Shown here: positions 1 through 64,000 of the stretch, one piece after another
Numbering within the stretch: position 1 is the first letter of the stretch
Layout of the letters: every line of letters begins with the position of its first letter
Assembly: GCF_029589435.1 (NCBI RefSeq)
Contig: NZ_JARRAG010000005.1
Location: forward strand, 1-64,000
Direction: 5' to 3'
From: Paludisphaera mucosa
Lineage (GTDB): Bacteria; Planctomycetota; Planctomycetia; Isosphaerales; Isosphaeraceae
Length of the DNA stretch: 64,000 bases
Notes under the pieces: model-generated
Seen by the model: the letters and a program-made list of their open reading frames with translations, nothing else
The model's database searches: none
Told to the model about the DNA's origin: nothing
Position numbers and translations under genes: made by a program

Positions 1-1547
1 GCGAGCATCTCGCGCGCGCCGTCCTCGTCGGGGACCTCGACCGCCCGGCCGGCGTCGGCCTCCAGGCCGGCGAGCTCGGCGGCGACGGCCTCGCGCTCGC
101 GCCGCAGCCCCTGCAACTTCGATTTGGACTCGCGGACGTCGCGGTCGCCGAGCCCGGGGTCGTCCATCAGGAATCCGATCCGCCGCGTCAGCGAGCCGTC
201 CCGCGCCCGCAGCCCCGCGAGGCGGGCCGGGTCCGGGGCCTGCAGCGCGGCCGCCGCGGCGCGGCAGGCCGCCACGACCTCCGCCGCCAGGCCCTCGTCC
301 CTCCGGAGCCGGCGGGCCAGGGCCGCGCAGGTCAGGGTCAGGGCCAGGCCCCGGTTGAGCACCGAGCAGAGGGGCTTCAGGGCCTTGCCCGTCGCCTGGC
401 AGTCCTTGCAGATCATCATCTTGCCGTGGCCGCCGCCGGCGTACATCCTGCGGCCGTGCGCGGCGCAGAAGAAAAGGCCGGCCAGGGTCCTGGGCCGGGA
501 GCGGCGGTCGCCGTCGCGGGGCTTGCGGCCGGCGGCGCGGCGGTCCCCTTCGCCGAGCCGGACCTGGGCCCGGAACCAGAGGTCGTCGGGGACGATCCGC
601 AGGGGTTCCCACTGGGCCGACATCAGGGGCTCGTCCCTGCGGACCTGGACGACGTAGTCCTCCCGGCCCTTGTAGACGGACTGGTAGCGGCCGTATTCCC
701 ACGCCCCCCGGTATCGGCCGTTGGCCAGGAGCCGGCGGACCGACGCCTGGGACCAGCCGGCGACGAGCTTGGGGTTGAGGGGGGCCGTCGGCTCGTCGTT
801 GAGGCGGCGCGCGACCTCGGCGATCGAGACGCCGTCGCGGGCGTACCATTCGAACGCCCGCGCCACCCAGGGGGCGGCCTCGGGGTCGACCTCGTAGCGG
901 CGGGCGGGCAGTCCTTTCTTGGTGACCCGGCCCTCGATCGCGCGGCCGACGTAGCCGAAGCCCACCGCGCCGTGGACCAGGCCCAGCGCGAACAGGCCCT
1001 CCTGGCCGGCGCGGATGTGGCCGGAGGCCGCGGCGACGACGACCTCGTCGACCATGGAGTTGGCGTGCAGCATCAGCGACCAGCGTTCGCCGTCGGCCGT
1101 GTCGATGCCGCTCGAGGTGAAGACGCAGCGCACGCCGCGTTCGACGATCTCCTCGCGGACGAACTGCAGCGACCGGTAGGACCTGCGCGAGAGCCGGTTG
1201 GTGGCGAAGATGAGGACGACCTGCAAGGCGCCGCGCCGGGCAAGGAGGGCGCGGAGCCGGTCGAAGCCGGGGCGGCGGTCCTTGCAGCCCCGGACGGCGG
1301 CGTCGTAGCAGACGTGCTCCCGGGGCACGAAGACCTTGAGCTTGAGGGCCGCCTCGAGGACGGACCGGACCTGGTCGCCGATGCTGCCCTGGGTCCTGGT
1401 GGAATAGCGTGCGTAGATCGCGCCGACGAGCTCGCACTCGTCGCGGGGGAGCCGGCGGTGGGCGTCGGCGATCAGGCCGTCGATCTCGATCTCGAGCTCG
1501 ACGTCGCGGGGGGCGGGGTGCCCGTCCGGGGATGCTGGGCGGCGCAT
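1..1547 (-). CDS. large serine recombinase, 3' end outside window
   Basis: Site-specific recombinase of the large serine family, which integrates and excises mobile elements. The N-terminal catalytic domain shows the nucleophile context AIYARYSTRTQG and the arginine motif NRLSRRSYR. A recombinase domain follows (GFGYVGRAIEG, then GVSIAEVARRLND). After it comes a zinc beta-ribbon of the form FFCAAHGRRM...MMICKDC. The C-terminal coiled-coil part runs off the left edge. The ATG at 1547 is preceded by AAGGAGAAGAG, a strong ribosome binding site. It probably belongs to an integrative element together with the two co-oriented genes upstream. Family assignment is secure; which element it mobilises is inference. 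Confidence 0.93.
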   Translation of the reverse strand, partial: MRRPASPDGHPAPRDVELEIEIDGLIADAHRRLPRDECELVGAIYARYSTRTQGSIGDQVRSVLEAALKLKVFVPREHVCYDAAVRGCKDRRPGFDRLRALLARRGALQVVLIFATNRLSRRSYRSLQFVREEIVERGVRCVFTSSGIDTADGERWSLMLHANSMVDEVVVAAASGHIRAGQEGLFALGLVHGAVGFGYVGRAIEGRVTKKGLPARRYEVDPEAAPWVARAFEWYARDGVSIAEVARRLNDEPTAPLNPKLVAGWSQASVRRLLANGRYRGAWEYGRYQSVYKGREDYVVQVRRDEPLMSAQWEPLRIVPDDLWFRAQVRLGEGDRRAAGRKPRDGDRRSRPRTLAGLFFCAAHGRRMYAGGGHGKMMICKDCQATGKALKPLCSVLNRGLALTLTCAALARRLRRDEGLAAEVVAACRAAAAALQAPDPARLAGLRARDGSLTRRIGFLMDDPGLGDRDVRESKSKLQGLRREREAVAAELAGLEADAGRAVEVPDEDGAREML

Positions 1548-1774
1548 GTCTCTTCTCCTTGGGGTCGGGCGGGTCCGTGCGCGTCCGGAAGGTGTCGCGC
1601 CCCGGAAATCGCCGAGCGGCGGGCCCGAGGCCCCGCCCGACGCGCCGATCTTCGCAGGGCGCGCGCAACGGTACGGGGCCCCGAGATCCGGATTCTCGGG
1701 GCCCCGCGGGATTCCGACCTTCGAGGGCGGGCGCGACGGGGCCGGGGGCCTCCCGGCGGGCGGGGGATCCGGCG

Positions 1775-2812
1775 TCAGGGGCGGGCGTCGGGGGGGGGCG
1801 TCGGGGTCGCGGGCCTACGCCTGAGGCGGGCGGAGGCCGCCTTGCGCCACTTGCGGACCCGATTCTCGTGGAGGGGGAGCGACCCGGCCAGGCCGCGGAC
1901 GAGGTCGGCCACGAACCCCGAGGTCCGCCTCGCCGTCCGATAGCGCGCCGAGGCGACGCGCTCCCAGTGCAGGATCTCGAACATGCGCGCCAGCCCCGCG
2001 TGGCCGGGGGGGCCCGCGGCGGCGTCGGCGAGGCCGGAGGCGAGGGCCTGCGCCCGATGCGCCCGGCGGACGTCCCGGAGCAGACGCGCGTCGCCGTCGA
2101 GGTCGTGGTGGAACGGGATGAAGACGTGGACGCCGAGGGCGCGCGGGGCGGTCGACGCGGGCGGGGCGCCCGAGACGACGGGGCCCAGGGGCTCGGGCAG
2201 GTCCCACGTCGCGGCCCCCGCGAGCGCCCAGCGGTCGCAGAATCCGGCGAAGGCCGTCGCGAAGGCGCCCGCCGCCCCCGGCCCCGCGTCGAGGCCGTCG
2301 CGACGGATCGGGAGCCTGGGGCGGGCGTCTTCCGGCAGGGCGGCCCACCGAACCCGCTGGGCCTCGAAGTCGCGGACGAAGGCGGGGTCGGTGACCAGCC
2401 GCGCCGCGCAGGCCTTGAGGCGGAGGTCGGGGTCCCCGAGGCGGCGGCCGTCGGCCTCCGAGTCCCTCGATCGGACCGAGGCGCGGGCGGCCGGCTCGGC
2501 GGAGCCGGGGGCGAGGAATCGATAGGCGACGGGAGTCCCGTCGCGGTGGAAGCCCGGGGCGGAGGCGCGCCGGCACAGCCCTGCGAGCGCCCGTTCGGCC
2601 GCCCGGGCGGGGGCGTCGATGTGCTTGGCGGCCGCCAGCGTTTCGATCAGGCCCTCCGGGAGGCCGTACACGGGGCCCTCCCGGGGGAGCTTTTCCAGCC
2701 AGGGCGCATGGCGCTCGCAGAATCGGGCCCACGGGCTAGGATTCGAAGGGTCGGGGGCGGGGGGCCGCCGCGGGCGTCCCGGGGCCGGCTCATCCGGGGG
2801 GGCGGTGCTCAT
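1775..2812 (-). CDS. hypothetical protein, 345 aa, upstream of the recombinase
   Basis: I do not recognise a family. The N-terminus (about 30 residues) is Pro/Arg rich. The middle has a well-conserved look (PVYGLPEGLIETLAAAKHID, then HVFIPFHHDLDGDARLL), and the C-terminus is basic with a helical stretch LPLHENRVRKWRKAA that could bind DNA. The ATG at 2812 is chosen because it lies just inside the end of the preceding small gene (stop at 2790), suggesting translational coupling; the frame stays open further upstream without a better start. With its neighbours it probably forms a three-gene minus-strand operon ending in the serine recombinase, so an accessory role in the same mobile element is plausible but unproven. 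Confidence 0.6.
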   Translation of the reverse strand: MSTAPPDEPAPGRPRRPPAPDPSNPSPWARFCERHAPWLEKLPREGPVYGLPEGLIETLAAAKHIDAPARAAERALAGLCRRASAPGFHRDGTPVAYRFLAPGSAEPAARASVRSRDSEADGRRLGDPDLRLKACAARLVTDPAFVRDFEAQRVRWAALPEDARPRLPIRRDGLDAGPGAAGAFATAFAGFCDRWALAGAATWDLPEPLGPVVSGAPPASTAPRALGVHVFIPFHHDLDGDARLLRDVRRAHRAQALASGLADAAAGPPGHAGLARMFEILHWERVASARYRTARRTSGFVADLVRGLAGSLPLHENRVRKWRKAASARLRRRPATPTPPPDARP

Positions 2813-3023
2813 GGTCGGGAGTCCTCGCGGCCTCGGGCCCGCCGGCGGGGGGCCGGCCCCCCTCGCCGCGGCGTTCGAGCAGCCAGCGGCGGGCGAGGAT
2901 CCGGCCCAGGAGCCCGACCAGGCGCTCGCGTCGCGGGTCGGCCGCGTCGGCCGGGCGGGGGGGGGCCGGCGGGGGCGCGGCGTCGGACGTCTCCGGGGCG
3001 TTCGTTTCGAAGGGGGATTCCAT
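2790..3023 (-). CDS. small hypothetical protein, 77 aa
   Basis: Short protein with an acidic, proline-rich first half (ETNAPETSDAAPPPAPPRP) and a basic amphipathic helix-like segment (DPRRERLVGLLGRILARRW). The ATG at 3023 has AGGAG eight bases upstream. Its end overlaps the start of the 345-aa gene by about 23 bases, which suggests an operon with that gene and the serine recombinase. No family recognised. The ribosome binding site and the overlap are the main reasons to believe it is real. Confidence 0.5.
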   Translation of the reverse strand: MESPFETNAPETSDAAPPPAPPRPADAADPRRERLVGLLGRILARRWLLERRGEGGRPPAGGPEAARTPDHEHRPPG

Positions 3024-3317
3024 CGGGATTCTCCTCGGGGATGGGACGCCGCCCGCGCGGCCCGCGCCCCGGGCGGGGCGGTCCGGGTCGCGGGGCGGAG
3101 GCCTTCGCATGGATCCATGAAGACGACGCGGAAAGGACTGCGATCGAGCGGCGTCCGGCCGTCGCGGAGGATGACGCGCGGCGCGCCCGATCATGGGTGC
3201 GGCCGGGCCGGGCCGTCAAGCCCGGCCCGGGGGACGATCCGGACGCCGCGGGCGCGGGCCCTCAAGGGCCCGCGCCCGCGCGATTCTCCTTCGACGCCCG
3301 AGGAAGGCCGGGGGGCG

Positions 3318-4421
3318 TCACGACGCGACGGCGAGCCGGGCGGCGTCGGCCCCCTCCCCGGGCCCGAGCTCCGCGGCCCCGGCGGGCGCGGGGGCGGCGA
3401 GGCCTTCGAGGTCCCAGCCGCGGCGGTGCAGGTTTTCGAGCTCGGCCGCCGGGAACCAGGCCGGCCGCGGCTGGGTCGAGGCGACGATCGGCCGGAGGGG
3501 GTCGAGCAGGGCCGCCATGAGGTCGGCCGGCGCGTACGCGACCAGGGCCGAGAGCCGCCCGCGCATCGCCTCGCAGAGCGCGAGGCGGTCCCCGGGCGTG
3601 AACTCGGCGGCGTCGGCCAGCCGGGCCGCCGCGGCGTCGACCCGGGCGCGGTCGTCGCGGCGGTCGCGCGGCCCCAGCAGGCCGAATCGTTTGTAGATCT
3701 CGAGGGCCGGGTTCGGCGCCTCGAGCCCGCCCAGCCGCGCGGTCGCGGCGTAGACCGCCGCGCCGCCCGGGGGGCGGAGGGGCCGCCCGCCTTCCACGTC
3801 GATCGCGCCCGGGGCCCCCTCGGCGGACGAGGACAGGTACTCGACCGGATAGAGGAAGCGGTCCCGCCGGCCCGGGATCCGGAGCACCGCGGGGACGCCC
3901 TCCCAGGCCTCGCGGACCTGGGACGGGGCGGGATCGCCGCCGAAGGCCCGGGCGAGCCGCGCGGCGAACTCGGCCGACCGCCGGGGTCGGACGCGGGCCG
4001 CGTAGCCCAGGTACGTCCTGGGGATCGGCGGGGCCGCGGCCGGGGCCGAGGGCCGGCGGCGGGCGATCATGTCGGCGACGCGGCGGGCCAGGTCGCCCAG
4101 CGGCGAGTCGTCGGCCCGGAGGGAGGCCGGCGAGCGGTCGCGCAGGGAGAGGTCCCAGGCCCCCTGGACGTCGTCGGCCCCGAGCGCGACGACGCCGGCG
4201 TCGTCGACGCGGGGCTGCAGGCAGGCCAGGATCGGCCGGCCGCCGGCCTCGCGGACGAGCCAGAGCCGGAGGTCGGCCGCGCGTTCGAACGGGCCGCCGA
4301 AGCGGGGGGCGTCCCACCGCGTCCACACCGCGGCCGCGCGGCCGGCGGCCTTTTCGAACCAGCTGGGATCGGTGAAGCGGAAGTCGAAAAAGTCGCTGCG
4401 GATCCGGGTCTTGCGGGGCAT
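3318..4421 (-). CDS. hypothetical protein, 367 aa
   Basis: Unrecognised protein. Visible landmarks are an N-terminal segment RIRSDFFDFRFTDPSWFEK, a central part YLGYAARVRPRRSAEFAARL, and EYLSSSAEGAPGAIDVEGG; there is no signal peptide or membrane segment. The ATG at 4421 follows CGAAAGGCCCGACG, a fair ribosome binding site. It is divergently oriented to the decayed ATPase gene at 5106, so the spacer between them probably carries both promoters. Codon use is the usual strong G/C third-position bias, and open frames on the opposite strand in this stretch are shadows. Confidence 0.6.
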   Translation of the reverse strand: MPRKTRIRSDFFDFRFTDPSWFEKAAGRAAAVWTRWDAPRFGGPFERAADLRLWLVREAGGRPILACLQPRVDDAGVVALGADDVQGAWDLSLRDRSPASLRADDSPLGDLARRVADMIARRRPSAPAAAPPIPRTYLGYAARVRPRRSAEFAARLARAFGGDPAPSQVREAWEGVPAVLRIPGRRDRFLYPVEYLSSSAEGAPGAIDVEGGRPLRPPGGAAVYAATARLGGLEAPNPALEIYKRFGLLGPRDRRDDRARVDAAAARLADAAEFTPGDRLALCEAMRGRLSALVAYAPADLMAALLDPLRPIVASTQPRPAWFPAAELENLHRRGWDLEGLAAPAPAGAAELGPGEGADAARLAVAS

Positions 4422-5105
4422 CGTCGGGCCTTTCGTCGGTGGGTCGGGTCGTTCCGCGGCCGCTCGCTAAGCGGCTCCAGGTCTGTATGACGCGGATTCC
4501 GCCGCGATTCAGGCCCCGCGGAGCGGATTCGAGGCGCGATCAAGCCCGCCGAGCGTCGATACGGACCGGGGTCGCCCGATCGAGGTCGCGCCGGCCGCAG
4601 CGCGAATGCCGACCTTCGGACGCGGTCCGGAATCGGTGGATCCGCCGCCCCTTGAGCGTCCGTCCCCAAGGGTCGATTTGAATGTCGAGATACTCGGGCC
4701 GCCCTCGGTCGGGCCCGCCCCGGGATCGGTATCCGAGGCCGAGACGCCCGATTCGAAAGGCGCGGAAGGGGGGCGTGGAGAAGGCCGCGGGCGCCGCGAG
4801 TCGGGCGGCCCCGGCCACGACCCCGGGCGGGGAGTCGGCTCCCCGCGGCCTCCGACCCGGCTTTGAAGCGGCCGATGCCTACGGACCGGGCGGCGTCGAG
4901 GAAGGCGAGGCGCTCGGGCGTGGAGATCGCGTCGTCCCGTCCCGAGGCCGAGACGCCCGCACGCGGCATGTTCGACGAGGCGGCGTGGAGGAAGCCGGGC
5001 GGCCGACTCCGGCGTCCGGCGCGCCCGCCGACGCGATCCGGGGGCGGCTCGGCGATCCGCCCCGGGCCGGTCGGTCCCGGCCCCGACCTTTCGAGGAGGC
5101 GATCC
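4422..5105. other. 684-bp spacer between divergent genes
   Basis: No convincing gene. Several short open frames cross it in different phases but none has a ribosome binding site plus recognisable protein. Its right end holds the Shine-Dalgarno AGGAGG (about 5093-5098) for the GTG start at 5106. It presumably contains the two divergent promoters, but I see no clear -35/-10 pair. Confidence 0.5.
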
Positions 5106-6055
5106 GTGGACGGACGTACCACCCTGGAATACATCGTCGAGAACCGCTTCGCCCTGCTCGCCGACCTCGACCTGCGGCGGGCGATCGTCCGCGACCGCGT
5201 GCGCGGCGCGGCCGAGGGGGCTCGACGGGCCTGTACCTCTACGGCCGGCCGGGGACGGCCGAGACCTATATCGTGCGAAGCGTCCTCGAGGACGAGGTCC
5301 GCGAGATCTACACCTACCAGCGGGGGCATCTCAGGCCGCCGGGGCTGTTCGATCTGCTCGCCGAGCATCCCGACGAGGTGATCGTCCTGGACGACCTCGG
5401 CGCGGTCCTGAAGAGCCACGTGGCGCTGCAGATCCTCCCGGCCGCCCTGGAGCCGCCGACGTCCCGGGACCGCGTCCGGGCCGTGAAGCATCGCCGCCGG
5501 GGCGTTGAATCCAGGGTCGACTTCGGCGGATCGATCATCTGCATCTCCAACGTCGAGCTGCACGACGACGACCTGCCGGGGGCCTTCAAGAGCCGCGTCC
5601 AGACCCTGGACTACGACCCGAGCGACGCCCAGCTCGGGGCGCTGATGCTCGACGTCGCCTCCCGGGGCTGGCCGGCGCACCGGCCGGAGACGTCGCCCGA
5701 GAAGGCGCTGGAGGTGGCGGAGCACCTCATCGCCGAGATGATCCGGCTGGGCTGCCGCTTCGACGTGCGGCTGCTGGTCGGCAAGGCCCTGCCGGACTAC
5801 CAGCAGTGGGCGGACGGCGAGGCCGAGAGCGATCGGCGGGACCTGGTCACGTCCTCCATCGGGGAGCGCCTGGGCGCCGTCCGGCGCGAGGCCGTGCCGG
5901 CCGCGACGCGCGAGGCCCGGATGGCGGAGGATCGCGCGGCCGCGCGGCGGATCTTCGAGGCCCATCCGAGTCGCGAAGGGCGGGCCGAGGCCTGGATCGC
6001 GCTGACCGGCAAGTCGGAGCGGGCGTATTACCGGCGCCTGGCGGAGACGAGTTGA
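5106..6055 (+). pseudogene. AAA-type ATPase, frameshifted and with altered Walker A
   Basis: The product would be a P-loop ATPase of about 316 aa. The GTG at 5106 is preceded by a strong AGGAGG and opens with VDGRTTLEYIVENRFALLAD. At about 5214-5222 a G-run is one base short, so the reading frame shifts; the rest (GLYLYGRPGTAETYIVRS onwards) continues in another frame to 6055. The P-loop reads GRPGTAET where GxxGxxK(S/T) is expected, so the catalytic lysine is a glutamate (GAG for AAG). Walker B (VIVLDDL) and a sensor-like segment (GSIICISNVEL) are intact. The C-terminus ends in a helical part (RAYYRRLAETS). Two independent lesions argue for a dead gene; a sequencing error could explain the frameshift but not the substitution. 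Confidence 0.7.
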
Positions 6056-6074
6056 CGTTTTCCGGGGGCGTCAA
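6052..6074 (+). terminator. possible weak stem-loop at the end of the ATPase remnant
   Basis: TTGACG at 6052-6057 pairs with CGTCAA at 6069-6074 across an 11-base loop, overlapping the stop codon. There is no T-run after it, so a terminator role is only a guess. Confidence 0.25.
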
Positions 6075-6539
6075 TCCGTCAAACCGTCGAAGCCCGCGCG
6101 ACCCGAGGGGCGCGCGGAGCGGCCCGGGGGCCGAGGGAGGTTCGACTCGAAGCCCGCGCCGAAACGGGCGGCGCGTCCGCCGTACCGGCTCGCCGGCGCA
6201 GCGAATCACGGCACATCCCCGCCGCCGCCCGGTATGCGAGCGTGATGGAGCAGGAACTCGGAGGGCGGCCGCGGTACGGCGTCGTCGCGATTCGAGTCCG
6301 AGGCGCCGGCGGTCGTCCGGCGGATTCGCGAGCATGAGATGGGGCTCGACGACGGGCTTCCCGCCAGGCGATCCGTCTGGAAACGTCGGCCTGCGATCGG
6401 CGGGGGAACCGTCGGCGAACCGGCGCATGATCGGCTTCTCGACGCCCGTGCAAACGCCCGAGAAATCAAGAATCTCGTCGCGGCGGAGGGACCGCCGGGG
6501 CGGCAGAACGAGGCCGAAACCCTCCTGCTGGTGGGAACC
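6056..6539. other. 484-bp stretch without a supported gene
   Basis: Several short frames are open but none has a recognisable product or start. It may contain eroded sequence belonging to the two pseudogenes on either side. Confidence 0.4.
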
Positions 6540-7098
6540 CCAAGAAGACTCCGCGAACCGAGAGCGACCGACTCGTCTTCGGCCCGTACCGAGCCCCCCG
6601 ATGCCGCGTCGGGAAGGCGCTGGAGTGCGAGGCCCGAGGACGCACCGTCGTCGTCGCCGGGATGAGCGACGCCCCCATTCAATGGCCCTACGCGAAAAAG
6701 CGAGGCAACCGCTCGCTCATCCTCTGCGGCGACCTGGTGAAGGCCGTCGGCTTGGAATCGAAGACGGCGATCGCCCACCATTGGGGCGTCTCCGTCACGA
6801 CGGTCAGGCTCTGGCGTCCTGCTCTGGGGTGCCCGCCCAGACCGTCGGCTCCTTCAGGCTCAGGCGGCACTACATCACCATCGGAAGGGAAATCTCCCGC
6901 TCGCCGGAATCCCGGGCCAAGATGAGCGCCGCCCACGCCCATCGACAGCCGTGCCCCCAGTTCCACGCCGCGGCTTTGGAGGCGGCCAAACGGCCGAAGT
7001 CCGAAGCCTGGAAGAAAGCCCTGTCGGAGCGGATGAAACGGGAATGGGCCGAGGGGACTCGCCGCAACCCATTCGGCAGGAGCGGCGATGCCGAGTAA
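6540..7098 (+). pseudogene. frameshifted helix-turn-helix protein
   Basis: Remnant of a small DNA-binding protein. One frame reads RLVFGPYRAPRCRVGKALEC, then MSDAPIQWPYAKKRGNRSLI and the HTH-like VGLESKTAIAHHWGVSVTTVRLW. At about 6826 (CTGGGGTG) one base appears missing and the protein continues in another frame as GVPAQTVGSFRLRRHYITIG to the end at 7098 (EWAEGTRRNPFGRSGDAE). The upstream part lacks an in-frame ATG or GTG after the stop near 6426, so the 5' end is also damaged. I recall a planctomycete family with this layout (GPYRxP, WP, WGVxxxTVxxWRxALG, repeated KARDPERR-like basic helices), but that is from memory. An ATG at 6662 gives the shorter intact part. Confidence 0.55.
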
Positions 7099-7116
7099 TC
7101 ACATGGCTTCGGAGGC

Positions 7117-7140
7117 GGCCGATTCGCAGCGGAATCGGCC
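7117..7140. other. perfect 9-bp hairpin
   Basis: GGCCGATTC (7117-7125) pairs with GAATCGGCC (7132-7140) around a 6-base loop. It lies between the HTH remnant and the start of the 92-aa gene at 7153, overlapping that gene's leader, so it could end the upstream transcript or affect translation. No T-run follows. Confidence 0.5.
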
Positions 7141-7152
7141 AAGGGGTGAGAC

Positions 7153-7431
7153 ATGGCGAAACCGCATCCGGGGAACGGTTCGGGCAGGTTCGGGGTCGGC
7201 GTCCACGACATGGGGGGATGGGTCCAGGTGAAGGCCGACGGCCGTCCGGCCGGCCCGGATGAGCTGGCCGTGTATCTCTCGCACCGGCTCGCGGAGCGGT
7301 TCCGCGAGAACGCCCAGCTTCGACTCCTGTGCGTCGTGCCGGTCAGCAAAGACGGGACGACGGTCGAGCTCCACGCCTGGTACGAGCAACACGTCTTCCC
7401 GGATAAGAGCCCCCTGGCTCGCGGGCAATGA
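7153..7431 (+). CDS. small hypothetical protein, 92 aa
   Basis: Unrecognised by formal family; it resembles small planctomycete proteins with an HDMGG(W/Y)V start and an ELHAW motif (from memory). Visible: GVHDMGGWVQVKADGRPAGP, LAVYLSHRLAERFRENAQLR, and VPVSKDGTTVELHAWYEQHV. The alternation of short strands and one helix suggests a compact alpha/beta fold. The start at 7153 follows AAGGGGTGAGAC. It sits downstream of the HTH remnant and upstream of a toxin-antitoxin pair in the same direction, inside the accessory region. Confidence 0.6.
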   Translation: MAKPHPGNGSGRFGVGVHDMGGWVQVKADGRPAGPDELAVYLSHRLAERFRENAQLRLLCVVPVSKDGTTVELHAWYEQHVFPDKSPLARGQ

Positions 7432-7550
7432 GAGCTTAGGAATCCGCCTCCTCCTGATGAACATTCCTCCTGACCAGGTTTTTCGTTTATTGCGATTATA
7501 GCTCGCGTGTGCTAGCCTGGAGGGAGTCGAGAAAGAACGGAGGGGATGAT

Positions 7551-8003
7551 ATGCAGCTGCTCAACGGCAACGAGGTGATAACGCCGAGCAAAGCCGACGC
7601 GGCACTCGCCGAGGAATCGGGGCGAAAGCTCGCGGCCCATCTGGACCGCGACGCCGAGCTTCGCTTGGAAGTGAAGGGGACGAAGGAGGAGTTGAAGCTC
7701 CCCGCGACCGCGTTGCGGCTCCTCGTGCGTGTCCTGGCCGAGCTGGGGCGGGGGAACGCCATCACGCTCACCCCGCTCCGCGCCGAGCTGACGACGCAGC
7801 AGGCGGCCGACCTCCTGAACGTCTCCCGACCGCACCTGGTGAAGCTCCTCGACGAGGGGGCGATGCCGTCCACGAAGGTCGGCAGCCACCGGCGGGTCCT
7901 GCTCACGAACCTCATGGCCTATCGGGAGGAGTGGCACGCGAAGCGGCATGCCACCCTGGACGAACTCGCGGCGTTGAGCCAAGACCTCGAGATGGGCTAC
8001 TGA
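7551..8003 (+). CDS. HTH antitoxin of a PIN-domain toxin-antitoxin pair
   Basis: Antitoxin-like DNA-binding protein of 150 aa. The C-terminal half carries an excisionase-type (MerR-like HTH_17) domain: LTTQQAADLLNVSRPHLVKL followed by the wing LLDEGAMPSTKVGSHRRVLL. The N-terminal half is acidic and lysine-rich. I chose ATG 7551 over GTG 7509 because GGAGGGGATGAT sits directly in front. The PIN toxin gene begins 4 bases after its stop. The leader (about 7480-7550) is locally AT-rich (TTTTTCGTTTATTGCGATTATAG) and probably holds the promoter. Autoregulation by the HTH domain is expected from family knowledge. Confidence 0.8.
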   Translation: MQLLNGNEVITPSKADAALAEESGRKLAAHLDRDAELRLEVKGTKEELKLPATALRLLVRVLAELGRGNAITLTPLRAELTTQQAADLLNVSRPHLVKLLDEGAMPSTKVGSHRRVLLTNLMAYREEWHAKRHATLDELAALSQDLEMGY

Positions 8004-8007
8004 CATC

Positions 8008-8574
8008 GTGGCCCCGAGAGTCCTTTACGACGCCTGCGTGCTCTATCCGGCACCGCTCCGCGACCTCCTCATGCGTCTCGCCCTTGCGAATCTGTTTCAG
8101 GCTCGCTGGACGGACGAAATCCATGACGAGTGGACGCGTAACGTGGCGGCAAACCGCCCCGACGTCTCGCCCGAGAGCCTGGCTCGCTGCCGCAGGCTGA
8201 TGAACGAGCACGTCCCGGACAGCCTGGTGACGGGCTACGAGTCGCTCATCCAGAGTCTCAGCCTTCCCGACCCGGACGACAGGCATGTGCTCGCGGCGGC
8301 GATTCACGGAGGTGCCGGGCTCATCGTGACGTTCAACCTGAGCGACTTCCCGGCCTCGGCCCTCGGCGGCTATTCCATCGAGGCGATTCACCCCGACGAG
8401 TTCCTCGCGAACCTCTGGGGCGAGTTCCCGGAGGCGGTGCTCGATGCGGTGAGCCGCCAGCGTGCCGGCCTGAAGAACCCGCCGAGGTCGGCGGGCGAGC
8501 TGCTGGCCACGCTCGAACAGTGCGGCCTCGCCGAGACGGTCGCTCGGCTGCGTGCCCACGCGGAAGAGATTTGA
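8008..8574 (+). CDS. PIN-domain ribonuclease toxin
   Basis: PIN-domain protein of 188 aa, expected to cleave RNA when released from its antitoxin. It opens with the typical strand and first acidic residue (RVLYDACVLYPAPLRDLLMR). Later acidic positions lie in LPDPDDRHVLAAAIHGGAGL and in VTFNLSDFPASAL, giving the four-acid PIN layout. The C-terminus is a helical extension (LLATLEQCGLAETVARLRAH). It starts with GTG four bases downstream of the antitoxin stop. The pair resembles HTH/PIN modules common on mobile DNA. All key residues appear present, so it is probably functional. Confidence 0.82.
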   Translation: MAPRVLYDACVLYPAPLRDLLMRLALANLFQARWTDEIHDEWTRNVAANRPDVSPESLARCRRLMNEHVPDSLVTGYESLIQSLSLPDPDDRHVLAAAIHGGAGLIVTFNLSDFPASALGGYSIEAIHPDEFLANLWGEFPEAVLDAVSRQRAGLKNPPRSAGELLATLEQCGLAETVARLRAHAEEI

Positions 8575-8588
8575 CGAACGGGCGAATC

Positions 8589-8628
8589 GTGCAGCAGCTT
8601 GCTGCACGAATTCGCTCGAAGCGAGTTC
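8589..8628. terminator. two adjacent hairpins between convergent genes
   Basis: GTGCAGCA/TGCTGCAC (8589-8607, 3-base loop) is perfect. GAATTCGCT/AGCGAGTTC (8608-8628, 3-base loop) has one mismatch. They lie between the PIN toxin (ending 8574) and the convergent helicase remnant (ending 8687), so a bidirectional terminator is likely, though there is no T-run. Confidence 0.5.
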
Positions 8629-8686
8629 CAGCCCTCGAGACGCGAGGACGGGCGACGTCCGGGCGGAATCCTCGCCGCCGGGGCGT

Positions 8687-11277
8687 TTAGAACAGCCGTT
8701 TCTGCTTCAAGCGACCCCGGTCCCGCACCTCGAGCATGGCGGGTAGCGGAACGGGAAGGGGTGGGGACGTCACCGTGCCCGCGAGGACGACCGCCATCGG
8801 GGTCGGCTCGGTCGTCCCTCCCGAAGCGACGGGCTCGACCCGAGCCTCCGCCTCGTCCTCCGTCCCTCCCGGGACGACCACGCCCCGCCCCCGGATGCGG
8901 GCGGTGACGGGGCGTTCGCCGGTGGACGTCCTCACGCCCCGCGACGGCGGCGGGGTCGCGTCGAGGGATTGCGAATCCTTGAGGGCCTGCACCCGCTCGG
9001 CGAGTTCCCCGGCCGACGGCAGCGGCTCTGCATTCGGGTCGGGCGGGGTCCCCGCGAGGGCGACCTTGAGGAGGTCTCGGAGCCCGGCCAATTCGGCGAA
9101 ATAGGCGTTGTGCCGGAACGGCCTGCCGAGCCGGTCTTGATAGTCGCGTCGTTGTCCCTCCGCGAGGGCCAACTCGCTTTGGGCCGAGGCCCTCTGGCCG
9201 TCGGTGCCGGACGCGAGGCGTTCCACGGCGTTCATCACGGCCCGCGGCCCGTGGGAGTCGCGGGAGAGGGAGGTATGCCGCACGGCGGCCCCTTCGAGGT
9301 AGACCTCGGGGCCGGACTCCGGGTGGACCACGAAGCCGAATTGCAATCCGCGGTAGACGCCGAGCGGGAAGCGGCGGGTCCGGGGGACGAGCTCGGGCGT
9401 CGAGTCGAGGCGACGCCCGAGCACGGCCTGGACTTCGTCGCGGCGGCACTCGCGGCCGTCGACGGTCACGGGGTCGTCAGCGTGCCTCGCCAGCGTGGCG
9501 AGGTCGGCCGTGAGGTCGGCGAGCCGCTTCGCATGCCGGGCGACGGCCTCGGGCAAGTCGCGGAGATTGCGGCGGGCCAGTAACTGCTCGTCGGCGTGGT
9601 GCTTCCGCAAGGTCGAGAGCCGCTGCAATTCGGCGTCCGCCTCGGCGAGCGTCAAGACGGCGGGATCCCCCGAGGCGATGGCCTTCACCTCGGCGTACGA
9701 CGACTCCTGCCCGCCGACGTCCTCGGCCCGCCGTGTGCCCGACTCGCCCGTGACGACCTGGGCGATGAACCGGGCCTTGGTCTCCAGGGCCTGCCACATG
9801 TAGGCGTCGAACGAGCCCTCGGTCACGTACCGGAAGATTTGCACCTCCTCGTTCAGGTTGCCCTGCCGGAGAATCCGGACCTCCCGCTGCTCGACCTCGG
9901 CGGGCTTCCACGGGGCGTCTAGGTGGTGCAACGCGACGAGCCTCCGCTGGACGTTGGCGCCGGTCCCCATCTTCTGCGTGCTGCCTATCAGGACCCGCAC
10001 CGAGCCGTTCCTGACCTTCCCGAAGAGGACCTGGGTCTTGGCGTCGGCGTCGCCGACGGCGGCCATCTGCTCACGCGGGACGCCGCAGGCCGCGAGCTTG
10101 GCGACGAGGTCGCCGTAGGCGGAATATCCCCACGGAGTCGGGTGGACCCCCATGTCGCAGAAGACGAGCTGCGTCCCCCGATTGTGTGCGGAGGCCCGCC
10201 AAATCGACTCGATGTTGGCGACCGCCGCGTTCACCTTCGAGGCCGGGAAATCCGGGGCCCGACTCGCGATGAGGCGGGCCTCCAAGGCGAGCTTCCGGCC
10301 GTCGGTCGTGATGGCCAGGGCGTTGTCCTCGCGGGGGTCGACCTTCTGCGAGCGGATCCGCTCGTAGCGGGCCACGAGGTGCTGCTGGATGCCCCGCTGC
10401 TCGTCGGACATCGGGCAGGCGACGATTTCGGCCTTGCCCCCCGCGAGCTGGGGGCGGGGGAGGTCGAGCCTCTCGGCCGTCTGCACGTCCGAGAACGCCC
10501 GGAACATCTGCTGGAGTTCCGGCAGGTTGATGAACCGGGCGAACCGGCTGCGGGGCCTCAGGCTCGCCCCGTCCGGGGATATCTCCATCACGTCGACGAC
10601 CTCGCCGAACGTCGCGGCCCAGGCGTCGAAGTGCTCGATGCCCCGGCGTGAGAGCCCCTCGGGGTCGAGGAACCGCTGCATCGTGTACATCTCGACCATC
10701 GTGTTGCTGATGGGCGTGCCGGTGGCGAAGACGAGCCCGTGCCCGGGATGATTCTCGTGGAGGTATCGACCCTTCATGAAGAGGTCGAACGCCCGCTCGC
10801 TGCCGCCCGTCTGGATGCCCGCGACCCTCTCCATCTTGGTGGGGGTTTCGAGGTTCTTGAAGTAGTGGGCCTCGTCCACGAACAGGTTGTCGACGCCGAG
10901 CTCGTCGAAGACGAGCCCGTCGTCCTTCTTCCCCTCGGCGAGGAGTTCCTTGAGGCGGGCCTCGCGTCGGGCCTTCTGCTTCTCGACGGCCTTCGTCAAA
11001 TTCCGGTTCCCTCGCGAGGCGTCGCCGCGGTCCGAGTCGCGAAGGAGCTGGTCGTACTCGGCGATTTGCTCGCGGAGGAACCGGGCCTGGTAACCCGTGA
11101 CATCCCGATGCGTTCGAACGAGCTGTGGGTGACGATGACGCCATCCCACTCCCCGCTGGCCATCTTCGCGGTGAGCACCTTCCTCCGCTCGCGGGCGAGG
11201 TCGTCCTTCGCGGCGATGAGCAGCCGTGCGTTGGGGTAGAGCTGCATGAACTCGCGGGCGAACTGCTCCTTTGACGG
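8687..11277 (-). pseudogene. DEAH-box SNF2-like helicase, 5'-truncated and frameshifted
   Basis: Remnant of a large plasmid/ICE-type helicase of the kind linked to N12-class DNA methylase proteins. Sequence begins abruptly at 11277, right after the nuclease stop codon, in the middle of the helicase domain (EQFAREFMQLYPNARLLIAA). The upstream motifs, including Walker A, are absent. At about 11097 the frame shifts between ...THSSFERIGM and DVTGYQARFLREQIAEYDQL. The rest is open for about 800 codons: DEAH box (LFVDEAHYFKN), motif III (FATGTPISNTMVEMY), motif V (STQKMGTGANVQRR) and motif VI, which reads QREVRILRQGN where QR(D/E)GR is usual. A Pro-rich tail follows. Lack of N-terminal motifs, the frameshift and the altered motif VI indicate a non-functional gene. 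Confidence 0.8.
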
Positions 11278-12663
11278 TCAGCCGAAGTTCTTGAGAACGT
11301 CGTCGGCCGTGAGGATGCCGCTGATGCTGAAGAGTCGCTGCAAGCCGTCCGAACCCAGGGAGACCTGCAAGGGGTTGCGTAGTCTCGCGTCGACCATGGC
11401 CACCAATGCGGCAGCCTCCAAGAGGCAGACCTCGTTCGTGTCCGTCTCCATCTTGATGGAGCGGATGAGGTCGTCGTAGTCGTCCTTGAACCCGCTCGAA
11501 ACGACGGCGTAGTAGATGTTCCGTAGGGTCTTCTTCCGCTTCAACTCGCGGCTCTGGGTCATGACGTACTCGCGGATGGCCCGGTCGTCGGTGCCCATGC
11601 TGTAGCCGTCTTCGCGGACCTTCGCATCCCAGAGGATGGCGTACGAGTTGTCGTGCTCCAACGCGAGCCCGTCCGGGACGCGACCGCTACCCTGGCCGAG
11701 GAGCTTCGTGTCGAAGCCCAGGACGGTGAACGCGGCATGGATGCTCTTCTCGAAAGCCCTCGGCAAACTGGTCCCAGAAGCTTTGGCCACGGCCTCCAAG
11801 CCGGGCTCGTTCCGAGCCATACTCGTGAGAATGGCTACGACCGGCGGGACGTAACTTTCGGGCAACCGGGAGGACGCCGCGGCGTCCTGCACGGTCGGTG
11901 GAATCGGCGGCGTTGGCGTCGGCCTTTCTCCGTCGCGGAGCGGCTTCGAGTCGCCGTAGGGGTTTCCGCCCTTGAACCAGAAGACGTGCTCGACCCCGTA
12001 CAGGTCGAAGGGACGGCCCGAGGCCTGCGTAAACAGGGCGGCCAGCTCCTCCTGGATGTGCTTGTAGGCGAGGTAGTCCTCAGCCAACTCGTCGCTCGGC
12101 TGCCAAAGGTTCAGGTCGACCATCGTGTTGACGCTGTTCGTGTAGAAGACGGGCCATGTGGCACGGTCTTGGACCTGCCAGAAGTAGGACAGGAAGAAAG
12201 GGATGCTGCCGGGGTTCGGCCGCCCTTGCTTCGTCCCCCCGCTTTCGACGAACTCGTGCCCGATTCGCTTGACGTAGCTGTGGAACGTCTTGATGCGGCT
12301 TCGGGCAATCTCCTCGCCGGTGGGCAGGGCGATGGCGGCCTTGAGCTCCTGGTCGCACTCGGCCTCGTCGTCGGCCACGTTGACGACCATGTTGAAGAAC
12401 ATCTGGCCCTTGATGCCCTTGAAGCCCCAGAACTCGTTGCGTTTGTTGATGCCGTCTATCTTGGATTTGAACTCGGCCAGAGGGGTTCCCCCGGTGAGAT
12501 AGCTCGCGACGAGGGGCTTGAGTTCGGCGTCAATCAGACGGGCCCGTTTCAGGTCGCGACCGCCCTGAGTCTCGAGGGGCGTTCGTCCGTCGGGGTTTCT
12601 TGGAGCGGAGAGGTACTCTCGCATGACCTCGACGGCTCGGTTGCTCTGTTCCGGCGTCAACAT
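11278..12663 (-). CDS. nuclease with FokI-type cleavage domain
   Basis: 461-aa putative restriction endonuclease. Residues about 300-455 resemble the FokI cleavage domain: E305 in a helix (PRAFEKSIHAAF), P330-D331-G, then D346-A-K348 (YAILWDAKVREDGYSMG), matching the FokI order D450, D467, K469, and a strand VVSSGFKDDY like FokI 'VSGHFKGNY'. The N-terminal half (about 1-235) is a separate domain with FFLSYFWQVQDRATWPVFYT and LYGVEHVFWFKGG, which I associate with N-termini of McrB-like defence proteins (from memory), probably target recognition. A Pro/Thr linker joins them (about 245-262). It lies 110 bp downstream of the ATPase gene, same strand. No methyltransferase is adjacent. It ends exactly at the helicase stump. 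Confidence 0.75.
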   Translation of the reverse strand: MLTPEQSNRAVEVMREYLSAPRNPDGRTPLETQGGRDLKRARLIDAELKPLVASYLTGGTPLAEFKSKIDGINKRNEFWGFKGIKGQMFFNMVVNVADDEAECDQELKAAIALPTGEEIARSRIKTFHSYVKRIGHEFVESGGTKQGRPNPGSIPFFLSYFWQVQDRATWPVFYTNSVNTMVDLNLWQPSDELAEDYLAYKHIQEELAALFTQASGRPFDLYGVEHVFWFKGGNPYGDSKPLRDGERPTPTPPIPPTVQDAAASSRLPESYVPPVVAILTSMARNEPGLEAVAKASGTSLPRAFEKSIHAAFTVLGFDTKLLGQGSGRVPDGLALEHDNSYAILWDAKVREDGYSMGTDDRAIREYVMTQSRELKRKKTLRNIYYAVVSSGFKDDYDDLIRSIKMETDTNEVCLLEAAALVAMVDARLRNPLQVSLGSDGLQRLFSISGILTADDVLKNFG

Positions 12664-12773
12664 GGCTAGATTGCCTTGTTAGCGTTTGGAGGCTCTCCAG
12701 GGAGGCGACTTGGGCTTCCTGCTCGGCGATGAGCATACCCCCCTTCGATGAAAGGCCAGAAGAGTTCTGGTCT

Positions 12774-15452
12774 TTAGAGAGGTACGACGTCAAATGCTCG
12801 AGGCTTGTTTTGCTTGCCCGGCCCGATGTCGAATTCCACCATCGTGCCAACGGCGAGTGACTGGAGGTCGCCTATCAGGTTAGTAATATGGACAAATAAA
12901 AGTTCCGTTGCTTGGCCATCCTGTTCGATGAACCCGAAGGCTCTTTCGGCGTCCCACGACACGACCCGGCCGAACGGGCGGCCGTAACGAGAAGACGTGA
13001 CTTGGCTCATCGGCTTCGAGAGCTTGGCCAATTGTTCTTCAAGCCGCGTCTGCACCGTGCCTTGAGAAGCGTATCGAGGATGGTCGGGAAGCCGCGTGTA
13101 TTTGGCGTCCTCGGTCAGGAGATAGGAGACGAAAGCCTTCAGGGCTCGTCGTCGTGCGTAAGGCAGTTCCACTTTGATGAAGTCGCCGATTTCCCGATGC
13201 ACCTCCTCGCTGAGAAGCGGAGTTACCTCCATCATCGCCTCGATGTAGATCCAATCGCCCAGGGCCCATGACAAGTGTTGACGGCCCGAAGGAGCTATCT
13301 CCAGCTTAGACGTCTTCTCAATCTTGGAAATCGTCGGGTCGTATCCGAGCACAAATCCGATTCTGAGCATGGCGGCCAGCAACTGCGTGACGGCTCGTTC
13401 GTCGAATCCCATGTCGAGGAAGAATTTCTTGATAGCTTCAAGCTCAACATATCTCGAGTCAGAACCGCTCAACTGAGAGCACGTATCCTCCAAGAACTTG
13501 AGGATTCGAAGCGCGAGCAGTGGCGAAGTATCGAGCTGGGATTCAAGGGCGAAGACGTTATGCACGAACTCGTTCACAGCTGACGATGGGTAGATGTCGT
13601 ACTTGCCTCGGATGATGGCCGATTTGACGTTGTCCGGGTGCACTTCCATCGACGTATGAGTTATCGAAGCTGAAAGTAGTTCCTTAACCTTAATGTGCGA
13701 TGACGTGATAATCCAGCGAGTCAATTCCAGGCAGCGGCGGATGTCCTGGTTCGCGAGGTTCCCTATCCATTTGGCGACCTCGCCGGTGTTGATGAAAACC
13801 GTCTGGACGCTGCTGGTGAACATCTCGAGGTTCTCGACCTCGAGCCTGTGCTTGTTCCAGAGATAGCCTGTCCCCTTGGTCGCCTTCTTCTCGGTCTGCG
13901 TTATCTCGCCGATATAGTCAACTCGCTTCTTTAAGACGACATCCGGCGACGGCGTGGGCAGGAAGAACGACTCGTAGAAGAACGAGTGAATTGCCCCTTG
14001 TCGTGTGAGCTGCCAGCTAGTTTTATCCGTGATAGGCACCAGCACGAGGCAAAGAATGTTCTCGTATATGGAGCGAGCGTACTGGAACACGCGGTCTTGG
14101 AAGTCGATGTCGAAGTGGTCCGTGTTGTCGAAGATGAGGCAGGGGGCTTTGCGGTCAGAATGGACAATCCGGTGGAGCAAGTTCTCGAGATACTCGTGGG
14201 GACGCTGTTCGCGGCGATTGTTTATGTGTTCGCCAAACTTGTCCCTGAACTGGTTATAATCCCGGGTGTAGAGGCCCTCGAACGGCCCGTCCCGCCACCG
14301 TTCATACTCCTCGTTATAGATTCCACGAAGCTGGTCGTACGTAGGGTGTTTATCGCCGAACACCGCCCGTTCGGTCTCAACGAGTAGGTGTTGGTCCAGC
14401 CACGCCACGACCGTCTTTTCTTCACCTTCACTCTTTGAAAGGTCGACCTTGATAATCCTACAGTCGTCCCGGATTTTGCTCGGCAGTATGTCTTTAAAGA
14501 ACCTCTCGATGAACGTCGACTTACCGGCTCCCTTTGTGCCAACCAAGACGATGAACTCGCGACCCCCTCCCTTAACCCGTTCGACGGTCTTCGTTATCGC
14601 GTGAGTCTCGGCCCTCGAGTCGCTCGTCTTGATGGTCTGAACCTTGTTCCGCAACTCGGTCGAGATGCGAGCAATGCTCTCTTCCGCGTGGATGCTTTCG
14701 TCGGTCGTGACGAAGCATCGCCGCCTCATCTCGGCATCATCCTCGCCTTTCAGGTCGCGGAAGAAGAGCATCATAATCTTATCAATATCGTCGTAGAGCT
14801 TGTCGTACTCCGGGGTCGTCCGCGAATCAGGTTTCCGTATGGGCGAGCGGAAATTCGAGGGGCAGAGGGGCTGGTTTCCCGCCGCTTGGAATTCAGCTTT
14901 GTATCGAAGACCCCTCACGGCTTCATAGGAAAGAAGGTCATAGAATAGGGTGAAGCGAGTTCGGACGCTTTCCAGGCTGCCGAACACGCATGCCTGGCCT
15001 TCTTCCACGTCTCGGCCCTCGCTACCTCTTCCCCGGAATACAACCCATTGCCGGCCATTCGTTACACAGGCCAGTTCGGCACTCCGAAAGCCACAGTAGA
15101 GAATCGCCTGATTCAATCCCTCCTGGAAATCGGGGCTGCTGAAGACTGAGCCATTGAGTTTGAAGTATCGCCCTGCGTGGTCAGCTTTTATACCGAGGTC
15201 TCGCTCATCCCGTTTTGCCTCGATGACCAAGCGATTGAGGCCATCCGTCTTGCATAAATAATCAATAAACTTCTTGCCTGCATCGCTCTCAAGAAAAATG
15301 GCTTCACGCGGCCACCCGAGCACCTCGATGAAGACGCGGTCAATGAGTTTGAGGCGGACATCCGCTTCGGTAACGAGGGTGTCGACGTATCGCGGAAGCT
15401 CGTCGTCGACGATTGTTTGGAATTTCTCAAATGCGACGTCGATAGGCTCCAT
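12774..15452 (-). CDS. HsdR_N-like nuclease / P-loop ATPase / cold-shock-domain fusion
   Basis: 892-aa protein of unusual make-up. Residues about 30-150 look like the type I restriction HsdR N-terminal nuclease fold: D64 in KFIDYLCKTDG, then E78-A-K80 in RLVIEAKRDE. Residues about 255-600 are a P-loop NTPase: Walker A VGTKGAGKST (305-313), Walker B APCLIFDNTD (D442, D445), with STAND/KAP-like spacing. A helical, probably winged-helix, region follows (about 600-800). Residues 828-892 are a cold-shock domain with RNP-like strands AFGFIE and LLFVHI, normally an ssDNA/RNA-binding OB fold. The DNA is visibly less GC-rich than neighbours, a sign of transfer. It lies between the tyrosine recombinase and the FokI-like nuclease gene, all on one strand. 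Function in defence is inferred; I know no described system with this exact fusion. Confidence 0.72.
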   Translation of the reverse strand: MEPIDVAFEKFQTIVDDELPRYVDTLVTEADVRLKLIDRVFIEVLGWPREAIFLESDAGKKFIDYLCKTDGLNRLVIEAKRDERDLGIKADHAGRYFKLNGSVFSSPDFQEGLNQAILYCGFRSAELACVTNGRQWVVFRGRGSEGRDVEEGQACVFGSLESVRTRFTLFYDLLSYEAVRGLRYKAEFQAAGNQPLCPSNFRSPIRKPDSRTTPEYDKLYDDIDKIMMLFFRDLKGEDDAEMRRRCFVTTDESIHAEESIARISTELRNKVQTIKTSDSRAETHAITKTVERVKGGGREFIVLVGTKGAGKSTFIERFFKDILPSKIRDDCRIIKVDLSKSEGEEKTVVAWLDQHLLVETERAVFGDKHPTYDQLRGIYNEEYERWRDGPFEGLYTRDYNQFRDKFGEHINNRREQRPHEYLENLLHRIVHSDRKAPCLIFDNTDHFDIDFQDRVFQYARSIYENILCLVLVPITDKTSWQLTRQGAIHSFFYESFFLPTPSPDVVLKKRVDYIGEITQTEKKATKGTGYLWNKHRLEVENLEMFTSSVQTVFINTGEVAKWIGNLANQDIRRCLELTRWIITSSHIKVKELLSASITHTSMEVHPDNVKSAIIRGKYDIYPSSAVNEFVHNVFALESQLDTSPLLALRILKFLEDTCSQLSGSDSRYVELEAIKKFFLDMGFDERAVTQLLAAMLRIGFVLGYDPTISKIEKTSKLEIAPSGRQHLSWALGDWIYIEAMMEVTPLLSEEVHREIGDFIKVELPYARRRALKAFVSYLLTEDAKYTRLPDHPRYASQGTVQTRLEEQLAKLSKPMSQVTSSRYGRPFGRVVSWDAERAFGFIEQDGQATELLFVHITNLIGDLQSLAVGTMVEFDIGPGKQNKPRAFDVVPL

Positions 15453-16084
15453 GAAAGCCTCGCTTGGGTAGGACGTGTGTTAAATCGCGATTCGCTCGAC
15501 CTCGTCGAGCGTGATTTCGTCATCGGTCCGGTTGTAAAGCTCGGTCGTCTTCGTGCTCGCATGTCCGGCCATCTTCTGGGCCTTCTCGACCGTGCCGCCC
15601 CCGGCGATGTAAGCGGTGATGCCGGTCGCTCGGAACGAGTGGTTGCAGAGCTTGTGCGTGAGCCCCGCCGCGAGGGCCCTTCGCTTCACCATGTCCCAAG
15701 CGTTCTTCCTGCCGAGCGGCTTGACGGCGAGTCTCCCGGTCTTCCCCTTGGACGTGCGGAATAGCGGCCCGCTCCTGTCGCCCTCGATGCCCGCCGCCTG
15801 GATGTAGGCGTCGAGGTACTCCTCGGCCTTGTGGTGAACCGGCACTTCGAGGAACCGGCCGCCCTTCTCGTGGAGCCGCACCCGCCACTTCTTGCCGTTC
15901 GCGTAGTAATCGTCGACGGTCGTTCCCAGCACGGCACTGATGCGGCCGAACGAGAAGGTCATCAGAGCGATGAGGGCCCGGTCCCTGAGGTCGAGCAGCG
16001 TCGAGCCTTTGATGGAGTCGAGGAGCTTCCTTGCGTCGTCGGCCGCGAGGTAGGGGGTCTTTCCCCGCGTGACGACGTGCTTCG

Positions 16085-16112
16085 GGCCCCGGACGAATGG
16101 CACTTAGATTTT
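16085..16112. repeat. left target duplication and left terminal repeat of the IS4 element
   Basis: Target copy GGCCCCGGAC (16085-16094) followed directly by the 18-bp end GAATGGCACTTAGATTTT (16095-16112). Confidence 0.9.
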
Positions 16113-17631
16113 CACAAACGGTTCCCCCGCCGCAGGATAGGAAGCCACGGGCATTCTGGCTCTGATGAGGGCGTACAACCCTCACCGGCTCGGAGCCAGA
16201 TTGATGTTCAACTACGCGCAGGGACGTCTTCGGCATCAGATCGACCTCCTCCGCCAACAGTTCGTCCAGGAAGGCGGACTCCCCTTCGCCGACGTCCTAT
16301 CCGCCAGCGGCCTCGAGGAGGCCCTCCGTGAGATCGAGGCGACCTGGAATGACCGCATCTACGCCCCGTTGGTAACCCTCTGGGTGTTCATCGGACAGGT
16401 GCTCAACGCCGACCAGTCCTGCCGCGCCGCCGTCGCGCGGCTGATCGCCCACCGGGTCTCACAGGGGCTCGAGCCGTGCAGCTCCGAGACGGGGGCGTAT
16501 TGCCAGGCGCGGAAGCGCCTGCCCGAGCGGTTCTTCGCCGCCGTGGCCCGCCTCGTGGGGCGGAACCTGGACGCGCGAGTCGACCCGCAGTGGCTTTGGA
16601 AGGGCCGCCGCGTCTGCCTGTTCGACGGCTCGACGGTCTCCATGCCCGACACCCCGGAGAACCGCCGGGAATACCCTCTGGCCTACAACCAAGTGCCCGG
16701 GACGAGCTTCGCCCCCGCCCGGATCGGGGCGATCATCTCGCTGTCCTGCGGCGCGATCCTCGACCTGGGCGTCTGCCGCTACGCCGGCAAGGGCCAGGGC
16801 GAGGTCAGCCTGCTGCGCCAGCTGTGGGACGTGCTCCGCCCCGGCGACGTGCTGCTGGGCGACCGCCTGATGTCGGGCTGGGTCGGAATGTACCTGCTCA
16901 AGCAACGCGGGGTCGACACCGTCAGCCGCCTGTCGGCGCACCGCCGGGCCGACTTCCGCAAGGGGACCCGCCTGGGCAAGGACGATCACGTGGTCGTGTG
17001 GAAGAAGCCGTCGTCGATCCGCTCGGTGGACCGGGCGACGTACAACGCGCTGCCCGAGGCGATCACCGTCCGCGAGGTTCGCTTCCGCGTAGTGCAGCCC
17101 GGGTTCCGGACGCGGTCGGTCGTCGTCGTGACGACCATCCTGGACCCCGGGCTGGCGAGTGCGGAGGAGCTGGCTTCGCTCTACCGGGCCAGGTGGAACA
17201 ACGAGTTGGATTTGCGTTCGATCAAAATCACCTTGCAGATGGATGTTTTGCGGTGCAAGACGCCGGAGCTGGTGCGCAAGGAGATCTGGGCCCACGTCCT
17301 GGCGTACAACCTGATCCGCACGGTGATGGCACAGGCGGCGACCATCGAAAATGTGGAACCTCGCTCGATCAGCTTCAAAGCGACGCTCCAGGTTCTCGAA
17401 GCGTTCCGGCCGCTGATCGCCTACCGGGCGCACAGCGGTGCGGACGACCAAGAGGAACTCTACGAGCAACTGCTCGGGGCCATCGCCGTGCATCGCGTGG
17501 CCGACCGGCCCGACCGGTTCGAGCCCCGCATGACCAGGAAGGGGCCGAGAGGGTATGAGGAATTGAAGCGGCCGCGAAGGGAGATCAAACTCCATATGCT
17601 CAAACGAGCTAGCAAAATCTAAGTGCCATTC
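16095..17631 (+). mobile_element. IS4-family insertion sequence, 1,537 bp, apparently intact
   Basis: Bounded by 18-bp perfect inverted repeats: GAATGGCACTTAGATTTT at 16095-16112 and its complement at 17614-17631. The 10-bp target GGCCCCGGAC is duplicated at 16085-16094 and 17632-17641. It carries one transposase gene. Ends, target duplication and open transposase all match, so the insertion looks recent. Confidence 0.93.
16165..17622 (+). CDS. IS4-family transposase
   Basis: 485-aa DDE transposase that cuts and pastes the element. Catalytic positions are visible: D154 in CLFDGSTVSMP, D233 in VLLGDRLMSGW, and E347 within the YREK signature (Y340, R343, E347, K354 in LYRARWNNELDLRSIK), which is diagnostic for the IS4 family. 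It spans almost the whole element, starting 70 bp inside the left end and stopping 9 bp before the right end. Start at 16165 (ATG); an internal ATG at 16204 is an alternative. Length matches the family, and no lesion was seen. Confidence 0.94.
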   Translation: MRAYNPHRLGARLMFNYAQGRLRHQIDLLRQQFVQEGGLPFADVLSASGLEEALREIEATWNDRIYAPLVTLWVFIGQVLNADQSCRAAVARLIAHRVSQGLEPCSSETGAYCQARKRLPERFFAAVARLVGRNLDARVDPQWLWKGRRVCLFDGSTVSMPDTPENRREYPLAYNQVPGTSFAPARIGAIISLSCGAILDLGVCRYAGKGQGEVSLLRQLWDVLRPGDVLLGDRLMSGWVGMYLLKQRGVDTVSRLSAHRRADFRKGTRLGKDDHVVVWKKPSSIRSVDRATYNALPEAITVREVRFRVVQPGFRTRSVVVVTTILDPGLASAEELASLYRARWNNELDLRSIKITLQMDVLRCKTPELVRKEIWAHVLAYNLIRTVMAQAATIENVEPRSISFKATLQVLEAFRPLIAYRAHSGADDQEELYEQLLGAIAVHRVADRPDRFEPRMTRKGPRGYEELKRPRREIKLHMLKRASKI

Positions 17632-17641
17632 GGCCCCGGAC
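17614..17641. repeat. right terminal repeat and right target duplication of the IS4 element
   Basis: AAAATCTAAGTGCCATTC (17614-17631) is the exact complement of the left end, followed by the second GGCCCCGGAC copy (17632-17641). Confidence 0.9.
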
Positions 17642-17978
17642 CGATGCGGCCGGGTTCGTTGGAATCACCTGGCCGGTCACCATCCAGTCGAGGAGCATCT
17701 TGATGGCGGCCAGGTGCTGCTTCACGGTCGGGGCCTCACGCAGCTCGGAGAGCTGCTCGATGTAGGCCGCGACGGCGACGGGCTCGATGGTCTGGAGCGT
17801 GAGGCGTCGCTCTTCGCACCAGCGGAGGAACTGGGCGGTCGCGTGGGCGTAGGCGGCCCGCGTGTTCTTGTTCCTGATTTGGGCGGTGAAGAACTCGACG
17901 AAGCGTCTCCCGGCCCGGTCGCCCTCCTGGGCGATGAGGGCGGGGAGGACTATCCTGCGGTTGTCGGCTCGGGCGAGG

Positions 17979-18245
17979 TCACACATCATCGTCGGCCTCG
18001 GCTGCACTCCCTTCGAAGTCCGCGACCGGCGTGAGCTGGAAGCGGTTCGTGATGAGGTGCGTGAGGCTCATCGCGAGGAACTGCTCGTAGCTCGCCCCCA
18101 ACTCCTTCGCCTCGGCCGTGAGCCGCTCTCGAGACTCGGGCTCCAGGGCGATGACCAGGAACTCGCTAATCAAGTCGGCCAACTCATGCGTCGGGTCGCC
18201 CATCGGGACGGGCTCGGGGGCTTCATCGTCGTCGGGGTGGTCCAT
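17979..18245 (-). CDS. small protein ahead of the recombinase, 88 aa
   Basis: Acidic N-terminus (MDHPDDDEAPEPVPMGDP) followed by a helical core (ELADLISEFLVIALEPESRE, then AKELGASYEQFLAMSLTHLI) and an acidic end. No family recognised; size and position suggest a regulator or recombination accessory protein. ATG 18245 has AAAGGACGAGC in front; the frame is open further upstream but without a better start. Its last 11 bases overlap the recombinase start, so the two are translationally coupled. A 20-bp palindrome lies 86-105 bp upstream of its start and may be its operator or the recombinase's core site. Confidence 0.6.
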   Translation of the reverse strand: MDHPDDDEAPEPVPMGDPTHELADLISEFLVIALEPESRERLTAEAKELGASYEQFLAMSLTHLITNRFQLTPVADFEGSAAEADDDV

Positions 18246-18330
18246 GCTCGTCCTTTGGCGTTCGACTGCATGCACTCTATGGTTCGGTTCCGACCCGGCA
18301 TGCACGCATGTTTTAGCACAGGGTTCACAG

Positions 18331-18350
18331 GACATAAAGGGCGTTATGTC
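18331..18350. other. palindromic dif-like site A
   Basis: GACATAAAGGGCGTTATGTC: two 7-bp arms GACATAA/TTATGTC around a 6-bp asymmetric core AGGGCG. An identical copy in inverted orientation lies at 34741-34760, and similarity continues beyond the arm (AATCNGACT). The layout resembles Xer/dif-type tyrosine recombinase cores. It sits just upstream of the recombinase operon. An operator role is the alternative. Confidence 0.6.
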
Positions 18351-18522
18351 TTGCAATCAGACTGGGGTAAGGGGGCGTCGCTCCCGCCGGCCGACTGACT
18401 GCACTTAGCGCTCGACGGCGTCCGGACGCTCGAATTCCGGTCGTCCTCCCGAAAAGAATGGAACCGCGGGCGGGCCTCGTGGGCATGAGAGGGCGTCACG
18501 ACGAGATTCCTGGAGGCGGGAC

Positions 18523-19998
18523 ATGGCCGGCGGGGGAAGGGCATCGATCGAAGGGGCCGTGCGGACGTTGTGGACGACCGGCGCGACGGCGGGGGTCGAC
18601 GACGGCGCCTTGCTGTCCCGGTTCGCGGCCGGACGCGGCGAGGCGGCGGAGGAGGCGTTCCGCATCCTCGTGGAGAGGCACGGCCCGATGGTCCTCGACG
18701 TCTGCCGGCGGGCCGTCGGCGACCGTCAGCACGCGGAGGACGCCGCCCAGGCGGTCTTCCTGACGCTCGCCCGCAAGGCGGCGTCGGTCCGGGTGGACGG
18801 CACGCTCGCCCCGTGGCTCCACGGCACGGCCCGACGCGTCGCGGCCAGGGCCCGCTCGCGGTCGGCGGCCAGGCGTTCGGCCGAGGCGCGGGCGATCGCC
18901 GGGTCCGCGTCGCGGAGGCCCGCCGCGGCCGAGGAGGCGCCGCCGGCCGGCGACTGGGAGGCCGTGCACGACGAGGTCGACCGGCTGGCGGAGAAGTATC
19001 GGGCGCCGGTCGTCCTCTGCTGCCTGCAGGGGCGGACGTACGAGGAGGCGGCGGCGCGGATCGGCTGCCCGGTGGGGACGGTCCGCGTGCGGCTCTCCCG
19101 CGCCCGCGACCGCCTCCGCGACCGACTGGCCCGCCGCGGGTTCGGCCCGGAGCGGCTCGCCGCCGTCGGCTGGCTCGCACCCCATGCGGATCTATTGCTG
19201 GCGAGGGCCGCCGCCCCCCTCGTCGAGGCGTCGCCGGCCTGGGCGGCGGCGACGGCCGGCGCGGCCCTCGCGCTGGCCGAGGGGAGGGCGGGGTCGGGGT
19301 TGGTCTCGGCGACCGCGTTCGAACTTTACAAGGGTATGGCGAGGACTATGACGATGCAGGGATTCCAGATCGCGGCGGCCTGGACGCTTGCCGCCGGGAT
19401 GACGACGGTGGGCGCGATCGCATTCTCCGCGACGGGCCTCGGGCCGGGGGGGCCGCCCGACCGCCCGGCCCGACAGGACGCCCCGCCGGCCGAGGTCCCG
19501 ACGAAGGCCCCGGAGAAGCCGGCCGACCCGCTCACGGAGGCGCCCGAGGCGCTGGAGCGGCGGATCGACGACGTGCGGGGGCGGATCCTCGCCGCGGCCA
19601 GGGCGCGGCTGGATGCCCAGCGCAATTACTACAACCAGGGCCGCATCACGATCGATCGTTTCCTCGACGCGTCCCAGAACCTCATGGTCGCCGAGACGGC
19701 CGTCGCCGAGGACGACTCCGCACGGGTCGCGGCCGCCCAGGGACATCTCGACCGGATCGTCGAGATCATGGGCCGGGAGGAGGCCCGATTGAAGTCGGGC
19801 CGGGGCACGGCCGCCGACGTGACCGAGGCCCGGGCGTCCCTGGAGAACGCGACCTTGCTCTACCTCGACGCCGTGCGGACGGCCCGCCGGCTCCGCGAGG
19901 CCGACGACCTCCGCCGCCGCGTCGAGGCGCTGGAGAAGCGACTGGACGAGCCCCTCTTGAAGCCCGACCGCCCGACGTCGGGGCCGCCGTCGCCGTGA
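18523..19998 (+). CDS. ECF sigma factor with membrane-anchored C-terminal extension
   Basis: 491-aa ECF-type sigma-70 factor. Region 2 lies at about 28-90 (ALLSRFAAGRGEAAEEAFRI, AEDAAQAVFLTLARKA). Region 4 lies at about 155-205 (EKYRAPVVLCCLQGRTYEEA, IGCPVGTVRVRLSRARDRL). An Ala-rich stretch and one likely transmembrane helix follow (about 283-310, IAAAWTLAAGMTTVGAIAFS). A Pro-rich linker and a long coiled-coil (about 345-480) come after it. ECF factors with long C-terminal tails are typical of planctomycetes; here the tail should place the coiled coil outside the cytoplasm, so the protein may sense envelope signals directly. No anti-sigma gene is next to it. Its start lies 172 bp downstream of palindromic site A. 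Confidence 0.85.
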   Translation: MAGGGRASIEGAVRTLWTTGATAGVDDGALLSRFAAGRGEAAEEAFRILVERHGPMVLDVCRRAVGDRQHAEDAAQAVFLTLARKAASVRVDGTLAPWLHGTARRVAARARSRSAARRSAEARAIAGSASRRPAAAEEAPPAGDWEAVHDEVDRLAEKYRAPVVLCCLQGRTYEEAAARIGCPVGTVRVRLSRARDRLRDRLARRGFGPERLAAVGWLAPHADLLLARAAAPLVEASPAWAAATAGAALALAEGRAGSGLVSATAFELYKGMARTMTMQGFQIAAAWTLAAGMTTVGAIAFSATGLGPGGPPDRPARQDAPPAEVPTKAPEKPADPLTEAPEALERRIDDVRGRILAAARARLDAQRNYYNQGRITIDRFLDASQNLMVAETAVAEDDSARVAAAQGHLDRIVEIMGREEARLKSGRGTAADVTEARASLENATLLYLDAVRTARRLREADDLRRRVEALEKRLDEPLLKPDRPTSGPPSP

Positions 19999-20129
19999 CC
20001 GTCCGCGTCCCCCGGGCGGCCTCTGTATCGCGTTCCTCGTCCTCTGACCTTCGCAAACCCTCCGAACCAAGATCGGCGTCGGCCTGAGACGTCCGCGGCC
20101 TGAAGGCCATGCGAGGCCACCGTAGTCGT

Positions 20130-20158
20130 GGGTCCGATAAGCCGCCTTTATGTTCGCT
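20130..20158. other. dif-like site B (variant)
   Basis: GGGTCCGATAA (20130-20140), a 6- or 7-base spacer (GCCGCC/T), then TTATGTTCG. The left arm matches sites D and E (GGGTCTGATAA) apart from one base. It lies in the spacer between the ECF sigma gene and the convergent phosphatase gene. Confidence 0.4.
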
Positions 20159-20241
20159 TCGATGTCTTGAAGCCGAAGCGAGTTTTGTGCAGGGCGTCGA
20201 CTTCGTCCTGCACGGGAGTCCGGGATGGCCTTTATGTCGAC

Positions 20242-21207
20242 TCAGTTGTCCCGGTGACTCGCGTGGCACGATTTGCAACTTTTCCCCGCCGCGGCGAAAG
20301 AAGCTTCGAGCCCCCTGAGAGAGTCGGGCGAGCGTTGTCGGCCGTGCTTCGACATCGACTCGTAGAGGCCGTTCGCGAGATTCTCGGCCGATGCCATCTG
20401 CTTGAGGAACTCCTCGCCCTTGGCTTTCGACTCGGGGAGGCGAGACGACTCGCGATACAGCTCCAGCAGTTGCAAGGCCTCGGCCGTCGGGTCGACGTTC
20501 GGACGGTCGACGGGCGGCTTGAACCCCGCCTTCTGGATGGCCTTGAGGGCGTCCCATCGCTGGTCGACCTTGACCATCATCTCGACCAGGGCGGGGACTT
20601 CCGAACGCTCGGGCGGTTCGTCGGCCCCGGCAGCCTGCAACTCCTCCGTCGTGGGCGGGACGAAATCCCGGACCGAGGCGTGTAGGCCGCGATAATCGGC
20701 CGAGGTCCCCGCGACCTTCAGCCAGTCGGCCGCACGCTCCTTGCTCCACCCTTCCGACGCCATGCCGCAGACGGCCGCCGACGCCGGGCCGCGATGGATG
20801 CCGTGATGGCAATGCACGTAGACCGGGCCGGGCAGGACCTTCAACGCCTTGACCATCCGCACCGCCTGGACTCGGGGCACGCCGTCGTACCCGATGGGGA
20901 GGTGGACGTAACGCATGCCGAGTCCCTTCGCGGTCTCAACGTCCGGCGTGACGCCGTCGACGCTGATGATGGTCTTGATGCCCAGATTCTTGAGGGCCGT
21001 CAGGGCCGCGACGCCGTGCGGGTCGCCGCCGCTGAAGAGGTTCGGGCTCAAGCGGAAGGCGTTCTCGACGCCCCGGATTTCAAGCCGCTCAGGTCGTCCT
21101 CCCGGCGTCGGCTCCTGGCCATGAGCCGAGAAGAGGATGAGGATGCCGCCGAGGAGCGGCGTGAACACCCGGAGGATGACCTCGAGGGCGTGCGTTTTCG
21201 GATTCAT
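20242..21207 (-). CDS. exported protein phosphatase fused to a cytochrome c-type heme domain
   Basis: 321 aa. An N-terminal hydrophobic segment (about 9-28) looks like a signal peptide or anchor. Residues about 45-160 are a dual-specificity/tyrosine phosphatase fold with the CX5R loop HCHHGIHRG (C133, R139). The C-terminal part is helical and ends with C311-K-S-C314-H315 followed by ASHR, the heme-binding CxxCH placed near the C-terminus as in four-helix cytochromes c'. If correct, a periplasmic phosphatase is joined to a c-type cytochrome. The gene lies next to the metal cluster on the same strand. Phosphatase motif and CxxCH are seen directly; the cytochrome c' fold is inference. Confidence 0.78.
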   Translation of the reverse strand: MNPKTHALEVILRVFTPLLGGILILFSAHGQEPTPGGRPERLEIRGVENAFRLSPNLFSGGDPHGVAALTALKNLGIKTIISVDGVTPDVETAKGLGMRYVHLPIGYDGVPRVQAVRMVKALKVLPGPVYVHCHHGIHRGPASAAVCGMASEGWSKERAADWLKVAGTSADYRGLHASVRDFVPPTTEELQAAGADEPPERSEVPALVEMMVKVDQRWDALKAIQKAGFKPPVDRPNVDPTAEALQLLELYRESSRLPESKAKGEEFLKQMASAENLANGLYESMSKHGRQRSPDSLRGLEASFAAAGKSCKSCHASHRDN

Positions 21208-21240
21208 CGCCCCGTCGCTCCCGTCGGGTGAGGACTCGGC

Positions 21241-22236
21241 TCAGTAGCTGTCGGAGCTGACGACCTCGCCGCCCGCCCTCGTCCCCAGGGCACGCCAGGT
21301 CGCCATCGCGATGCTGCCCTTCGTGAACCGGACCGAGCCGTCGAGCATCAACGTGTTGACCCCGCCGGGGTGATAGCTCCGAGACGTGACCACCAAGTAG
21401 GTCTGCAACGTGTCCGACGTCCCCAATCGGGCGGACGTGAAGTCGATGTCGTACTGCCGGCCGCCGTTGACGTACGGGATGACGGTGTTGGGCGAGAAGC
21501 CCGAGCTGAAGCCCGAGTGGAGGATGTGGCCGCTGACCCACTCGGTGTGGCTCCATTGGGCGTCGAACGTCCCGGGGTAGACCCCCAGCTCGTTCGGAGA
21601 GACCGGCGGCGGAACGCCGACGCCCGTCGGCTGGCCGCCGTCGTGCAAGGCGGGCTGGTACGCCTTGACCTCGGAGAAGGAGATGGTGTTCGAGAGGCCG
21701 TCGGTGACGCCCGCCAGGCGGATGTTCGCGTTGATGCCGTAAGCCCCGTCCCCGAATTGCCGCGTGGTCGGGTCCCATACCAGCCACGTCCCGGTGCAGA
21801 TTCCGTAGTTGAGCGGGTAGTTGGTGAAAGTCGGCGTGACCTTGGGCTGGTCGCGGATTTCGCTCGGGCACAGGAGCATGGAGACCCGGGTCTGGGCGAT
21901 GGTCACCTGGATGTTGAAGGGGATGTCGTAGTTCAGGCTGTTGTGGAGCGTCGACTGCTCGACGAACGGCAAGAGTCGGGCCTGGACGGAGTAGGACGGC
22001 ATTGGCGCCAGCTGGCCGGGCTTGAAGCAGCCGGCCGGGGGCAGCATGGAGTGGGCGGACTCGTAGTTGTGAACGGCGAGGCCGAGCTGCTTGAGGTTGT
22101 TGGTGCACTGGATGCGACGGGCCGCTTCGCGGGCCGCCTGCACGGCGGGGAGCAGGAGGGCGATGAGCACCGCGATGATGGCGATGACCACCAGCAGCTC
22201 AATCAGGGTGAATCCACGGCGGTCGATTGGGCCCAT
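21241..22236 (-). CDS. DUF1559 pseudopilin-like protein
   Basis: 331 aa. It starts with a type IV pilin/pseudopilin prepilin motif ([20 protein letters not shown]: cleavage after G, E at +5) and a hydrophobic helix. The DUF1559 hallmark follows ([20 protein letters not shown]), and the C-terminal signature [16 protein letters not shown] is intact. Members are exported, abundant in planctomycetes and of unknown exact role, probably surface or periplasmic. Four related genes lie on this strand between 21 and 30 kb. Confidence 0.92.
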
Positions 22237-22392
22237 GGTGCGGTCCTATCTGGCTGATGAACGGGAAAGCACCGGAAGTCCCGATTTGATGCGGCCCTCC
22301 ATCATCCCGGGCGGTCGGCGGAGAATCAATACGACGTTTGTAAGATTAAGGTGTCTTGCGGACGCGGGCCCGACGCGGCGGCACGCCCCCGG

Positions 22393-23364
22393 TTACGTCT
22401 CTGCCCTCGGGAACGCCCTCGCCAACAGAGAGGCTAAGGCGAACACCACAAGGGTCCCCGCGACTCCCGCGAGGGCGGTCGCCGCCTTGACGTGGTTCAC
22501 CCCGGGAATCGGCAGCTGATAATCGGGCATCGGGGCGGCGAGCATCGGCGGGGCTTCGCCTTCGGGCAGGAATCCGAGCCTGCCGCCGACGTACTCCAAG
22601 CCGTCGGGGAACTCGCTCGCGAACGGGGCGAGGAAGACGGCGATTCCCAACGCCGCGACCAGCCCCGCGACCGCCGTGGACAGCCACCCCGGCGACCTGA
22701 GCGGGGGCGGCTGCTGGCACGAATCGACGCCCTCGACGTCGGTCATCATCTCGGGCCGGGTCAGCAGGATGAAGCGGACGACCAGGCCCGTGATGAGGGC
22801 CTCGCCCAGGCCGATGACGGCGTGGACCAGTGCCATCCAGCTCAACACTTGCAGGAAGTCTCGCCTGTCGCCGAAGGCCGTGAGTTCGACGGTGAACGCC
22901 CCCGCGGCGAGCAGCACCGAGAACCACGCGGCGACCATCGAGCCGACCAGGATGCCGCGACGTCCCCCGACCATCCTGCGAATCGGTTCGTAGACGGCGT
23001 GGCCGCCCACGGCCCCGACCAGGCCCATGTTGACGAAGTTCGCCCCCAGGGCGGTCAGCCCGCCGTCCTGAAAGAGCAGGCATTGGACGAGCAGGACGGC
23101 CGCGATGACGACGGCCCCGGCCCAGGGGCCGAGGAGGACCGCCGAGAGCACCCCGCCGAGCAAGTGTCCGGACACTCCCGGCCCGACGGGGAAGTTCACC
23201 ATCTGGGCCGCGAAGACGAAGGCCGCCGTCATCCCCATCAAGGACGTCGTGCGGATGCCGTGACGTCGTTCGACCGCCCGGAGGCCGTAGGCCAGCCCGG
23301 CCGCTCCCAGGACCGTCGTCGCGACCGCGACCCGGCCGTCCATCAAGGCGTCCGGTATGTGCAT
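22393..23364 (-). CDS. cbiM: CbiM-type cobalt/nickel ECF transporter permease with PDGLE domain
   Basis: 323-aa membrane protein. It starts MHIPDALMD, the CbiM/NikM N-terminus whose His2 helps bind the metal. About six to seven transmembrane helices follow (for example GVLSAVLLGPWAGAVVIAAV). After a cytoplasmic loop the C-terminal part holds another helix and the PDGLE motif (FPDGLEYVGGRLGF), which in other bacteria is the separate CbiN/NikN partner. The two substrate-recognition subunits are therefore fused. No CbiQ or CbiO gene is in the window. The neighbouring DUF4198 gene begins the same cluster, two bases away at its 3' end, supporting a metal-uptake role. Confidence 0.88.
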   Translation of the reverse strand: MHIPDALMDGRVAVATTVLGAAGLAYGLRAVERRHGIRTTSLMGMTAAFVFAAQMVNFPVGPGVSGHLLGGVLSAVLLGPWAGAVVIAAVLLVQCLLFQDGGLTALGANFVNMGLVGAVGGHAVYEPIRRMVGGRRGILVGSMVAAWFSVLLAAGAFTVELTAFGDRRDFLQVLSWMALVHAVIGLGEALITGLVVRFILLTRPEMMTDVEGVDSCQQPPPLRSPGWLSTAVAGLVAALGIAVFLAPFASEFPDGLEYVGGRLGFLPEGEAPPMLAAPMPDYQLPIPGVNHVKAATALAGVAGTLVVFALASLLARAFPRAET

Positions 23365-23365
23365 C

Positions 23366-24463
23366 TCACTTCGCCCGCGTCGCGAAGATGGCCTCGTCGG
23401 GCAGAGAAGCCACGCGGCGGCCTTCGGCCTCGAGCCTCTCGTGGGGGAGGTCGACGACCGAGCGGATGAACTCGGGCTTGAGGGTGAAGGTCACCGACTT
23501 GTTCGACCTCCGGTCGCTCACCACCGTCTTCAAGCCGTCGACCGACGCCTCCTCCAGACGGAGGTTCAGCTTCCCAGGACTGGTGCCGGTCGCAGCCTGA
23601 AGGCCGTCGGCGATGCAGGTGTATTGGACCTCGGCCGGGCTGTGATGCACGACGAGCAGGTTGAAATCATGCCGAGGCAGGCCGAGTTCCTTCAAGGCCC
23701 GCTCGCCCATCCGATAGCCCGCGACCGCCCACGGCCCGGTCGCACCGTGAGTCTCCTTCACCCGGGCCAGGCAGGCCGCGACCGCCGGGCCGAGTGCGGC
23801 CTCGGGGCTGATGGCGAGGGTCGCCTTATACCGGGTTTCCGAGATGCTACGCCCGTCGCGGGTCCCCGCGGTCTTGTCGACGACCTGGGTGAACAAGGTC
23901 CAGGGCCCTTCCATGAGGTCGGGGCTGGGGACCTCGCCTTGCGAGTTCGTGCGGATTTCGAGCGGGGCCTCGGCGCCGTGGAACACCTTCACCACGACGT
24001 CGGCCGCGGGCTTACCCTTCCAGGTCGCCCGCACCACCGGCGGCCCGCCCTCTTTGGAGACGAGGAGGAGCCGCACCTGGTCGTCGCCCAGGCCGAGCCC
24101 CGAAATCTGCGAAGGGTCGACGGCTTGCGTCTGGGCGTAGGCCGCGAGCTGGATGACGAAGGTCTGCCCTTGGTAGTCGACCACGCCGCGGTCGGCGTAG
24201 GCACTGAGGAGGGCCGGGCGGGGTTCGGGGAGTTTCGCCTCCAGGCCGTCGGGCAGCCGGACGACGTCGATGAGCTTCCCGCCGGACCACACCTTGGTAT
24301 GGGCGATTTCGGCGACCCGCTCCGCCTCGCCGGGGGCGGGCGTGTCGCCGAACGTCAGCCTGGCCGTGCCGCCGCCGTCGAGGTGGAACCACAGCTCGTG
24401 GGCCCGCGTCGGGGCGCCCCATAGGGCGACCGCCGCCGCGAGGAGGATGGCGAGTCTACGCAT
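23366..24463 (-). CDS. periplasmic DUF4198/FmdE-like metal-handling protein
   Basis: 365 aa with a signal peptide (RRLAILLAAAVALWGAPTRAH, cut after about A21, exposing His). The first half resembles DUF4198 (HELWFHLDGGGTARLTFGD), periplasmic proteins found beside nickel/cobalt transporters. The second half (about 225-340) resembles FmdE (GPWAVAGYRMGERALKELG, VHHSPAEVQYTCIADGLQAA, GTSPGKLNLRLEEASVDGL), a fold with a metal site. The start is ATG 24463, preceded by GGAG; an upstream TTG (24478) is less likely. It ends two bases from the CbiM gene, so they are one operon. A role in presenting metal to CbiM is inference. Confidence 0.75.
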   Translation of the reverse strand: MRRLAILLAAAVALWGAPTRAHELWFHLDGGGTARLTFGDTPAPGEAERVAEIAHTKVWSGGKLIDVVRLPDGLEAKLPEPRPALLSAYADRGVVDYQGQTFVIQLAAYAQTQAVDPSQISGLGLGDDQVRLLLVSKEGGPPVVRATWKGKPAADVVVKVFHGAEAPLEIRTNSQGEVPSPDLMEGPWTLFTQVVDKTAGTRDGRSISETRYKATLAISPEAALGPAVAACLARVKETHGATGPWAVAGYRMGERALKELGLPRHDFNLLVVHHSPAEVQYTCIADGLQAATGTSPGKLNLRLEEASVDGLKTVVSDRRSNKSVTFTLKPEFIRSVVDLPHERLEAEGRRVASLPDEAIFATRAK

Positions 24464-24493
24464 CGAAGTCGTCTCCAACGTGGGAAGGCGTGT

Positions 24494-25510
24494 TCAGTAC
24501 GCGTCGCTGCTGATGACCTCGCCGCCCGAGACGGTGGAGACGCCTTGCCACGCCGCGACGTTGACCGTGTCCTTGATGAACCGGACGCCGCCGTCGGACA
24601 TCAGCACGTTCACCCCGCCCGAGTGCCGACTGCGGGCCGTCCGCCAGCCGTGCTGCGGCCCTCGAAGACAGTCGTAAGTCTTGCTGTTCGGGGCCATGTA
24701 ATGGTCGTACATGGTGTGGCGGTAGTCGCCGTCGATCCAGTTGGTGTGCCGGTCGAACCGGTAGTTCGTCGAGGCCAGGCAGTCGGCGGGGACCAACGGG
24801 GCGTAGTTGAAGATGTCGGCCGGGGTGGAGATGGTGAGCGGGAGCTGGACCATGACCTCCTGCGGGTTCGGCGTGACGGTCGAATTCGGCCCGACGAGGC
24901 CCTCGCTCATCATGGCCGTGTTGCTCGTGCCGTCGGTCACGGTCGCCATGCTGGTCGTCGAGTTCAGGTACAGCACGCCGTTCGGCCTGCCCCCCGTCCA
25001 GGCGAGCCCGTCGCCGCCGGGTAGGCCGTCGCCCGAGCAGGAGGCGTAATTGCACGGGGCTTCATTGCCGTTCCTTTGGCTGCGGACGTCGCTCGGGCAG
25101 AGGAAGGACGCGACCTGCATCTGGTAGACGGTCGTGTTCTGCGGCATGTCGACGCCGTCGACGTCGTAGAGCGGGAGCATGAAGTTCATCGCGTTCGAGG
25201 CCGCCCCCAGCTCCATGTAGGGCAGGATTTGGAGGAGGGACGAGTAGCGGAAGTGCCCCGGGGCCGTCAGGCCGCTCTTCACCCACCAGTTGTTCATCGG
25301 GGCGACCCAGCCCGCCGACGGGAAGGACCCGATGGACGAGTGGTAGTTGTGCAGCGAGAGGCCGAGCTGCTTGAGGTTGTTCGTGCACTGGATGCGGCGT
25401 GCCGCCTCGCGGGCCGCCTGGACGGCCGGCAGCAGGAGGGCGATGAGCACCGCGATGATGGCGATGACCACCAGGAGCTCGATGAGCGTGAAGCCGCGGC
25501 GATTTCCCAT
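24494..25510 (-). CDS. DUF1559 pseudopilin-like protein
   Basis: 338 aa. ATG 25510 follows GGAAGGAGGGCGGC; the frame is open upstream but this start fits the prepilin signal ([20 protein letters not shown]). DUF1559 N-terminal block [18 protein letters not shown] and C-terminal block [20 protein letters not shown] are present. Its 3' end lies 30 bases from the start of the DUF4198/FmdE gene, so the DUF1559 gene may head the same transcript. Confidence 0.92.
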
Positions 25511-25677
25511 GCCGCCCTCCTTCCGGGGAACGTGGGAAGATGCGAAACCGAGAGACGTAATACGAATGTAGCATTCGTAACACCTCCTGGGAACGGCTCG
25601 CTCCCGGTCTTCGCCCCTCGAAGCCTCGTGGCCGAGGTCGACCTCCATCCCGCCGTCGGTCGAGGTTGAATGGCCGA

Positions 25678-26646
25678 CTATCGCGAATCGCCCCCTGTTT
25701 CGGGGCCTCGACGATACTCCATGTACTCGGCCGTCCGGGCCGCCCCCTCGGGACCGAGCAGACGCTCGACGACGTGCAGCGAGGCGTCGATTCCGGCCGA
25801 GACCCCGGCCGACGTGACCACCTTGCCGTTGTCCACGAATCGCACCCCTTCCTTCACCACCGTCTTCGGTGCGGCCTCACGCAACGCCTCGAGGGACGCC
25901 TTGTGCGTCGTCGCCTCCAGGCCGTCGAGCAGCCCGGCCTTGGCGAGCAGCAACGCCCCCGTGCACACGGAGACGACCACCTCGGCCTCGCCCGACTTCT
26001 CCTTCACCCAATCGACCACCGCCGGGTCGGCCAGCGGGATTCGGGTCGCCCCTCCCGGGAGCACCAGGACGTCGGCCTTCGGGCAATCCGAGAACGTGTA
26101 ATGGGGCGTGAACGCGAACCCCAGGCTCTTGACCGGCCCCGGGGATGCGGCCACCGCGAAGACCTCGAACGCCCGGCCGCCGCCCGCCGCCGAGAACACC
26201 TCGGCGGGACCGGCGAAGTCGAGCAGCTCCATCCCCTCGTAGACCAGGACGGCGACGTTCTTCTTCGGCTTGAAGTAGGCCGCGGGGTCGGCCTTGAAGC
26301 TCGCCAGGCAACGGGGGGAGCCGAAGAGGAACAGCTTGCCCTCGTGGACGAGGAACAGGTCGGGATTGGCCGGGACTTTCGGCATCACCGTGCACTTGTC
26401 GCCTTGGGCCGCGAACCGGCCGGGAGCCTCGTCGAACCGGGCCTTGTGCTCGGCGTCGGCGAACAGGTAGCGGAACCGGCCCTCAGTCGAGCTGTATTTC
26501 TCCTCGCCCCGCTGCTCGCGGCCTTCCAGGAGCGAGACGGCGTCGAGCCCCTTGAGCACGACCTGGGCGTCGTCGCCGAATGCGTCTCCGGCCTGGACGA
26601 GGAGGAGCGTCGCGACGACGCAGGCGAATGGGACGAACTTAGGCAT
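25678..26646 (-). CDS. exported YHS / DJ-1/PfpI-family fusion
   Basis: 322 aa with a signal peptide (about 1-24). Residues about 28-125 resemble a YHS-type domain ([10 protein letters not shown], then [38 protein letters not shown]), often linked to metal transport. Residues about 128-310 are DJ-1/PfpI-like, with Cys228 in [19 protein letters not shown] as the nucleophile elbow and an AraC-type GATase look ([19 protein letters not shown]). The start overlaps the end of the PepSY gene by 8 bases. The combination suggests a periplasmic protein dealing with metal or oxidative stress; the actual activity is unknown. Confidence 0.75.
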
Positions 26647-27394
26647 GGGTTGCGGCTCCTTGTTGCACGGTTTGGACGGGCCTGCGGCGGGGTCGCGTCA
26701 TGAAGAAGAGCACGACGCCCAAAGCCGAGACGACGATGACGCCCGAGGTCACGGCGACCATCAGGAAGTCCCGGGCGTCCTTGTTCGGGATGAACATCCA
26801 CTTGTGGAAATTGCTGAATATCGAGGCCTCGAACTGCCTCGAGTCGTCGGTGTGCCGCGTCACGCTGCCGGTCGTCGTCGAGACGTAGACCCGCGTCCCC
26901 TTGCCGTCGGCCAGGTCGAACTTGTAGACGGGCAGCACGCGGAAGATGTTGACGTATTCGGAGTCGAATTTCGTCAGGTAGCCGGTCTTCACGGGCGAAC
27001 CGCCGCCCAGGAATTCCGAGGCGATTTGGGCCGCATAGGCTTGGTCCCGCCCCGCGTCGAGGCGGCCGCTCGCCGCGTTCACGTAGAACGCCCCGGGGAC
27101 TCCCCGGGCGAAAATCTGATACCAGGGCTCGCCGCCGACCTGGCGGACGTTGACGGCCTCGACCACGGCCGAGGGGTCGGGGAGCTTGGCGACGGCCTCG
27201 GCGAGGGTGACCGTCGCCTTCGAGGCGTCGAGGCCCCCGCCGGTCGGGCGGACGGGCGGGGGGGCGGATTGGGTGCGACTCATCGCCGTGTGCAGGACGC
27301 CGCTCGCGGCCGACATGAACACGGTGACGCTGAAGAAGAGGCCGAGCCAGCGGTGGGCCCGCCGCACGGCCATGGGGCTCAATCGTCGTTTCAT
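26639..27394 (-). CDS. PepSY-type membrane protein
   Basis: 251 aa. The N-terminal helix (RRAHRWLGLFFSVTVFMSAA) follows the PepSY-associated TM pattern with H and R at the membrane face. A periplasmic PepSY-like domain follows (LAEAVAKLPD, then YVNAASGRLDAG). A second helix ends it (FLMVAVTSGVIVVSALGVVL). Segments VYVSTTTGSVTRHTDDSRQF and FHKWMFIPNKDARDFL are typical of PepSY proteins in iron/flavin-reductase contexts. It overlaps the YHS/DJ-1 gene by 8 bases and lies 12 bases from the redoxin gene: one operon. Confidence 0.8.
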   Translation of the reverse strand: MKRRLSPMAVRRAHRWLGLFFSVTVFMSAASGVLHTAMSRTQSAPPPVRPTGGGLDASKATVTLAEAVAKLPDPSAVVEAVNVRQVGGEPWYQIFARGVPGAFYVNAASGRLDAGRDQAYAAQIASEFLGGGSPVKTGYLTKFDSEYVNIFRVLPVYKFDLADGKGTRVYVSTTTGSVTRHTDDSRQFEASIFSNFHKWMFIPNKDARDFLMVAVTSGVIVVSALGVVLFFMTRPRRRPVQTVQQGAATHA

Positions 27395-27406
27395 CGGGGC
27401 ACCGGC

Positions 27407-28060
27407 TTAGAGGTCGTAGGGACAGCCCGTGTAGAGTTCGAGCGGGGCGTCGGCGAGGTCGAGCGGCTTCTCGGGCGAAGCCGTCATCTCCGCCATCAGC
27501 GAGCCCAGCTCCCGGAGCATCGGCTCCGAGTAGCCGGGCCAGTGCTTGGCGATCCGGCCTCGAGGACCGACGAGTATCGAGTAGGCGGAGTTCTCGACGC
27601 CGTAGGCGTGAATCAGATCCTCTTCGGGGGCGACGAGGAGGGGGTAGGGGACGTGGAACCGTCCCGCCCACTCCTTCGCCTTCTCGAGGTCCTGGTCGAT
27701 GACCCCCCACATCGAGACCTTGGGATAGGCCGCGTGGAGCTGGTTGAAGAACGATTGGGCCGCCTCGCTGCACGGGCACCCCTTCTTGATGAAGGTGAGC
27801 AGGACGGGGCCCCCTCCGAGCATCTCGTCGAGCCGGTGCGTCTCGCCGTCGGTGGCCCGCTTGGCGAACCCCGGGGCGGGACGGTCGAGCATCGCCCGGC
27901 TCGACTCCGCCATGTCCGGGGTCACGAGGTGCTTCGCCTCCTCGATGAGGACCAGCTGCGACCCTTCCGGGGGCATGGCGGAACGGACTCGGGCCCAGGC
28001 GTAGAGCCCGCCCACCGTCGCCGAAGCGAGGATGAGCAGGGCCAAGGGGAAACGCATCAT
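27407..28060 (-). CDS. membrane-anchored redoxin (AhpC/TSA-like)
   Basis: 217 aa. An N-terminal signal/anchor (RFPLALLILASATVGGLYAW) is followed by a thioredoxin-like domain with C95-P-C97 (FIKKGCPCSEAAQSFFNQLH), a CxC arrangement. LVAPEEDLIHAYGVENSAYS and SILVGPRGRIAKHWPGYSEP complete the redoxin fold. ATG 28060 follows AAGGAGGGCGACC. It is expected to act as a periplasmic thiol oxidoreductase or peroxide-linked protein. It leads the redoxin/PepSY/YHS-DJ-1 operon. Confidence 0.82.
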   Translation of the reverse strand: MMRFPLALLILASATVGGLYAWARVRSAMPPEGSQLVLIEEAKHLVTPDMAESSRAMLDRPAPGFAKRATDGETHRLDEMLGGGPVLLTFIKKGCPCSEAAQSFFNQLHAAYPKVSMWGVIDQDLEKAKEWAGRFHVPYPLLVAPEEDLIHAYGVENSAYSILVGPRGRIAKHWPGYSEPMLRELGSLMAEMTASPEKPLDLADAPLELYTGCPYDL

Positions 28061-28074
28061 GGCGGTCGCCCTCC

Positions 28075-29133
28075 TTAGAATGAATCGGCGGAGAGGACCT
28101 CGCCGCCGCTTCGGGTCGCCAGGCCCCGCCAGGTCGCGAGGTTCACCGAGTCATTCACGAACTGCACGTGCCCGTCGCAGAAGAGGGCGTTCACGCCGCC
28201 GGGGTGATTGCTGCGGGCCGCGAACCAGCCCCGGTTGTGCGAGAACGTGTCCGGCACGACCGCGTTCGGGGGCAGGTAGGCGTTGAAGAGCGTGGCACTG
28301 GCCTGCCCCCAAATCCACGGCGAGCCCCGGTCGGCCCGCCAGCTCGTCGCCGAGAGGGCGTCCGCATCGGTGAGCGTGGGGGACACGCCGCCGGGAGACG
28401 CGAGCGTCCGGGAGCGGCCCGTCGAAGCGTTCGCCGCGAAGCGATAGGGCCTGGAGATGCTCGAGGCCGGCCCCGTCCGGTCGGTCCCGACGCCGAGGAG
28501 GCATTCCGACATCGCAATGGTGTTGGAGGTGCCGTCGGTCAGCTCCGCGAGGCGGCACTGGTGCGGCATCCAGAAGACCCCGTCGGAGACGAAGGCCGGG
28601 TCGTAGTAGGTCTGGAGCCCGGTGCCGAAGTTGGCCACGTAGTTGGCGCCCACGACGTCCGAGCCGACGTAGCCGCTGTACCTGGGACTCTGCCCGTCGC
28701 TCGGGCATAGGAACGTGCCCACGATGGTGCGGGCCGCCGTCATCGACGCGGGATGAATCGAGAGCGGCGAGCCGACCTGGAGCACGGGCTGATTGAAATC
28801 GACGAGCCCTTGGAGGGCCGCCTGCTCGAGGTGGGGCAGGAGCCTCGCCTGCATCGAGAAGGCGTAGACGCTGTTGGCCGCGGTGCTCCCCGCACTCGGG
28901 AAGCACTGGTTGGAGTTCTCGTAGTTGTGCATGGCGAGGCCGAGCTGCTTCAGGTTGTTCGAGCACTGCATGCGTCTCGCCGCCTCGCGGGCCGCCTGGA
29001 CGGCGGGCAGCAGCAGGGCGGTGAGCACCGCGATGATGGCGATGACCACCAGCAGCTCGACCAGCGTGAAGGCCCGGCGAAGCCCCGGGAATCCTCCCGG
29101 GGCTTCGGTGCGGGTCGAGGAAGGGCGTCGCAT
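28075..29133 (-). CDS. DUF1559 pseudopilin-like protein
   Basis: 352 aa. Prepilin motif [20 protein letters not shown] has Ala where Gly usually precedes the Phe, so processing may differ. The DUF1559 blocks [20 protein letters not shown] and [20 protein letters not shown] are intact. Start ATG 29133 is chosen by position of the prepilin signal; the open frame upstream runs into the neighbouring gene. Its 3' end lies 15 bases from the redoxin start. Confidence 0.9.
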
Positions 29134-29153
29134 CGTGATTCGCTTCCTCTTAC

Positions 29154-30212
29154 TTAGAATGAATCGGACGAGACGACCTCGCCGCCGTTCCGCGTCGAGA
29201 GCCCACGCCAGGTCGAGACGGCGATGGAGTCCTTGGCGAACTGCACGTGCCCGTCGCAGAAGAGCACGTTGACGCCGCCGGGGTGGTTGCTGCGGGCCGC
29301 CTTCCACGCCGGGTTGTGCGGCGGGCTCGCCTGCCAGCAGTCGTAGAGCTTCGAGTTCGGCGTCAGGTAGTGGTTGTAGAGGGTCGTGCGGTAGTCGCCG
29401 TCCCACCAGCCGAAGCCCTTGTCGAGCCGCCAACCGCTGGGGCTCGCACAGCCCGCGTCGGAGAGCGGCGTCGAGCCGATGGCCGCCGCCCGGCGAACAT
29501 CGGGAGGCAGGGGCGTCGCTCCCGTTTGCGTCGCGGCCCCACCGGCGGCGGGGCCCATGAGCTGCTCGGAGGCCGCCACGGTGTTGCTCGACCCATCGGT
29601 GACCGTCGCTATCGACTGGGCCGGGCCGAGGACGAAGGCCCCGTTCGCCCTGACCGTCGCCCCCGCGTCGCCCGGTACCGCACTACCCGGCGACCCGTCA
29701 CCGGTGCAGAACTGGTAATTGCTCGGGCCGGAGGTCAGGCCGTTTCCTCCGGCCAGTTGCGAGGGCGGCTGGGCCGCGTCGCTCGGGCAGAGGAAGAAGC
29801 TCACCTTGGCCCCCATCACGGTGAGGTTGGAAGGGAACACGGTCCAGGGCGGCGTTCCGAGCACGTTCGAGGGACCCGCCGCGATGGGCCAATTCATGTT
29901 CAGAGCGTTATAGACGTTCGACTGCTCCAGGTACGGCGAGAGCTGGGCCAGCACCGACCAGCGGTAGTGCAGGACCGGGACCCCGGGATAAACCTGGCCG
30001 TCCCGCGGGTAGAGGAAGCCCACGGGGAACGAGTCGACCGTGGAGTGGTAGTTGTGCAGGGCGATGCCCAGCTGCTTCAAGTTGTTCGTGCACTGCATGC
30101 GGCGGGCGGCCTCGCGGGCCGACTGGACCGCGGGCAGGAGCAAGGCGATGAGCACCGCGATAATCGCGATGACCACGAGGAGCTCAATCAGCGTGAAGCC
30201 TCGGCGTTTCAT
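29154..30212 (-). CDS. DUF1559 pseudopilin-like protein
   Basis: 352 aa. [20 protein letters not shown] gives a standard prepilin signal; [20 protein letters not shown] and [20 protein letters not shown] are the family blocks. The C-terminal region is strongly similar to the neighbour at 28075, so the two probably arose by tandem duplication. The start is ATG 30212; the frame upstream (to 30254) lacks a better one. It is the first gene of the minus-strand row that runs to the phosphatase. Confidence 0.92.
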
Positions 30213-30383
30213 GGGGTAGGAGTTCCAAAGAGGTCGCTCGGTGCGTAAGGCCACCTCTGGCCGGACCTTCGACGGTCGCGGTCTGGGTTAGGCCGTATCG
30301 CGTTCACATGACGGACGTAGCTCGAGCCGACGACCCGCGAGGGGCCGTGGCGATGAAGCGTCGGTGATGCGGGCCTGATGGGG

Positions 30384-30827
30384 TCAGGCCGGAGCGAAGC
30401 CTCTCGGGGGCCTCTCGAGACGGGAGGCGAGGCGGGCCGGAAGGCTCAAGGAGGGGGGAGCCGAGGGGAGGCGGTCGCCGGTCCGATGGTCACGCAGTCC
30501 CGGATGCCGGAGCAGGGCCGCCGCCTTCGCCGCGGGTCCGGCGAAGGTCGCAGTCGGGACCGCGGGGTCCCCGCACGGTGCGGCCCCGAGGCAGGGGCCG
30601 GAATCAGTCGCTCCCGAGGAAGACGGGGTCGACTCTCGATGCGAAGGCGTCTTCGATTTCTTCGGCCCGCAGCAGCAGGAGGCCCCGCTGCAACGGGCGC
30701 CGCAACGGCAGGAATGCGGCTCGTCGCCCCCTCCCTCCGCCTTCGCGGCCGTCGCGTGCAGCGAGGCGCCCATCGCGGGCCCGCCGGGAACGGCGAGGCC
30801 GAGCACGAGCACGGCCAGGATTTTCAT
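30384..30827 (-). CDS. small secreted Cys-rich protein
   Basis: About 147 aa if started at ATG 30827 (163 aa from 30875). Signal peptide MKILAVLVLGLAVPGGPAMG. Then a cysteine cluster HSCRCGARCSGASCCCGPKK with seven Cys in 16 residues, likely a metal-binding site. The remainder is Ala/Pro/Arg rich and low in complexity, so the real 3' end could be non-conserved. Its place next to metal-transport and redox genes suggests metal buffering in the envelope. Function is inferred from composition only. Confidence 0.55.
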   Translation of the reverse strand: MKILAVLVLGLAVPGGPAMGASLHATAAKAEGGGDEPHSCRCGARCSGASCCCGPKKSKTPSHRESTPSSSGATDSGPCLGAAPCGDPAVPTATFAGPAAKAAALLRHPGLRDHRTGDRLPSAPPSLSLPARLASRLERPPRGFAPA

Positions 30828-31031
30828 CCGGTGGCGGAACCGAAGCAAAGAGGTGGCGGACGAGGGCGTGGGCATCAGGGATGGCGAAACCGTCGGGGGG
30901 CTTTGGCGAAGCCTCCATGCTCGCGGCCGGGTGCGGCGATGTCAAGGGACCGTGCTCCCGCCGTCTTCCCGGGCATAACCTCGCACATCGGGCCGTCGCT
31001 CGAGCCCGTGCTCAACCGCCTCCCTAAGGGC

Positions 31032-31067
31032 ATAAGCCAAACGGCTTATACGCCAGACGGCATATGG
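31032..31067 (+). promoter_or_regulatory. tandem operator ahead of the XRE gene
   Basis: Two adjacent 16-bp copies, GCCAAACGGCTTATAC (31036-31051) and GCCAGACGGCATATGG (31052-31067), with a perfect hairpin-like dyad ATAAGCC/GGCTTAT (31032-31038 and 31043-31049). They end 50 bases before the XRE start codon, as expected for an autoregulated operator. Confidence 0.6.
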
Positions 31068-31116
31068 TTTGCGGTCTTCGGGCCGACGAAACGCTGTTCT
31101 TGAGGGAGAGAGCGAC

Positions 31117-31359
31117 ATGGGAAGAGCCAGGAAAAGCGGGGCCCCGAAGCCGAAGGTCAGCCGGGCCCTGCGGGAGACCATCCGCGAGAAGGGCCTGACG
31201 GCCTACTCGGCCGCGAAGAAGTCGGGGGTGTCGGTGGACGCGGTCCAGCGATTCCTCAACGAGGAACGCGGCCTGTCCCTGGCGACGGTGGATAAGCTCG
31301 CCGACTCGCTCGGGCTGACCCTCTGCCCGGACGACTCGGGAGCCGAAGAAGCAAATTAG
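31117..31359 (+). CDS. small XRE-family HTH regulator
   Basis: 80 aa, basic N-terminus (MGRARKSGAPKPKVSRALRE) then a complete helix-turn-helix (LTAYSAAKKSGVSVDAVQRF, LSLATVDKLADSLGLTLC). ATG 31117 follows TTGAGGGAGAGAGC. Expected to bind DNA as a dimer; the tandem dyads just upstream are the likely target. It is 57 bases ahead of the hybrid histidine kinase gene in the same direction, so it may be co-transcribed with it. Confidence 0.82.
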   Translation: MGRARKSGAPKPKVSRALRETIREKGLTAYSAAKKSGVSVDAVQRFLNEERGLSLATVDKLADSLGLTLCPDDSGAEEAN

Positions 31360-31416
31360 GACGAAGTCTTTCAGGGAGCCGAGCGATGGGGCTCACCAGC
31401 TTATACAAGGTGGACC

Positions 31417-33306
31417 ATGTCCCAGGGTTCGGACGCGGATAGATATCGGATGCTCGTCGAGCACAGCCTCGACGCCCTCGCCACCATCGAGCCCGACGGC
31501 CGGGTCTCCTACGTGAGCCCCGGCATCGCTCGCGTGCTCGGGTACACGCCCGAGGAGTTCGCGGAGCTGGGCGCCTTCGATGTCGTGCATCCCGACGAGC
31601 GACGGGAGGCGGAAGCCCGATTCTCGGAGCTGCTCGAGCGGCCCGGCGGCTCGCAGACCGCCGTCATCCGGGTGCGGCATCGAGACGGAGCCTGGCGATG
31701 GATTGAGACCGTCTCCACCAATCAGCTCGACTCGGCGGGCGTCGGCGTCGTGGTCGCCAACTTCCGCGACGTCACCGACCGCAAGCGGTCCGAGGACGCC
31801 GCCCGCGAAGCCGACGAGAAGTTCCGCCACATCGTCGAGAGTGCCACCGAGTTCGCCATCTTCACGACCGACCTCGAGGGCCGCGTGGACGGCTGGAACT
31901 CGGGGGCCGTCCGCCTCCTCGGCTACGACGAAGGCGAAATCCTGGGCCGGGACTGCCGCATCTTCTTCACGCCGGAGGACAACGAGGCGGACGCGGCCAG
32001 GGGCGAGATGCACGACGCCCTGAAGCGGGGCAGCGGCGACGACGAGCGGTGGCACGTGCGGAAGGACGGGAGCCGATTCTGGGGCAGCGGCCTGATGATG
32101 CCGCTCAAGGACGACGCGGGGGCCGTCGTCGGCTACCTGAAAATCTTCCGCGACATGACCCGCGAGAAGCGGGACGCGGAGGCCCTGGCGGAGGCCGCCC
32201 GCAGGAAGAGCGAGTTCCTCGCCATCCTCGCCCACGAGCTCAGGAACCCGCTGGCGGCCATCGACAACGCATCGCAACTCCTGCTCGTCGCCGACGGCGA
32301 CGACGGCCGGTCTCGGTGGTGTCGCGACGTCATCCGACGCCAGGCGGGCCGATTGGCGAGGCTCTTGGACGACCTGCTCGACGTGTCGCGAGTCGCCCAG
32401 GGGAAGATTCGGCTCCGGAAGGAGCGGCTCGACCTGAAACGCGTCGTCGGCGGGGCCGTGGACGTCGTCAGGCCGCTCGTCGACCGCAAGAAGCACTCCT
32501 TGACCATCGCGATGGCGCCCGGCGAGATGGCCGTCTTCGGCGACGCGGCCAGGCTCGAGCAGGTGCTCGTCAACCTGCTGACCAACGCCGCCAAGTACAC
32601 CGACGACGGCGGCCTCATCTCGGTCATGGGGACGGGCGGCCGAGAGGTCGTGGTGACGGTGAGCGACAGCGGAATCGGCATCACGCCGGAGATGCTCCCC
32701 CGCGTCTTCGAGCTCTTCGCCCAGGTCGACCGGTCGATAGACCGCTCCGATGGCGGGCTCGGGGTCGGGCTCACCCTGTCCCGGTGGCTCGTCGAGCTGC
32801 ACGGCGGGGAGATTTCGGCCCGGAGCGACGGCGAGGGGAAGGGGAGCGAATTCGTCGTCAGGCTCCCCGCCGCCGAGGCGAACGACGTTTCGCAGGCCGA
32901 CGCCGACCGAGGGGATACGGCCCTCCCGAGGCGGGGGTTGCGGCTGCTCGTCGTCGAGGACAATCCCGACGCGGCCCTGGGACTCGCGATGCTCCTGGAG
33001 GCTTCCGGCCACGAAGTGGCCACGGCTTACGACGGGCCCTCGGCCGTCGAGCTCGCACGCTCCGTGCGTCCGGACGCGGTGCTCTCGGACATCGGCCTCC
33101 CCGGCATGGACGGCTACGAGGTGGCACGACGGCTCAGGGGCGACGGGGCGGGAGCCTTGTTAATCGCCATCTCGGGCTACGGCCAGGAGGAGGACCGCCG
33201 CCGCTCCCGCGAGGCCGGATTCGACCACCATTTCATCAAGCCCGTGGACTACGAATCCCTGTCCGAGCTGCTCGCTCGGCTGACTCCCCGCGAGGTCGGG
33301 GCCTGA
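31417..33306 (+). CDS. PAS-PAS hybrid histidine kinase with receiver
   Basis: 629 aa, no membrane segment. Two PAS domains (about 10-122 and 135-248; SYVSPGIARVLGYTPEEF and FTTDLEGRVDGWNSGAVRLL), a HisKA box with phospho-His273 (LAHELRNPLA), an ATPase domain with the N box around N390 (NLLTNAAKYT) and glycine boxes (DGGLGVGLTL), and a C-terminal receiver domain (about 508-622) with D558 (SDIGLPGMDG). A soluble hybrid kinase sensing a cytoplasmic signal; the output partner is unknown because no separate response regulator lies nearby. It resembles the kinase at 38459 in its catalytic and receiver parts. Confidence 0.93.
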   Translation: MSQGSDADRYRMLVEHSLDALATIEPDGRVSYVSPGIARVLGYTPEEFAELGAFDVVHPDERREAEARFSELLERPGGSQTAVIRVRHRDGAWRWIETVSTNQLDSAGVGVVVANFRDVTDRKRSEDAAREADEKFRHIVESATEFAIFTTDLEGRVDGWNSGAVRLLGYDEGEILGRDCRIFFTPEDNEADAARGEMHDALKRGSGDDERWHVRKDGSRFWGSGLMMPLKDDAGAVVGYLKIFRDMTREKRDAEALAEAARRKSEFLAILAHELRNPLAAIDNASQLLLVADGDDGRSRWCRDVIRRQAGRLARLLDDLLDVSRVAQGKIRLRKERLDLKRVVGGAVDVVRPLVDRKKHSLTIAMAPGEMAVFGDAARLEQVLVNLLTNAAKYTDDGGLISVMGTGGREVVVTVSDSGIGITPEMLPRVFELFAQVDRSIDRSDGGLGVGLTLSRWLVELHGGEISARSDGEGKGSEFVVRLPAAEANDVSQADADRGDTALPRRGLRLLVVEDNPDAALGLAMLLEASGHEVATAYDGPSAVELARSVRPDAVLSDIGLPGMDGYEVARRLRGDGAGALLIAISGYGQEEDRRRSREAGFDHHFIKPVDYESLSELLARLTPREVGA

Positions 33307-33338
33307 CCGCCTCACCATGTCGACTCGTTCGAGGGGAC

Positions 33339-33962
33339 TCATTCGGCCCGGGTCACCAGATGCCGAAACGTGAGATTCAGCCTCTCTTCCACGGGCTTCG
33401 CCGTCTTCGAAATCTGGTGCAGCCAATTCGCCTGCGTCCCGCCTCGCATGACGAGGAGGCTGCCGTGCGTCAGTTCGACGCTCGCCTTCAGCTCCTTCCG
33501 CCGCTTGTGCTTGAGCTGGAAGTTCCTCGTGCCGCCGAAGCTGACCGAGGCGATGACGGGGTCTTCGCCGAACTCAGGCTCGTCGTCCGCGTGCCAGCCC
33601 ATGCCGTCCCGGCCGTCTCGATAGCGGTTGAGGAGGACGCCGTTGAAGGACACGCCCACGGCGGCTTCCACGGCGTGTTTGACCTCGGCCAGGGCCGTCG
33701 TCCAGGGCAGGGGCTCGTTCACGATGCCCGAGTAGACGTAGCGGGCCCCCGCATCGCCGTACCACGCGGTGAGGCGGGGCAGCGGCTTCAGCTCGCCGAA
33801 CATCTTCATCGAGTCCTGCCGCCATCGCGTCGTCTCGACGAGCTGCCGGAGGAGTCGGTCCGCTGCGTCCGTGGGGAAGAAGGATGGGTGGAAGACGACC
33901 TCGGCCTCGGGGAGGTCGAGCGTCAGGAACGGGCGAGCGGAGTCGGTCGTGGATTCAGACAT
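33339..33962 (-). CDS. AlkB-like 2-oxoglutarate/Fe(II) dioxygenase
   Basis: 207 aa. Fe ligands H124, D126 (MGWHADDEPEF) and H182 (NWLHQISKT). The 2-oxoglutarate-binding RxNxTxR signature appears as R194-x-N196-x-T198-x-R200. YSGIVNEPLPW and NRYRDGRDG match bacterial AlkB homologues that repair alkylated bases. It is convergent with the histidine kinase and lies between that gene and the VapC remnant. Length and motifs are complete, so it should be active. Confidence 0.92.
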   Translation of the reverse strand: MSESTTDSARPFLTLDLPEAEVVFHPSFFPTDAADRLLRQLVETTRWRQDSMKMFGELKPLPRLTAWYGDAGARYVYSGIVNEPLPWTTALAEVKHAVEAAVGVSFNGVLLNRYRDGRDGMGWHADDEPEFGEDPVIASVSFGGTRNFQLKHKRRKELKASVELTHGSLLVMRGGTQANWLHQISKTAKPVEERLNLTFRHLVTRAE

Positions 33963-33983
33963 CGCCCATCTCCTTACAAGGTT

Positions 33984-34406
33984 CTACGCGTCCCGCCACG
34001 GATTGAGGAGGCGGACGCCGCTCGCCTTGAAATCGCCCTCGTTCCTGGTCATGACGTGCAGGCCGTGGCGGAGTGCGGTCGCGGCGATGAGCCCGTCGGC
34101 CGCGTGGACTATGAGCCCTTTCTTCTGGGCCCGTGCCGACAGCTCGCCCCAGATCTTGCCGGTCTCGACGTCGATGGGGACGATGCGTTCGGAGAACTAA
34201 CCCTCCAGGGCGGCGAGCCACGCGGTCAGCTCGGTTCGCTTTTTGCCGGCCGCGAGCAGTCCGATGCCTTTGACGATTTCTCCCACCGAGACGACGCTCA
34301 GGAAGAGCTTCTCGTCAGGGACCGCCGAGACGGCCGCGACCACCCCGGCGTCGGGCTTCGGCTTCCGCAGCTCGGCGATGGTGCAGGTGTCGAGGAGCAC
34401 CTTCAC
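33984..34406 (-). pseudogene. VapC-like PIN toxin with in-frame amber stop
   Basis: The GTG at 34406 overlaps the antitoxin stop and opens VKVLLDTCTIAELRKPKPDA, a PIN first strand. After 69 codons (TAWLAALEG) a TAG at 34197-34199 interrupts, and the same frame goes on with FSERIVPIDVETGKIWGELS, ADGLIAATALRHGLHVMTRN and LLNPWRDA to the stop at 33984-33986. Read through, it is a normal 140-aa VapC with all regions. One nonsense change therefore disables the toxin while the antitoxin stays open. Confidence 0.82.
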
Positions 34407-34642
34407 AGCTCGACGTCCCGCATGGGGCTCCGGTCGCGTTCCAGGTCGAGCCCATCGAAGGACGGCCCGCCCATGAGGAATTCCTTGAAGCTCTGACGCT
34501 GGCCGGTCAGCTCCGCATACTTCTCGGCCGAGATGACCACCACGGCGTCTTTCCGGCGAGTGATGGTCTGCGGCCCCTCGGAGAGGGCGAGGTTGACGAC
34601 CTCGCTCAATCGGTTCTTCGCGTCGGCCAAGTTCCAGGTCAT
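34403..34642 (-). CDS. Phd/YefM-family antitoxin
   Basis: 79 aa, starting MTWNLADAKNRLSEVVNLAL, the Phd/YefM N-terminal DNA-binding part, then RRKDAVVVISAEKYAELTG and a C-terminal acidic toxin-binding tail. ATG 34642 follows GGAGG. The toxin start overlaps its stop codon (shared bases 34404-34405). With the toxin broken it may be retained as a repressor or anti-toxin against related modules. Confidence 0.85.
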   Translation of the reverse strand: MTWNLADAKNRLSEVVNLALSEGPQTITRRKDAVVVISAEKYAELTGQRQSFKEFLMGGPSFDGLDLERDRSPMRDVEL

Positions 34643-34652
34643 CGGGTGCCTC

Positions 34653-34681
34653 CATGATAGCTAGCCAGTCTAGCCATCATG
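34653..34681 (-). promoter_or_regulatory. inverted repeat in the antitoxin leader
   Basis: Imperfect dyad with outer arms CATGAT/ATCATG and inner CTAG/CTAG elements, located 11-39 bases upstream of the antitoxin start. Likely operator for Phd autoregulation. Confidence 0.5.
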
Positions 34682-34740
34682 TCACACATGGGGAGTCACG
34701 GCAAGGATTAAACAAGCCCCCTGCCGGAGTCCGATTACCG

Positions 34741-34760
34741 GACATAACGCCCTTTATGTC
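34741..34760. other. palindromic dif-like site C
   Basis: GACATAACGCCCTTTATGTC, exactly the reverse complement of site A (18331-18350). Similarity extends beyond the arm (GAGTCCGATT here). It lies between the antitoxin promoter and the kinase 3' end. The inverted orientation relative to A would allow inversion of the 16.4 kb between them if both are recombinase cores. Confidence 0.6.
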
Positions 34761-34872
34761 TGGTAGTGTGGATGCGGCCTGGAGGAATCGAAGGTCTCCA
34801 GGATGACGCTCTCGAACCTCTCGAGGGTTGGCGTAGAGGCCGCGGGAATCGCCACGCCGAACGGGCGCTTCG

Positions 34873-37800
34873 TCAAGGATGGGATGCGGCCTCGCCCGGG
34901 AGCCCATCGAGCTTCGCCCGCCACGCGGGGACCTGCTCCTCCCTGCCGGTCGACGCGTAAAGCTGCACGACCCGTCCGACCGCCTGGTCCAGCCGATTCC
35001 AGAGCCAGGCGGGGATCTCCGCCTCGCGGGATTTCATCCCCTCGCAGCCGGAGAGGAGCAGCGGCTCCGCCGCTGCATACTCCTCCCGACCGAGCAGGAT
35101 GCCGCCGAGCAGGCTCTGCGTATGGAAGCGGTTCCAGTCGTCCGGCGTCTTGACGTCCCGGATCGCCAGGCTCTCCCGCAGGAGCGGCTCGGCCTCGGCC
35201 CACCGCCGCTGGTCCGCCAGCATGCCGCCGAGGATGGCGAGGGTGCCGGCCACGTGCGGGTGATCGAGGCCGAGTCTTCGCCGCCGCCCCGCGAGCGCCT
35301 CGCGGAGCATCGGCTCGGCCCGCGCGGAATCGCCCTGGTCGATGTAGGCGGCGGCGAGGCTGTTCTCGACGTTGAGCGTGTCGGGGTGATCGCGGCCGAG
35401 CGTCGCCCGCATGCCGTCGAGCGTCCGCTCCCACAGCGGGACCGCGAGGTCCACGCGGTCGGTCGCCCGTCGTGCGAAGGCGAGTTCGTGCCGAAGGCCG
35501 AGCGTGACGGGATCGTCCGGGCCCGGATCTTTCGTCCGGGCGTCCAACGCCGCCTCGAGGATGGGGATCGCGAGGTCGTGCCGGCCGGTCGCCATGTAAG
35601 CCTTGGCGAGGCTGTCCCGGCAGTAGATCGTCTGGGGATGGCTCGGCCCCAGCTTTCTCGCCTGGATCGCCAGGCACTCGACGAGCGGCGCGATCGCCAG
35701 CTCGTTCCGGCCGGCCGCCATGTAAGCGCCCGCGAGGCTGCTCCGGCAGCCGAGCGCGTCGGGGTGGTCGGCGCCGAACTTCGCCGTCCAGGCCGCCAGG
35801 TTGCGCTCGAAGAGGGGGATGGCCCGGTCGACCCGGCCGGCCATCAGATAGGTGCCGGCGAGGTCGTGTTCGCTGCAGAGCGTATGCCTGTGGCCGGGTC
35901 CCAGCGTCGCCCTCCTCGCGGTCAGCGTCCGTTCGTGCATGGTCGTCGCCAGGTCGATCCGGCCGGAGGACCGGTACGCGTGGGCCAGGTTGTACTGGGT
36001 GTTGAGAGTGTCCGGGTGGTCCGGGCCCAGCACGGCCGACTGGGATGCGAGGGTCCGCTCGAACAGGGGGAGGGCCCGAACCAGATCGCCCGCGACGCTG
36101 TAGGCTTCGGCGAGGTCGCTCTGGCTGTCGAGGGTCGCGGGATGGTCGGGGCCGAGGAGGGCCTTGCGAACGTCCACCGCGCGCTCATGCTGACGGATCG
36201 CCAGCTTCGACTCCCCCAGGTAATCGTAGGTCTGGCCGAGCACCTGCCGCAGGGATCCCTCGACGGCCGGCTGGTCCCGGAACGCCGCGGCGATCGTCGG
36301 CTCGGCGGCGTCCAGGGCGTGGCGGATGGTCACGTCCTTGCCCAGCCCGCCCTCCACGCCCTCCGGGCGGGTCGCCGCCAACACCTGATCCTGGAAGAAC
36401 CTCAGGACCGCCCTGGATTCCTCCGCCGACCGACCCGCCTTCTCGCCTTCGGCCTTGGCCGCGGCCTCGGCCCGCGTGGCCCGGATCGCCTGCCAGGCGC
36501 TCAACACGCTCCCGATCGCCAGGAGGGTCGAGAAGGCCGAGACGGCCGCCAGCGCCGTCCTGTGCCTGCCCACGAACTTCCGCAGCCGATAGGAGGCCGA
36601 GGGCGGGCAGGCTTCCACCGGGTCGCCGTCGAGGTGGCGCCGGACGTCCCGGGCGAAGCCGTCGGCCGTCTCGTAGCGTCGCGAGCGGTCCTTCTCCAAC
36701 GCCTTCATGACGATCCAGTCCAGCTCGCCGCGCATCAGCCTGGAGAGCTTCGTCGCCTCGGTCCTCCGCATGGCCGAGATCGCGGGCAGGCGGTCCCCCG
36801 AGCTGCTGAGGCGGGTGCTGGGCCTGGGCGGCTCCTCCTCCTTGATCCGCTTGAGGATCTCGACGTAGCCCGCCTGGGCCAGCTTGGCCCTCTCCAGCGG
36901 GGTGCTCCCGGTCATCAACTCGTAGAGCAGGACGCCGAGCGAATAGACGTCGCTGCGCGTATCGACCCCCAGCGCGCTCATCTCGGCCTGCTCGGGGCTC
37001 ATGTATTCGAGCGTGCCCACGATCGAGCCGAACTCGGTGAACATGGTGCGCTCGGTGAGCCGCCGGTCGACGGCCTTGGCGATCCCGAAGTCGATCACCT
37101 TGGGGACCGGCTCGCCATCGTAGAGGGTCACGAGGATGTTCGAAGGCTTGATGTCGCGGTGGACGACCCCCTTCTGGTGGGCGTGCTGGACCGCATGGCA
37201 GACGGGGATGAACAGCTCGAGCCGCTCGCGGGGGTCGAGCGCGGCCTCGTCGCAGTACTGGGTGATCGGGACGCCGTTGACCAGCTCCATCACGAAATAG
37301 GGGCGGCCGCCCTCCGTCGCCCCGGCCTCCAGGACGCGGGCGATGCTCTGGTGGTCCATCATGGCGAGCGCCTGGCGTTCGGCCTCGAACCGGGCGACGA
37401 CCTGGGCGCTGTCCATGCCCGCCTTGATGATCTTGAGGGCGACCCTGCGGCGGACCGGAATCTCCTGCTCGGCCATGTAGACGACGCCCATGCCCCCCTC
37501 GCCGATCGGCTGGAGCAGCTTGTAGGGGCCGATGCGGGCCCCGGGGCCTTCCATCGTCGGAACCGAGGCCGTCCGACCGAAGGCCGAGGCCGTCTCGCCG
37601 GGCGGCGTCGCGGCGTGATCCATCGTGACGGCGTCGCTCGTCGCGGCCGCCCGACCGTCGCCGTCCTCCGGTCGGTCGTGCGACTGGAGCAAGTCCTCGA
37701 CCCGCCGTCGCAGCGCAGCGTCCGTCGAGCACTCGCGGTCCAGGAAATCGCGCCGGGACGCGGGATCTAGATGTTCCACGGCCGCCAGGAAGACGTCTCG

Positions 37801-37893
37801 ACAGCGTCGGGGGTCGGGCGCGATGGGACGATCCTCATCTCGGGGCCGGGCTTCCATGCGACGGACGTCCGTCGCGACGGCCGCGGACGGCAT
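34873..37893 (-). CDS. PKN-type Ser/Thr protein kinase with TPR tail
   Basis: About 1,006 aa from ATG 37893 (an upstream TTG at 37986 gives 1,037; ATG 37857 is also possible). Numbering from the longest form: kinase domain about 153-430 with P-loop GEGGMG (162-167), K185 (VALK), HRDIKPSN (277-284) and DFG (299-301), so catalytically complete. One transmembrane helix near 480-505 ([20 protein letters not shown]). The remaining half is a row of about ten TPR repeats of the 'LGPDHPxTL' type, expected outside or at the membrane for protein contacts. Typical planctomycete kinase; no ECF sigma gene stands directly before this one. Confidence 0.92.
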
Positions 37894-38458
37894 CGTGGTT
37901 GATCGTCGGAGATTCTCGTCCTCTCGGCGCGGCGGGTGCATCGCGAAGACGGGCCCGCAATGTCGCCGCACGTCGTAGTTCGCCAATCATCATGAGGTCG
38001 TGGGCCGGCCGAAGCCAGCATATCCTCGCAGGCGTCGGGGATTCGGCTCGGGGATTCCGGAGCGGCCGACTAAGAACCTCCGATCGATGGATCTTACCAC
38101 GCATCACCGGCTCGGGCCGCCGGGAGGGCCAAGCTGGGTTCGCTGGAGATGGAGGGCGTGGACCTCGCGTGGGTCTGATAATGGGCGTTATGTTCATTCC
38201 TGGAATTATAGTCCGATTGCAGCGATTGTGCGTGCCGCGAAACGCCATCGACCTCATCGACCCAGAGTGTCGCGACATACCGGAAATCGGGCCTCGTCTC
38301 TTCGAGATTTCCTCCTGAAGGAGTTCGACGAACATCGACTTCGCGAACTCGGGCGACGTCGGCCCGGCTTGCTTACGACTGCTTGAAGTCCGAAGATGGG
38401 GATTCGACGACCAGAACACTCCCCGGAACGCCTCGAATCCAGAACATCCATATATTTT
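37894..38458. other. 565-bp spacer between divergent genes
   Basis: Upstream region shared by the kinase (minus) and the second histidine kinase (plus). It contains dif-like site D at 38171-38198 and an AT-richer stretch near 38450 (CATATATTTTATG) that may hold the promoter of the histidine kinase. No gene supported. Confidence 0.5.
38171..38198. other. dif-like site D
   Basis: GGGTCTGATAA (38171-38181), TGGGCG (38182-38187), TTATGTTCATT (38188-38198): an 11+6+11 layout as in Xer/dif sites, with the right arm close to the classical TTATGTTAAAT. Nearly identical over 23 bases to site E (62444-62470, inverted). Confidence 0.45.
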
Positions 38459-40438
38459 ATGACCAACACGGCTTCGGAGCATGAAGAGAATCCGTCAGGT
38501 TCGAAAGCTTCATGGTATCAGGTGACGCTCTCCGCCATCGGCGACGCCGTCCTGACCACCGACCCCGACGGCGTGGTGACATACATGAACCCGGTGGCCG
38601 AATCGCTCACCGGATGGTCGGCGGCCGAGGCCGCCGGCCAACGCCTGGAAGTCGTCTTTCGCATCGTCAACGAGGAGACGCGAAAGCCCAGCGAGCAGCC
38701 CGTGAGGAAGGTCATCGACACGGGCCTCGTCCGCGGCCTCGCGAACCACACGCTGCTCATCACCCGCGACGGGCGGGAGCTCGCCATCGACGACAGTGCA
38801 GCCCCCGTCTGGGGCGAAGGCGGCGAGCTCGTCGGCGTCGTCATGGTGTTTCGAGACGTCACGGAACGCAGGTTGAATGAACACCTCGTCGACACGGCCA
38901 GGAATTTCGCCGAGAGCATCATCAGCACGGTGCGGGAGCCGCTCCTCGTCCTGAACGCCGATCTCCACGTCAAGTCGGCCAACCGTTCCTTTTACGAGAC
39001 CTTCCGGGTCGCACCTTCCGAGACCGAGGGTCGGTTCATCTACGACCTCGGCGATGGGCAGTGGGACATCCCGGCGCTCAGGACCTTGCTCGAAGAAGTC
39101 ATCCCTCGCGACAGCACGTTCAACGACTTCGAAGTGGAGCACGACTTCGAGGACGTCGGCCGGAAGACGATGTTGCTCAACGCCCGACGCTTCCCCCCCG
39201 AAGGAAAGTGGGACCTCATCCTCCTCGCCATCGCCGACGTCACCGAACGCAGACGACTCGATCGGGAACGCGAAGCCATGTTGCTGGAGGCCGAAGCGGC
39301 GAGGACCAAGGCGGAGGCGACCGCCGTCAAACTCGCGGAAGCCGACCTGCACAAGAATCAGTTCCTGGCGATGCTCGCCCACGAGCTCAGGAACCCGCTC
39401 GCGGCCGTGCGGAACGCCGTGGAAGTCGCATCCCGCTCCGGTTCGAGGGAAGACCTCGAGTGGAGCCGGGACGTGACCGCCCGGCAGGTCGGCAACTTCT
39501 CCCACCTCATCAACGACCTCCTGGACGTCGCCCGGATCACCGAGGGCAAGATCCTGCTCCGCAAGGAACTCATCGATGCGGCACAGGTCGCCCTCTATGC
39601 CGTCGCGGCCGTAAAACCCATCGTCGAAGAACGGAAGCACGAGCTTCTGCTCTCGTTCACGTCCACCGACTTGAAGCTCGAAGCCGACTCCACCCGATTG
39701 GAGCAGATCCTCGTCAACCTCCTCACGAACGCCGCCAAATACACGCCGGCCGGAGGGCACATCCAGCTCATCGTCGGCGTCGAAGGGGGCGACGTGGTGT
39801 TTCGCGTGCGGGACGACGGCCTCGGCATAGCTCCCGAGCTGCTCCCGCGGATGTTCGACCTTTTCACCCAGGCCGACCGTTCGCTCGACCGCTCGGAGGG
39901 CGGGCTCGGCATCGGGCTCACGCTCGTCAGGTCGCTGGCCGAGCTCCACGGCGGCAACGTCACCGCGACGAGCGACGGCCCCGGCGAGGGGAGCGAGTTC
40001 GTCGTCCGACTTCCCGCCTCTGAAGCCCGGACCGAGGCCGCGTCCGAGGCAAATGAGGAACCCGAGGCTTCGACGGCCCGACGGTTCCGCGTGCTCGTCG
40101 TCGATGACAACGTGGACACGGCGGACGGTATGGCGATGCTGCTCAAACTCTCCGGCCATGACGCCCGCGTCGCCCACTCCGCCGAATCCGCCCTCGACGT
40201 GGCCCGTGATTTCCTGCCGGAGGTGATGCTCCTCGACATCGGCCTCCCGGGTATGAACGGATATGAGCTGGCGTCCGCATTTCGAGGGCTGGAGTCGAGC
40301 AAAGGTTCCGTCCTGATCGCCGTCTCCGGCTACGGCGAACCCCAGGCGCGAGACCGCTCGAAGGAAGCGGGGTTCGACCACCACCTCGTGAAGCCTGCGA
40401 GTTTCGACGCCGTCCTCGCCCTCCTCGGCGACGTCTAG
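38459..40438 (+). CDS. hybrid histidine kinase with PAS domains and receiver
   Basis: 659 aa from ATG 38459 (ATG 38396 is possible but the extra residues look unlike protein). PAS domains about 18-135 (TTDPDGVVTYMNPVAESLTG) and 148-262. A coiled-coil linker, then HisKA with H308 (MLAHELRNPLAAV), N box (NLLTNAAKYTPAGG), G boxes (EGGLGIGLTLVRSL) and a C-terminal receiver domain with the phospho-Asp in MLLDIGLPGMNGYE. Soluble. The catalytic and receiver parts are closely similar to the kinase at 31417, indicating paralogues. No response regulator is adjacent. Confidence 0.92.
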   Translation: MTNTASEHEENPSGSKASWYQVTLSAIGDAVLTTDPDGVVTYMNPVAESLTGWSAAEAAGQRLEVVFRIVNEETRKPSEQPVRKVIDTGLVRGLANHTLLITRDGRELAIDDSAAPVWGEGGELVGVVMVFRDVTERRLNEHLVDTARNFAESIISTVREPLLVLNADLHVKSANRSFYETFRVAPSETEGRFIYDLGDGQWDIPALRTLLEEVIPRDSTFNDFEVEHDFEDVGRKTMLLNARRFPPEGKWDLILLAIADVTERRRLDREREAMLLEAEAARTKAEATAVKLAEADLHKNQFLAMLAHELRNPLAAVRNAVEVASRSGSREDLEWSRDVTARQVGNFSHLINDLLDVARITEGKILLRKELIDAAQVALYAVAAVKPIVEERKHELLLSFTSTDLKLEADSTRLEQILVNLLTNAAKYTPAGGHIQLIVGVEGGDVVFRVRDDGLGIAPELLPRMFDLFTQADRSLDRSEGGLGIGLTLVRSLAELHGGNVTATSDGPGEGSEFVVRLPASEARTEAASEANEEPEASTARRFRVLVVDDNVDTADGMAMLLKLSGHDARVAHSAESALDVARDFLPEVMLLDIGLPGMNGYELASAFRGLESSKGSVLIAVSGYGEPQARDRSKEAGFDHHLVKPASFDAVLALLGDV

Positions 40439-40864
40439 GAATCCGCGTCGGGACGAGTCGCGGCCGGGTCCGGATCCCACGTCGGCGGGCCGGGGGCCTC
40501 GATCGATCGCGGCGTCGACGGGGCCGTCGCGGCGTAATGCACGCTAGCGGACATTTCCCTTGCATCCTGAAGCGAATTCGTATTTAATGTTTTTGGGATC
40601 AAAATATTTTGTTTAATGAATAAATTTCGACGCGCGGTCGGGGGACGGTTTCACGCCGACGGGTCCTACCCGTCGAACGGGATCGACGCCGGGAAGACCG
40701 CCGTCGCCGGGCGGCTGCGACGGGGTCCCATGGGGCGGGGCCGGGCCGGCTGCTCAAGGGCGTCGGGGCGACGTGCCTGGCGGCGACGAGGCGGAGCGAC
40801 GGACGCGCGTGGGCCGGATCCGAAGGCCGAGAGCCTCCACCCTTCACCCTGAAAGCTGGGGAGC
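40439..40864. other. 426-bp spacer with an AT-rich island
   Basis: Bases 40575-40630 are strikingly AT-rich for this genome (GTATTTAATG, CAAAATATTTTG). They probably include a promoter for the gene at 40865 or a boundary of transferred DNA. No gene supported. Confidence 0.5.
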
Positions 40865-41344
40865 ATGTCCAAAGACGCCCGGACGGTCGTGGTCTCGCTG
40901 GCCGTCCTGAGGTTGGCCGTCCCGCGCGAGGGGGGCCGCGGATTCCCATGCCCCACCTGCGAGGAACCCCTCGACGTCCATCAACCCGACTGCGGCAACC
41001 CCGACCGCATGCTGGGCGTCTGCTACGGCTGCAGGAGGTGGACCGTGATCGACGTGATCCCCGGGGCCGACGAGGTCGCGGTCATGCAGTTGTCGAATGC
41101 CGCAGGCTTCGAGGAGGGCCGGCCCGCCGCCGGGACCCTTGCGACGCCGCGAGGGCCGGCGTCGTCGCGCGCACCTCAGTCGCCTGGGCCGCGGACTCGC
41201 ACCCGAATCGACGAGGCGTCGCCATGCTCGTCCGACTCGAGGACGCCCAAGGCCGGCCCATATTCGTCGAATCGGACGCCGTCGCGCCCTTCGGCGGCGC
41301 CCAGGTCGCCATGGACCACACGGTCGAGCAGGTCGCCGGGATGA
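40865..41344 (+). CDS. zinc-ribbon-like small protein with a probable run-on C-terminus
   Basis: Residues about 25-60 carry two Cys pairs, FPCPTCEEPLDVHQPDCGN and MLGVCYGCRRWTVIDVIPG, a rubredoxin/zinc-ribbon pattern. ATG 40865 follows TGGGGAGC. The first 80 residues look like a conserved small planctomycete protein; after VMQLSNAAGF the sequence is low-complexity and overlaps the 55-aa gene at 41224 in another frame, so a stop has probably been lost by mutation or rearrangement. Role unknown. Confidence 0.5.
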   Translation: MSKDARTVVVSLAVLRLAVPREGGRGFPCPTCEEPLDVHQPDCGNPDRMLGVCYGCRRWTVIDVIPGADEVAVMQLSNAAGFEEGRPAAGTLATPRGPASSRAPQSPGPRTRTRIDEASPCSSDSRTPKAGPYSSNRTPSRPSAAPRSPWTTRSSRSPG

Positions 41345-41391
41345 TCGAGGCCGCCGTGGCCGCGTCCCGATCCGCCCGGGCCCCGCGGTGA
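41224..41391 (+). CDS. small hypothetical protein, copy 1 of a duplicated pair (55 aa)
   Basis: Starts MLVRLEDAQGRPIFVESDAV and continues with AMDHTVEQVAGMIEAAVAAS. It matches the 61-aa product at 42934 (MFVRLEDARGRPAFVESGGA) residue for residue over most of its length. DNA similarity extends about 70 bases upstream. No known family. The downstream partner gene is decayed in this copy. Confidence 0.5.
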   Translation: MLVRLEDAQGRPIFVESDAVAPFGGAQVAMDHTVEQVAGMIEAAVAASRSARAPR

Positions 41392-41689
41392 CCTGAGCAC
41401 ACGGCTCCGCCGGACGTCGAGGCGGCCCGCGACGCCTGGAAACTCGTGATCGAGAACCAATGGCCCGGCGTCGCGAGGTCGTTCACCGTCTCATTCGATG
41501 GTCAGCCGGCGTAGGGGCATGCCTGCTGGCCCCAGCCGGCCGGCGTTCTCGTCGCTGGCGGAGGGGGCTTCCGATTCCCGCGACCTGATCTGGGTGCTCG
41601 GGACGGAGCGGCCGAGGACCGTCGGCGTCTCGTGGATCGACGACCATGATCGCGCTCACGGCCGGACCATGTGGAAGGCGGGCCGATAG
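41392..41689 (+). pseudogene. decayed copy of the 97-aa gene at 43116
   Basis: Reads WKLVIENQWPGVARSFTVSF DGQPA, then a TAG at 41512-41514 where the intact copy has CAG. A shift of about two bases follows before FSSLAEGASDSRDLIWVLGT ERPRTVGVSW in another frame. The start codon present in the intact copy is also missing. Clear relic of the gene at 43116-43409. Confidence 0.7.
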
Positions 41690-41873
41690 CCCTCGGTCTC
41701 GTCGCACGCGCCGACGTCCCACGCATCGCCCGTCACATTCGGCTGGACGCGCTGCGAATCCTGGCGTCGTTCGCCGGACGCGGCACTCATGGGGGGCAGG
41801 TCCAGGCACCCGCGCCGCCGCTTCGACGGGAGAGGCCGCCGACGCGGAGCCGCTTCAGATGAGGCGGTCCTTC

Positions 41874-42199
41874 ATGATGCTCATGCGAGAGGCGGGGTCC
41901 AGCCCGTCGACGATGGGCGAGGCGATGAACGCGACGACGACCGTCGAGGGGATCATCGACGACACGCCTGAGCGGGCGGAGGCGGGGATCGGGCGCGCGT
42001 ACGGGTGGGTCTTCCACGACCCGACATCCGACGTCCGGAAGGCCTACGTCCGAGGCCGAGGCCCCGCCGAGAAGCCGCACGCCGCGGCGAAGGCCGAGCT
42101 CGACGCGCGGCGCGCGACCGCGCGGCCGCCCATCCGGGGTCGACCGAGGGCCGCGTCATCGCGGCCGTGGAGCGTCGGCGGACCGAGGGCGGAAGCTGA
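41874..42199 (+). pseudogene. possible degraded small ORF
   Basis: One frame gives RAYGWVFHDPTSDVRKAYVR and AEKPHAAAKAELDARRATAR, after which the neighbouring frame continues GSTEGRVIAAVERRRTEGGS to a stop at 42199. This looks like a small gene with one frameshift, but the composition is biased and I recognise no family. Confidence 0.25.
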
Positions 42200-42215
42200 A
42201 GTCCGCAAGTTTTCG

Positions 42216-42554
42216 TCAGGCTCCGTCCTTCGGCGTCCATTTGTGGTCCCGCCGCTTCCTGACCCGCTCGCCGACGTCGTCGACGTCGAACGCGGGTATG
42301 TCCAGCCGGCCCACCTGCCGGCCCCACGTGCGCCGCACTTCGGTCGTCTCGGCCTCGGGGGAGGGGTCTCCCTGCGTCGGCTCGCCGGCGGGCTCGGGCG
42401 TCGGCTCGGAGGAGGGCTCGGGCGTCGTCGGGGGCGTCGGCACCGGCTTTTCCACGCTCGCCGACACGCGCCGGAAGGCCCCTTTCGCCGTTTTCATGCG
42501 CCACATCTCCTCCAGCCGGGCGGCGTCCTCCCGTTCCAGTTCGGGACAGATCAT
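42216..42554 (-). CDS. small hypothetical protein with Pro-rich linker, 112 aa
   Basis: N-terminal helix (ICPELEREDAARLEEMWRMK), then a Pro/Glu/Thr linker (PTPPTTPEPSSEPTPEP) and a conserved-looking end (RRTWGRQVGRLDIPAFDVDD). ATG 42554 has AAGGA 12 bases upstream; an ATG at 42593 is the longer alternative. No membrane segment. Function unknown; it sits between the two copies of the duplicated gene pair, in the opposite direction. Confidence 0.5.
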   Translation of the reverse strand: MICPELEREDAARLEEMWRMKTAKGAFRRVSASVEKPVPTPPTTPEPSSEPTPEPAGEPTQGDPSPEAETTEVRRTWGRQVGRLDIPAFDVDDVGERVRKRRDHKWTPKDGA

Positions 42555-42933
42555 GTCGTGCCGTCCTTGAGTGACGATCATATTTATTATCAACTCGACT
42601 TATTTCCAAATAAGCAAATCATGAACCAATTCACGCTTTAAACTTCGCGGATCGGGGCCGGCGACGACCAAACATTTCGGGGATCGATTAATATTAAGCT
42701 TGAATTTATGATAATTTGCTTGATTAACATATGGAGGTCGGCGTACCGTGTAGCCGTGGCAGGGGTCGGCGTCGACACCTAATCGCGGCTGACGGTTCGG
42801 AACCGTCGCCGCTTCCCCTGACTCGCCCTGAGAACGCCGCCGGTCGTCTTGCGAAGCCGCGAGGGCCGGCGGCGTCGCGCGCACCTCGGTCGTCTGGAAT
42901 CTGCACTCGAACCCGAACCGACGAGGCGTCGTC
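42555..42933. other. 379-bp AT-rich spacer with a palindrome
   Basis: Contains the palindrome CTTATTTCCAAATAAG at 42599-42614 and further AT-rich blocks near 42690-42725 (TTAATATTAAGC, TGATAATTTG). The right part is the start of the duplicated block shared with about 41139-41223. Likely promoters for the divergent genes; no ORF supported. Confidence 0.5.
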
Positions 42934-43119
42934 ATGTTTGTCCGACTCGAGGACGCCCGAGGCCGGCCCGCATTCGTCGAATCGGGCGGTGCCGTCGCCG
43001 TGGACCATGCGCCCGAGGAAGTCGCCGAAATGATCGAGGTCGCCGCCGGGCCGCGTGGGGCCGGGTCGTGGTCCCGCCGCCGGACGTTGCAGCCGGTCGA
43101 ATGCGTGGAGGACGTATGA
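42934..43119 (+). CDS. small hypothetical protein, copy 2 of a duplicated pair (61 aa)
   Basis: MFVRLEDARGRPAFVESGGA then VAVDHAPEEVAEMIEVAAG. Its stop overlaps the start of the 97-aa gene by ATGA, indicating coupled translation. The conserved first 45 residues are shared with the 41224 copy while the C-terminal ends differ. No known family. Confidence 0.55.
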   Translation: MFVRLEDARGRPAFVESGGAVAVDHAPEEVAEMIEVAAGPRGAGSWSRRRTLQPVECVEDV

Positions 43120-43409
43120 GCGTCGACGCCAGGATCATCAAGGTGGACCGCGACACCTGGAGGATCGCGGTCGCGAACCATGGACCCGGCGTCGCGAGAT
43201 CGATCGCCGTCTCCATCGATGGGAAGCCGGCGCAGGGGCATGCCTGCTGGGCCCCCGGCCGGCCCGGGTTCTCGTCGCTGGAGGAAGGGGCTTCCGACTC
43301 CCGCGACCTGATCCTGGCGTTCGAGGTGGAGAGGCCGAGGGCCATCGCCGTCTCATGGATCGACGGCGGCGGCCGCAGGTGCGACCAGCTCGTGGTGGTG
43401 CCGAGATGA
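43116..43409 (+). CDS. small hypothetical protein, intact copy (97 aa)
   Basis: MSVDARIIKVDRDTWRIAVA, then GVARSIAVSIDGKPAQGHAC, FSSLEEGASDSRDLILAFEV and AIAVSWIDGGGRRCDQLVVV. The pattern of alternating strands suggests a small beta-sandwich. It begins within the ATGA overlap with the 61-aa gene. The decayed relative at 41392 shows the pair was duplicated as a unit. Function unknown. Confidence 0.6.
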   Translation: MSVDARIIKVDRDTWRIAVANHGPGVARSIAVSIDGKPAQGHACWAPGRPGFSSLEEGASDSRDLILAFEVERPRAIAVSWIDGGGRRCDQLVVVPR

Positions 43410-44161
43410 AGCCCGACGCTGCATCCGGTCGGACGCCGGCCTCGCCGAACCGAGCAGATGGAACGGATGCGGGCGATGCAGCCCGACGCGCCGTGCCTGC
43501 TCATGCGGGGTTCGGGCCGGCGGGCCCGCGCCGGAGGAACCGGCGACGACTCGCACCATCACGACCCGCTGCGACCGAGGCCGTGAGGACCGTCGCGGCC
43601 CCCGAGTTGTACCGCCCCGTGCGTCGGGCGGGCTTTCGCACGGAGGGACGCCGGTCCCCGCGGGTGGTTCTCGGCGACGCCCTCCCCGTGCTCCGGGCCT
43701 CGTCCGCCGGCAGGTCGACGAGGCCTCGGAGGCCCAGGCGGGCCGGATGACCTATGCACGACGGAACGCTCGGAGTCAACCGGAATCCGAACGTTCCGGA
43801 CGCTTCCGAGGGATGACTGCGACGACGGGCGTCGGCCCGAGGATCGACGTCCGTCCGGCCCACGCACCGACCCGCGACGGGGCGCGTCGCGGGCGCCGCC
43901 GGTCCCCGCTTGACGGTTCTCGACGACGCCCGCGACGCCCCGCATCCCCCTTGTTCGGAGTTCGCCGGGGACGCGGGAGCCCATGTGGGCCGCGAGAAAT
44001 ATAGGCGGCGGCGAAGGGTCGCGATCCTAATGCTGTCGAATATCGACGCGACGACCTCGGCGGGCGAGGCCGGATGTAACGCGAGGTTGGACGCACCGAC
44101 GTCCCACGAAACCAAGGGCCGGCGAGGCGGGATTTTACGAGCGCGAGTCTCGCGCGGCGGC
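43410..44161. other. 752-bp stretch without a supported gene
   Basis: High-GC; open frames exist on both strands, but they overlap each other, lack ribosome binding sites and show no recognisable motif. Treated as non-coding or eroded sequence. Confidence 0.4.
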
Positions 44162-44527
44162 TCAGCGGCCGAGGAGCCGGCTGGCCCCCATGCGGATCGC
44201 CACCCAGAGGCGGCGGCCGGGGAGCCAGCGGGCGTCGATCCCCGGGTGGGGCTGGGGCGGGACGTCGTGTCGCAAGTAGACCTCCACGGGCAACACCGTC
44301 GAATCGACCTCCACGGTCGTCAGCTCGCTCCACCAGGCCTGCTCGGATGCGTCCGCCTCGGGGACGGCCGCGGGCGGTGGAGGTGCGGGGGCCGGGGGGC
44401 TGCCGCCCCACCACCGCCGGCCGCCGGCCTGGGGTGCGGCGGCCGCCGGCCGAGAAACGAAGGCCAGGGTGGCGGGCTGTTCGGACGAGGCGTCGGTGAT
44501 GTCGATCAGCTCGGGGCGCGCATTCAT
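44162..44527 (-). CDS. hypothetical protein, 121 aa
   Basis: N-terminus MNARPELIDITDASSEQPAT, a Pro/Ala-rich middle with WWGG and WW pairs, and a conserved-looking end LPVEVYLRHDVPPQPHPGID then WVAIRMGASRLLGR. The upstream region holds a long inverted repeat (44561-44597). No family known. Its place beside the ParA/RHH module suggests it belongs to the same integrated replicon-like DNA. Confidence 0.5.
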   Translation of the reverse strand: MNARPELIDITDASSEQPATLAFVSRPAAAAPQAGGRRWWGGSPPAPAPPPPAAVPEADASEQAWWSELTTVEVDSTVLPVEVYLRHDVPPQPHPGIDARWLPGRRLWVAIRMGASRLLGR

Positions 44528-44560
44528 GGTTGACCTCTGGGGGTTGTGGGTGCGCGCCCC

Positions 44561-44597
44561 ATTGTAGCCACCCTATGCTTATTAAACTCGCTACAAT
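44561..44597. promoter_or_regulatory. inverted repeat upstream of the 121-aa gene
   Basis: ATTGTAGC (44561-44568) and GCTACAAT (44590-44597), a perfect 8-bp dyad 21 bases apart in an AT-rich stretch. Both arms include TACAAT, a -10-like hexamer. It may be an operator or a partition-type binding site. Confidence 0.45.
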
Positions 44598-44776
44598 CCC
44601 CCTGATCCTCAAATAGCCTACATCCCTTAAAGTCAACGCACCTGTGACGTCTGGTTGGATGTCCCCTGAGGGCCAGCCGATCTGCTCGAGGGCGTTGCCC
44701 CGCGCGATAGAAATAAAGCAGGCCGGTGCCCTCGCGGGCTCCGGCTTTCTTCGTCTGAGATCATCGTCGCCAGCGG

Positions 44777-45004
44777 CTATTCTCCGCTCAATGCGTCTTC
44801 CCCCTCGTGCCAGACTCGGAGACGAAAGAGGCCGCCTTCCCACAGTGAGATCGTTTCGACGTTGAGCACGCGGATCCCCGCCGAGGCGATCCAGTCGTTC
44901 GCGGCCTCGACGGCCTGGTCGAACGTCATCGACTCGGCGTCCTTCCCGAGGCCGAAGAATCCCGGCCGGGCGAGCTTCTGCTGAAAGTCGCGATAAGCGA
45001 TCAA
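44777..45004 (-). CDS. small protein downstream of the partition genes, 75 aa
   Basis: Starts with TTG at 45004, directly after AAGGAGGGCGGC, a very strong ribosome binding site. Product LIAYRDFQQKLARPGFFGLG, MTFDQAVEAANDWIASAGIR, and SLWEGGLFRLRVWHEGEDA. No family recognised. It is third in line after ParA and the RHH protein, separated by 25 bases, so probably the last gene of that operon. Confidence 0.55.
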   Translation of the reverse strand: MIAYRDFQQKLARPGFFGLGKDAESMTFDQAVEAANDWIASAGIRVLNVETISLWEGGLFRLRVWHEGEDALSGE

Positions 45005-45029
45005 GCCGCCCTCCTTCCGATCGAATCGG

Positions 45030-45380
45030 TCACGCCGCGTCTTCCGACTCGGACGACCCCGACGACCGCACCACGCGATGGTCTGGGACGTGGCGGTCCA
45101 GAAGGGCCGCGACGTATTCGGAGATCGTCCGGCCGCGGCGGTGTGACTGCACCAGGATCCGCTCGAACAGGTCGTCGGGCAGGTGGATGGTCCGCGGCTT
45201 GATTCGCTTCGCCGACGAGGCGGCGGCGCGGGCCTTGGCGGACGCGGCGCCCCCCCTGCCCTTCGACGGGCTCGGCTCGGCCTCGGCCATCTCCTCGACC
45301 TCGGGCTCGAACGGCTTAGGCTGCGTCTTCTCGCGCTCCAGGACCCCGGCGAGCATGCTCGGTTTCTTCGGATCGGCCAT
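45030..45380 (-). CDS. ribbon-helix-helix partner of ParA
   Basis: 116 aa. Basic/acidic N-terminal tail, then a ribbon-helix-helix DNA-binding domain near the end (KPRTIHLPDDLFERILVQSH, RGRTISEYVAALLDRHVP). Its start lies inside the 3' end of the ParA gene (65-base overlap), typical of parA/parB-like pairs with an RHH centromere-binding protein. Expected to bind a repeat array; the nearest candidate is the dyad at 44561. Confidence 0.75.
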   Translation of the reverse strand: MADPKKPSMLAGVLEREKTQPKPFEPEVEEMAEAEPSPSKGRGGAASAKARAAASSAKRIKPRTIHLPDDLFERILVQSHRRGRTISEYVAALLDRHVPDHRVVRSSGSSESEDAA

Positions 45381-46125
45381 GGGAAAGCACCTCGTCGATC
45401 AGGGCTTCGAACGCCGTCGCGGCGGGCGACTTCGGCGCGTGGTCTAGGATCGTCAGGCCGCGGGCGTGGGCGGCCTCGATGGCGGCTGAGAGCGGGATCG
45501 TGGCTTTGTGGACCAGCCCGCCGAACGTTTCGCGGAGCTGACGTTCCACATCGCGGCTGGTGGCGTCCTTGCGGGCCTTGCACAACACCAGGCCGGCGAG
45601 CCTGAGCCCGGGGTTGTAGGCGTCGCGGATCTCCTCCACGGCCCGCCTGAGGTCCACCAGGCCGAGCACCGCGTACATCGCGGCGTCGACCGGAGCGACG
45701 ACTTCCGTGGCCGCCGTCAGGACGTTGATCGTCGACAGGTTGAGCGACGGGCCCGAGTCGATGAGGACCTCGTCGTACCCGCGGACGTCGACCAGGGCCG
45801 ACCGGAGGCGCGTGTCCCGCCCGAGCTCCTGGGCGAGGGCGATGTTCGCCCCGCCGAGGGAAGATCCGGCCGGCAGGACGTCGAGCCCCTCGGTGGGCGT
45901 CGGCCGGATCGCGTCGACCGCGGCGGCGTGGCGCAGGAGGACCTCGCCCAAGCCGACGTCTCCGCCCCCCTGCCCTCGCGTCACCGTCCAGGTCGCATGC
46001 CCCTGCGCGTCAGCGTCGATCAGCAGCACGCGCCGGCCGCGCTTCGCCAGCCCGACGGCGATGGTCGCCGCGCAGGTCGACTTGCCGACACCGCCCTTGA
46101 GGTTCACGAACGCGATCCGTCGCAT
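45316..46125 (-). CDS. parA: ParA-family partition ATPase
   Basis: 269 aa from ATG 46125 (an ATG at 46155 adds ten residues). Deviant Walker A KGGVGKST (about residues 10-17), switch region LLIDADAQGHATW, Walker B-like VLIDSGPSLN. It should form ATP-dependent dimers on DNA and move the RHH-bound cargo. The upstream side is occupied by an IS5-family element, whose left end is about 100 bases from the start. With the RHH gene it suggests an integrated plasmid or mobile element. Confidence 0.88.
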   Translation of the reverse strand: MRRIAFVNLKGGVGKSTCAATIAVGLAKRGRRVLLIDADAQGHATWTVTRGQGGGDVGLGEVLLRHAAAVDAIRPTPTEGLDVLPAGSSLGGANIALAQELGRDTRLRSALVDVRGYDEVLIDSGPSLNLSTINVLTAATEVVAPVDAAMYAVLGLVDLRRAVEEIRDAYNPGLRLAGLVLCKARKDATSRDVERQLRETFGGLVHKATIPLSAAIEAAHARGLTILDHAPKSPAATAFEALIDEVLSHGRSEETEHARRGPGAREDAA

Positions 46126-46225
46126 CGGCCTTATCCCCATTCCTGGAAGGATCATCGTTCGCGACGGCCTGGGGCTTGAGCGTCGGGACGTCCAAACGTC
46201 GGAGGATCGCGGCGCCGGCCCTCTC

Positions 46226-47167
46226 AGAGGCTATCCGGTAAGACTCCAGGGCCGTACGTTGTTGGGGTGGAAGGACGCCCCGACGACCCGCCGCCCCAAG
46301 GACGACCCGCGTGCGCAAGCCCTATCCCTCGGATCTGACCGACGAGCAATGGGCGATCCTGGAGCCCATGATCACGATCAATACGGACGGGCGGCCGCGG
46401 ATCATTGACATGCGCGAGGTCGTCGACGCGATCCTTTATCTGAACCGCTCGGGCTGCCAGTGGGACATGCTGCCGCACGACCTGCCGGCGAAGAGCACGG
46501 TCTACGACCACTTCGCCCGCTGGCGCGACGACGGCACCTGGAAGCGGGTCCAGGAGGCCCTGCGGCGGCGGGTCCGCGAGGCGGCCGGCCGCGACCCGGC
46601 CCCCAAGGTCGGCTGCATCGACAGCCAGACGGTCAAGGGGGCCGAGGTGGGCGGGACTCGGGGCTACGACGGCGGCAAGAAGCCGTCGGGCCGGAAGCGT
46701 CACATCGTCGTGGACTCGCTGGGCCTGCTGCTGGCCGTGCTGGTCTCGGCGGCGAACCTCGACGACGGGACGTGGGCCCCGCGCGTGCTGGCCCGCCTGA
46801 CCGCCGGGCAGTGCACGCGGCTGGAGGCCGTGCGGGGCGACGCCAAGTACCGGAACCACGCGCTGGACCGCTGGCTGGCGGACGGGCGAAGGATCGGGGC
46901 GTACGTCGTGGAAGTCGTCGAGCGGCCGCCCGGCTCGGTCGGGTTCGTCCACGTCGCGAAACGCTGGGTCGTGGAGCGGACGTTCGCCTGGATCGGCCGC
47001 TCGCGGCGCAACAGCCGCGACTACGAGCGGCTGGAGATCTCGTCCGAGGCGATGATCATGCTCGGGTCGATCCATCGCATGCTCCGGACGTTGGAACCCG
47101 ATCTATACGATCCGCCCGCGCCCTTCAAATACCGCGAAAACCAGGGATTGGTTACCGGATAGCTTCT
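46226..47167 (+). mobile_element. IS5-family insertion sequence
   Basis: Terminal repeats: AGAGGCTATCCGGTAA at 46226-46241 and TTACCGGATAGCTTCT at 47152-47167, complementary with one mismatch; the inner 12 bases (GCTATCCGGTAA) are perfect. It carries one transposase gene. I could not identify a target duplication, so the exact ends are uncertain by a few bases. Confidence 0.8.
46311..47162 (+). CDS. IS5-family transposase
   Basis: 283 aa, GTG start (MRKPYPSDLTDEQWAILEPM). N-terminal DUF4096-like domain (LNRSGCQWDMLPHDLPAKST), then DDE catalytic residues D104 (GCIDSQTVKGAEVGG), D177 (VRGDAKYRN) and E222 (RWVVERTFAWIGRSRR). The stop codon lies inside the right terminal repeat. Length and motifs are complete, so the element may be active. 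Confidence 0.92.
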   Translation: MRKPYPSDLTDEQWAILEPMITINTDGRPRIIDMREVVDAILYLNRSGCQWDMLPHDLPAKSTVYDHFARWRDDGTWKRVQEALRRRVREAAGRDPAPKVGCIDSQTVKGAEVGGTRGYDGGKKPSGRKRHIVVDSLGLLLAVLVSAANLDDGTWAPRVLARLTAGQCTRLEAVRGDAKYRNHALDRWLADGRRIGAYVVEVVERPPGSVGFVHVAKRWVVERTFAWIGRSRRNSRDYERLEISSEAMIMLGSIHRMLRTLEPDLYDPPAPFKYRENQGLVTG

Positions 47168-47559
47168 TACAGGGCGAACGTGGGGTCGATGACGCCGTAG
47201 TCCCGGTCGTCCTTCCAACAGCCTGCCTGCCGGCTGTCGCCGAAGTGGGACCCGGCCGAGGACGCAGCACCGGCGCTCGTGGCATCGCCGTCGATCGAGA
47301 AAGACTTCTCGCAGTCGTCGGTCCATTCGATCGCGCCGACCCCTTACGCCCGGCTATCCGCCGAGGGCCGGAACTGGTGCGGCGTATTCACGAGCGCGCC
47401 GGACGCTCGCGGGTCAGGCCTTTGGATCAGGGCGTCTTCGAATGCCGTGGCAATCCGGTGGGACGAGAACTTTGGTAGAACCGCTGCATGCTTCGTTGAG
47501 TGCTCCGAATTCGGCCGTGGACATGGGGCCGCCATCTAGAAAGAGGGCGGGGGACGAGG
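47168..47559. other. 392-bp spacer with an orphan coding fragment
   Basis: On the minus strand, codons 47343-47170 read IEWTDDCEKSFSIDGDATSA, then GSHFGDSRQAGCWKDDRDYG VIDPTFAL, ending at a TAA formed at the IS5 right edge. There is a stop upstream and no start codon. It looks like part of a gene broken by the insertion. The right part is the upstream region of the DUF1559 gene. Confidence 0.35.
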
Positions 47560-48585
47560 ATGGCCGGAGGACGACCCTGCCGAGGGTTCACCCTGATCGA
47601 GGCGATCGTGGTCGTCGCGGTGATCGGCGTGCTGGTCGCCCTGCTGCTGCCGGCCGTCCAGGCGGCGCGCGAGGCCGCCCGTCGGATGGGATGCGTCGGC
47701 AACCTGAAGCAGCTCGCCCTGGCGGCGGCCGGATACGAGCATCAGGTGGGCTGCTATCCGATGGGGAACCCCGTCCGCACGGACGCCAGGTTCCCCCAGG
47801 CCGTCCTCGACGGCCACAGCGTCTTCGTCGCGCTGCTGCCCTTCCTGGAGCAGAAGCCGCTCTTCGACGCGTTCAACTTCGACAGGTCGATCAACTACTG
47901 CGACAACGCGACGGCCATCGCCACGAGGGTGGCCGTCCTCTCCTGCCCGAGCGACCACGCGGCCGGCGGGCCGAAGCCCGCCCTCTACTGGCTGATCGAC
48001 GCCGTAGGGCCGTCGATGACGAACATCTCCTCGTACGCCGGCTGTTCGGGGATGGTCTATCGATATCCGGCGTCGGCCGCGGAGATCGCGAGGATGCCGC
48101 TCCACAACCGGCAGTGCGACGGCGTGTTCTTCGTGGACAGCCGCGTCCGCCGGGCGGAGATCGCGGACGGCGCGAGCAACACTCTCATGTTCTGCGAGCG
48201 GGCCCACGCGCGACTGACGATCCCCGGGCCCGACGAGTACCACTGGTGGTCCGACGGCTGGATGTGCGACAACCATTTCCTGACGGCGTTCCCGATCAAC
48301 CCGACCATCGCCCCAGACCCGGCCGGCTACTACGGCTACACGGCGCAACTCTGGGCGGCCTCCAGCCTGCACGGGGGCGGCGCGAACTTCGCGATGTGCG
48401 ACGGATCGGTACGGTTCCTCAAGGACTCGATCGACACCATGGCCGTCGACGGCAACGGCATCCCGGTGGGGGTCGCTGGCAACGTCGAAGTCGGCGTCAC
48501 CTTCGCCCCCGGGACGAGGTTCGGGGTGTATCAGCATCTCGGCAGCAGGGCGGGCGGAGAGGTCGTGGGCGCGGACGCTTACTGA
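47560..48585 (+). CDS. DUF1559 pseudopilin-like protein
   Basis: 341 aa. Prepilin-like start RGFTLIEAIVVVAVIGVLVA, followed by GCVGNLKQLALAAAGYEHQV (DUF1559 N-terminal block, somewhat divergent) and HGGGANFAMCDGSVRFLKDS (C-terminal block). ATG 47560 is chosen for its distance to the prepilin signal. It is alone here and more divergent than the four at 21-30 kb, so it belongs to a different subgroup. Confidence 0.9.
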   Translation: MAGGRPCRGFTLIEAIVVVAVIGVLVALLLPAVQAAREAARRMGCVGNLKQLALAAAGYEHQVGCYPMGNPVRTDARFPQAVLDGHSVFVALLPFLEQKPLFDAFNFDRSINYCDNATAIATRVAVLSCPSDHAAGGPKPALYWLIDAVGPSMTNISSYAGCSGMVYRYPASAAEIARMPLHNRQCDGVFFVDSRVRRAEIADGASNTLMFCERAHARLTIPGPDEYHWWSDGWMCDNHFLTAFPINPTIAPDPAGYYGYTAQLWAASSLHGGGANFAMCDGSVRFLKDSIDTMAVDGNGIPVGVAGNVEVGVTFAPGTRFGVYQHLGSRAGGEVVGADAY

Positions 48586-48782
48586 AGGCGCGCCGGCCCG
48601 GGTCGCGCGAGCCCGCCTGAGTCGCTAAGCCGGCCTCGCGTCCCGGGCGGGCCGTCGGCCCCGCACCCGATCGAGAGCCCGGTCCGCGTCGGCCGTGCGC
48701 CGAGGGGTCCGGGTCCATCGCGATCACGGGGGACTTCGGGAAACGCCTTGCCGCGGCCTCGCGAGTCCGCAAACATAATTGC

Positions 48783-49424
48783 ATGCCGGCACTGGCCGGC
48801 GGCCCGACGCCGGGGCCGGACGCGGCGACGGACGTCATCCTCATGGGCGAACGCCAGGCCGTCACGCAGATCCTCGATGCCATCGGCGGCGGCGACCCGA
48901 AGGCCGCCCGCGAGCTGCTCCCCCTCGTCTACGACGAGCTCCGCGCCCTGGCCTCGCGCCGCCTCGCGGGCGAGTCGCCCGGGCAGACCCTCCAGGCCAC
49001 CGCCCTGGTGCACGAGGCGTACCTGCGGCTGGTGGGGCCCGACGACCCCCGGCCCTGGAACGACCGCCGGCACTTCTACGCCGCCGCCGCCGAGGCGATG
49101 CGTCGCATCCTGATCGATCGCGCCCGCGACCGTAGGCGCCTAAAGCGGGGGGGGACGCGACGTCGCGAGCCCCTGGCGCTGGAGCACCTCCTGGACGACG
49201 ACGCCCCGCCCGACGACCTGATCGCCCTCGACGAGGCGGTGGAGAGGCTGACGCAGGTCGACCCCGGCGCCGCCGAGCTGGCCAAGCTCCGCCTCTTCGC
49301 CGGCCTGGGGCTGGGAGAGTCGGCCAGGACGCTCGGCATGCCCCGGCGCTCGGCCGACCGCCTGTGGGCCTTCGCCCGGTCCTGGCTCTTCGTGGCCTTG
49401 AACCCGCCCGACCCGGCGGGCTGA
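48783..49424 (+). CDS. ECF sigma factor paired with the downstream kinase
   Basis: 213 aa from ATG 48783 (ATG 48843 is an alternative closer to the usual family start). Region 2: LLPLVYDELRALASRRLAGE and TALVHEAYLRLVGPDD. Region 4: VDPGAAELAKLRLFAGLGLG ESARTLGMPRRSADRLWAF. The sequence resembles the planctomycete ECF group linked to Ser/Thr kinases (signature HEAYLRLV...DRRHFYAAAAEAMR). The kinase gene starts 77 bases after its stop, so the pair is likely co-transcribed and the kinase probably controls the sigma factor. Confidence 0.92.
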   Translation: MPALAGGPTPGPDAATDVILMGERQAVTQILDAIGGGDPKAARELLPLVYDELRALASRRLAGESPGQTLQATALVHEAYLRLVGPDDPRPWNDRRHFYAAAAEAMRRILIDRARDRRRLKRGGTRRREPLALEHLLDDDAPPDDLIALDEAVERLTQVDPGAAELAKLRLFAGLGLGESARTLGMPRRSADRLWAFARSWLFVALNPPDPAG

Positions 49425-49500
49425 CGCCCGGAATCTTGGCGCACCCGCGGCCCGGACGGGGCTTACTCGGGGGATCCCTCCTCAAACTCTAGAGGCCTCG

Positions 49501-52500
49501 ATGCCCCCCCGCGATCTCCGCTCGATATTCCTCGGTGCCGTCGACCTCCCCCCCGGCCCGGGTCGGGACGCCTTCCTCGACGAGGCGTGCGACGGCGGCC
49601 CGGCGCTGCGCGCCCAAATGGAGGCCCTGCTGCGGGCCCACGAAGCCGCCGGCGGCTTCGTCGACTCCCCGACCACCGGGGCGTCCCCCGACGCCGACGC
49701 TCCCCCGGGGGCGGCGGTCGATGCCGAGGCGTCGCGGACGGGGATCGGGTCGCGCATCGGGCCCTACAAGCTCCTCCAGGTCATCGGCGAGGGGGGGATG
49801 GGCGTGGTCTTCATGGCCGAGCAGGAGAGGCCCGTGCGTCGCAGGGTCGCCCTGAAGGTCATCCGGGCCGGCATGGACACCGGCCAGGTCGTGGCGCGGT
49901 TCGAGGCCGAGCGGCAGGCCCTCGCCCTGATGGATCATCCCAACATCGCCAGGATCCTCGACGGAGGCGCCACCGACGCGGGCCGGCCCTACTTCGTGAT
50001 GGAGCTGATCGCGGGCGTCCCCATCACCCGATTCTGCGACGAGGCCGGGCTCTCGCTCCAGGAGCGGCTGAAATTGTTCACGGCCGTCTGCGGCGCGGTC
50101 CAGCACGCACACCAGAAGGGGGTCGTCCATCGCGACCTGAAGCCCTCCAACATCCTGGTCGCGACGGTCGACGGCCGACCGACGCCCAAGGTGATCGACT
50201 TCGGCGTGGCCAAGGCGATCGAGCAGCGGCTGACCGAGCGGACGATGTTCACGCAGTTCGGCGCGCTCGTCGGCACGCCCCAGTACATGAGCCCCGAGCA
50301 GGCCGACGTCGGCGGCCTGGACGTAGACACGCGGAGCGACGTCTACTCGCTCGGGGTGATCCTGTACGAGCTGCTCACCGGCAGCACCCCCCTGGAGCGC
50401 GACGGCCTCGTGGGGGCGGCCGTCGCCGCGATCCTGCTCCGCATCCGCGAGGAGGAGCCGCCCCGGCCCAGCACGCGCATCTCGGAGTCGTCGCAGAAGC
50501 TGGCCTCCCTGTCCGCCGTCCGCGGCGTCGAGCCGGCGCGGCTGACGAGGATCGTCCGCGGCGACCTCGACTGGATCGTGATGAAGGCGCTGGAGAAGCA
50601 GAGGTCGCGCCGCTACGACTCGGCGGCCGGGCTCGCCCGGGACGTCCGCCGACACCTCGACGGCGACCCGGTGGAGGCCCGCCCGCCGTCCTCGCGTTAC
50701 AAGCTGGGCAAGTTCGCCCGCAAGCATCGCGCGGCGCTGGCCGCGGCCGCCGGCCTCGCGCTGATCCTCGCGGCCGCGACGGCGGTCAGCGCCGCGATGG
50801 CCGTCGCGGCCTCGAGGGCGAGGGCGCGGTCGGAGGCCGCCCGCAAGGAGGCCGAGGCGACCACGCGCATCCTGATCGACCTGTTCCGCCTGCCCGACCC
50901 GAAGCTGCGGCGGAAGAACGTCCGGGTGGGAGAGCTGCTCGACGGGGCGATCGAGAAGGTCGAGGGCGACGAGGCCGTCTCCGACGGCCTCCGGGCGAGG
51001 GTGCTGCGCCAGCTGAAGTCGGCCCGAGACGCGGCGGGGGCGCCGGGCCCCAGGATGGCCGACCTGATGACCGGGGCCGTCCGCGACGTGATCGGGGGCG
51101 GCGCGACCATCCCGCCGAGGGTGCGCGGCAGGCTCCTCTACGCCCTGGGCCTGACGTGCCTCACCCTCAACAACGACGGCGCGGCCTCGCACGACGCGAT
51201 GGCGGAGGCGGCGCGGATCGGGGACGAACTCCTCGATCCGGACGACCCCGAGCTGCTCGCGACGCGGGCCGAGGTGGTCAACGAGGGCATCCCCCGGCCG
51301 TTCGACGACCGCCTGGAACGCTATGCGCGAGAGACCATCCGACGCTGCGAGCGCACGCTCGGCCGCGACGACGGGCTCACGCTCCACGCCCGCAGCCTCC
51401 TGGCCATTTATCTGGGCGACAATCGGCGGTTCGACGGGACGGTCGAATTCGCGCGGGAGACGTTGAGGCTGGCGGAGAGCCGCTACCGGCCGTGGGACGA
51501 GCCCGTATACGAGGCGAGGACGGTCCTCGGGTCCCTCCATCACCAGACCGGGGATTTCCAGGAGGCTTACGCGGTCGCCGGCCGCAATTACGAGGCGATG
51601 TCCCGGCCGCCGGGCCCGGGCCCCCGTTCCTACGACGCGATCCTCGTCCAGGGCCAGCTCGCCCAGCAGGCGTACCAGACGAGCCGCCTCGAAGAATCCA
51701 TCGACGTTCGGAAGGACGTCGTCGAGAAGTGCGTCGAACTCCTGGGCGAGGGCCATTCCCTGACCCTGGCGAACCGGAGACAGTTGGGCGCCGCCCAGTG
51801 GGATCTCGGTCGGCGGGAGGAGGGCATGGCGGAGATGCGCCGCGTCCTGGCGCGCGCCCGCGTGGAACTCGGCGAAGCCGACCTCTTCACCCTCCAGCTG
51901 CGATCCCTCGTCGTCCGGCTGGACGCCCTCCCGCCCGCGAACGCCGCCGAGGCGATCCCCGAGCTGCGGGCGGTGGCGGCCTCGATCGGCGACGATTTGA
52001 GCGCGACGTCGAGATTCCTCTTGATGGACGAGGTGAAATTTTCGCTCGTCTATTGCGAGTTGTGGACGGGCCGGTTCGAGCAGGCCGAGAAGGACTGCGA
52101 GGACTTGGTCGCGCTCGTGGAGGACCGCCGCCGCAGATTCGGACGCGACGATTGGATCCGGCAGAGGGAATTCCGGGCCAAGCTGCAGCTGGCGGCCGCG
52201 CGGCTCTGCCTGTCGAAGTTCGCCGACGCCCGCCTGCTGGTCGACGAGGTGGCCGGACAGATCCCCGAGGGCGAGGAGGACATGGGCGAGCTCCTGAACG
52301 AGGCCCGCTACCAACGGGCGGCCATCTGCACGCTCGAGGGGCGGGCGGCCGAAGCCCTCGAAATCTCGAAGGACATCGAACGGCATCACGAGAGCCTCGA
52401 CCTCCCCCGCGACGTGATCCCCCATCGCCTGCGGCTGCTCGAGGCCGATTGTCATTTCCAACTCGGCCGCTACGACGAGGCCGAGCGTCTCTGGGATGAG

Positions 52501-52815
52501 ACGATCCCGCACCTGCCCCCGGACTTGGCGGAGTTCCGCCTGCGTTGGGGCATCCAATCCCGTCAGGGCGCCGTCTACATGAAGCGAGGGGAATACGCCA
52601 GGGCCGAGCCCTTGATCACGGCCGGTTATCAGGAGATGAAGGACCGCGAGCGGCTGGTCGAACCCTCCATCCGGCCCCGGCTGGCCGAGAACGCCCGGCG
52701 GGTCGTGGACCTCTACGAGCGTTGGGGCAAGCCGGACCGGGCCGCCGAGTGGCGGGCGCGGGTGGGGCGGCTCGACTCGCCGGGGCTCCCGGAGGACGTC
52801 TTCGCGCGACCATGA
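49501..52815 (+). CDS. PKN-type Ser/Thr kinase with TPR-like tail
   Basis: 1,104 aa. N-terminal region RDAFLDEACDGGPALRAQME typical of this family, kinase domain about 88-365 with P-loop GEGGMG (96-101), K119, HRDLKPSN (210-217) and DFG (233-235); all catalytic residues present. A transmembrane helix near 415-437 (AAAAGLALILAAATAVSAAM) and a long helical, TPR-like C-terminal half. It follows the ECF sigma gene directly. The kinase domain is closely similar to that at 34873 but the C-terminal half is divergent. Confidence 0.93.
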   Translation: MPPRDLRSIFLGAVDLPPGPGRDAFLDEACDGGPALRAQMEALLRAHEAAGGFVDSPTTGASPDADAPPGAAVDAEASRTGIGSRIGPYKLLQVIGEGGMGVVFMAEQERPVRRRVALKVIRAGMDTGQVVARFEAERQALALMDHPNIARILDGGATDAGRPYFVMELIAGVPITRFCDEAGLSLQERLKLFTAVCGAVQHAHQKGVVHRDLKPSNILVATVDGRPTPKVIDFGVAKAIEQRLTERTMFTQFGALVGTPQYMSPEQADVGGLDVDTRSDVYSLGVILYELLTGSTPLERDGLVGAAVAAILLRIREEEPPRPSTRISESSQKLASLSAVRGVEPARLTRIVRGDLDWIVMKALEKQRSRRYDSAAGLARDVRRHLDGDPVEARPPSSRYKLGKFARKHRAALAAAAGLALILAAATAVSAAMAVAASRARARSEAARKEAEATTRILIDLFRLPDPKLRRKNVRVGELLDGAIEKVEGDEAVSDGLRARVLRQLKSARDAAGAPGPRMADLMTGAVRDVIGGGATIPPRVRGRLLYALGLTCLTLNNDGAASHDAMAEAARIGDELLDPDDPELLATRAEVVNEGIPRPFDDRLERYARETIRRCERTLGRDDGLTLHARSLLAIYLGDNRRFDGTVEFARETLRLAESRYRPWDEPVYEARTVLGSLHHQTGDFQEAYAVAGRNYEAMSRPPGPGPRSYDAILVQGQLAQQAYQTSRLEESIDVRKDVVEKCVELLGEGHSLTLANRRQLGAAQWDLGRREEGMAEMRRVLARARVELGEADLFTLQLRSLVVRLDALPPANAAEAIPELRAVAASIGDDLSATSRFLLMDEVKFSLVYCELWTGRFEQAEKDCEDLVALVEDRRRRFGRDDWIRQREFRAKLQLAAARLCLSKFADARLLVDEVAGQIPEGEEDMGELLNEARYQRAAICTLEGRAAEALEISKDIERHHESLDLPRDVIPHRLRLLEADCHFQLGRYDEAERLWDETIPHLPPDLAEFRLRWGIQSRQGAVYMKRGEYARAEPLITAGYQEMKDRERLVEPSIRPRLAENARRVVDLYERWGKPDRAAEWRARVGRLDSPGLPEDVFARP

Positions 52816-53164
52816 TCCGTCCCGCCCCCGACCGTGGTCCGGGGACGATCCGCGCGCGGCTCGATCCACCCTACGGTCCTCATGCTCGAGGCGACGGTCG
52901 TCCTACGCCCGCCCGGAGGGACCTCGCGAGCCCCGGTCGGGTCGCCCCGCGGGGCGCGACACCGCCGGCGTCGTGAATGGGTTCGGACGTAGCGCCGCCG
53001 AATCGATGCATCCGTCCGTCGGCCTTGCGTCCGACGCACGATCGCCTCGGAAAAAACATCGGCCGAGCTGGCGCATGTCGTGGAGGGACGGTGCTTATGG
53101 GGGGGTGAGGGCCGCCAGTCGCGGCGACCGGACTCGAACCCTGAACCCCGAACGGGAACGCCCC
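52816..53164. other. 349-bp spacer without a supported gene
   Basis: Between the kinase stop and the ATG of the surface protein. An open frame runs through it in phase with the latter from 52973, but the residues look non-protein-like and the LEDR-type leader begins at 53165. Promoter of the surface protein presumably lies here. Confidence 0.5.
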
Positions 53165-54643
53165 ATGAATCTCCTGAACCTACTCCGAGGCGGGAAGCGA
53201 AGCATCCGACCGTCGGCCCGTCGTCGGACGCTTTTCGCCGGCCGCGTCCTGGAGGGCCTGGAAGATCGTCGACTGCTGGCGACCTATGCGACCTCGTCCG
53301 GCCTGAGACTCGCCCTCGCAGACGGTCCGACGCCGAGATCCGAGGCGGTCGTCGAGAATACAGACGCCAGGGTGCCGGCCGGTTGGCTCGCGCCCTCCGA
53401 CGGCCTCCCTCCCCTGCGACCCCTCTTGCCCCGAAACGGCGATGCGAGGCCTTTTCCGTCGCGGGGCGTCGGCGAGGGTGCCTATGGGCCCAGAACTTCA
53501 GTCCGCATTGCAATACCCACGCCGACTCCCCCGAGGCCGACTCCCACGCCGACTCCCCCGAGGCCGACTCCCACGCCGACTCCCCCGAGGCCGACTCCCA
53601 CGCCGACGGGTTTGGAGACCTATGAAGCGGGAGACCTGAACATCTCGGTCGACATCGGCGACGTCAACGCGGACGGCAAGCCGGACGTACTGGTGTCGAA
53701 TCACAATAACGACGGTGAGCCGTCGCTCAACATCCTGCTGAACAAGGGGGATGGCACGTTACTGCCGAAGGTCGGGTACGACGGCGGCCTTCATGCCGAC
53801 CAGGCGAAGCTGGCGGACATGGACGGCGACGGGAAGCTCGACGTCGTGGCGATGAACTGGGGAGGCCAGGTGAGCGTCCTGAAGGGCCGCGGCGACGGCA
53901 CCTTCGCGCCCCGGGCCGCCTATCCGAGCGGCGGTGAATCGCAGACCGGGATGGCGGTCGTCGACCTCAACGGGGATGGCAGGCTGGATGTGGCCACGTC
54001 CCAGTATTATACGGGATATGTCAACGTATTGCTGAACGACGGGGATGGAACTTTGAGGCCTGTTGTCAGCCGTCGGACGACCTCGGGCGTCTTCTGGGTC
54101 GCGGCGGCCGACGTGGACTCGGACGGGAAGGCCGACCTGATCTCGGCGACCTGGGACTCGCGCGAGGGCAACGTGTTCCTGAACCGCGGGGACGGCGAGT
54201 TCGCCGCCCCGACGACGTTCGGCCTCGGCTACAACGTCACGCACCTGGCCGTCGGCGACCTCGACCGGGACGGAAAGGCCGACCTGGTCGCCTCGAACAC
54301 GGGCGACGGGACGATCGGCGTGCTGCTGGGCCGGGGCGACGGGACGTTCGCCCCCCAGAAGACGTATGCGGCGCCGGGCGTCGGCAACGCGGCCGTCGCC
54401 GACCTCGACCGCGACGGCGTGCCGGACGTGGTCGCGACCGACTTCGGCGACGGGGCGATCAGCCTCTTCCGGGGGGTCGGCGACGGGACGTTCGGGGCCC
54501 GCCGGGCGATCGCGATGGGGGCGGGCCCGGCCGGGGTCGCCGTCGGCGACCTGGACGGCGACGGCCTGGCCGACGTCGTGACGGCCAACCGGAACGACCG
54601 ACGCATAAGCATCTTGAGGGGCAGGTTTCGACCGGGTTCGTGA
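53165..54643 (+). CDS. FG-GAP/VCBS repeat surface protein
   Basis: 492 aa. The N-terminus has a basic stretch followed by LEGLEDRRLLATY, the planctomycete export/sorting motif. A Pro/Thr linker encoded by 27-bp DNA repeats follows (TPTPPRP units, about residues 116-148). The rest is a beta-propeller-like row of about seven FG-GAP/VCBS repeats with Asp-rich calcium loops (DVNADGKPDVL, DMDGDGKLDVV, DLNGDGRLDVA, DVDSDGKADLI, DLDRDGKADLV, DLDRDGVPDVV, DLDGDGLADVV). Expected to be exported and to bind ligands or carbohydrates; integrin-like fold. Partner unknown. Confidence 0.88.
   Translation: MNLLNLLRGGKRSIRPSARRRTLFAGRVLEGLEDRRLLATYATSSGLRLALADGPTPRSEAVVENTDARVPAGWLAPSDGLPPLRPLLPRNGDARPFPSRGVGEGAYGPRTSVRIAIPTPTPPRPTPTPTPPRPTPTPTPPRPTPTPTGLETYEAGDLNISVDIGDVNADGKPDVLVSNHNNDGEPSLNILLNKGDGTLLPKVGYDGGLHADQAKLADMDGDGKLDVVAMNWGGQVSVLKGRGDGTFAPRAAYPSGGESQTGMAVVDLNGDGRLDVATSQYYTGYVNVLLNDGDGTLRPVVSRRTTSGVFWVAAADVDSDGKADLISATWDSREGNVFLNRGDGEFAAPTTFGLGYNVTHLAVGDLDRDGKADLVASNTGDGTIGVLLGRGDGTFAPQKTYAAPGVGNAAVADLDRDGVPDVVATDFGDGAISLFRGVGDGTFGARRAIAMGAGPAGVAVGDLDGDGLADVVTANRNDRRISILRGRFRPGS
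53516..53607 (+). repeat. 27-bp tandem repeat, about 3.4 copies
   Basis: Units at 53516-53542, 53543-53569 and 53570-53596, then a partial unit to 53607. The three full units are identical. Each encodes nine residues of the Pro/Thr linker, so copy-number change stays in frame. Confidence 0.85.
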
Positions 54644-55422
54644 TCCGAGCCGATGCGACGTGGAGGTGCAAGGGCGGCCCCGGGGTCGCCCTTCTTCATG
54701 CCCCGCCTTCCGAGATCACCTTCGGCAGATACGGGTCGCCTGGCCGTTCGAAAGCGCGGGAAGGTCGGTCCGGCGGCCGGCTCGACGAGCCGCCGTCGCA
54801 TCCGCTGGGACGATCGGCCTGGGGGCGTTGCAGGCGGCCGTCCATCGAACAGGCCCCCTACTCCGTCCAAGCCGAACCTAGGTGCCATTATCGGACGCAG
54901 TAAGGACCCGACTCAAAGGACTTGGCTTAACGAGACGACACGGCGGCCGCCCGGGCTTCCGCCCTGAATCGAATCCTCGCCACAGGTTCAGTTTGCGTAA
55001 CGGCGTTCTGGGTTCGACCCTTATAAGTCGGCGGGCGACTCTTCCGGATCGGCGCGGGAGCTGTCGACGGCGTCGCCTGATGAGTCCCTTCGGCCATCGC
55101 CTTTAGGAGGCTCAGGGCGGACGCCGAGCCGACCGACTTAACGATCGTGAACTCGGCGATCGACCCGATGACCTGGTTGAACGTCGAAGCCGGCTCCGTA
55201 AGCCGTGGTTCGGACTTCGCGCCGGACTTGACGGCTCGGCCGTCGCGTAGGGGTGCATTTAGTTGGCGAAAGCCCGCGGCATTCCAGGGAGCCGACGCCG
55301 CCGCTGCCGACAGCCTTCGACGCATAACGACCGACGGCGTCGGTGATTGGACGACGCCCGCCGGGCCGCGTCGTCATCACCGTAGCAAGCCGCGCCTAAA
55401 TGGCCGCAAGGTCCATCACGGG
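54644..55422. other. 779-bp spacer between convergent genes
   Basis: Between the stop of the FG-GAP protein and the stop of the giant repeat protein. Short frames exist (for example minus strand 55325-54927) but I find no recognisable domain, start or ribosome binding site. I see nothing else in it. Confidence 0.4.
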
Positions 55423-58400
55423 TCAACGACGGCGGAGGATCGACGGGCGGCGATTCGCTCCGGCGAGGATGCCGCCGTCGAAGGCCGCGGCGTAGCCGAT
55501 CGACGGGACGGCGATCCGGAACCGTCGCTGGAGTCGGAGGCGGCTGTTGAACGACAGGGTGACCGAGCGGGTCGCGGGGTCGTAAGTCGCGGCGCGGACC
55601 GGGATCCGCACGCCGACGCCGCGAGGCCCGATCGGGCCGGTCACGACGTATCGGTCCGGATTCGAGGCGACGGAGGTGTCGACGTCGCCGCTGAATGTCA
55701 AGACGAGGGTCGTCGGTTGGGCGTGGAAGCCGTATCGGAGGAGGTTGACGACGGACGGGATCAGCGGGGCGTTCGGCTGGATGACCGTCGACACCGATCC
55801 CGAGGCGCTCTGCGCGACGTCGGCGTTCCCGGAAAACACCGCCCGGAAGTCGTGGACGCCGGGTGCGAGGTCGGCGAGCGACAGGCTCGCCGCGCCGCCG
55901 ACCAGCGGCGCGGAGCCGATCAAGACGTCGCCGTCGTAGAAGAACACCGTCCCGGTCAGGTCGACCGCGCCGGGAGACGTCGCGACGATCGACGAGGTGA
56001 GGGTCGCCGATCGCCCTGAGACCGCGACCGTCAGCGACGAGGCGGTCGTCGCCGGGGCCACGACGACGGCGACCGGAGCGTTCGAAGTCGCGGAGGAAAA
56101 GTTTGCATCTCCGGAATAGACGGCTCGGATCAGGTGGTTCCCGGCCCTCAGGGAACTCGTCGTGAACGACGCGAAGCCGGAGCTCGCGCCCGCCGATCCA
56201 GCGTCCAGGCCGGCGAGGCGTAGCTGCCCGATGGGCGCGGAGCCGAGAAAGACCTCGCCGTCGTAGAAGGCGACGGTCCCGGTCATCAGGGTCACGCCGT
56301 CGGACGGCGCCGCGAAGGCGGCCGTCAGCGTCACGTCCTGGCCGAAGAAGACCTGCGACGGCGAGGCCGAGATCTCGCCGGAGGCGGTTGTCGACCTCTC
56401 GACGACCACGACGACGGGACCGGACGTGGTCGGAGCGAACAGGGCGTCGCCGCTGTAGCTGGCGGTGAGCGTCGCGGCGCCGACCGCGAGACCGGCCGGG
56501 ATGGTATAGACGGCGACGCCGTTCGGGCCGATCGGGACCTCGGCCAGGATGGTCTCGCCGATGCGGAAGACGACGGTCCCCGTCGGAATCGGCCCTGGTC
56601 CTTCACGCGAGATCGTCGCGGCGACGGTGATCGGTCCGCCGAAGACGGCGGGGTCGGGGGACGCGACGACGCTCGCGGACGTGGCGGTTTTCACGGAGAC
56701 GTCGACCACGATCGCCCCGAGGTCGGCGACGGCGGCGATCGCGTTTCCGGCCAGGTCTTTCACGCCGCCGGCGACCACCGAGATCACATACTCGCCCTGG
56801 AAGCTCCCGGCCCAGGTGGCCGCGGGGGCGGCGACGGTGTAGGTGACGACGTCGCCGACGACCGTGAAGCCGGTCACCGTCGCGCCGTTGCCCACCGTGA
56901 TGTTCCCGACCCCGAAGGTCGAAGGGTCGATCCCCGAGGCCCCGCCGCCGTAGGCGATTCTCACTGTCGTCGTCGACGCCTCGCCCGCCGCGGCGTTGAC
57001 CGGAGGTGCGGCCGTCAGAGTCGCCGTCGGGAGGGCCGTGGCGACGAGGAACGATCCGAGGTCGGCGACGGCTGCGATCGCGTTTCCGGCCAGGTCCTTC
57101 ACGCCGCCGGCGACCACCGAGATCACATACTCGCCCTGGAAGCTCCCGGCCCAGGTGGCCGCGGGGGCGGCGACGGTGTAGGTGACGACGTCGCCGACGA
57201 CCGTGAAGCCGGTCACCGTCGCGCCGTTGCCCACCGTGATGTTCCCGACCCCGAAGGTCGAAGGGTCGATCCCCGAGGCGCCGCCGTTGTAAGTGACGGA
57301 GATCATCGTGTTCGAGGAACCTCCGCTCGCGTTGTCGACGGTCGGGGCGCTCGCGAGGGTCGCCGTGGGCAGGGCCGTGGCGACGAAGAACGAGCCGAGG
57401 TCGGCGACGGCGGCGATCGGGTTGCCGGCCAGGTCCTTCACGCCGCCGGCGACCACCGAGACCGTGTAAACGCCCTGCGCGCTGGCGGCCCAGGTGGCCG
57501 AAGGCGCGGCGACGGTGTACGTCACCACGCCGCCCGCGACCGCGAACCCGGTCACCGTCGCGCCGTTGCCCACCGTGATGTTCCCGACCCCGATCGAGGC
57601 CGGGTCGATCCCCGCGGTCGCGTCGGAATAGGTGACGGCGACCGTCGTCGTCGACGCCCCGGCCGCCGCGTTCGTGACCGTCGGGGCGGCGGTCAGCGAC
57701 GCCGTCGGCGCCACCGTGTCGACGAGGAACGACCCGAGGGAGGCGGCGGCGATCGCGTTGCCCACCATATCCGTCACGCTACCCGCCACGACCGAAATCG
57801 CGTAGGGGCCCTGGACGCTGGCGGCCCAGGTGGGGAATGGCGCAGAGACGGAGTAGGTGACGACGTTCCCCGAAACCGAGTATCCGATGACGGTCGCGCC
57901 GTTGCCGACCGTGATGTTTCCGACGCCGAAGCTTGCGGGATCGAGGCCGACCGCACCGCTGCCGTAGGCGACGCTGACCGAGGTCGAGAATCCCGAGGCG
58001 TCGGCGGCGTTGACAGTCGGTGCGCTCGCGAGTGTCGCCGTGGGCAGGGCCGTGGCGACGAAGAACGAGCCGAGGTCGGCGACGGCGGCGATCGGGTTGC
58101 CGGCCAGGTCCTTCACGCCGCCGGCGACCACCGAGACCGTGTAAACGCCCTGCGCGCTGGCGGCCCAGGTGGCCGAAGGCGCGGCGACGGTGTACGTCAC
58201 CACGCCGCCCGCGACCGCGAACCCGGTCACCGTCGCGCCGTTGCCCACCGTGATGTTCCCGACCCCGATCGAGGCCGGGTCGATCCCCGCGGTCGCGTCG
58301 GAATAGGTGACGGCGACCGTCGTCGTCGACGCCCCGGCCGCCGCGTTCGTGACCGTCGGGGCGGCGGTCAGCGACGCCGTCGGCGCCACCGTGTCGACGA

Positions 58401-61239
58401 GGAACGACCCGAGGGAGGCGGCGGCGATCGCGTTGCCCACCATATCCGTCACGCTACCCGCCACGACCGAGACGGTGTAGGTGCCTTGAGCACCGGCGGC
58501 CCAGGTGGCCGTGGGGGCGGCGACGGTGTAGGTGACGACGTCGCCGACGACCGTGAAGCCGGTCACCGTCGCGCCGTTGCCCACGATGATGTTCCCGACC
58601 CCGAAGGTCGAAGGGTCGACCCCGGAGGCTCCGCCGTCGTAGGCGACGCTGAGCGGCGTGGTAGCAAGAGCGCCGGAGGCGGCGTTGACCGGCGGCACGT
58701 TCGCTAGGACGGCGGTTGGGAGGGTCGTGTCGACGAGGAACGAGCCGAGGTCGGCGACGGCGGCGATCGGGTTGCCGGCCAGGTCCTTCACGCCGCCGGC
58801 GACCACCGAGACCGTGTAAACGCCCTGCGCGCTGGCGGCCCAGGTGGCCGAAGGCGCGGCGACGGTGTACGTCACCACGCCGCCCGCGACCGCGAACCCG
58901 GTCACCGTCGCGCCGTTGCCCACCGTGATGTTCCCGACCCCGATCGAGGCCGGGTCGATCCCCGCGGTCGCGTCGGAATAGGTGACGGCGATGCTGGTGG
59001 TGGCCAGGCCGGAGGACATGGCGTCGACCGCCAGGGCGGATGTGAGGGTCGCCGTCGGTGGAACGGTGTCGACGAGGAACGAGCCGAGGTCGGCGACGGC
59101 TGCGATCGGGTTGCCGGCCAGGTCTTTCACGCCCCCAGCGACCACCGAGATCACATACTCGCCCTGGAAGCTCCCGGCCCAGGTGGCCGCGGGGGCGGTG
59201 ACGGTGTAGGTGACGACGTCGCCGGAGACGCTGAATCCCGTGACGGTGGCACCGTTGCCGACCGTGATGTTCCCGAGCCCGAAGGTCGCCGCGTCGATCC
59301 CGCTGCCCGAGTTATCGGTGTAGGTGACGACGACGTTGGTCGTTACGGCGGCCGCACCCGCGACGTTGATCGTCGTCGCGGCGTCGAGCGTCGCGGAAGG
59401 GAGGAGGAGGATCTGGAAGGCGCCGACGTCGGACGCGCTGGCGGGACGCACGACGCCCCGCTGGTCTACGGTCGGGATCGTGATCCCGAAGACGACCGAC
59501 CCACCTGAAAGTCCGGCAGTCGCGGTTTGCATGAGCAGGGCGACGGTCGGGGTCGGACCGTCGTTGTCGGCGAGGCCGGCCGGATCAAGGTCGACGGTGG
59601 ACGTGTCGTCGACGCCGCCCGTCGCGAAGGCCCCGGTCACGCCGTAGACGATGTTCGTATACGCCGCGCCGTCGAGGGAGGCCGTCGCCGTATTCGTGTT
59701 CGACCCGCCGCTCCCGATGCTCTTCGCCGAAGCGTCGAGCGTGAGGATGAGGTTATTCTGGGCGCCCCCCTCGCTGACGAGGATCGAGTTGGCCAGCTCG
59801 ACGCTCGCGGACACGGGGCCTCCCTTGGTGAACGCTGCGCCCGACCGCCACTCTCGCCCGAAAGTGAGGCTGTAGACGTCCAGGCCGTTGGAGACGACGG
59901 CCGACTGCGCGCCGCCGGTCCCCGAGACCGTCGTGTTCAGGGCGAAGGTGGCGTTGACGAGGACGACCGAGCCGTTGAGGTTGAAGACGCCGCCGCCGAA
60001 CCCGCCGCCGGCCTGGGCCTGCTTGGCCGAGTTCCCGCCCGTCGCGTAATTGCCGGCGATCGTGGAGTTGACGATGGTCAGGTCGCCGGTGAAGTTGAAG
60101 ATGGCCCCACCCATGCCGCCGCCGCCGCCGCCGCCGCCGTTGCCGAGCGCCTGGCTTCCGCTCGCCCCCGCTCCCCATCCGCCCTCCCGACCGCCGGCGG
60201 AGGGGTTGCTGGCGCCGCCGCCGCCGCCGAAGCCTCCGTCTCCGCCCGAACCACCGCCGCCGAACACGGCGTTTCCGCCGCCGCCGCCGCCGAACCCTCC
60301 GCCCGCTCCTTCACCGTTTCCGCCGCCGCCGCCGCCGACGCCGCCGCCGCCCGCGCCCATGATCGTGGAGATGCCTCCCTGGCCGAACGAACCGCCGGGG
60401 TCGGAGCCTAACCCCGACGACGCGCCGCCGCCGCCATCGCCCCCGACCGCCCCGCTTCCGGCTCCGCCGAGATTGCCGCTGCCGCCGCCCGGCCCGGCCC
60501 CCCCGGGGTCGCTGGCGTTGAATCCGCCGCCGCCGCCGTTGGCTGAAAAATTGCCCTCTCCCCCGGCTCCTCCGACCGCTCCCGGCGCCGTCCCGCCGAA
60601 TCCGCCGCCCGCGCCCCCGGTTGCATCTTCACCGATGCCGCCGCCGCCGCTGCCCGATCCGACGTTGGTGCCGCCGCCGACGGCGCCGCCGCCGGCGATG
60701 GTGACGCCGTTTAGATTCACGGCGCCCATGTTGAAGATCGCGCCTCCCGCGCCCATGCCGCCGCCGCCGTTTCCGGCGTCGCCGCCCTTCGCGAGGCCGT
60801 TGGAGAGAGTCAGGTTGCTGAGGTTCAAGGTTCCGAACGCGACGCCGCTCTGGGCGGCCGCGACGTAGAAGAATCGGAAGTCCGGAGTCCCGACCGCGCC
60901 GCTCCGTTGCAGGAGGGCGCCGCTGATCGGGTCGCCGTTGATCGTCAGGTCACCGACGATCGCCGGGAGCGCGTTCGGGCCGTACCAGTAGTTGTCGGCC
61001 TGGGTGAAGGTGTATGTGCCCGACAGGTTGATCGTATCGGCCGGATCGACGTTGGCGTTCGCCGTCTCGACCGCCGTCACAAGGTCCGAGACGAGCCCGC
61101 TGGATACGTTGAAGACGGCCGGCACGGTGCGGTCTTCCAGGTGCTCGATCGAACACTTGCGGCTGCGGGCCTTGGAACGCGCGGCCTGGCGGCCCTTGCG
61201 AAGTGACGGGAACCCGCGATATCGATTGCTGCCGGACAT
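55423..61239 (-). CDS. giant exported repeat protein
   Basis: 1,938 aa from ATG 61239 (AGGAGCG upstream). The N-terminus holds the planctomycete motif CSIEHLEDRTVPAVFNV. A glycine-rich parallel-beta-helix-like region (about 170-370, many GGGG and GAGGG runs) follows. Then come eight repeats of about 112 residues (each with ITVGNGATVTGF, VVTYTV and SVVAGGVKDLAGN). Three Ig-like domains of the Big_3/YDG type follow (TGTVVFRIGE, TGTVAFYDGE, TGTVFFYDGD, each with Y/FSGDA). A C-terminal domain ends ANRRPSILRRR. Repeats 4 and 6 are identical in sequence. It is probably a surface adhesin or S-layer-like stalk. Function is inferred from architecture. Confidence 0.88.
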   Translation of the reverse strand: MSGSNRYRGFPSLRKGRQAARSKARSRKCSIEHLEDRTVPAVFNVSSGLVSDLVTAVETANANVDPADTINLSGTYTFTQADNYWYGPNALPAIVGDLTINGDPISGALLQRSGAVGTPDFRFFYVAAAQSGVAFGTLNLSNLTLSNGLAKGGDAGNGGGGMGAGGAIFNMGAVNLNGVTIAGGGAVGGGTNVGSGSGGGGIGEDATGGAGGGFGGTAPGAVGGAGGEGNFSANGGGGGFNASDPGGAGPGGGSGNLGGAGSGAVGGDGGGGASSGLGSDPGGSFGQGGISTIMGAGGGGVGGGGGGNGEGAGGGFGGGGGGNAVFGGGGSGGDGGFGGGGGASNPSAGGREGGWGAGASGSQALGNGGGGGGGGMGGAIFNFTGDLTIVNSTIAGNYATGGNSAKQAQAGGGFGGGVFNLNGSVVLVNATFALNTTVSGTGGAQSAVVSNGLDVYSLTFGREWRSGAAFTKGGPVSASVELANSILVSEGGAQNNLILTLDASAKSIGSGGSNTNTATASLDGAAYTNIVYGVTGAFATGGVDDTSTVDLDPAGLADNDGPTPTVALLMQTATAGLSGGSVVFGITIPTVDQRGVVRPASASDVGAFQILLLPSATLDAATTINVAGAAAVTTNVVVTYTDNSGSGIDAATFGLGNITVGNGATVTGFSVSGDVVTYTVTAPAATWAGSFQGEYVISVVAGGVKDLAGNPIAAVADLGSFLVDTVPPTATLTSALAVDAMSSGLATTSIAVTYSDATAGIDPASIGVGNITVGNGATVTGFAVAGGVVTYTVAAPSATWAASAQGVYTVSVVAGGVKDLAGNPIAAVADLGSFLVDTTLPTAVLANVPPVNAASGALATTPLSVAYDGGASGVDPSTFGVGNIIVGNGATVTGFTVVGDVVTYTVAAPTATWAAGAQGTYTVSVVAGSVTDMVGNAIAAASLGSFLVDTVAPTASLTAAPTVTNAAAGASTTTVAVTYSDATAGIDPASIGVGNITVGNGATVTGFAVAGGVVTYTVAAPSATWAASAQGVYTVSVVAGGVKDLAGNPIAAVADLGSFFVATALPTATLASAPTVNAADASGFSTSVSVAYGSGAVGLDPASFGVGNITVGNGATVIGYSVSGNVVTYSVSAPFPTWAASVQGPYAISVVAGSVTDMVGNAIAAASLGSFLVDTVAPTASLTAAPTVTNAAAGASTTTVAVTYSDATAGIDPASIGVGNITVGNGATVTGFAVAGGVVTYTVAAPSATWAASAQGVYTVSVVAGGVKDLAGNPIAAVADLGSFFVATALPTATLASAPTVDNASGGSSNTMISVTYNGGASGIDPSTFGVGNITVGNGATVTGFTVVGDVVTYTVAAPAATWAGSFQGEYVISVVAGGVKDLAGNAIAAVADLGSFLVATALPTATLTAAPPVNAAAGEASTTTVRIAYGGGASGIDPSTFGVGNITVGNGATVTGFTVVGDVVTYTVAAPAATWAGSFQGEYVISVVAGGVKDLAGNAIAAVADLGAIVVDVSVKTATSASVVASPDPAVFGGPITVAATISREGPGPIPTGTVVFRIGETILAEVPIGPNGVAVYTIPAGLAVGAATLTASYSGDALFAPTTSGPVVVVVERSTTASGEISASPSQVFFGQDVTLTAAFAAPSDGVTLMTGTVAFYDGEVFLGSAPIGQLRLAGLDAGSAGASSGFASFTTSSLRAGNHLIRAVYSGDANFSSATSNAPVAVVVAPATTASSLTVAVSGRSATLTSSIVATSPGAVDLTGTVFFYDGDVLIGSAPLVGGAASLSLADLAPGVHDFRAVFSGNADVAQSASGSVSTVIQPNAPLIPSVVNLLRYGFHAQPTTLVLTFSGDVDTSVASNPDRYVVTGPIGPRGVGVRIPVRAATYDPATRSVTLSFNSRLRLQRRFRIAVPSIGYAAAFDGGILAGANRRPSILRRR
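57359..58470 (-). repeat. two identical 437-bp blocks inside the giant protein gene
   Basis: Bases 57359-57795 and 58034-58470 appear identical on visual comparison, 675 bp apart (225 codons, two protein repeats). Partial matches continue at about 58740-58980. Recent gene conversion or duplication is implied. Confidence 0.75.
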
Positions 61240-61657
61240 GTTGTTCACGCTCCTCGAGCTTGATTGCGACCTGGCGACCATCGGCCCGGAGGGGCGTTGT
61301 TGCGGAGGGTTCGCGGCGGCCCTCGGGCGATTTAGCCGCCGAGAGGACAGCCTAAGATGGCTTTTAGGAGCCCGTCGGTTTCCCACTAAATCAATATCTA
61401 ATTGGGTTTGCGACGAATCGTCGAGTTCTTTCCGGGACAACTTAATAAAGGGTACCACAAGTTAATGAAATCCGTATTAGAAAATACAAATAAATATTTA
61501 TGAATTGAGAAAGGCTGCGCGTCGACGCCGCCGCCGCCCCGCAGCTTCGGTAGCAGTGGTGAAGGCGGGCTGCGTCGTCCTTCGGACCCAGGGGGCTGTC
61601 CGAAGTCGATCTGGAGTCCTTCGCAGCAGCTCCCGACGACGGCCGCCGAGCCCGCCC

Positions 61658-61693
61658 CCGACCGACTCGGGCGGACCCGCCCGAGTCGGTCGG
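61658..61693. other. 16-bp perfect hairpin
   Basis: CCGACCGACTCGGGCG (61658-61673), loop GACC, and CGCCCGAGTCGGTCGG (61678-61693). One of the strongest perfect stems I see in the window. No T-run follows, and no adjacent gene end explains it. Confidence 0.6.
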
Positions 61694-62443
61694 CTCCGCA
61701 CCTGGAGCTACCGAAGCTCGACCTGGCGGGGTGGCGGCTCGAGCTTGTTCGGATCCGGCCTGCACGGAGTTGAGAAGTGCAGGTCGGTCCTCGCGCGGCT
61801 CAGCCGCAGTTGGGAGGCGCAGGTGACCTTGTCGGCGTGCAGCCCCGGCGTCGTCCGGCACACCGACGCACGGGGCCTGCGTCCGCGGCGGCACCCCCAA
61901 GAGCTTCGGCGGGTCGTGCAGGGCCGCATCCACGCGGCGCTGAAGACTCCCAGGCGGTATGGGCGGCGCTCGACCGGCAGCTGACCCAGGCCCGGCCTTC
62001 AAACCAATCGGTCAGGATCCGAGCGACTTGGTCACGGCGTCCGACGTCGAGCTCGGGGCCGGCCCCGCCTGGGAACACGGCGTCGGCGCCATGGCCGGGG
62101 AGATCTCGGTGCCGGTCTCGCACGGCCTGGGGACGTTAGCCGAGGCGGGCGGCGATGCATGGTCGCGATCAGCCGGCATGCGAGCCGAGGCCAAGTCGTG
62201 GCCTCCGCCACGCAAACTCGAGCCCATAGGCCTCCCCACCAACGGACCCGATTACCCGGGCCGTCCGGCTCGTTGGCCTCCTGGTCGCCTGCCTCAAGCG
62301 ACCTGGAGTCGTGTTCCTCGTCGGCGTCGGCTCGACGGGGTCTTCAAGCCGTGGGAGTCGAGAGGTCGACTATTCAGGCCCCATGCCAACGCCGATCCCG
62401 GCCAGCCACTCACGACCCTCGTCGTCAGGACACTTTTCCAAGT

Positions 62444-62470
62444 GCGAGAATAACCCCCATTATCAGACCC
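62444..62470. other. dif-like site E
   Basis: On the minus strand: GGGTCTGATAA (complement of 62460-62470), TGGGGG, then TTATTCTCGC. Left arm identical to site D, core differs by one base, right arm diverges after TTAT. Orientation is opposite to D. Confidence 0.4.
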
Positions 62471-62764
62471 ACCGACGATGGCGGGGGTGGAGTAGACTCG
62501 CGACGCCGTGAAGGCGCTCACCCGATCTCGGAAGGCGATCGAGGCTCGGAAGACGGGCATCACGAGCACGGCCGGGGAGCTCACTCCGACCTGCCGACGA
62601 TACGATCCCAGGAGCGACGAATACCGCGGACTGCTGCGGGCGTACCTCGAGTTCCAGACGAGGCCGATCCCCGCCCCGGATTCTCCATGCCCGGAAGAAT
62701 TACAGGACGGCGAGGATCGACGAGCCGCCTGCCTGGGGCGAATCCGTCGGCTGCGGCTATTTCG

Positions 62765-63286
62765 TCATGTCCTCGGCAGGAAGACCGCCGGCGGAACCTT
62801 GAAGAAGCGAGCGAGGTCGACGACTTGGGACTTGGTGAGGTTTCGGGCGCCGCGAAGTACGGCGGAGACGGTGGACTGCGAGATGCCGACCTCGTCCCGG
62901 AGGTCGGTCTGGCTGACCCCTTTTTGCTCCATCAGCAAGCCGAGGACGTCGGCCTCGGAGGCGTCCGGGATCGGGCGCGTCCCGGCCTCGTAAGCCTCGA
63001 CGAGGCCCGTGAGGACGGCCAGATACGATTCCGCGCCCTCGTCCAGGTCCCGACACATCAGAGTCTCGACCGTCGCCAACGCCTCGCCGAGGTGGGCGTC
63101 GTCCCGGATGGGTTGCAGCGGGAACTTCTTCACCAGGGCGAGATAGTTCCGAAGGTGGAAGGGGGGCGTGAGGGACGCCGTCGGCTTCATACGCTTCGCC
63201 TTCGCCATCCCGCCGGACGAGGCTGGAAGGCCGGCGGCCTCGTGCCGCTTCGGGACCTTGGCCCGTGATCCTTTCTTGATCGTCAT
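62765..63286 (-). CDS. higA: HigA-type XRE antitoxin
   Basis: 173 aa. A basic N-terminal extension of about 38 residues (rich in Lys/Ala) precedes the HigA/COG5499-like part: NYLALVKKFPLQPIRDDAHL, LVEAYEAGTRPIPDASEADV, then the HTH VSQTDLRDEVGISQSTVSAV LRGARNLTKSQV and end FKVPPAVFLPRT. The ATG at 63286 overlaps the toxin stop by ATGA, so the order is toxin then antitoxin as usual for HigBA. It should repress its own operon and neutralise HigB. Confidence 0.85.
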   Translation of the reverse strand: MTIKKGSRAKVPKRHEAAGLPASSGGMAKAKRMKPTASLTPPFHLRNYLALVKKFPLQPIRDDAHLGEALATVETLMCRDLDEGAESYLAVLTGLVEAYEAGTRPIPDASEADVLGLLMEQKGVSQTDLRDEVGISQSTVSAVLRGARNLTKSQVVDLARFFKVPPAVFLPRT

Positions 63287-63687
63287 CGTCTTCCACCTCT
63301 CTTAAGGGCCTTGCCCTCAGGCTTCTCTTTCGGCGACGCGACCGCCCCCGCCTTGGATTTCCCGGGCGGGTCGGGCTCATGGCACCCGCATTGGTCGGGC
63401 CATAGATCCCTGTCGTATTCCTTGTGGTCCATCACCCGTTTGATGAACACGATGGCTCGGGCGAAATCGACCTTGGCGATGATCCGATAGTGATTGCCGC
63501 CGACGTCGAAGACGAAGCAATTGCCTACCTTGTCGGCCGCGCGGAACGTCTGCTGGAGTTCTCCGAAGTTGGCCCAGACCATGGCCTCGGTGAGCTTGTA
63601 CCAGGCTCTCATGCGAGACTCGGCCTGAGGATCTCCCGGCCGAGATCGCCAGAAATCTCGCAGCGGCGCCAAGGTCAATACGTGCAT
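63283..63687 (-). CDS. higB: HigB-type mRNA interferase toxin
   Basis: 134 aa. The RelE/HigB fold is recognised from LRDFWRSRPGDPQAESRMRA, ANFGELQQTFRAADKVGNCF, FDVGGNHYRIIAKVDFARAI and FIKRVMDHKEYDR. A basic Pro-rich tail extends it beyond the usual length of about 100-110 residues. Expected to cleave mRNA on the ribosome. It is co-transcribed with the HigA gene through a 4-base overlap. Confidence 0.87.
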   Translation of the reverse strand: MHVLTLAPLRDFWRSRPGDPQAESRMRAWYKLTEAMVWANFGELQQTFRAADKVGNCFVFDVGGNHYRIIAKVDFARAIVFIKRVMDHKEYDRDLWPDQCGCHEPDPPGKSKAGAVASPKEKPEGKALKRGGRR

Positions 63688-63917
63688 GTCGGTTTCCCGG
63701 AAGTCGCAGCGGCCCTGGGCCTACTATCGCAGAATGCGTTGAACGCGTCCAGGCCAAGTATCGCGTATTGCGATAGGATGGTCCTGTCGTCGCCCGGGGT
63801 CGAAGGCCTGGGGGCCCGCACGACGCAGTCCGGCGCGTATGCAAGCCGGGACCTTGTCGCAACGTCGGGAGAAGGCGAAGCCGGGGTGGATCGGCTCCAG
63901 GGCGATTGCACCATAAG

Positions 63918-64000
63918 CTATGATCCGAACAAGACTTGTTCGAGATAGCCGGTGTTGCATGCGGCCTTGAGACGCTTGTTCTTCACGCCGACCTTCTCGG
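63918..64000 (-). CDS. 3' end of an unidentified gene
   Basis: The last 26 codons before a TAG at 63918-63920 read EKVGVKNKRLKAACNTGYLE QVLFGS. The gene runs off the right edge. Too short to identify; codon usage fits a real gene. Confidence 0.4.
   Translation of the reverse strand, partial: EKVGVKNKRLKAACNTGYLEQVLFGS

Follow-up and report, generated by a model that had tools for sequence, protein, structure and literature searches.

A cold-shock domain at the end of an HsdR_N-type nuclease-ATPase protein of Paludisphaera mucosa, and the variable tails of its family

Domain architecture of the 892-residue protein

The window analysed here, a stretch of 64,000 nucleotides at the start of contig NZ_JARRAG010000005.1 of Paludisphaera mucosa, contains a minus-strand open reading frame that begins with an ATG codon and encodes a protein of 892 residues. 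The domains of this protein and its two flanking genes are listed in Table 1. An AlphaFold model of the protein, for which 58 family sequences were supplied, has a mean pLDDT of 84.3 and a pTM of 0.62.

Table 1. Features of the 892-residue protein and its flanking genes, in positions of the window
Feature	Position	Strand	Basis
892-aa protein: HsdR_N-type nuclease, ORC/STAND-like P-loop ATPase, helical/winged-helix region, cold-shock domain	12774..15452	-	ORF, Pfam, AlphaFold, fold matches
N-terminal nuclease domain, residues 1-192	14877..15452	-	E29, D64, E78-x-K80, Q115-xxx-Y119 invariant in 58 of 58; HsdR fold
ATPase region, about residues 217-630	13563..14804	-	AAA_22/AAA_16; invariance in 58 of 58; ORC-type fold
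Helical region after the ATPase, resembling a winged helix, about residues 640-760	13173..13535	-	Secondary structure of the model
Low-confidence linker before the cold-shock domain, residues 806-824, pLDDT<50 at 816-823	12981..13037	-	AlphaFold model
Cold-shock domain, residues 828-891	12780..12971	-	Pfam CSD; CspA fold
Tyrosine recombinase, catalytic part, upstream neighbour on the same strand	15480..16103	-	Phage_integrase 4.6e-19
Downstream neighbour with a FokI-type cleavage domain	11278..12663	-	PF09254 3.7e-6

An earlier note, made from the DNA letters, had read the end of the protein as a cold-shock domain (CSD) following a P-loop ATPase and an HsdR_N-like nuclease, and all three assignments hold. 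The motifs AFGFIE (residues 838-843) and LLFVHI (residues 851-856) lie within the Pfam CSD match (PF00313), which scores 42.1 bits in the whole protein (gathering cut-off 27, E-value 7.9e-11) and 47.6 bits (1.5e-12) when the tail is scanned by itself. A sequence search of the PDB with the 892-residue protein likewise gave cold-shock proteins as the top matches (3a0j, 3.3e-5). The comparison of a predicted structure with CspA, as the same note had proposed, revealed a five-stranded OB fold (strands 827-834, 839-844, 851-855, 871-878 and 884-891) that resembles CspA (PDB 1mjc) with a Z score of 13.7 and an RMSD of 1.2 Å over 68 residues, at 35% identity. It also resembles BsCspB bound to RNA (3pf4, Z 12.2) and the YB-1 CSD with RNA (6kug, Z 11.9). 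A chance match or an artificial joining of frames was rejected by the E-values and by the presence of the same fusion in the two nearest relatives, L037 (53% identity) and L038 (48% identity).

The tail retains RNP1, as well as the phenylalanine and histidine of RNP2. Alignment with the Thermus cold-shock protein 3a0j places Ser at the position of CspB W8, Trp at F9 and Ile at F30, positions and numbering that we take to describe the CspB contact set, of which the tail seems to keep only a part. Because RNP1 and the two RNP2 residues are kept in what is a real CSD, the tail likely binds single-stranded nucleic acid. It is very improbable that the domain is a degenerate remnant deprived of nucleic-acid binding, serving for example as a dimerization or stability module: the loss of the W8 and F30 residues would fit such a remnant, as would the poor RNP2 in the first CSD of many relatives with two such domains, but RNP1 is intact, the RNP2 residues persist and the match stands above the Pfam cut-off.

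The nuclease assignment rests on family and fold, since the 892-residue protein itself falls below the Pfam cut-off for HSDR_N (E-value 0.18 in the whole protein; 0.0078 and 16.5 bits for the isolated domain, against a cut-off of 25.1). Among the 57 N-termini scanned, this protein included, 26 match HSDR_N at E<=0.01, the best at 1.1e-8, and the relatives L078 (25.3 bits) and L133 (31.1 bits; the E. coli guaA-island homolog, L133:14923-17838) pass the cut-off. Modelled alone, the domain has a pLDDT of 92.8 and superimposes onto the HsdR subunit 3h1t with a Z score of 11.2 and an RMSD of 4.4 Å over 123 residues, followed by BpuSI (Z 10.4), DrdV (10.2) and the HsdR of EcoR124I (8.1); Foldseek alone also ranked 3h1t best, but at an E-value of only 0.0027. 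The domain has the D...ExK...QxxxY pattern (D64, E78, K80, Q115 and Y119) of a PD-(D/E)XK nuclease of the HsdR_N type.

The P-loop ATPase is matched by Pfam AAA_22 at residues 297-465 (9e-9) and by AAA_16 at residues 281-454 (4.5e-8). It has a Walker A motif GTKGAGKST at residues 305-313, a Walker B region with D442-N-x-D445, and arginines at positions 510 and 572. The model of this region resembles ORC (7jgr, Z 13.8, RMSD 3.7 Å over 254 residues), TnsC (7mcs, Z 12.9, 4.5 Å over 298 residues), RdrA (8hr8, Z 12.6, 4.3 Å over 262 residues) and CED-4 (3lqq, Z 12.1, 3.5 Å over 228 residues). As these Z scores are near one another, the matches name a broad ATPase class and not a family. A match to the archaeal Cdc6 1fnn extends to residue 805, at 10.1 Å, and the helical region that follows the ATPase is probably a winged helix, judging from the model.

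In the 58-row alignment A3, the residues E29, D64, E78, K80, Q115 and Y119 of the nuclease are invariant in all rows, together with G305, G308, G310, K311, T313, D442, N443, D445, R510 and R572 of the ATPase. In a larger alignment of 65 rows, E29 and D64 are found in 64 rows, the remaining row having a gap there, while 64 rows have T313. The invariance of the catalytic and ATP-binding residues across the 58 sequences suggests that nuclease and ATPase alike are active in all members of the family.

Distribution of the family and variation of its tails

One pattern-based scan of 84,980 species genomes yielded 60 loci of the family, and 6 further loci are on viral contigs. Plasmids contribute 28 records, of which 11 cover at least 80% of the query. 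A search of the records of 50,697 phage genomes gave no match with either the 892-residue protein or an E. coli homolog as the query. Among 294 genomes of the phylum, the genome of P. mucosa aside, five matches at E<=1e-8 span the ATPase core, at 21-24% identity, and nearly all other matches cover the CSD only. Members occur in Planctomycetota, Omnitrophota, Thermodesulfobacteriota, Bacteroidota, Cyanobacteriota, Chlorobiota, Acidobacteriota and Pseudomonadota. The public names of these genes are “type I restriction endonuclease”, “AAA family ATPase” and “hypothetical protein”.

The 65-row alignment omits loci whose match ends before residue 780 or starts after residue 75 (L002, L004, L036, L074, L083, L086, L090, L091, L093, L094 and L102), and it lacks L005 and L006, which BLAST failed to retrieve; A3 further omits L003, L031-L035 and L098. 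A tree of 64 rows, with the tail excluded and L098 omitted, was built in a quick mode with SH-aLRT support and no bootstrap; 14 of its 60 inner branches are open. A single CSD is present in only three rows, the 892-residue protein, L037 and L038, which form one clade with an SH-aLRT of 100. Tails of the length of two CSDs occupy 23 rows and occur in many proteobacterial relatives; this label derives from the tail length and alignment A4, and two separate Pfam stretches are seen in L031, L078 and L133. In 37 of the 64 rows there is no CSD, and one row is cut off. Tails of at least 50 residues number 28; all 25 of those scanned match CSD at E<=0.01, the three others being L079 (at a contig end), L084 (identical to L034) and L098 (identical to L097).

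Other tails differ in kind. The distant plasmid relative L036 has an S1 domain in place of the CSD, with 24.8 bits (cut-off 22), and the E. coli prophage homolog L143 (L143:7720-10650) has a CSD match of 19.2 bits, below the cut-off. No CSD at E<=0.01 is present in distant plasmid-borne relatives of the family in Paracoccus, Sinorhizobium, Pantoea, Shewanella and Kosakonia. Of the 23 CSD-less tails with 12-49 residues, 16 have a net positive charge among the highest 5% of all windows taken from the same protein, and 15 of these 16 basic tails fall in one clade, corresponding to few independent events; the remaining 14 of the 37 CSD-less tails are shorter than 12 residues and lie outside the charge analysis.

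Mapped onto the tree, the tail labels need four changes, compared to a mean of 21.7 for shuffled labels, with none of 200 shuffles as low. The strongly supported branches force at least three changes for the label “none” and at least two for “two”, so that gain or loss of tails took place more than once. The tail is thus an interchangeable module, likely nucleic-acid-binding and dispensable for the core, and cannot be a sensor common to the whole family, because 37 rows have this nuclease-ATPase core but no CSD.

This pattern bears on where sensing might take place. A possible but rather doubtful alternative to a sensing tail is that the protein is a defence nuclease whose conserved ATPase and helical core does the sensing, of a phage protein or a DNA structure for example, while the CSD just raises affinity or tethers the strand that is cut. 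The core is indeed kept while the tails vary (none, one CSD, two CSDs, S1 or basic), and its ATPase belongs by fold to the ORC/STAND kind, whose members sense through their own C-terminal parts. However, the CSD and S1 domains alike are OB folds that take up single strands, which together with the repeated changes of CSD state suggests that the ligand matters. In the lineage of P. mucosa, the tail may do the sensing, assist affinity or serve as a tether.

Genomic context and mobility

Scanning of six neighbouring ORFs in P. mucosa recognized no HsdM or HsdS. The idea that the gene and its FokI-type neighbour form a two-gene system was set aside, as none of the relatives compared has a homolog of that neighbour at its side. 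More generally, no ORF at positions 5001-22000 of the window has a homolog at E<=1e-8 beside the relatives compared, for which about 1.3 kb of downstream sequence is available at L037 and 4.2 kb at L038. Nor does any neighbour family recur at a fixed position; the widest cluster covers 8 loci at varied distance and orientation. The absence of a conserved partner gene beside the relatives points to a one-gene system.

Some relatives do have defence-related neighbours. L039 and the plasmid locus L031 adjoin type I restriction-modification genes, the nearest relative L037 has the PADLOC candidate PDC-M48B as a neighbour, and other neighbours match mads, IetA and ThsB in PADLOC, where at least one “mad2”/mads match is the ordinary type I methylase of L039. 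The examined neighbours of L038, L040 and L041 have no PADLOC match. Altogether, 95 PADLOC families were counted over 150 neighbour ORFs versus 46 over 126 control ORFs, counts from redundant models and not per protein, so that the enrichment is modest and carries little weight. Genomes that contain relatives served as the source of the control ORFs, which lie in 20 stretches some 25 kb away from recA. The neighbour set comprises 150 of 220 picked ORFs, after those under 120 residues and the end of the list were dropped, and does not include L045, L046, L098 or loci numbered under L037.

The gene reached the P. mucosa genome horizontally, since it is absent from five congeners and from every other relative of the host searched (0 of 29), and its GC content is 0.544, compared to 0.689 for the window and below all 307 same-length stretches sampled from the window. 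The N-terminal part of the upstream tyrosine recombinase is found on the far side of a transposase-like ORF. The CSD part and the core have nearly the same GC content (0.545 and 0.544), which indicates that the fusion probably arrived whole. Capture of the domain from a cold-shock protein of the host is not supported: a family search found no other CSD in the 8.2-Mb genome, where the tail as query gave one other match at an E-value of 0.36, nor was a CSD found in the five congeners.

Among 5426 E. coli genomes, 12 were matched with a gamma-proteobacterial member as the query, and again 12 with the E. coli gene as the query. Five of the 12 have a match over the whole gene, and the other seven have a partial match to a diverged copy. 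In all four of these seven copies that were viewed, the gene, which encodes a protein of 976 residues that is 29% identical to the 892-residue protein over 863 columns, is the sole annotated one between the portal and the replication endonuclease of a P2-like prophage. According to the main text of PMC9122126, this gpA-gpQ interval of P2 is a genetically diverse hotspot in which many anti-phage systems reside, including old and tin. Such hotspots can house non-defence genes as well, a partitioning system and a toxin being named in this paper; its main text does not mention cold shock. The position of the E. coli homologs in the P2 hotspot is the strongest evidence for function.

The three full-length copies viewed, out of five, are all cargo of an element beside guaA, which encodes an integrase, a RepA-like helicase, RepC, TrbL and TrbJ and has no relaxase gene. 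The backbone of this element occurs in 66 genomes, and six of seven other copies viewed do carry a relaxase gene. The far ends of these seven copies contain a type II restriction-modification system with Abi, an ATP-dependent nuclease, a P-loop NTPase, TIR and AAA ATPase genes; one holds tet(A), and another only PIN, CoiA and hypothetical genes. The guaA slot is not reserved for defence, because one island holds drug-resistance genes.

These settings would also fit a gene for the maintenance or competition of a plasmid, integrative mobilizable element or prophage, or for entry control, with no role in anti-phage defence: the gene is found on plasmids, in the guaA element and beside recombinases. 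We regard this reading as unlikely, given that the P2 slot is known for anti-phage genes (PMC9122126) and that the chromosomal members are sporadic, spread over many phyla, and lack a conserved replication or transfer partner.

Proposed function and comparison with known systems

Taken together, the domain make-up, the intact residues for catalysis and ATP binding, the absence of a conserved partner, the mobility and the hotspot position of the E. coli homologs lead us to propose, at roughly even chances, a stand-alone defence nuclease against mobile DNA that is itself carried on mobile elements and uses the CSD as its single-strand contact. In the proposed process, an HsdR_N-type DNase would be kept in check by the ORC/STAND-like ATPase switch. 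The CSD tail, on its flexible linker, would grip exposed single strands of an element that is entering or replicating, either its ssDNA or its RNA, and thereby bring the ATPase to the target; ATP-driven assembly would come next, and the nuclease would then cut DNA, whether the invader's or the cell's own. We infer this order of events, as well as ssDNA or RNA as the ligand and DNA as the substrate. Across the family, the tail would be a replaceable reader, in the form of one CSD, two CSDs, an S1 domain, a basic tail or nothing. The earlier note had suggested that the tail could be the sensor of ssDNA or RNA intermediates during infection. An infection context is supported for the family, whose E. 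coli homologs lie in the P2 hotspot; a sensing tail is possible in this lineage, but the majority of rows, with no CSD, show that the core can do without it. More tentatively, we suggest a new family of single-gene immune receptors of bacteria, in which exchange of the OB fold tunes which single-stranded intermediates of phages or plasmids trigger DNA cutting. The family offers a natural experiment, in that one core exists both with an OB-fold tail and without it and E. coli homologs occupy a published anti-phage slot. It bears on the question of how a stand-alone defence nuclease distinguishes foreign DNA from that of its host.

Compared to the type I restriction subunit HsdR, the protein shares the nuclease fold and catalytic pattern, and RefSeq lists the guaA-island relatives in E. 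coli as “type I restriction endonuclease”. However, no SF2 helicase family is found in the 892-residue protein (Pfam, E<=1), which has the ORC/STAND-like ATPase and the CSD tail instead. The ATPase fold is shared with the ORC/Cdc6-STAND conflict ATPases of the TnsC, RdrA and CED-4/Avs kind. The STAND NTPase profiles give only nSTAND_NTPase5 at an E-value of 0.061 (13.6 bits against 34) and NB-ARC at 0.18, and the whole-protein Pfam scan found no TPR family at E<=1. The protein has only weak partial matches in PADLOC 2023, with no RdrA row among them, although RdrA is a fold match and the library may hold no RdrA model. A weak likeness over the ATPase to the P-loop ATPase of the Sll1717 family (NF047389) has an E-value of 0.0015 and 17.7 bits, against a cut-off of 75. 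The public gene names probably hide the family from defence surveys.

Pairs of a nuclease and an ORC/CDC6-clade ATPase in mobile neighbourhoods are described in passages of PMC10853773. Compared to the REase-Orc/CDC6 systems presented there, the 892-residue protein has its HsdR_N domain at the N-terminus of one chain, lacks HerA/FtsK, gave no match to a repeat family, and has an OB-fold tail. Within titles, abstracts and passages of the literature, including PMC9519451, PMC13092281, PMC10853773, PMC9122126, PMC11090510, PMC12458937 and PMC7159879, a protein combining HsdR_N, an ORC-like ATPase and a CSD is not described; Table S5B of PMC9122126 and the list of systems in PMC13092281 lie outside this scope and may include the gene. 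Neither the combination nor the exchange of tails was found within this scope, while nuclease systems with CSD or S1 domains and nuclease-ORC/CDC6 pairs are already known.

CSD and S1 domains have been noted in nuclease conflict systems, namely CoCoNuT (PMC11090510) and TALON/TOTE (PMC12458937; see also PMC7159879). In the passages on CoCoNuT and TOTE/TALON, such OB folds are joined to nuclease systems and proposed as RNA or ssDNA readers. Those systems comprise McrB-type GTPases, coiled coils, TPR and TBP partners, whereas the protein described here is a single chain with another ATPase and another nuclease, in which Pfam and PADLOC find no McrB-like GTPase domain at E<=1. The TOTE S1CSD model matches 2 of the 25 family tails, the best at 1.2e-4.

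Cold-shock domains and variant relatives

In the genome of P. mucosa (8.2 Mb, 100% complete), no cold-shock domain was found except the C-terminal tail of the nuclease-ATPase, and a search of five congeners likewise found none. By contrast, the domain is present in 83 of 119 genomes of the phylum. A relative on a Desulfocapsa plasmid carries an S1 domain at the position where the cold-shock domain would be. Some copies of the family look broken, because the reading frames of the relatives at loci L004, L094 and L102 are split in two.

Genes flanking the nuclease-ATPase

The FokI-type gene lies downstream of the nuclease-ATPase gene, separated from it by 110 nt. It occurs as a single copy in the P. 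mucosa genome, and none was found adjoining the compared relatives of the nuclease-ATPase. The recognized parts of the SNF2/DrmD-like ORF belong mostly to the C-terminal helicase, and the ORF is possibly a shortened gene. The adjacent HTH_17 and PIN genes resemble a toxin-antitoxin pair. The tyrosine recombinase is in two pieces on either side of an insert, the outer ends of which resemble inverted repeats.

Features of the window and the plasmid-borne relative
Feature	Coordinates	Strand	Evidence
HTH_17 and PIN-domain proteins, side by side	7509-8574	+	domain matches
SNF2/DrmD-like helicase ORF	8687-11149	-	profile matches
461-aa protein, FokI-type cleavage domain	11278-12663	-	PF09254 3.7e-6; PADLOC type II REase 6.5e-5
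Tyrosine recombinase, two pieces	15480-18007	-	domain matches
Catalytic part	15480-16103	-	domain match
Transposase-like ORF, between both pieces	16165-17622	+	
N-terminal part	17609-18007	-	domain match
Desulfocapsa plasmid relative	L036:7176-9857		HSDR_N 40.3 bits

The guaA element of E. coli

The element at guaA in E. coli (loci L133-L142) possibly represents a defence hotspot missing from lists. Its cargo varies between copies, comprising R-M, Abi, TIR, nuclease, a member of the nuclease-ATPase family and tet(A).
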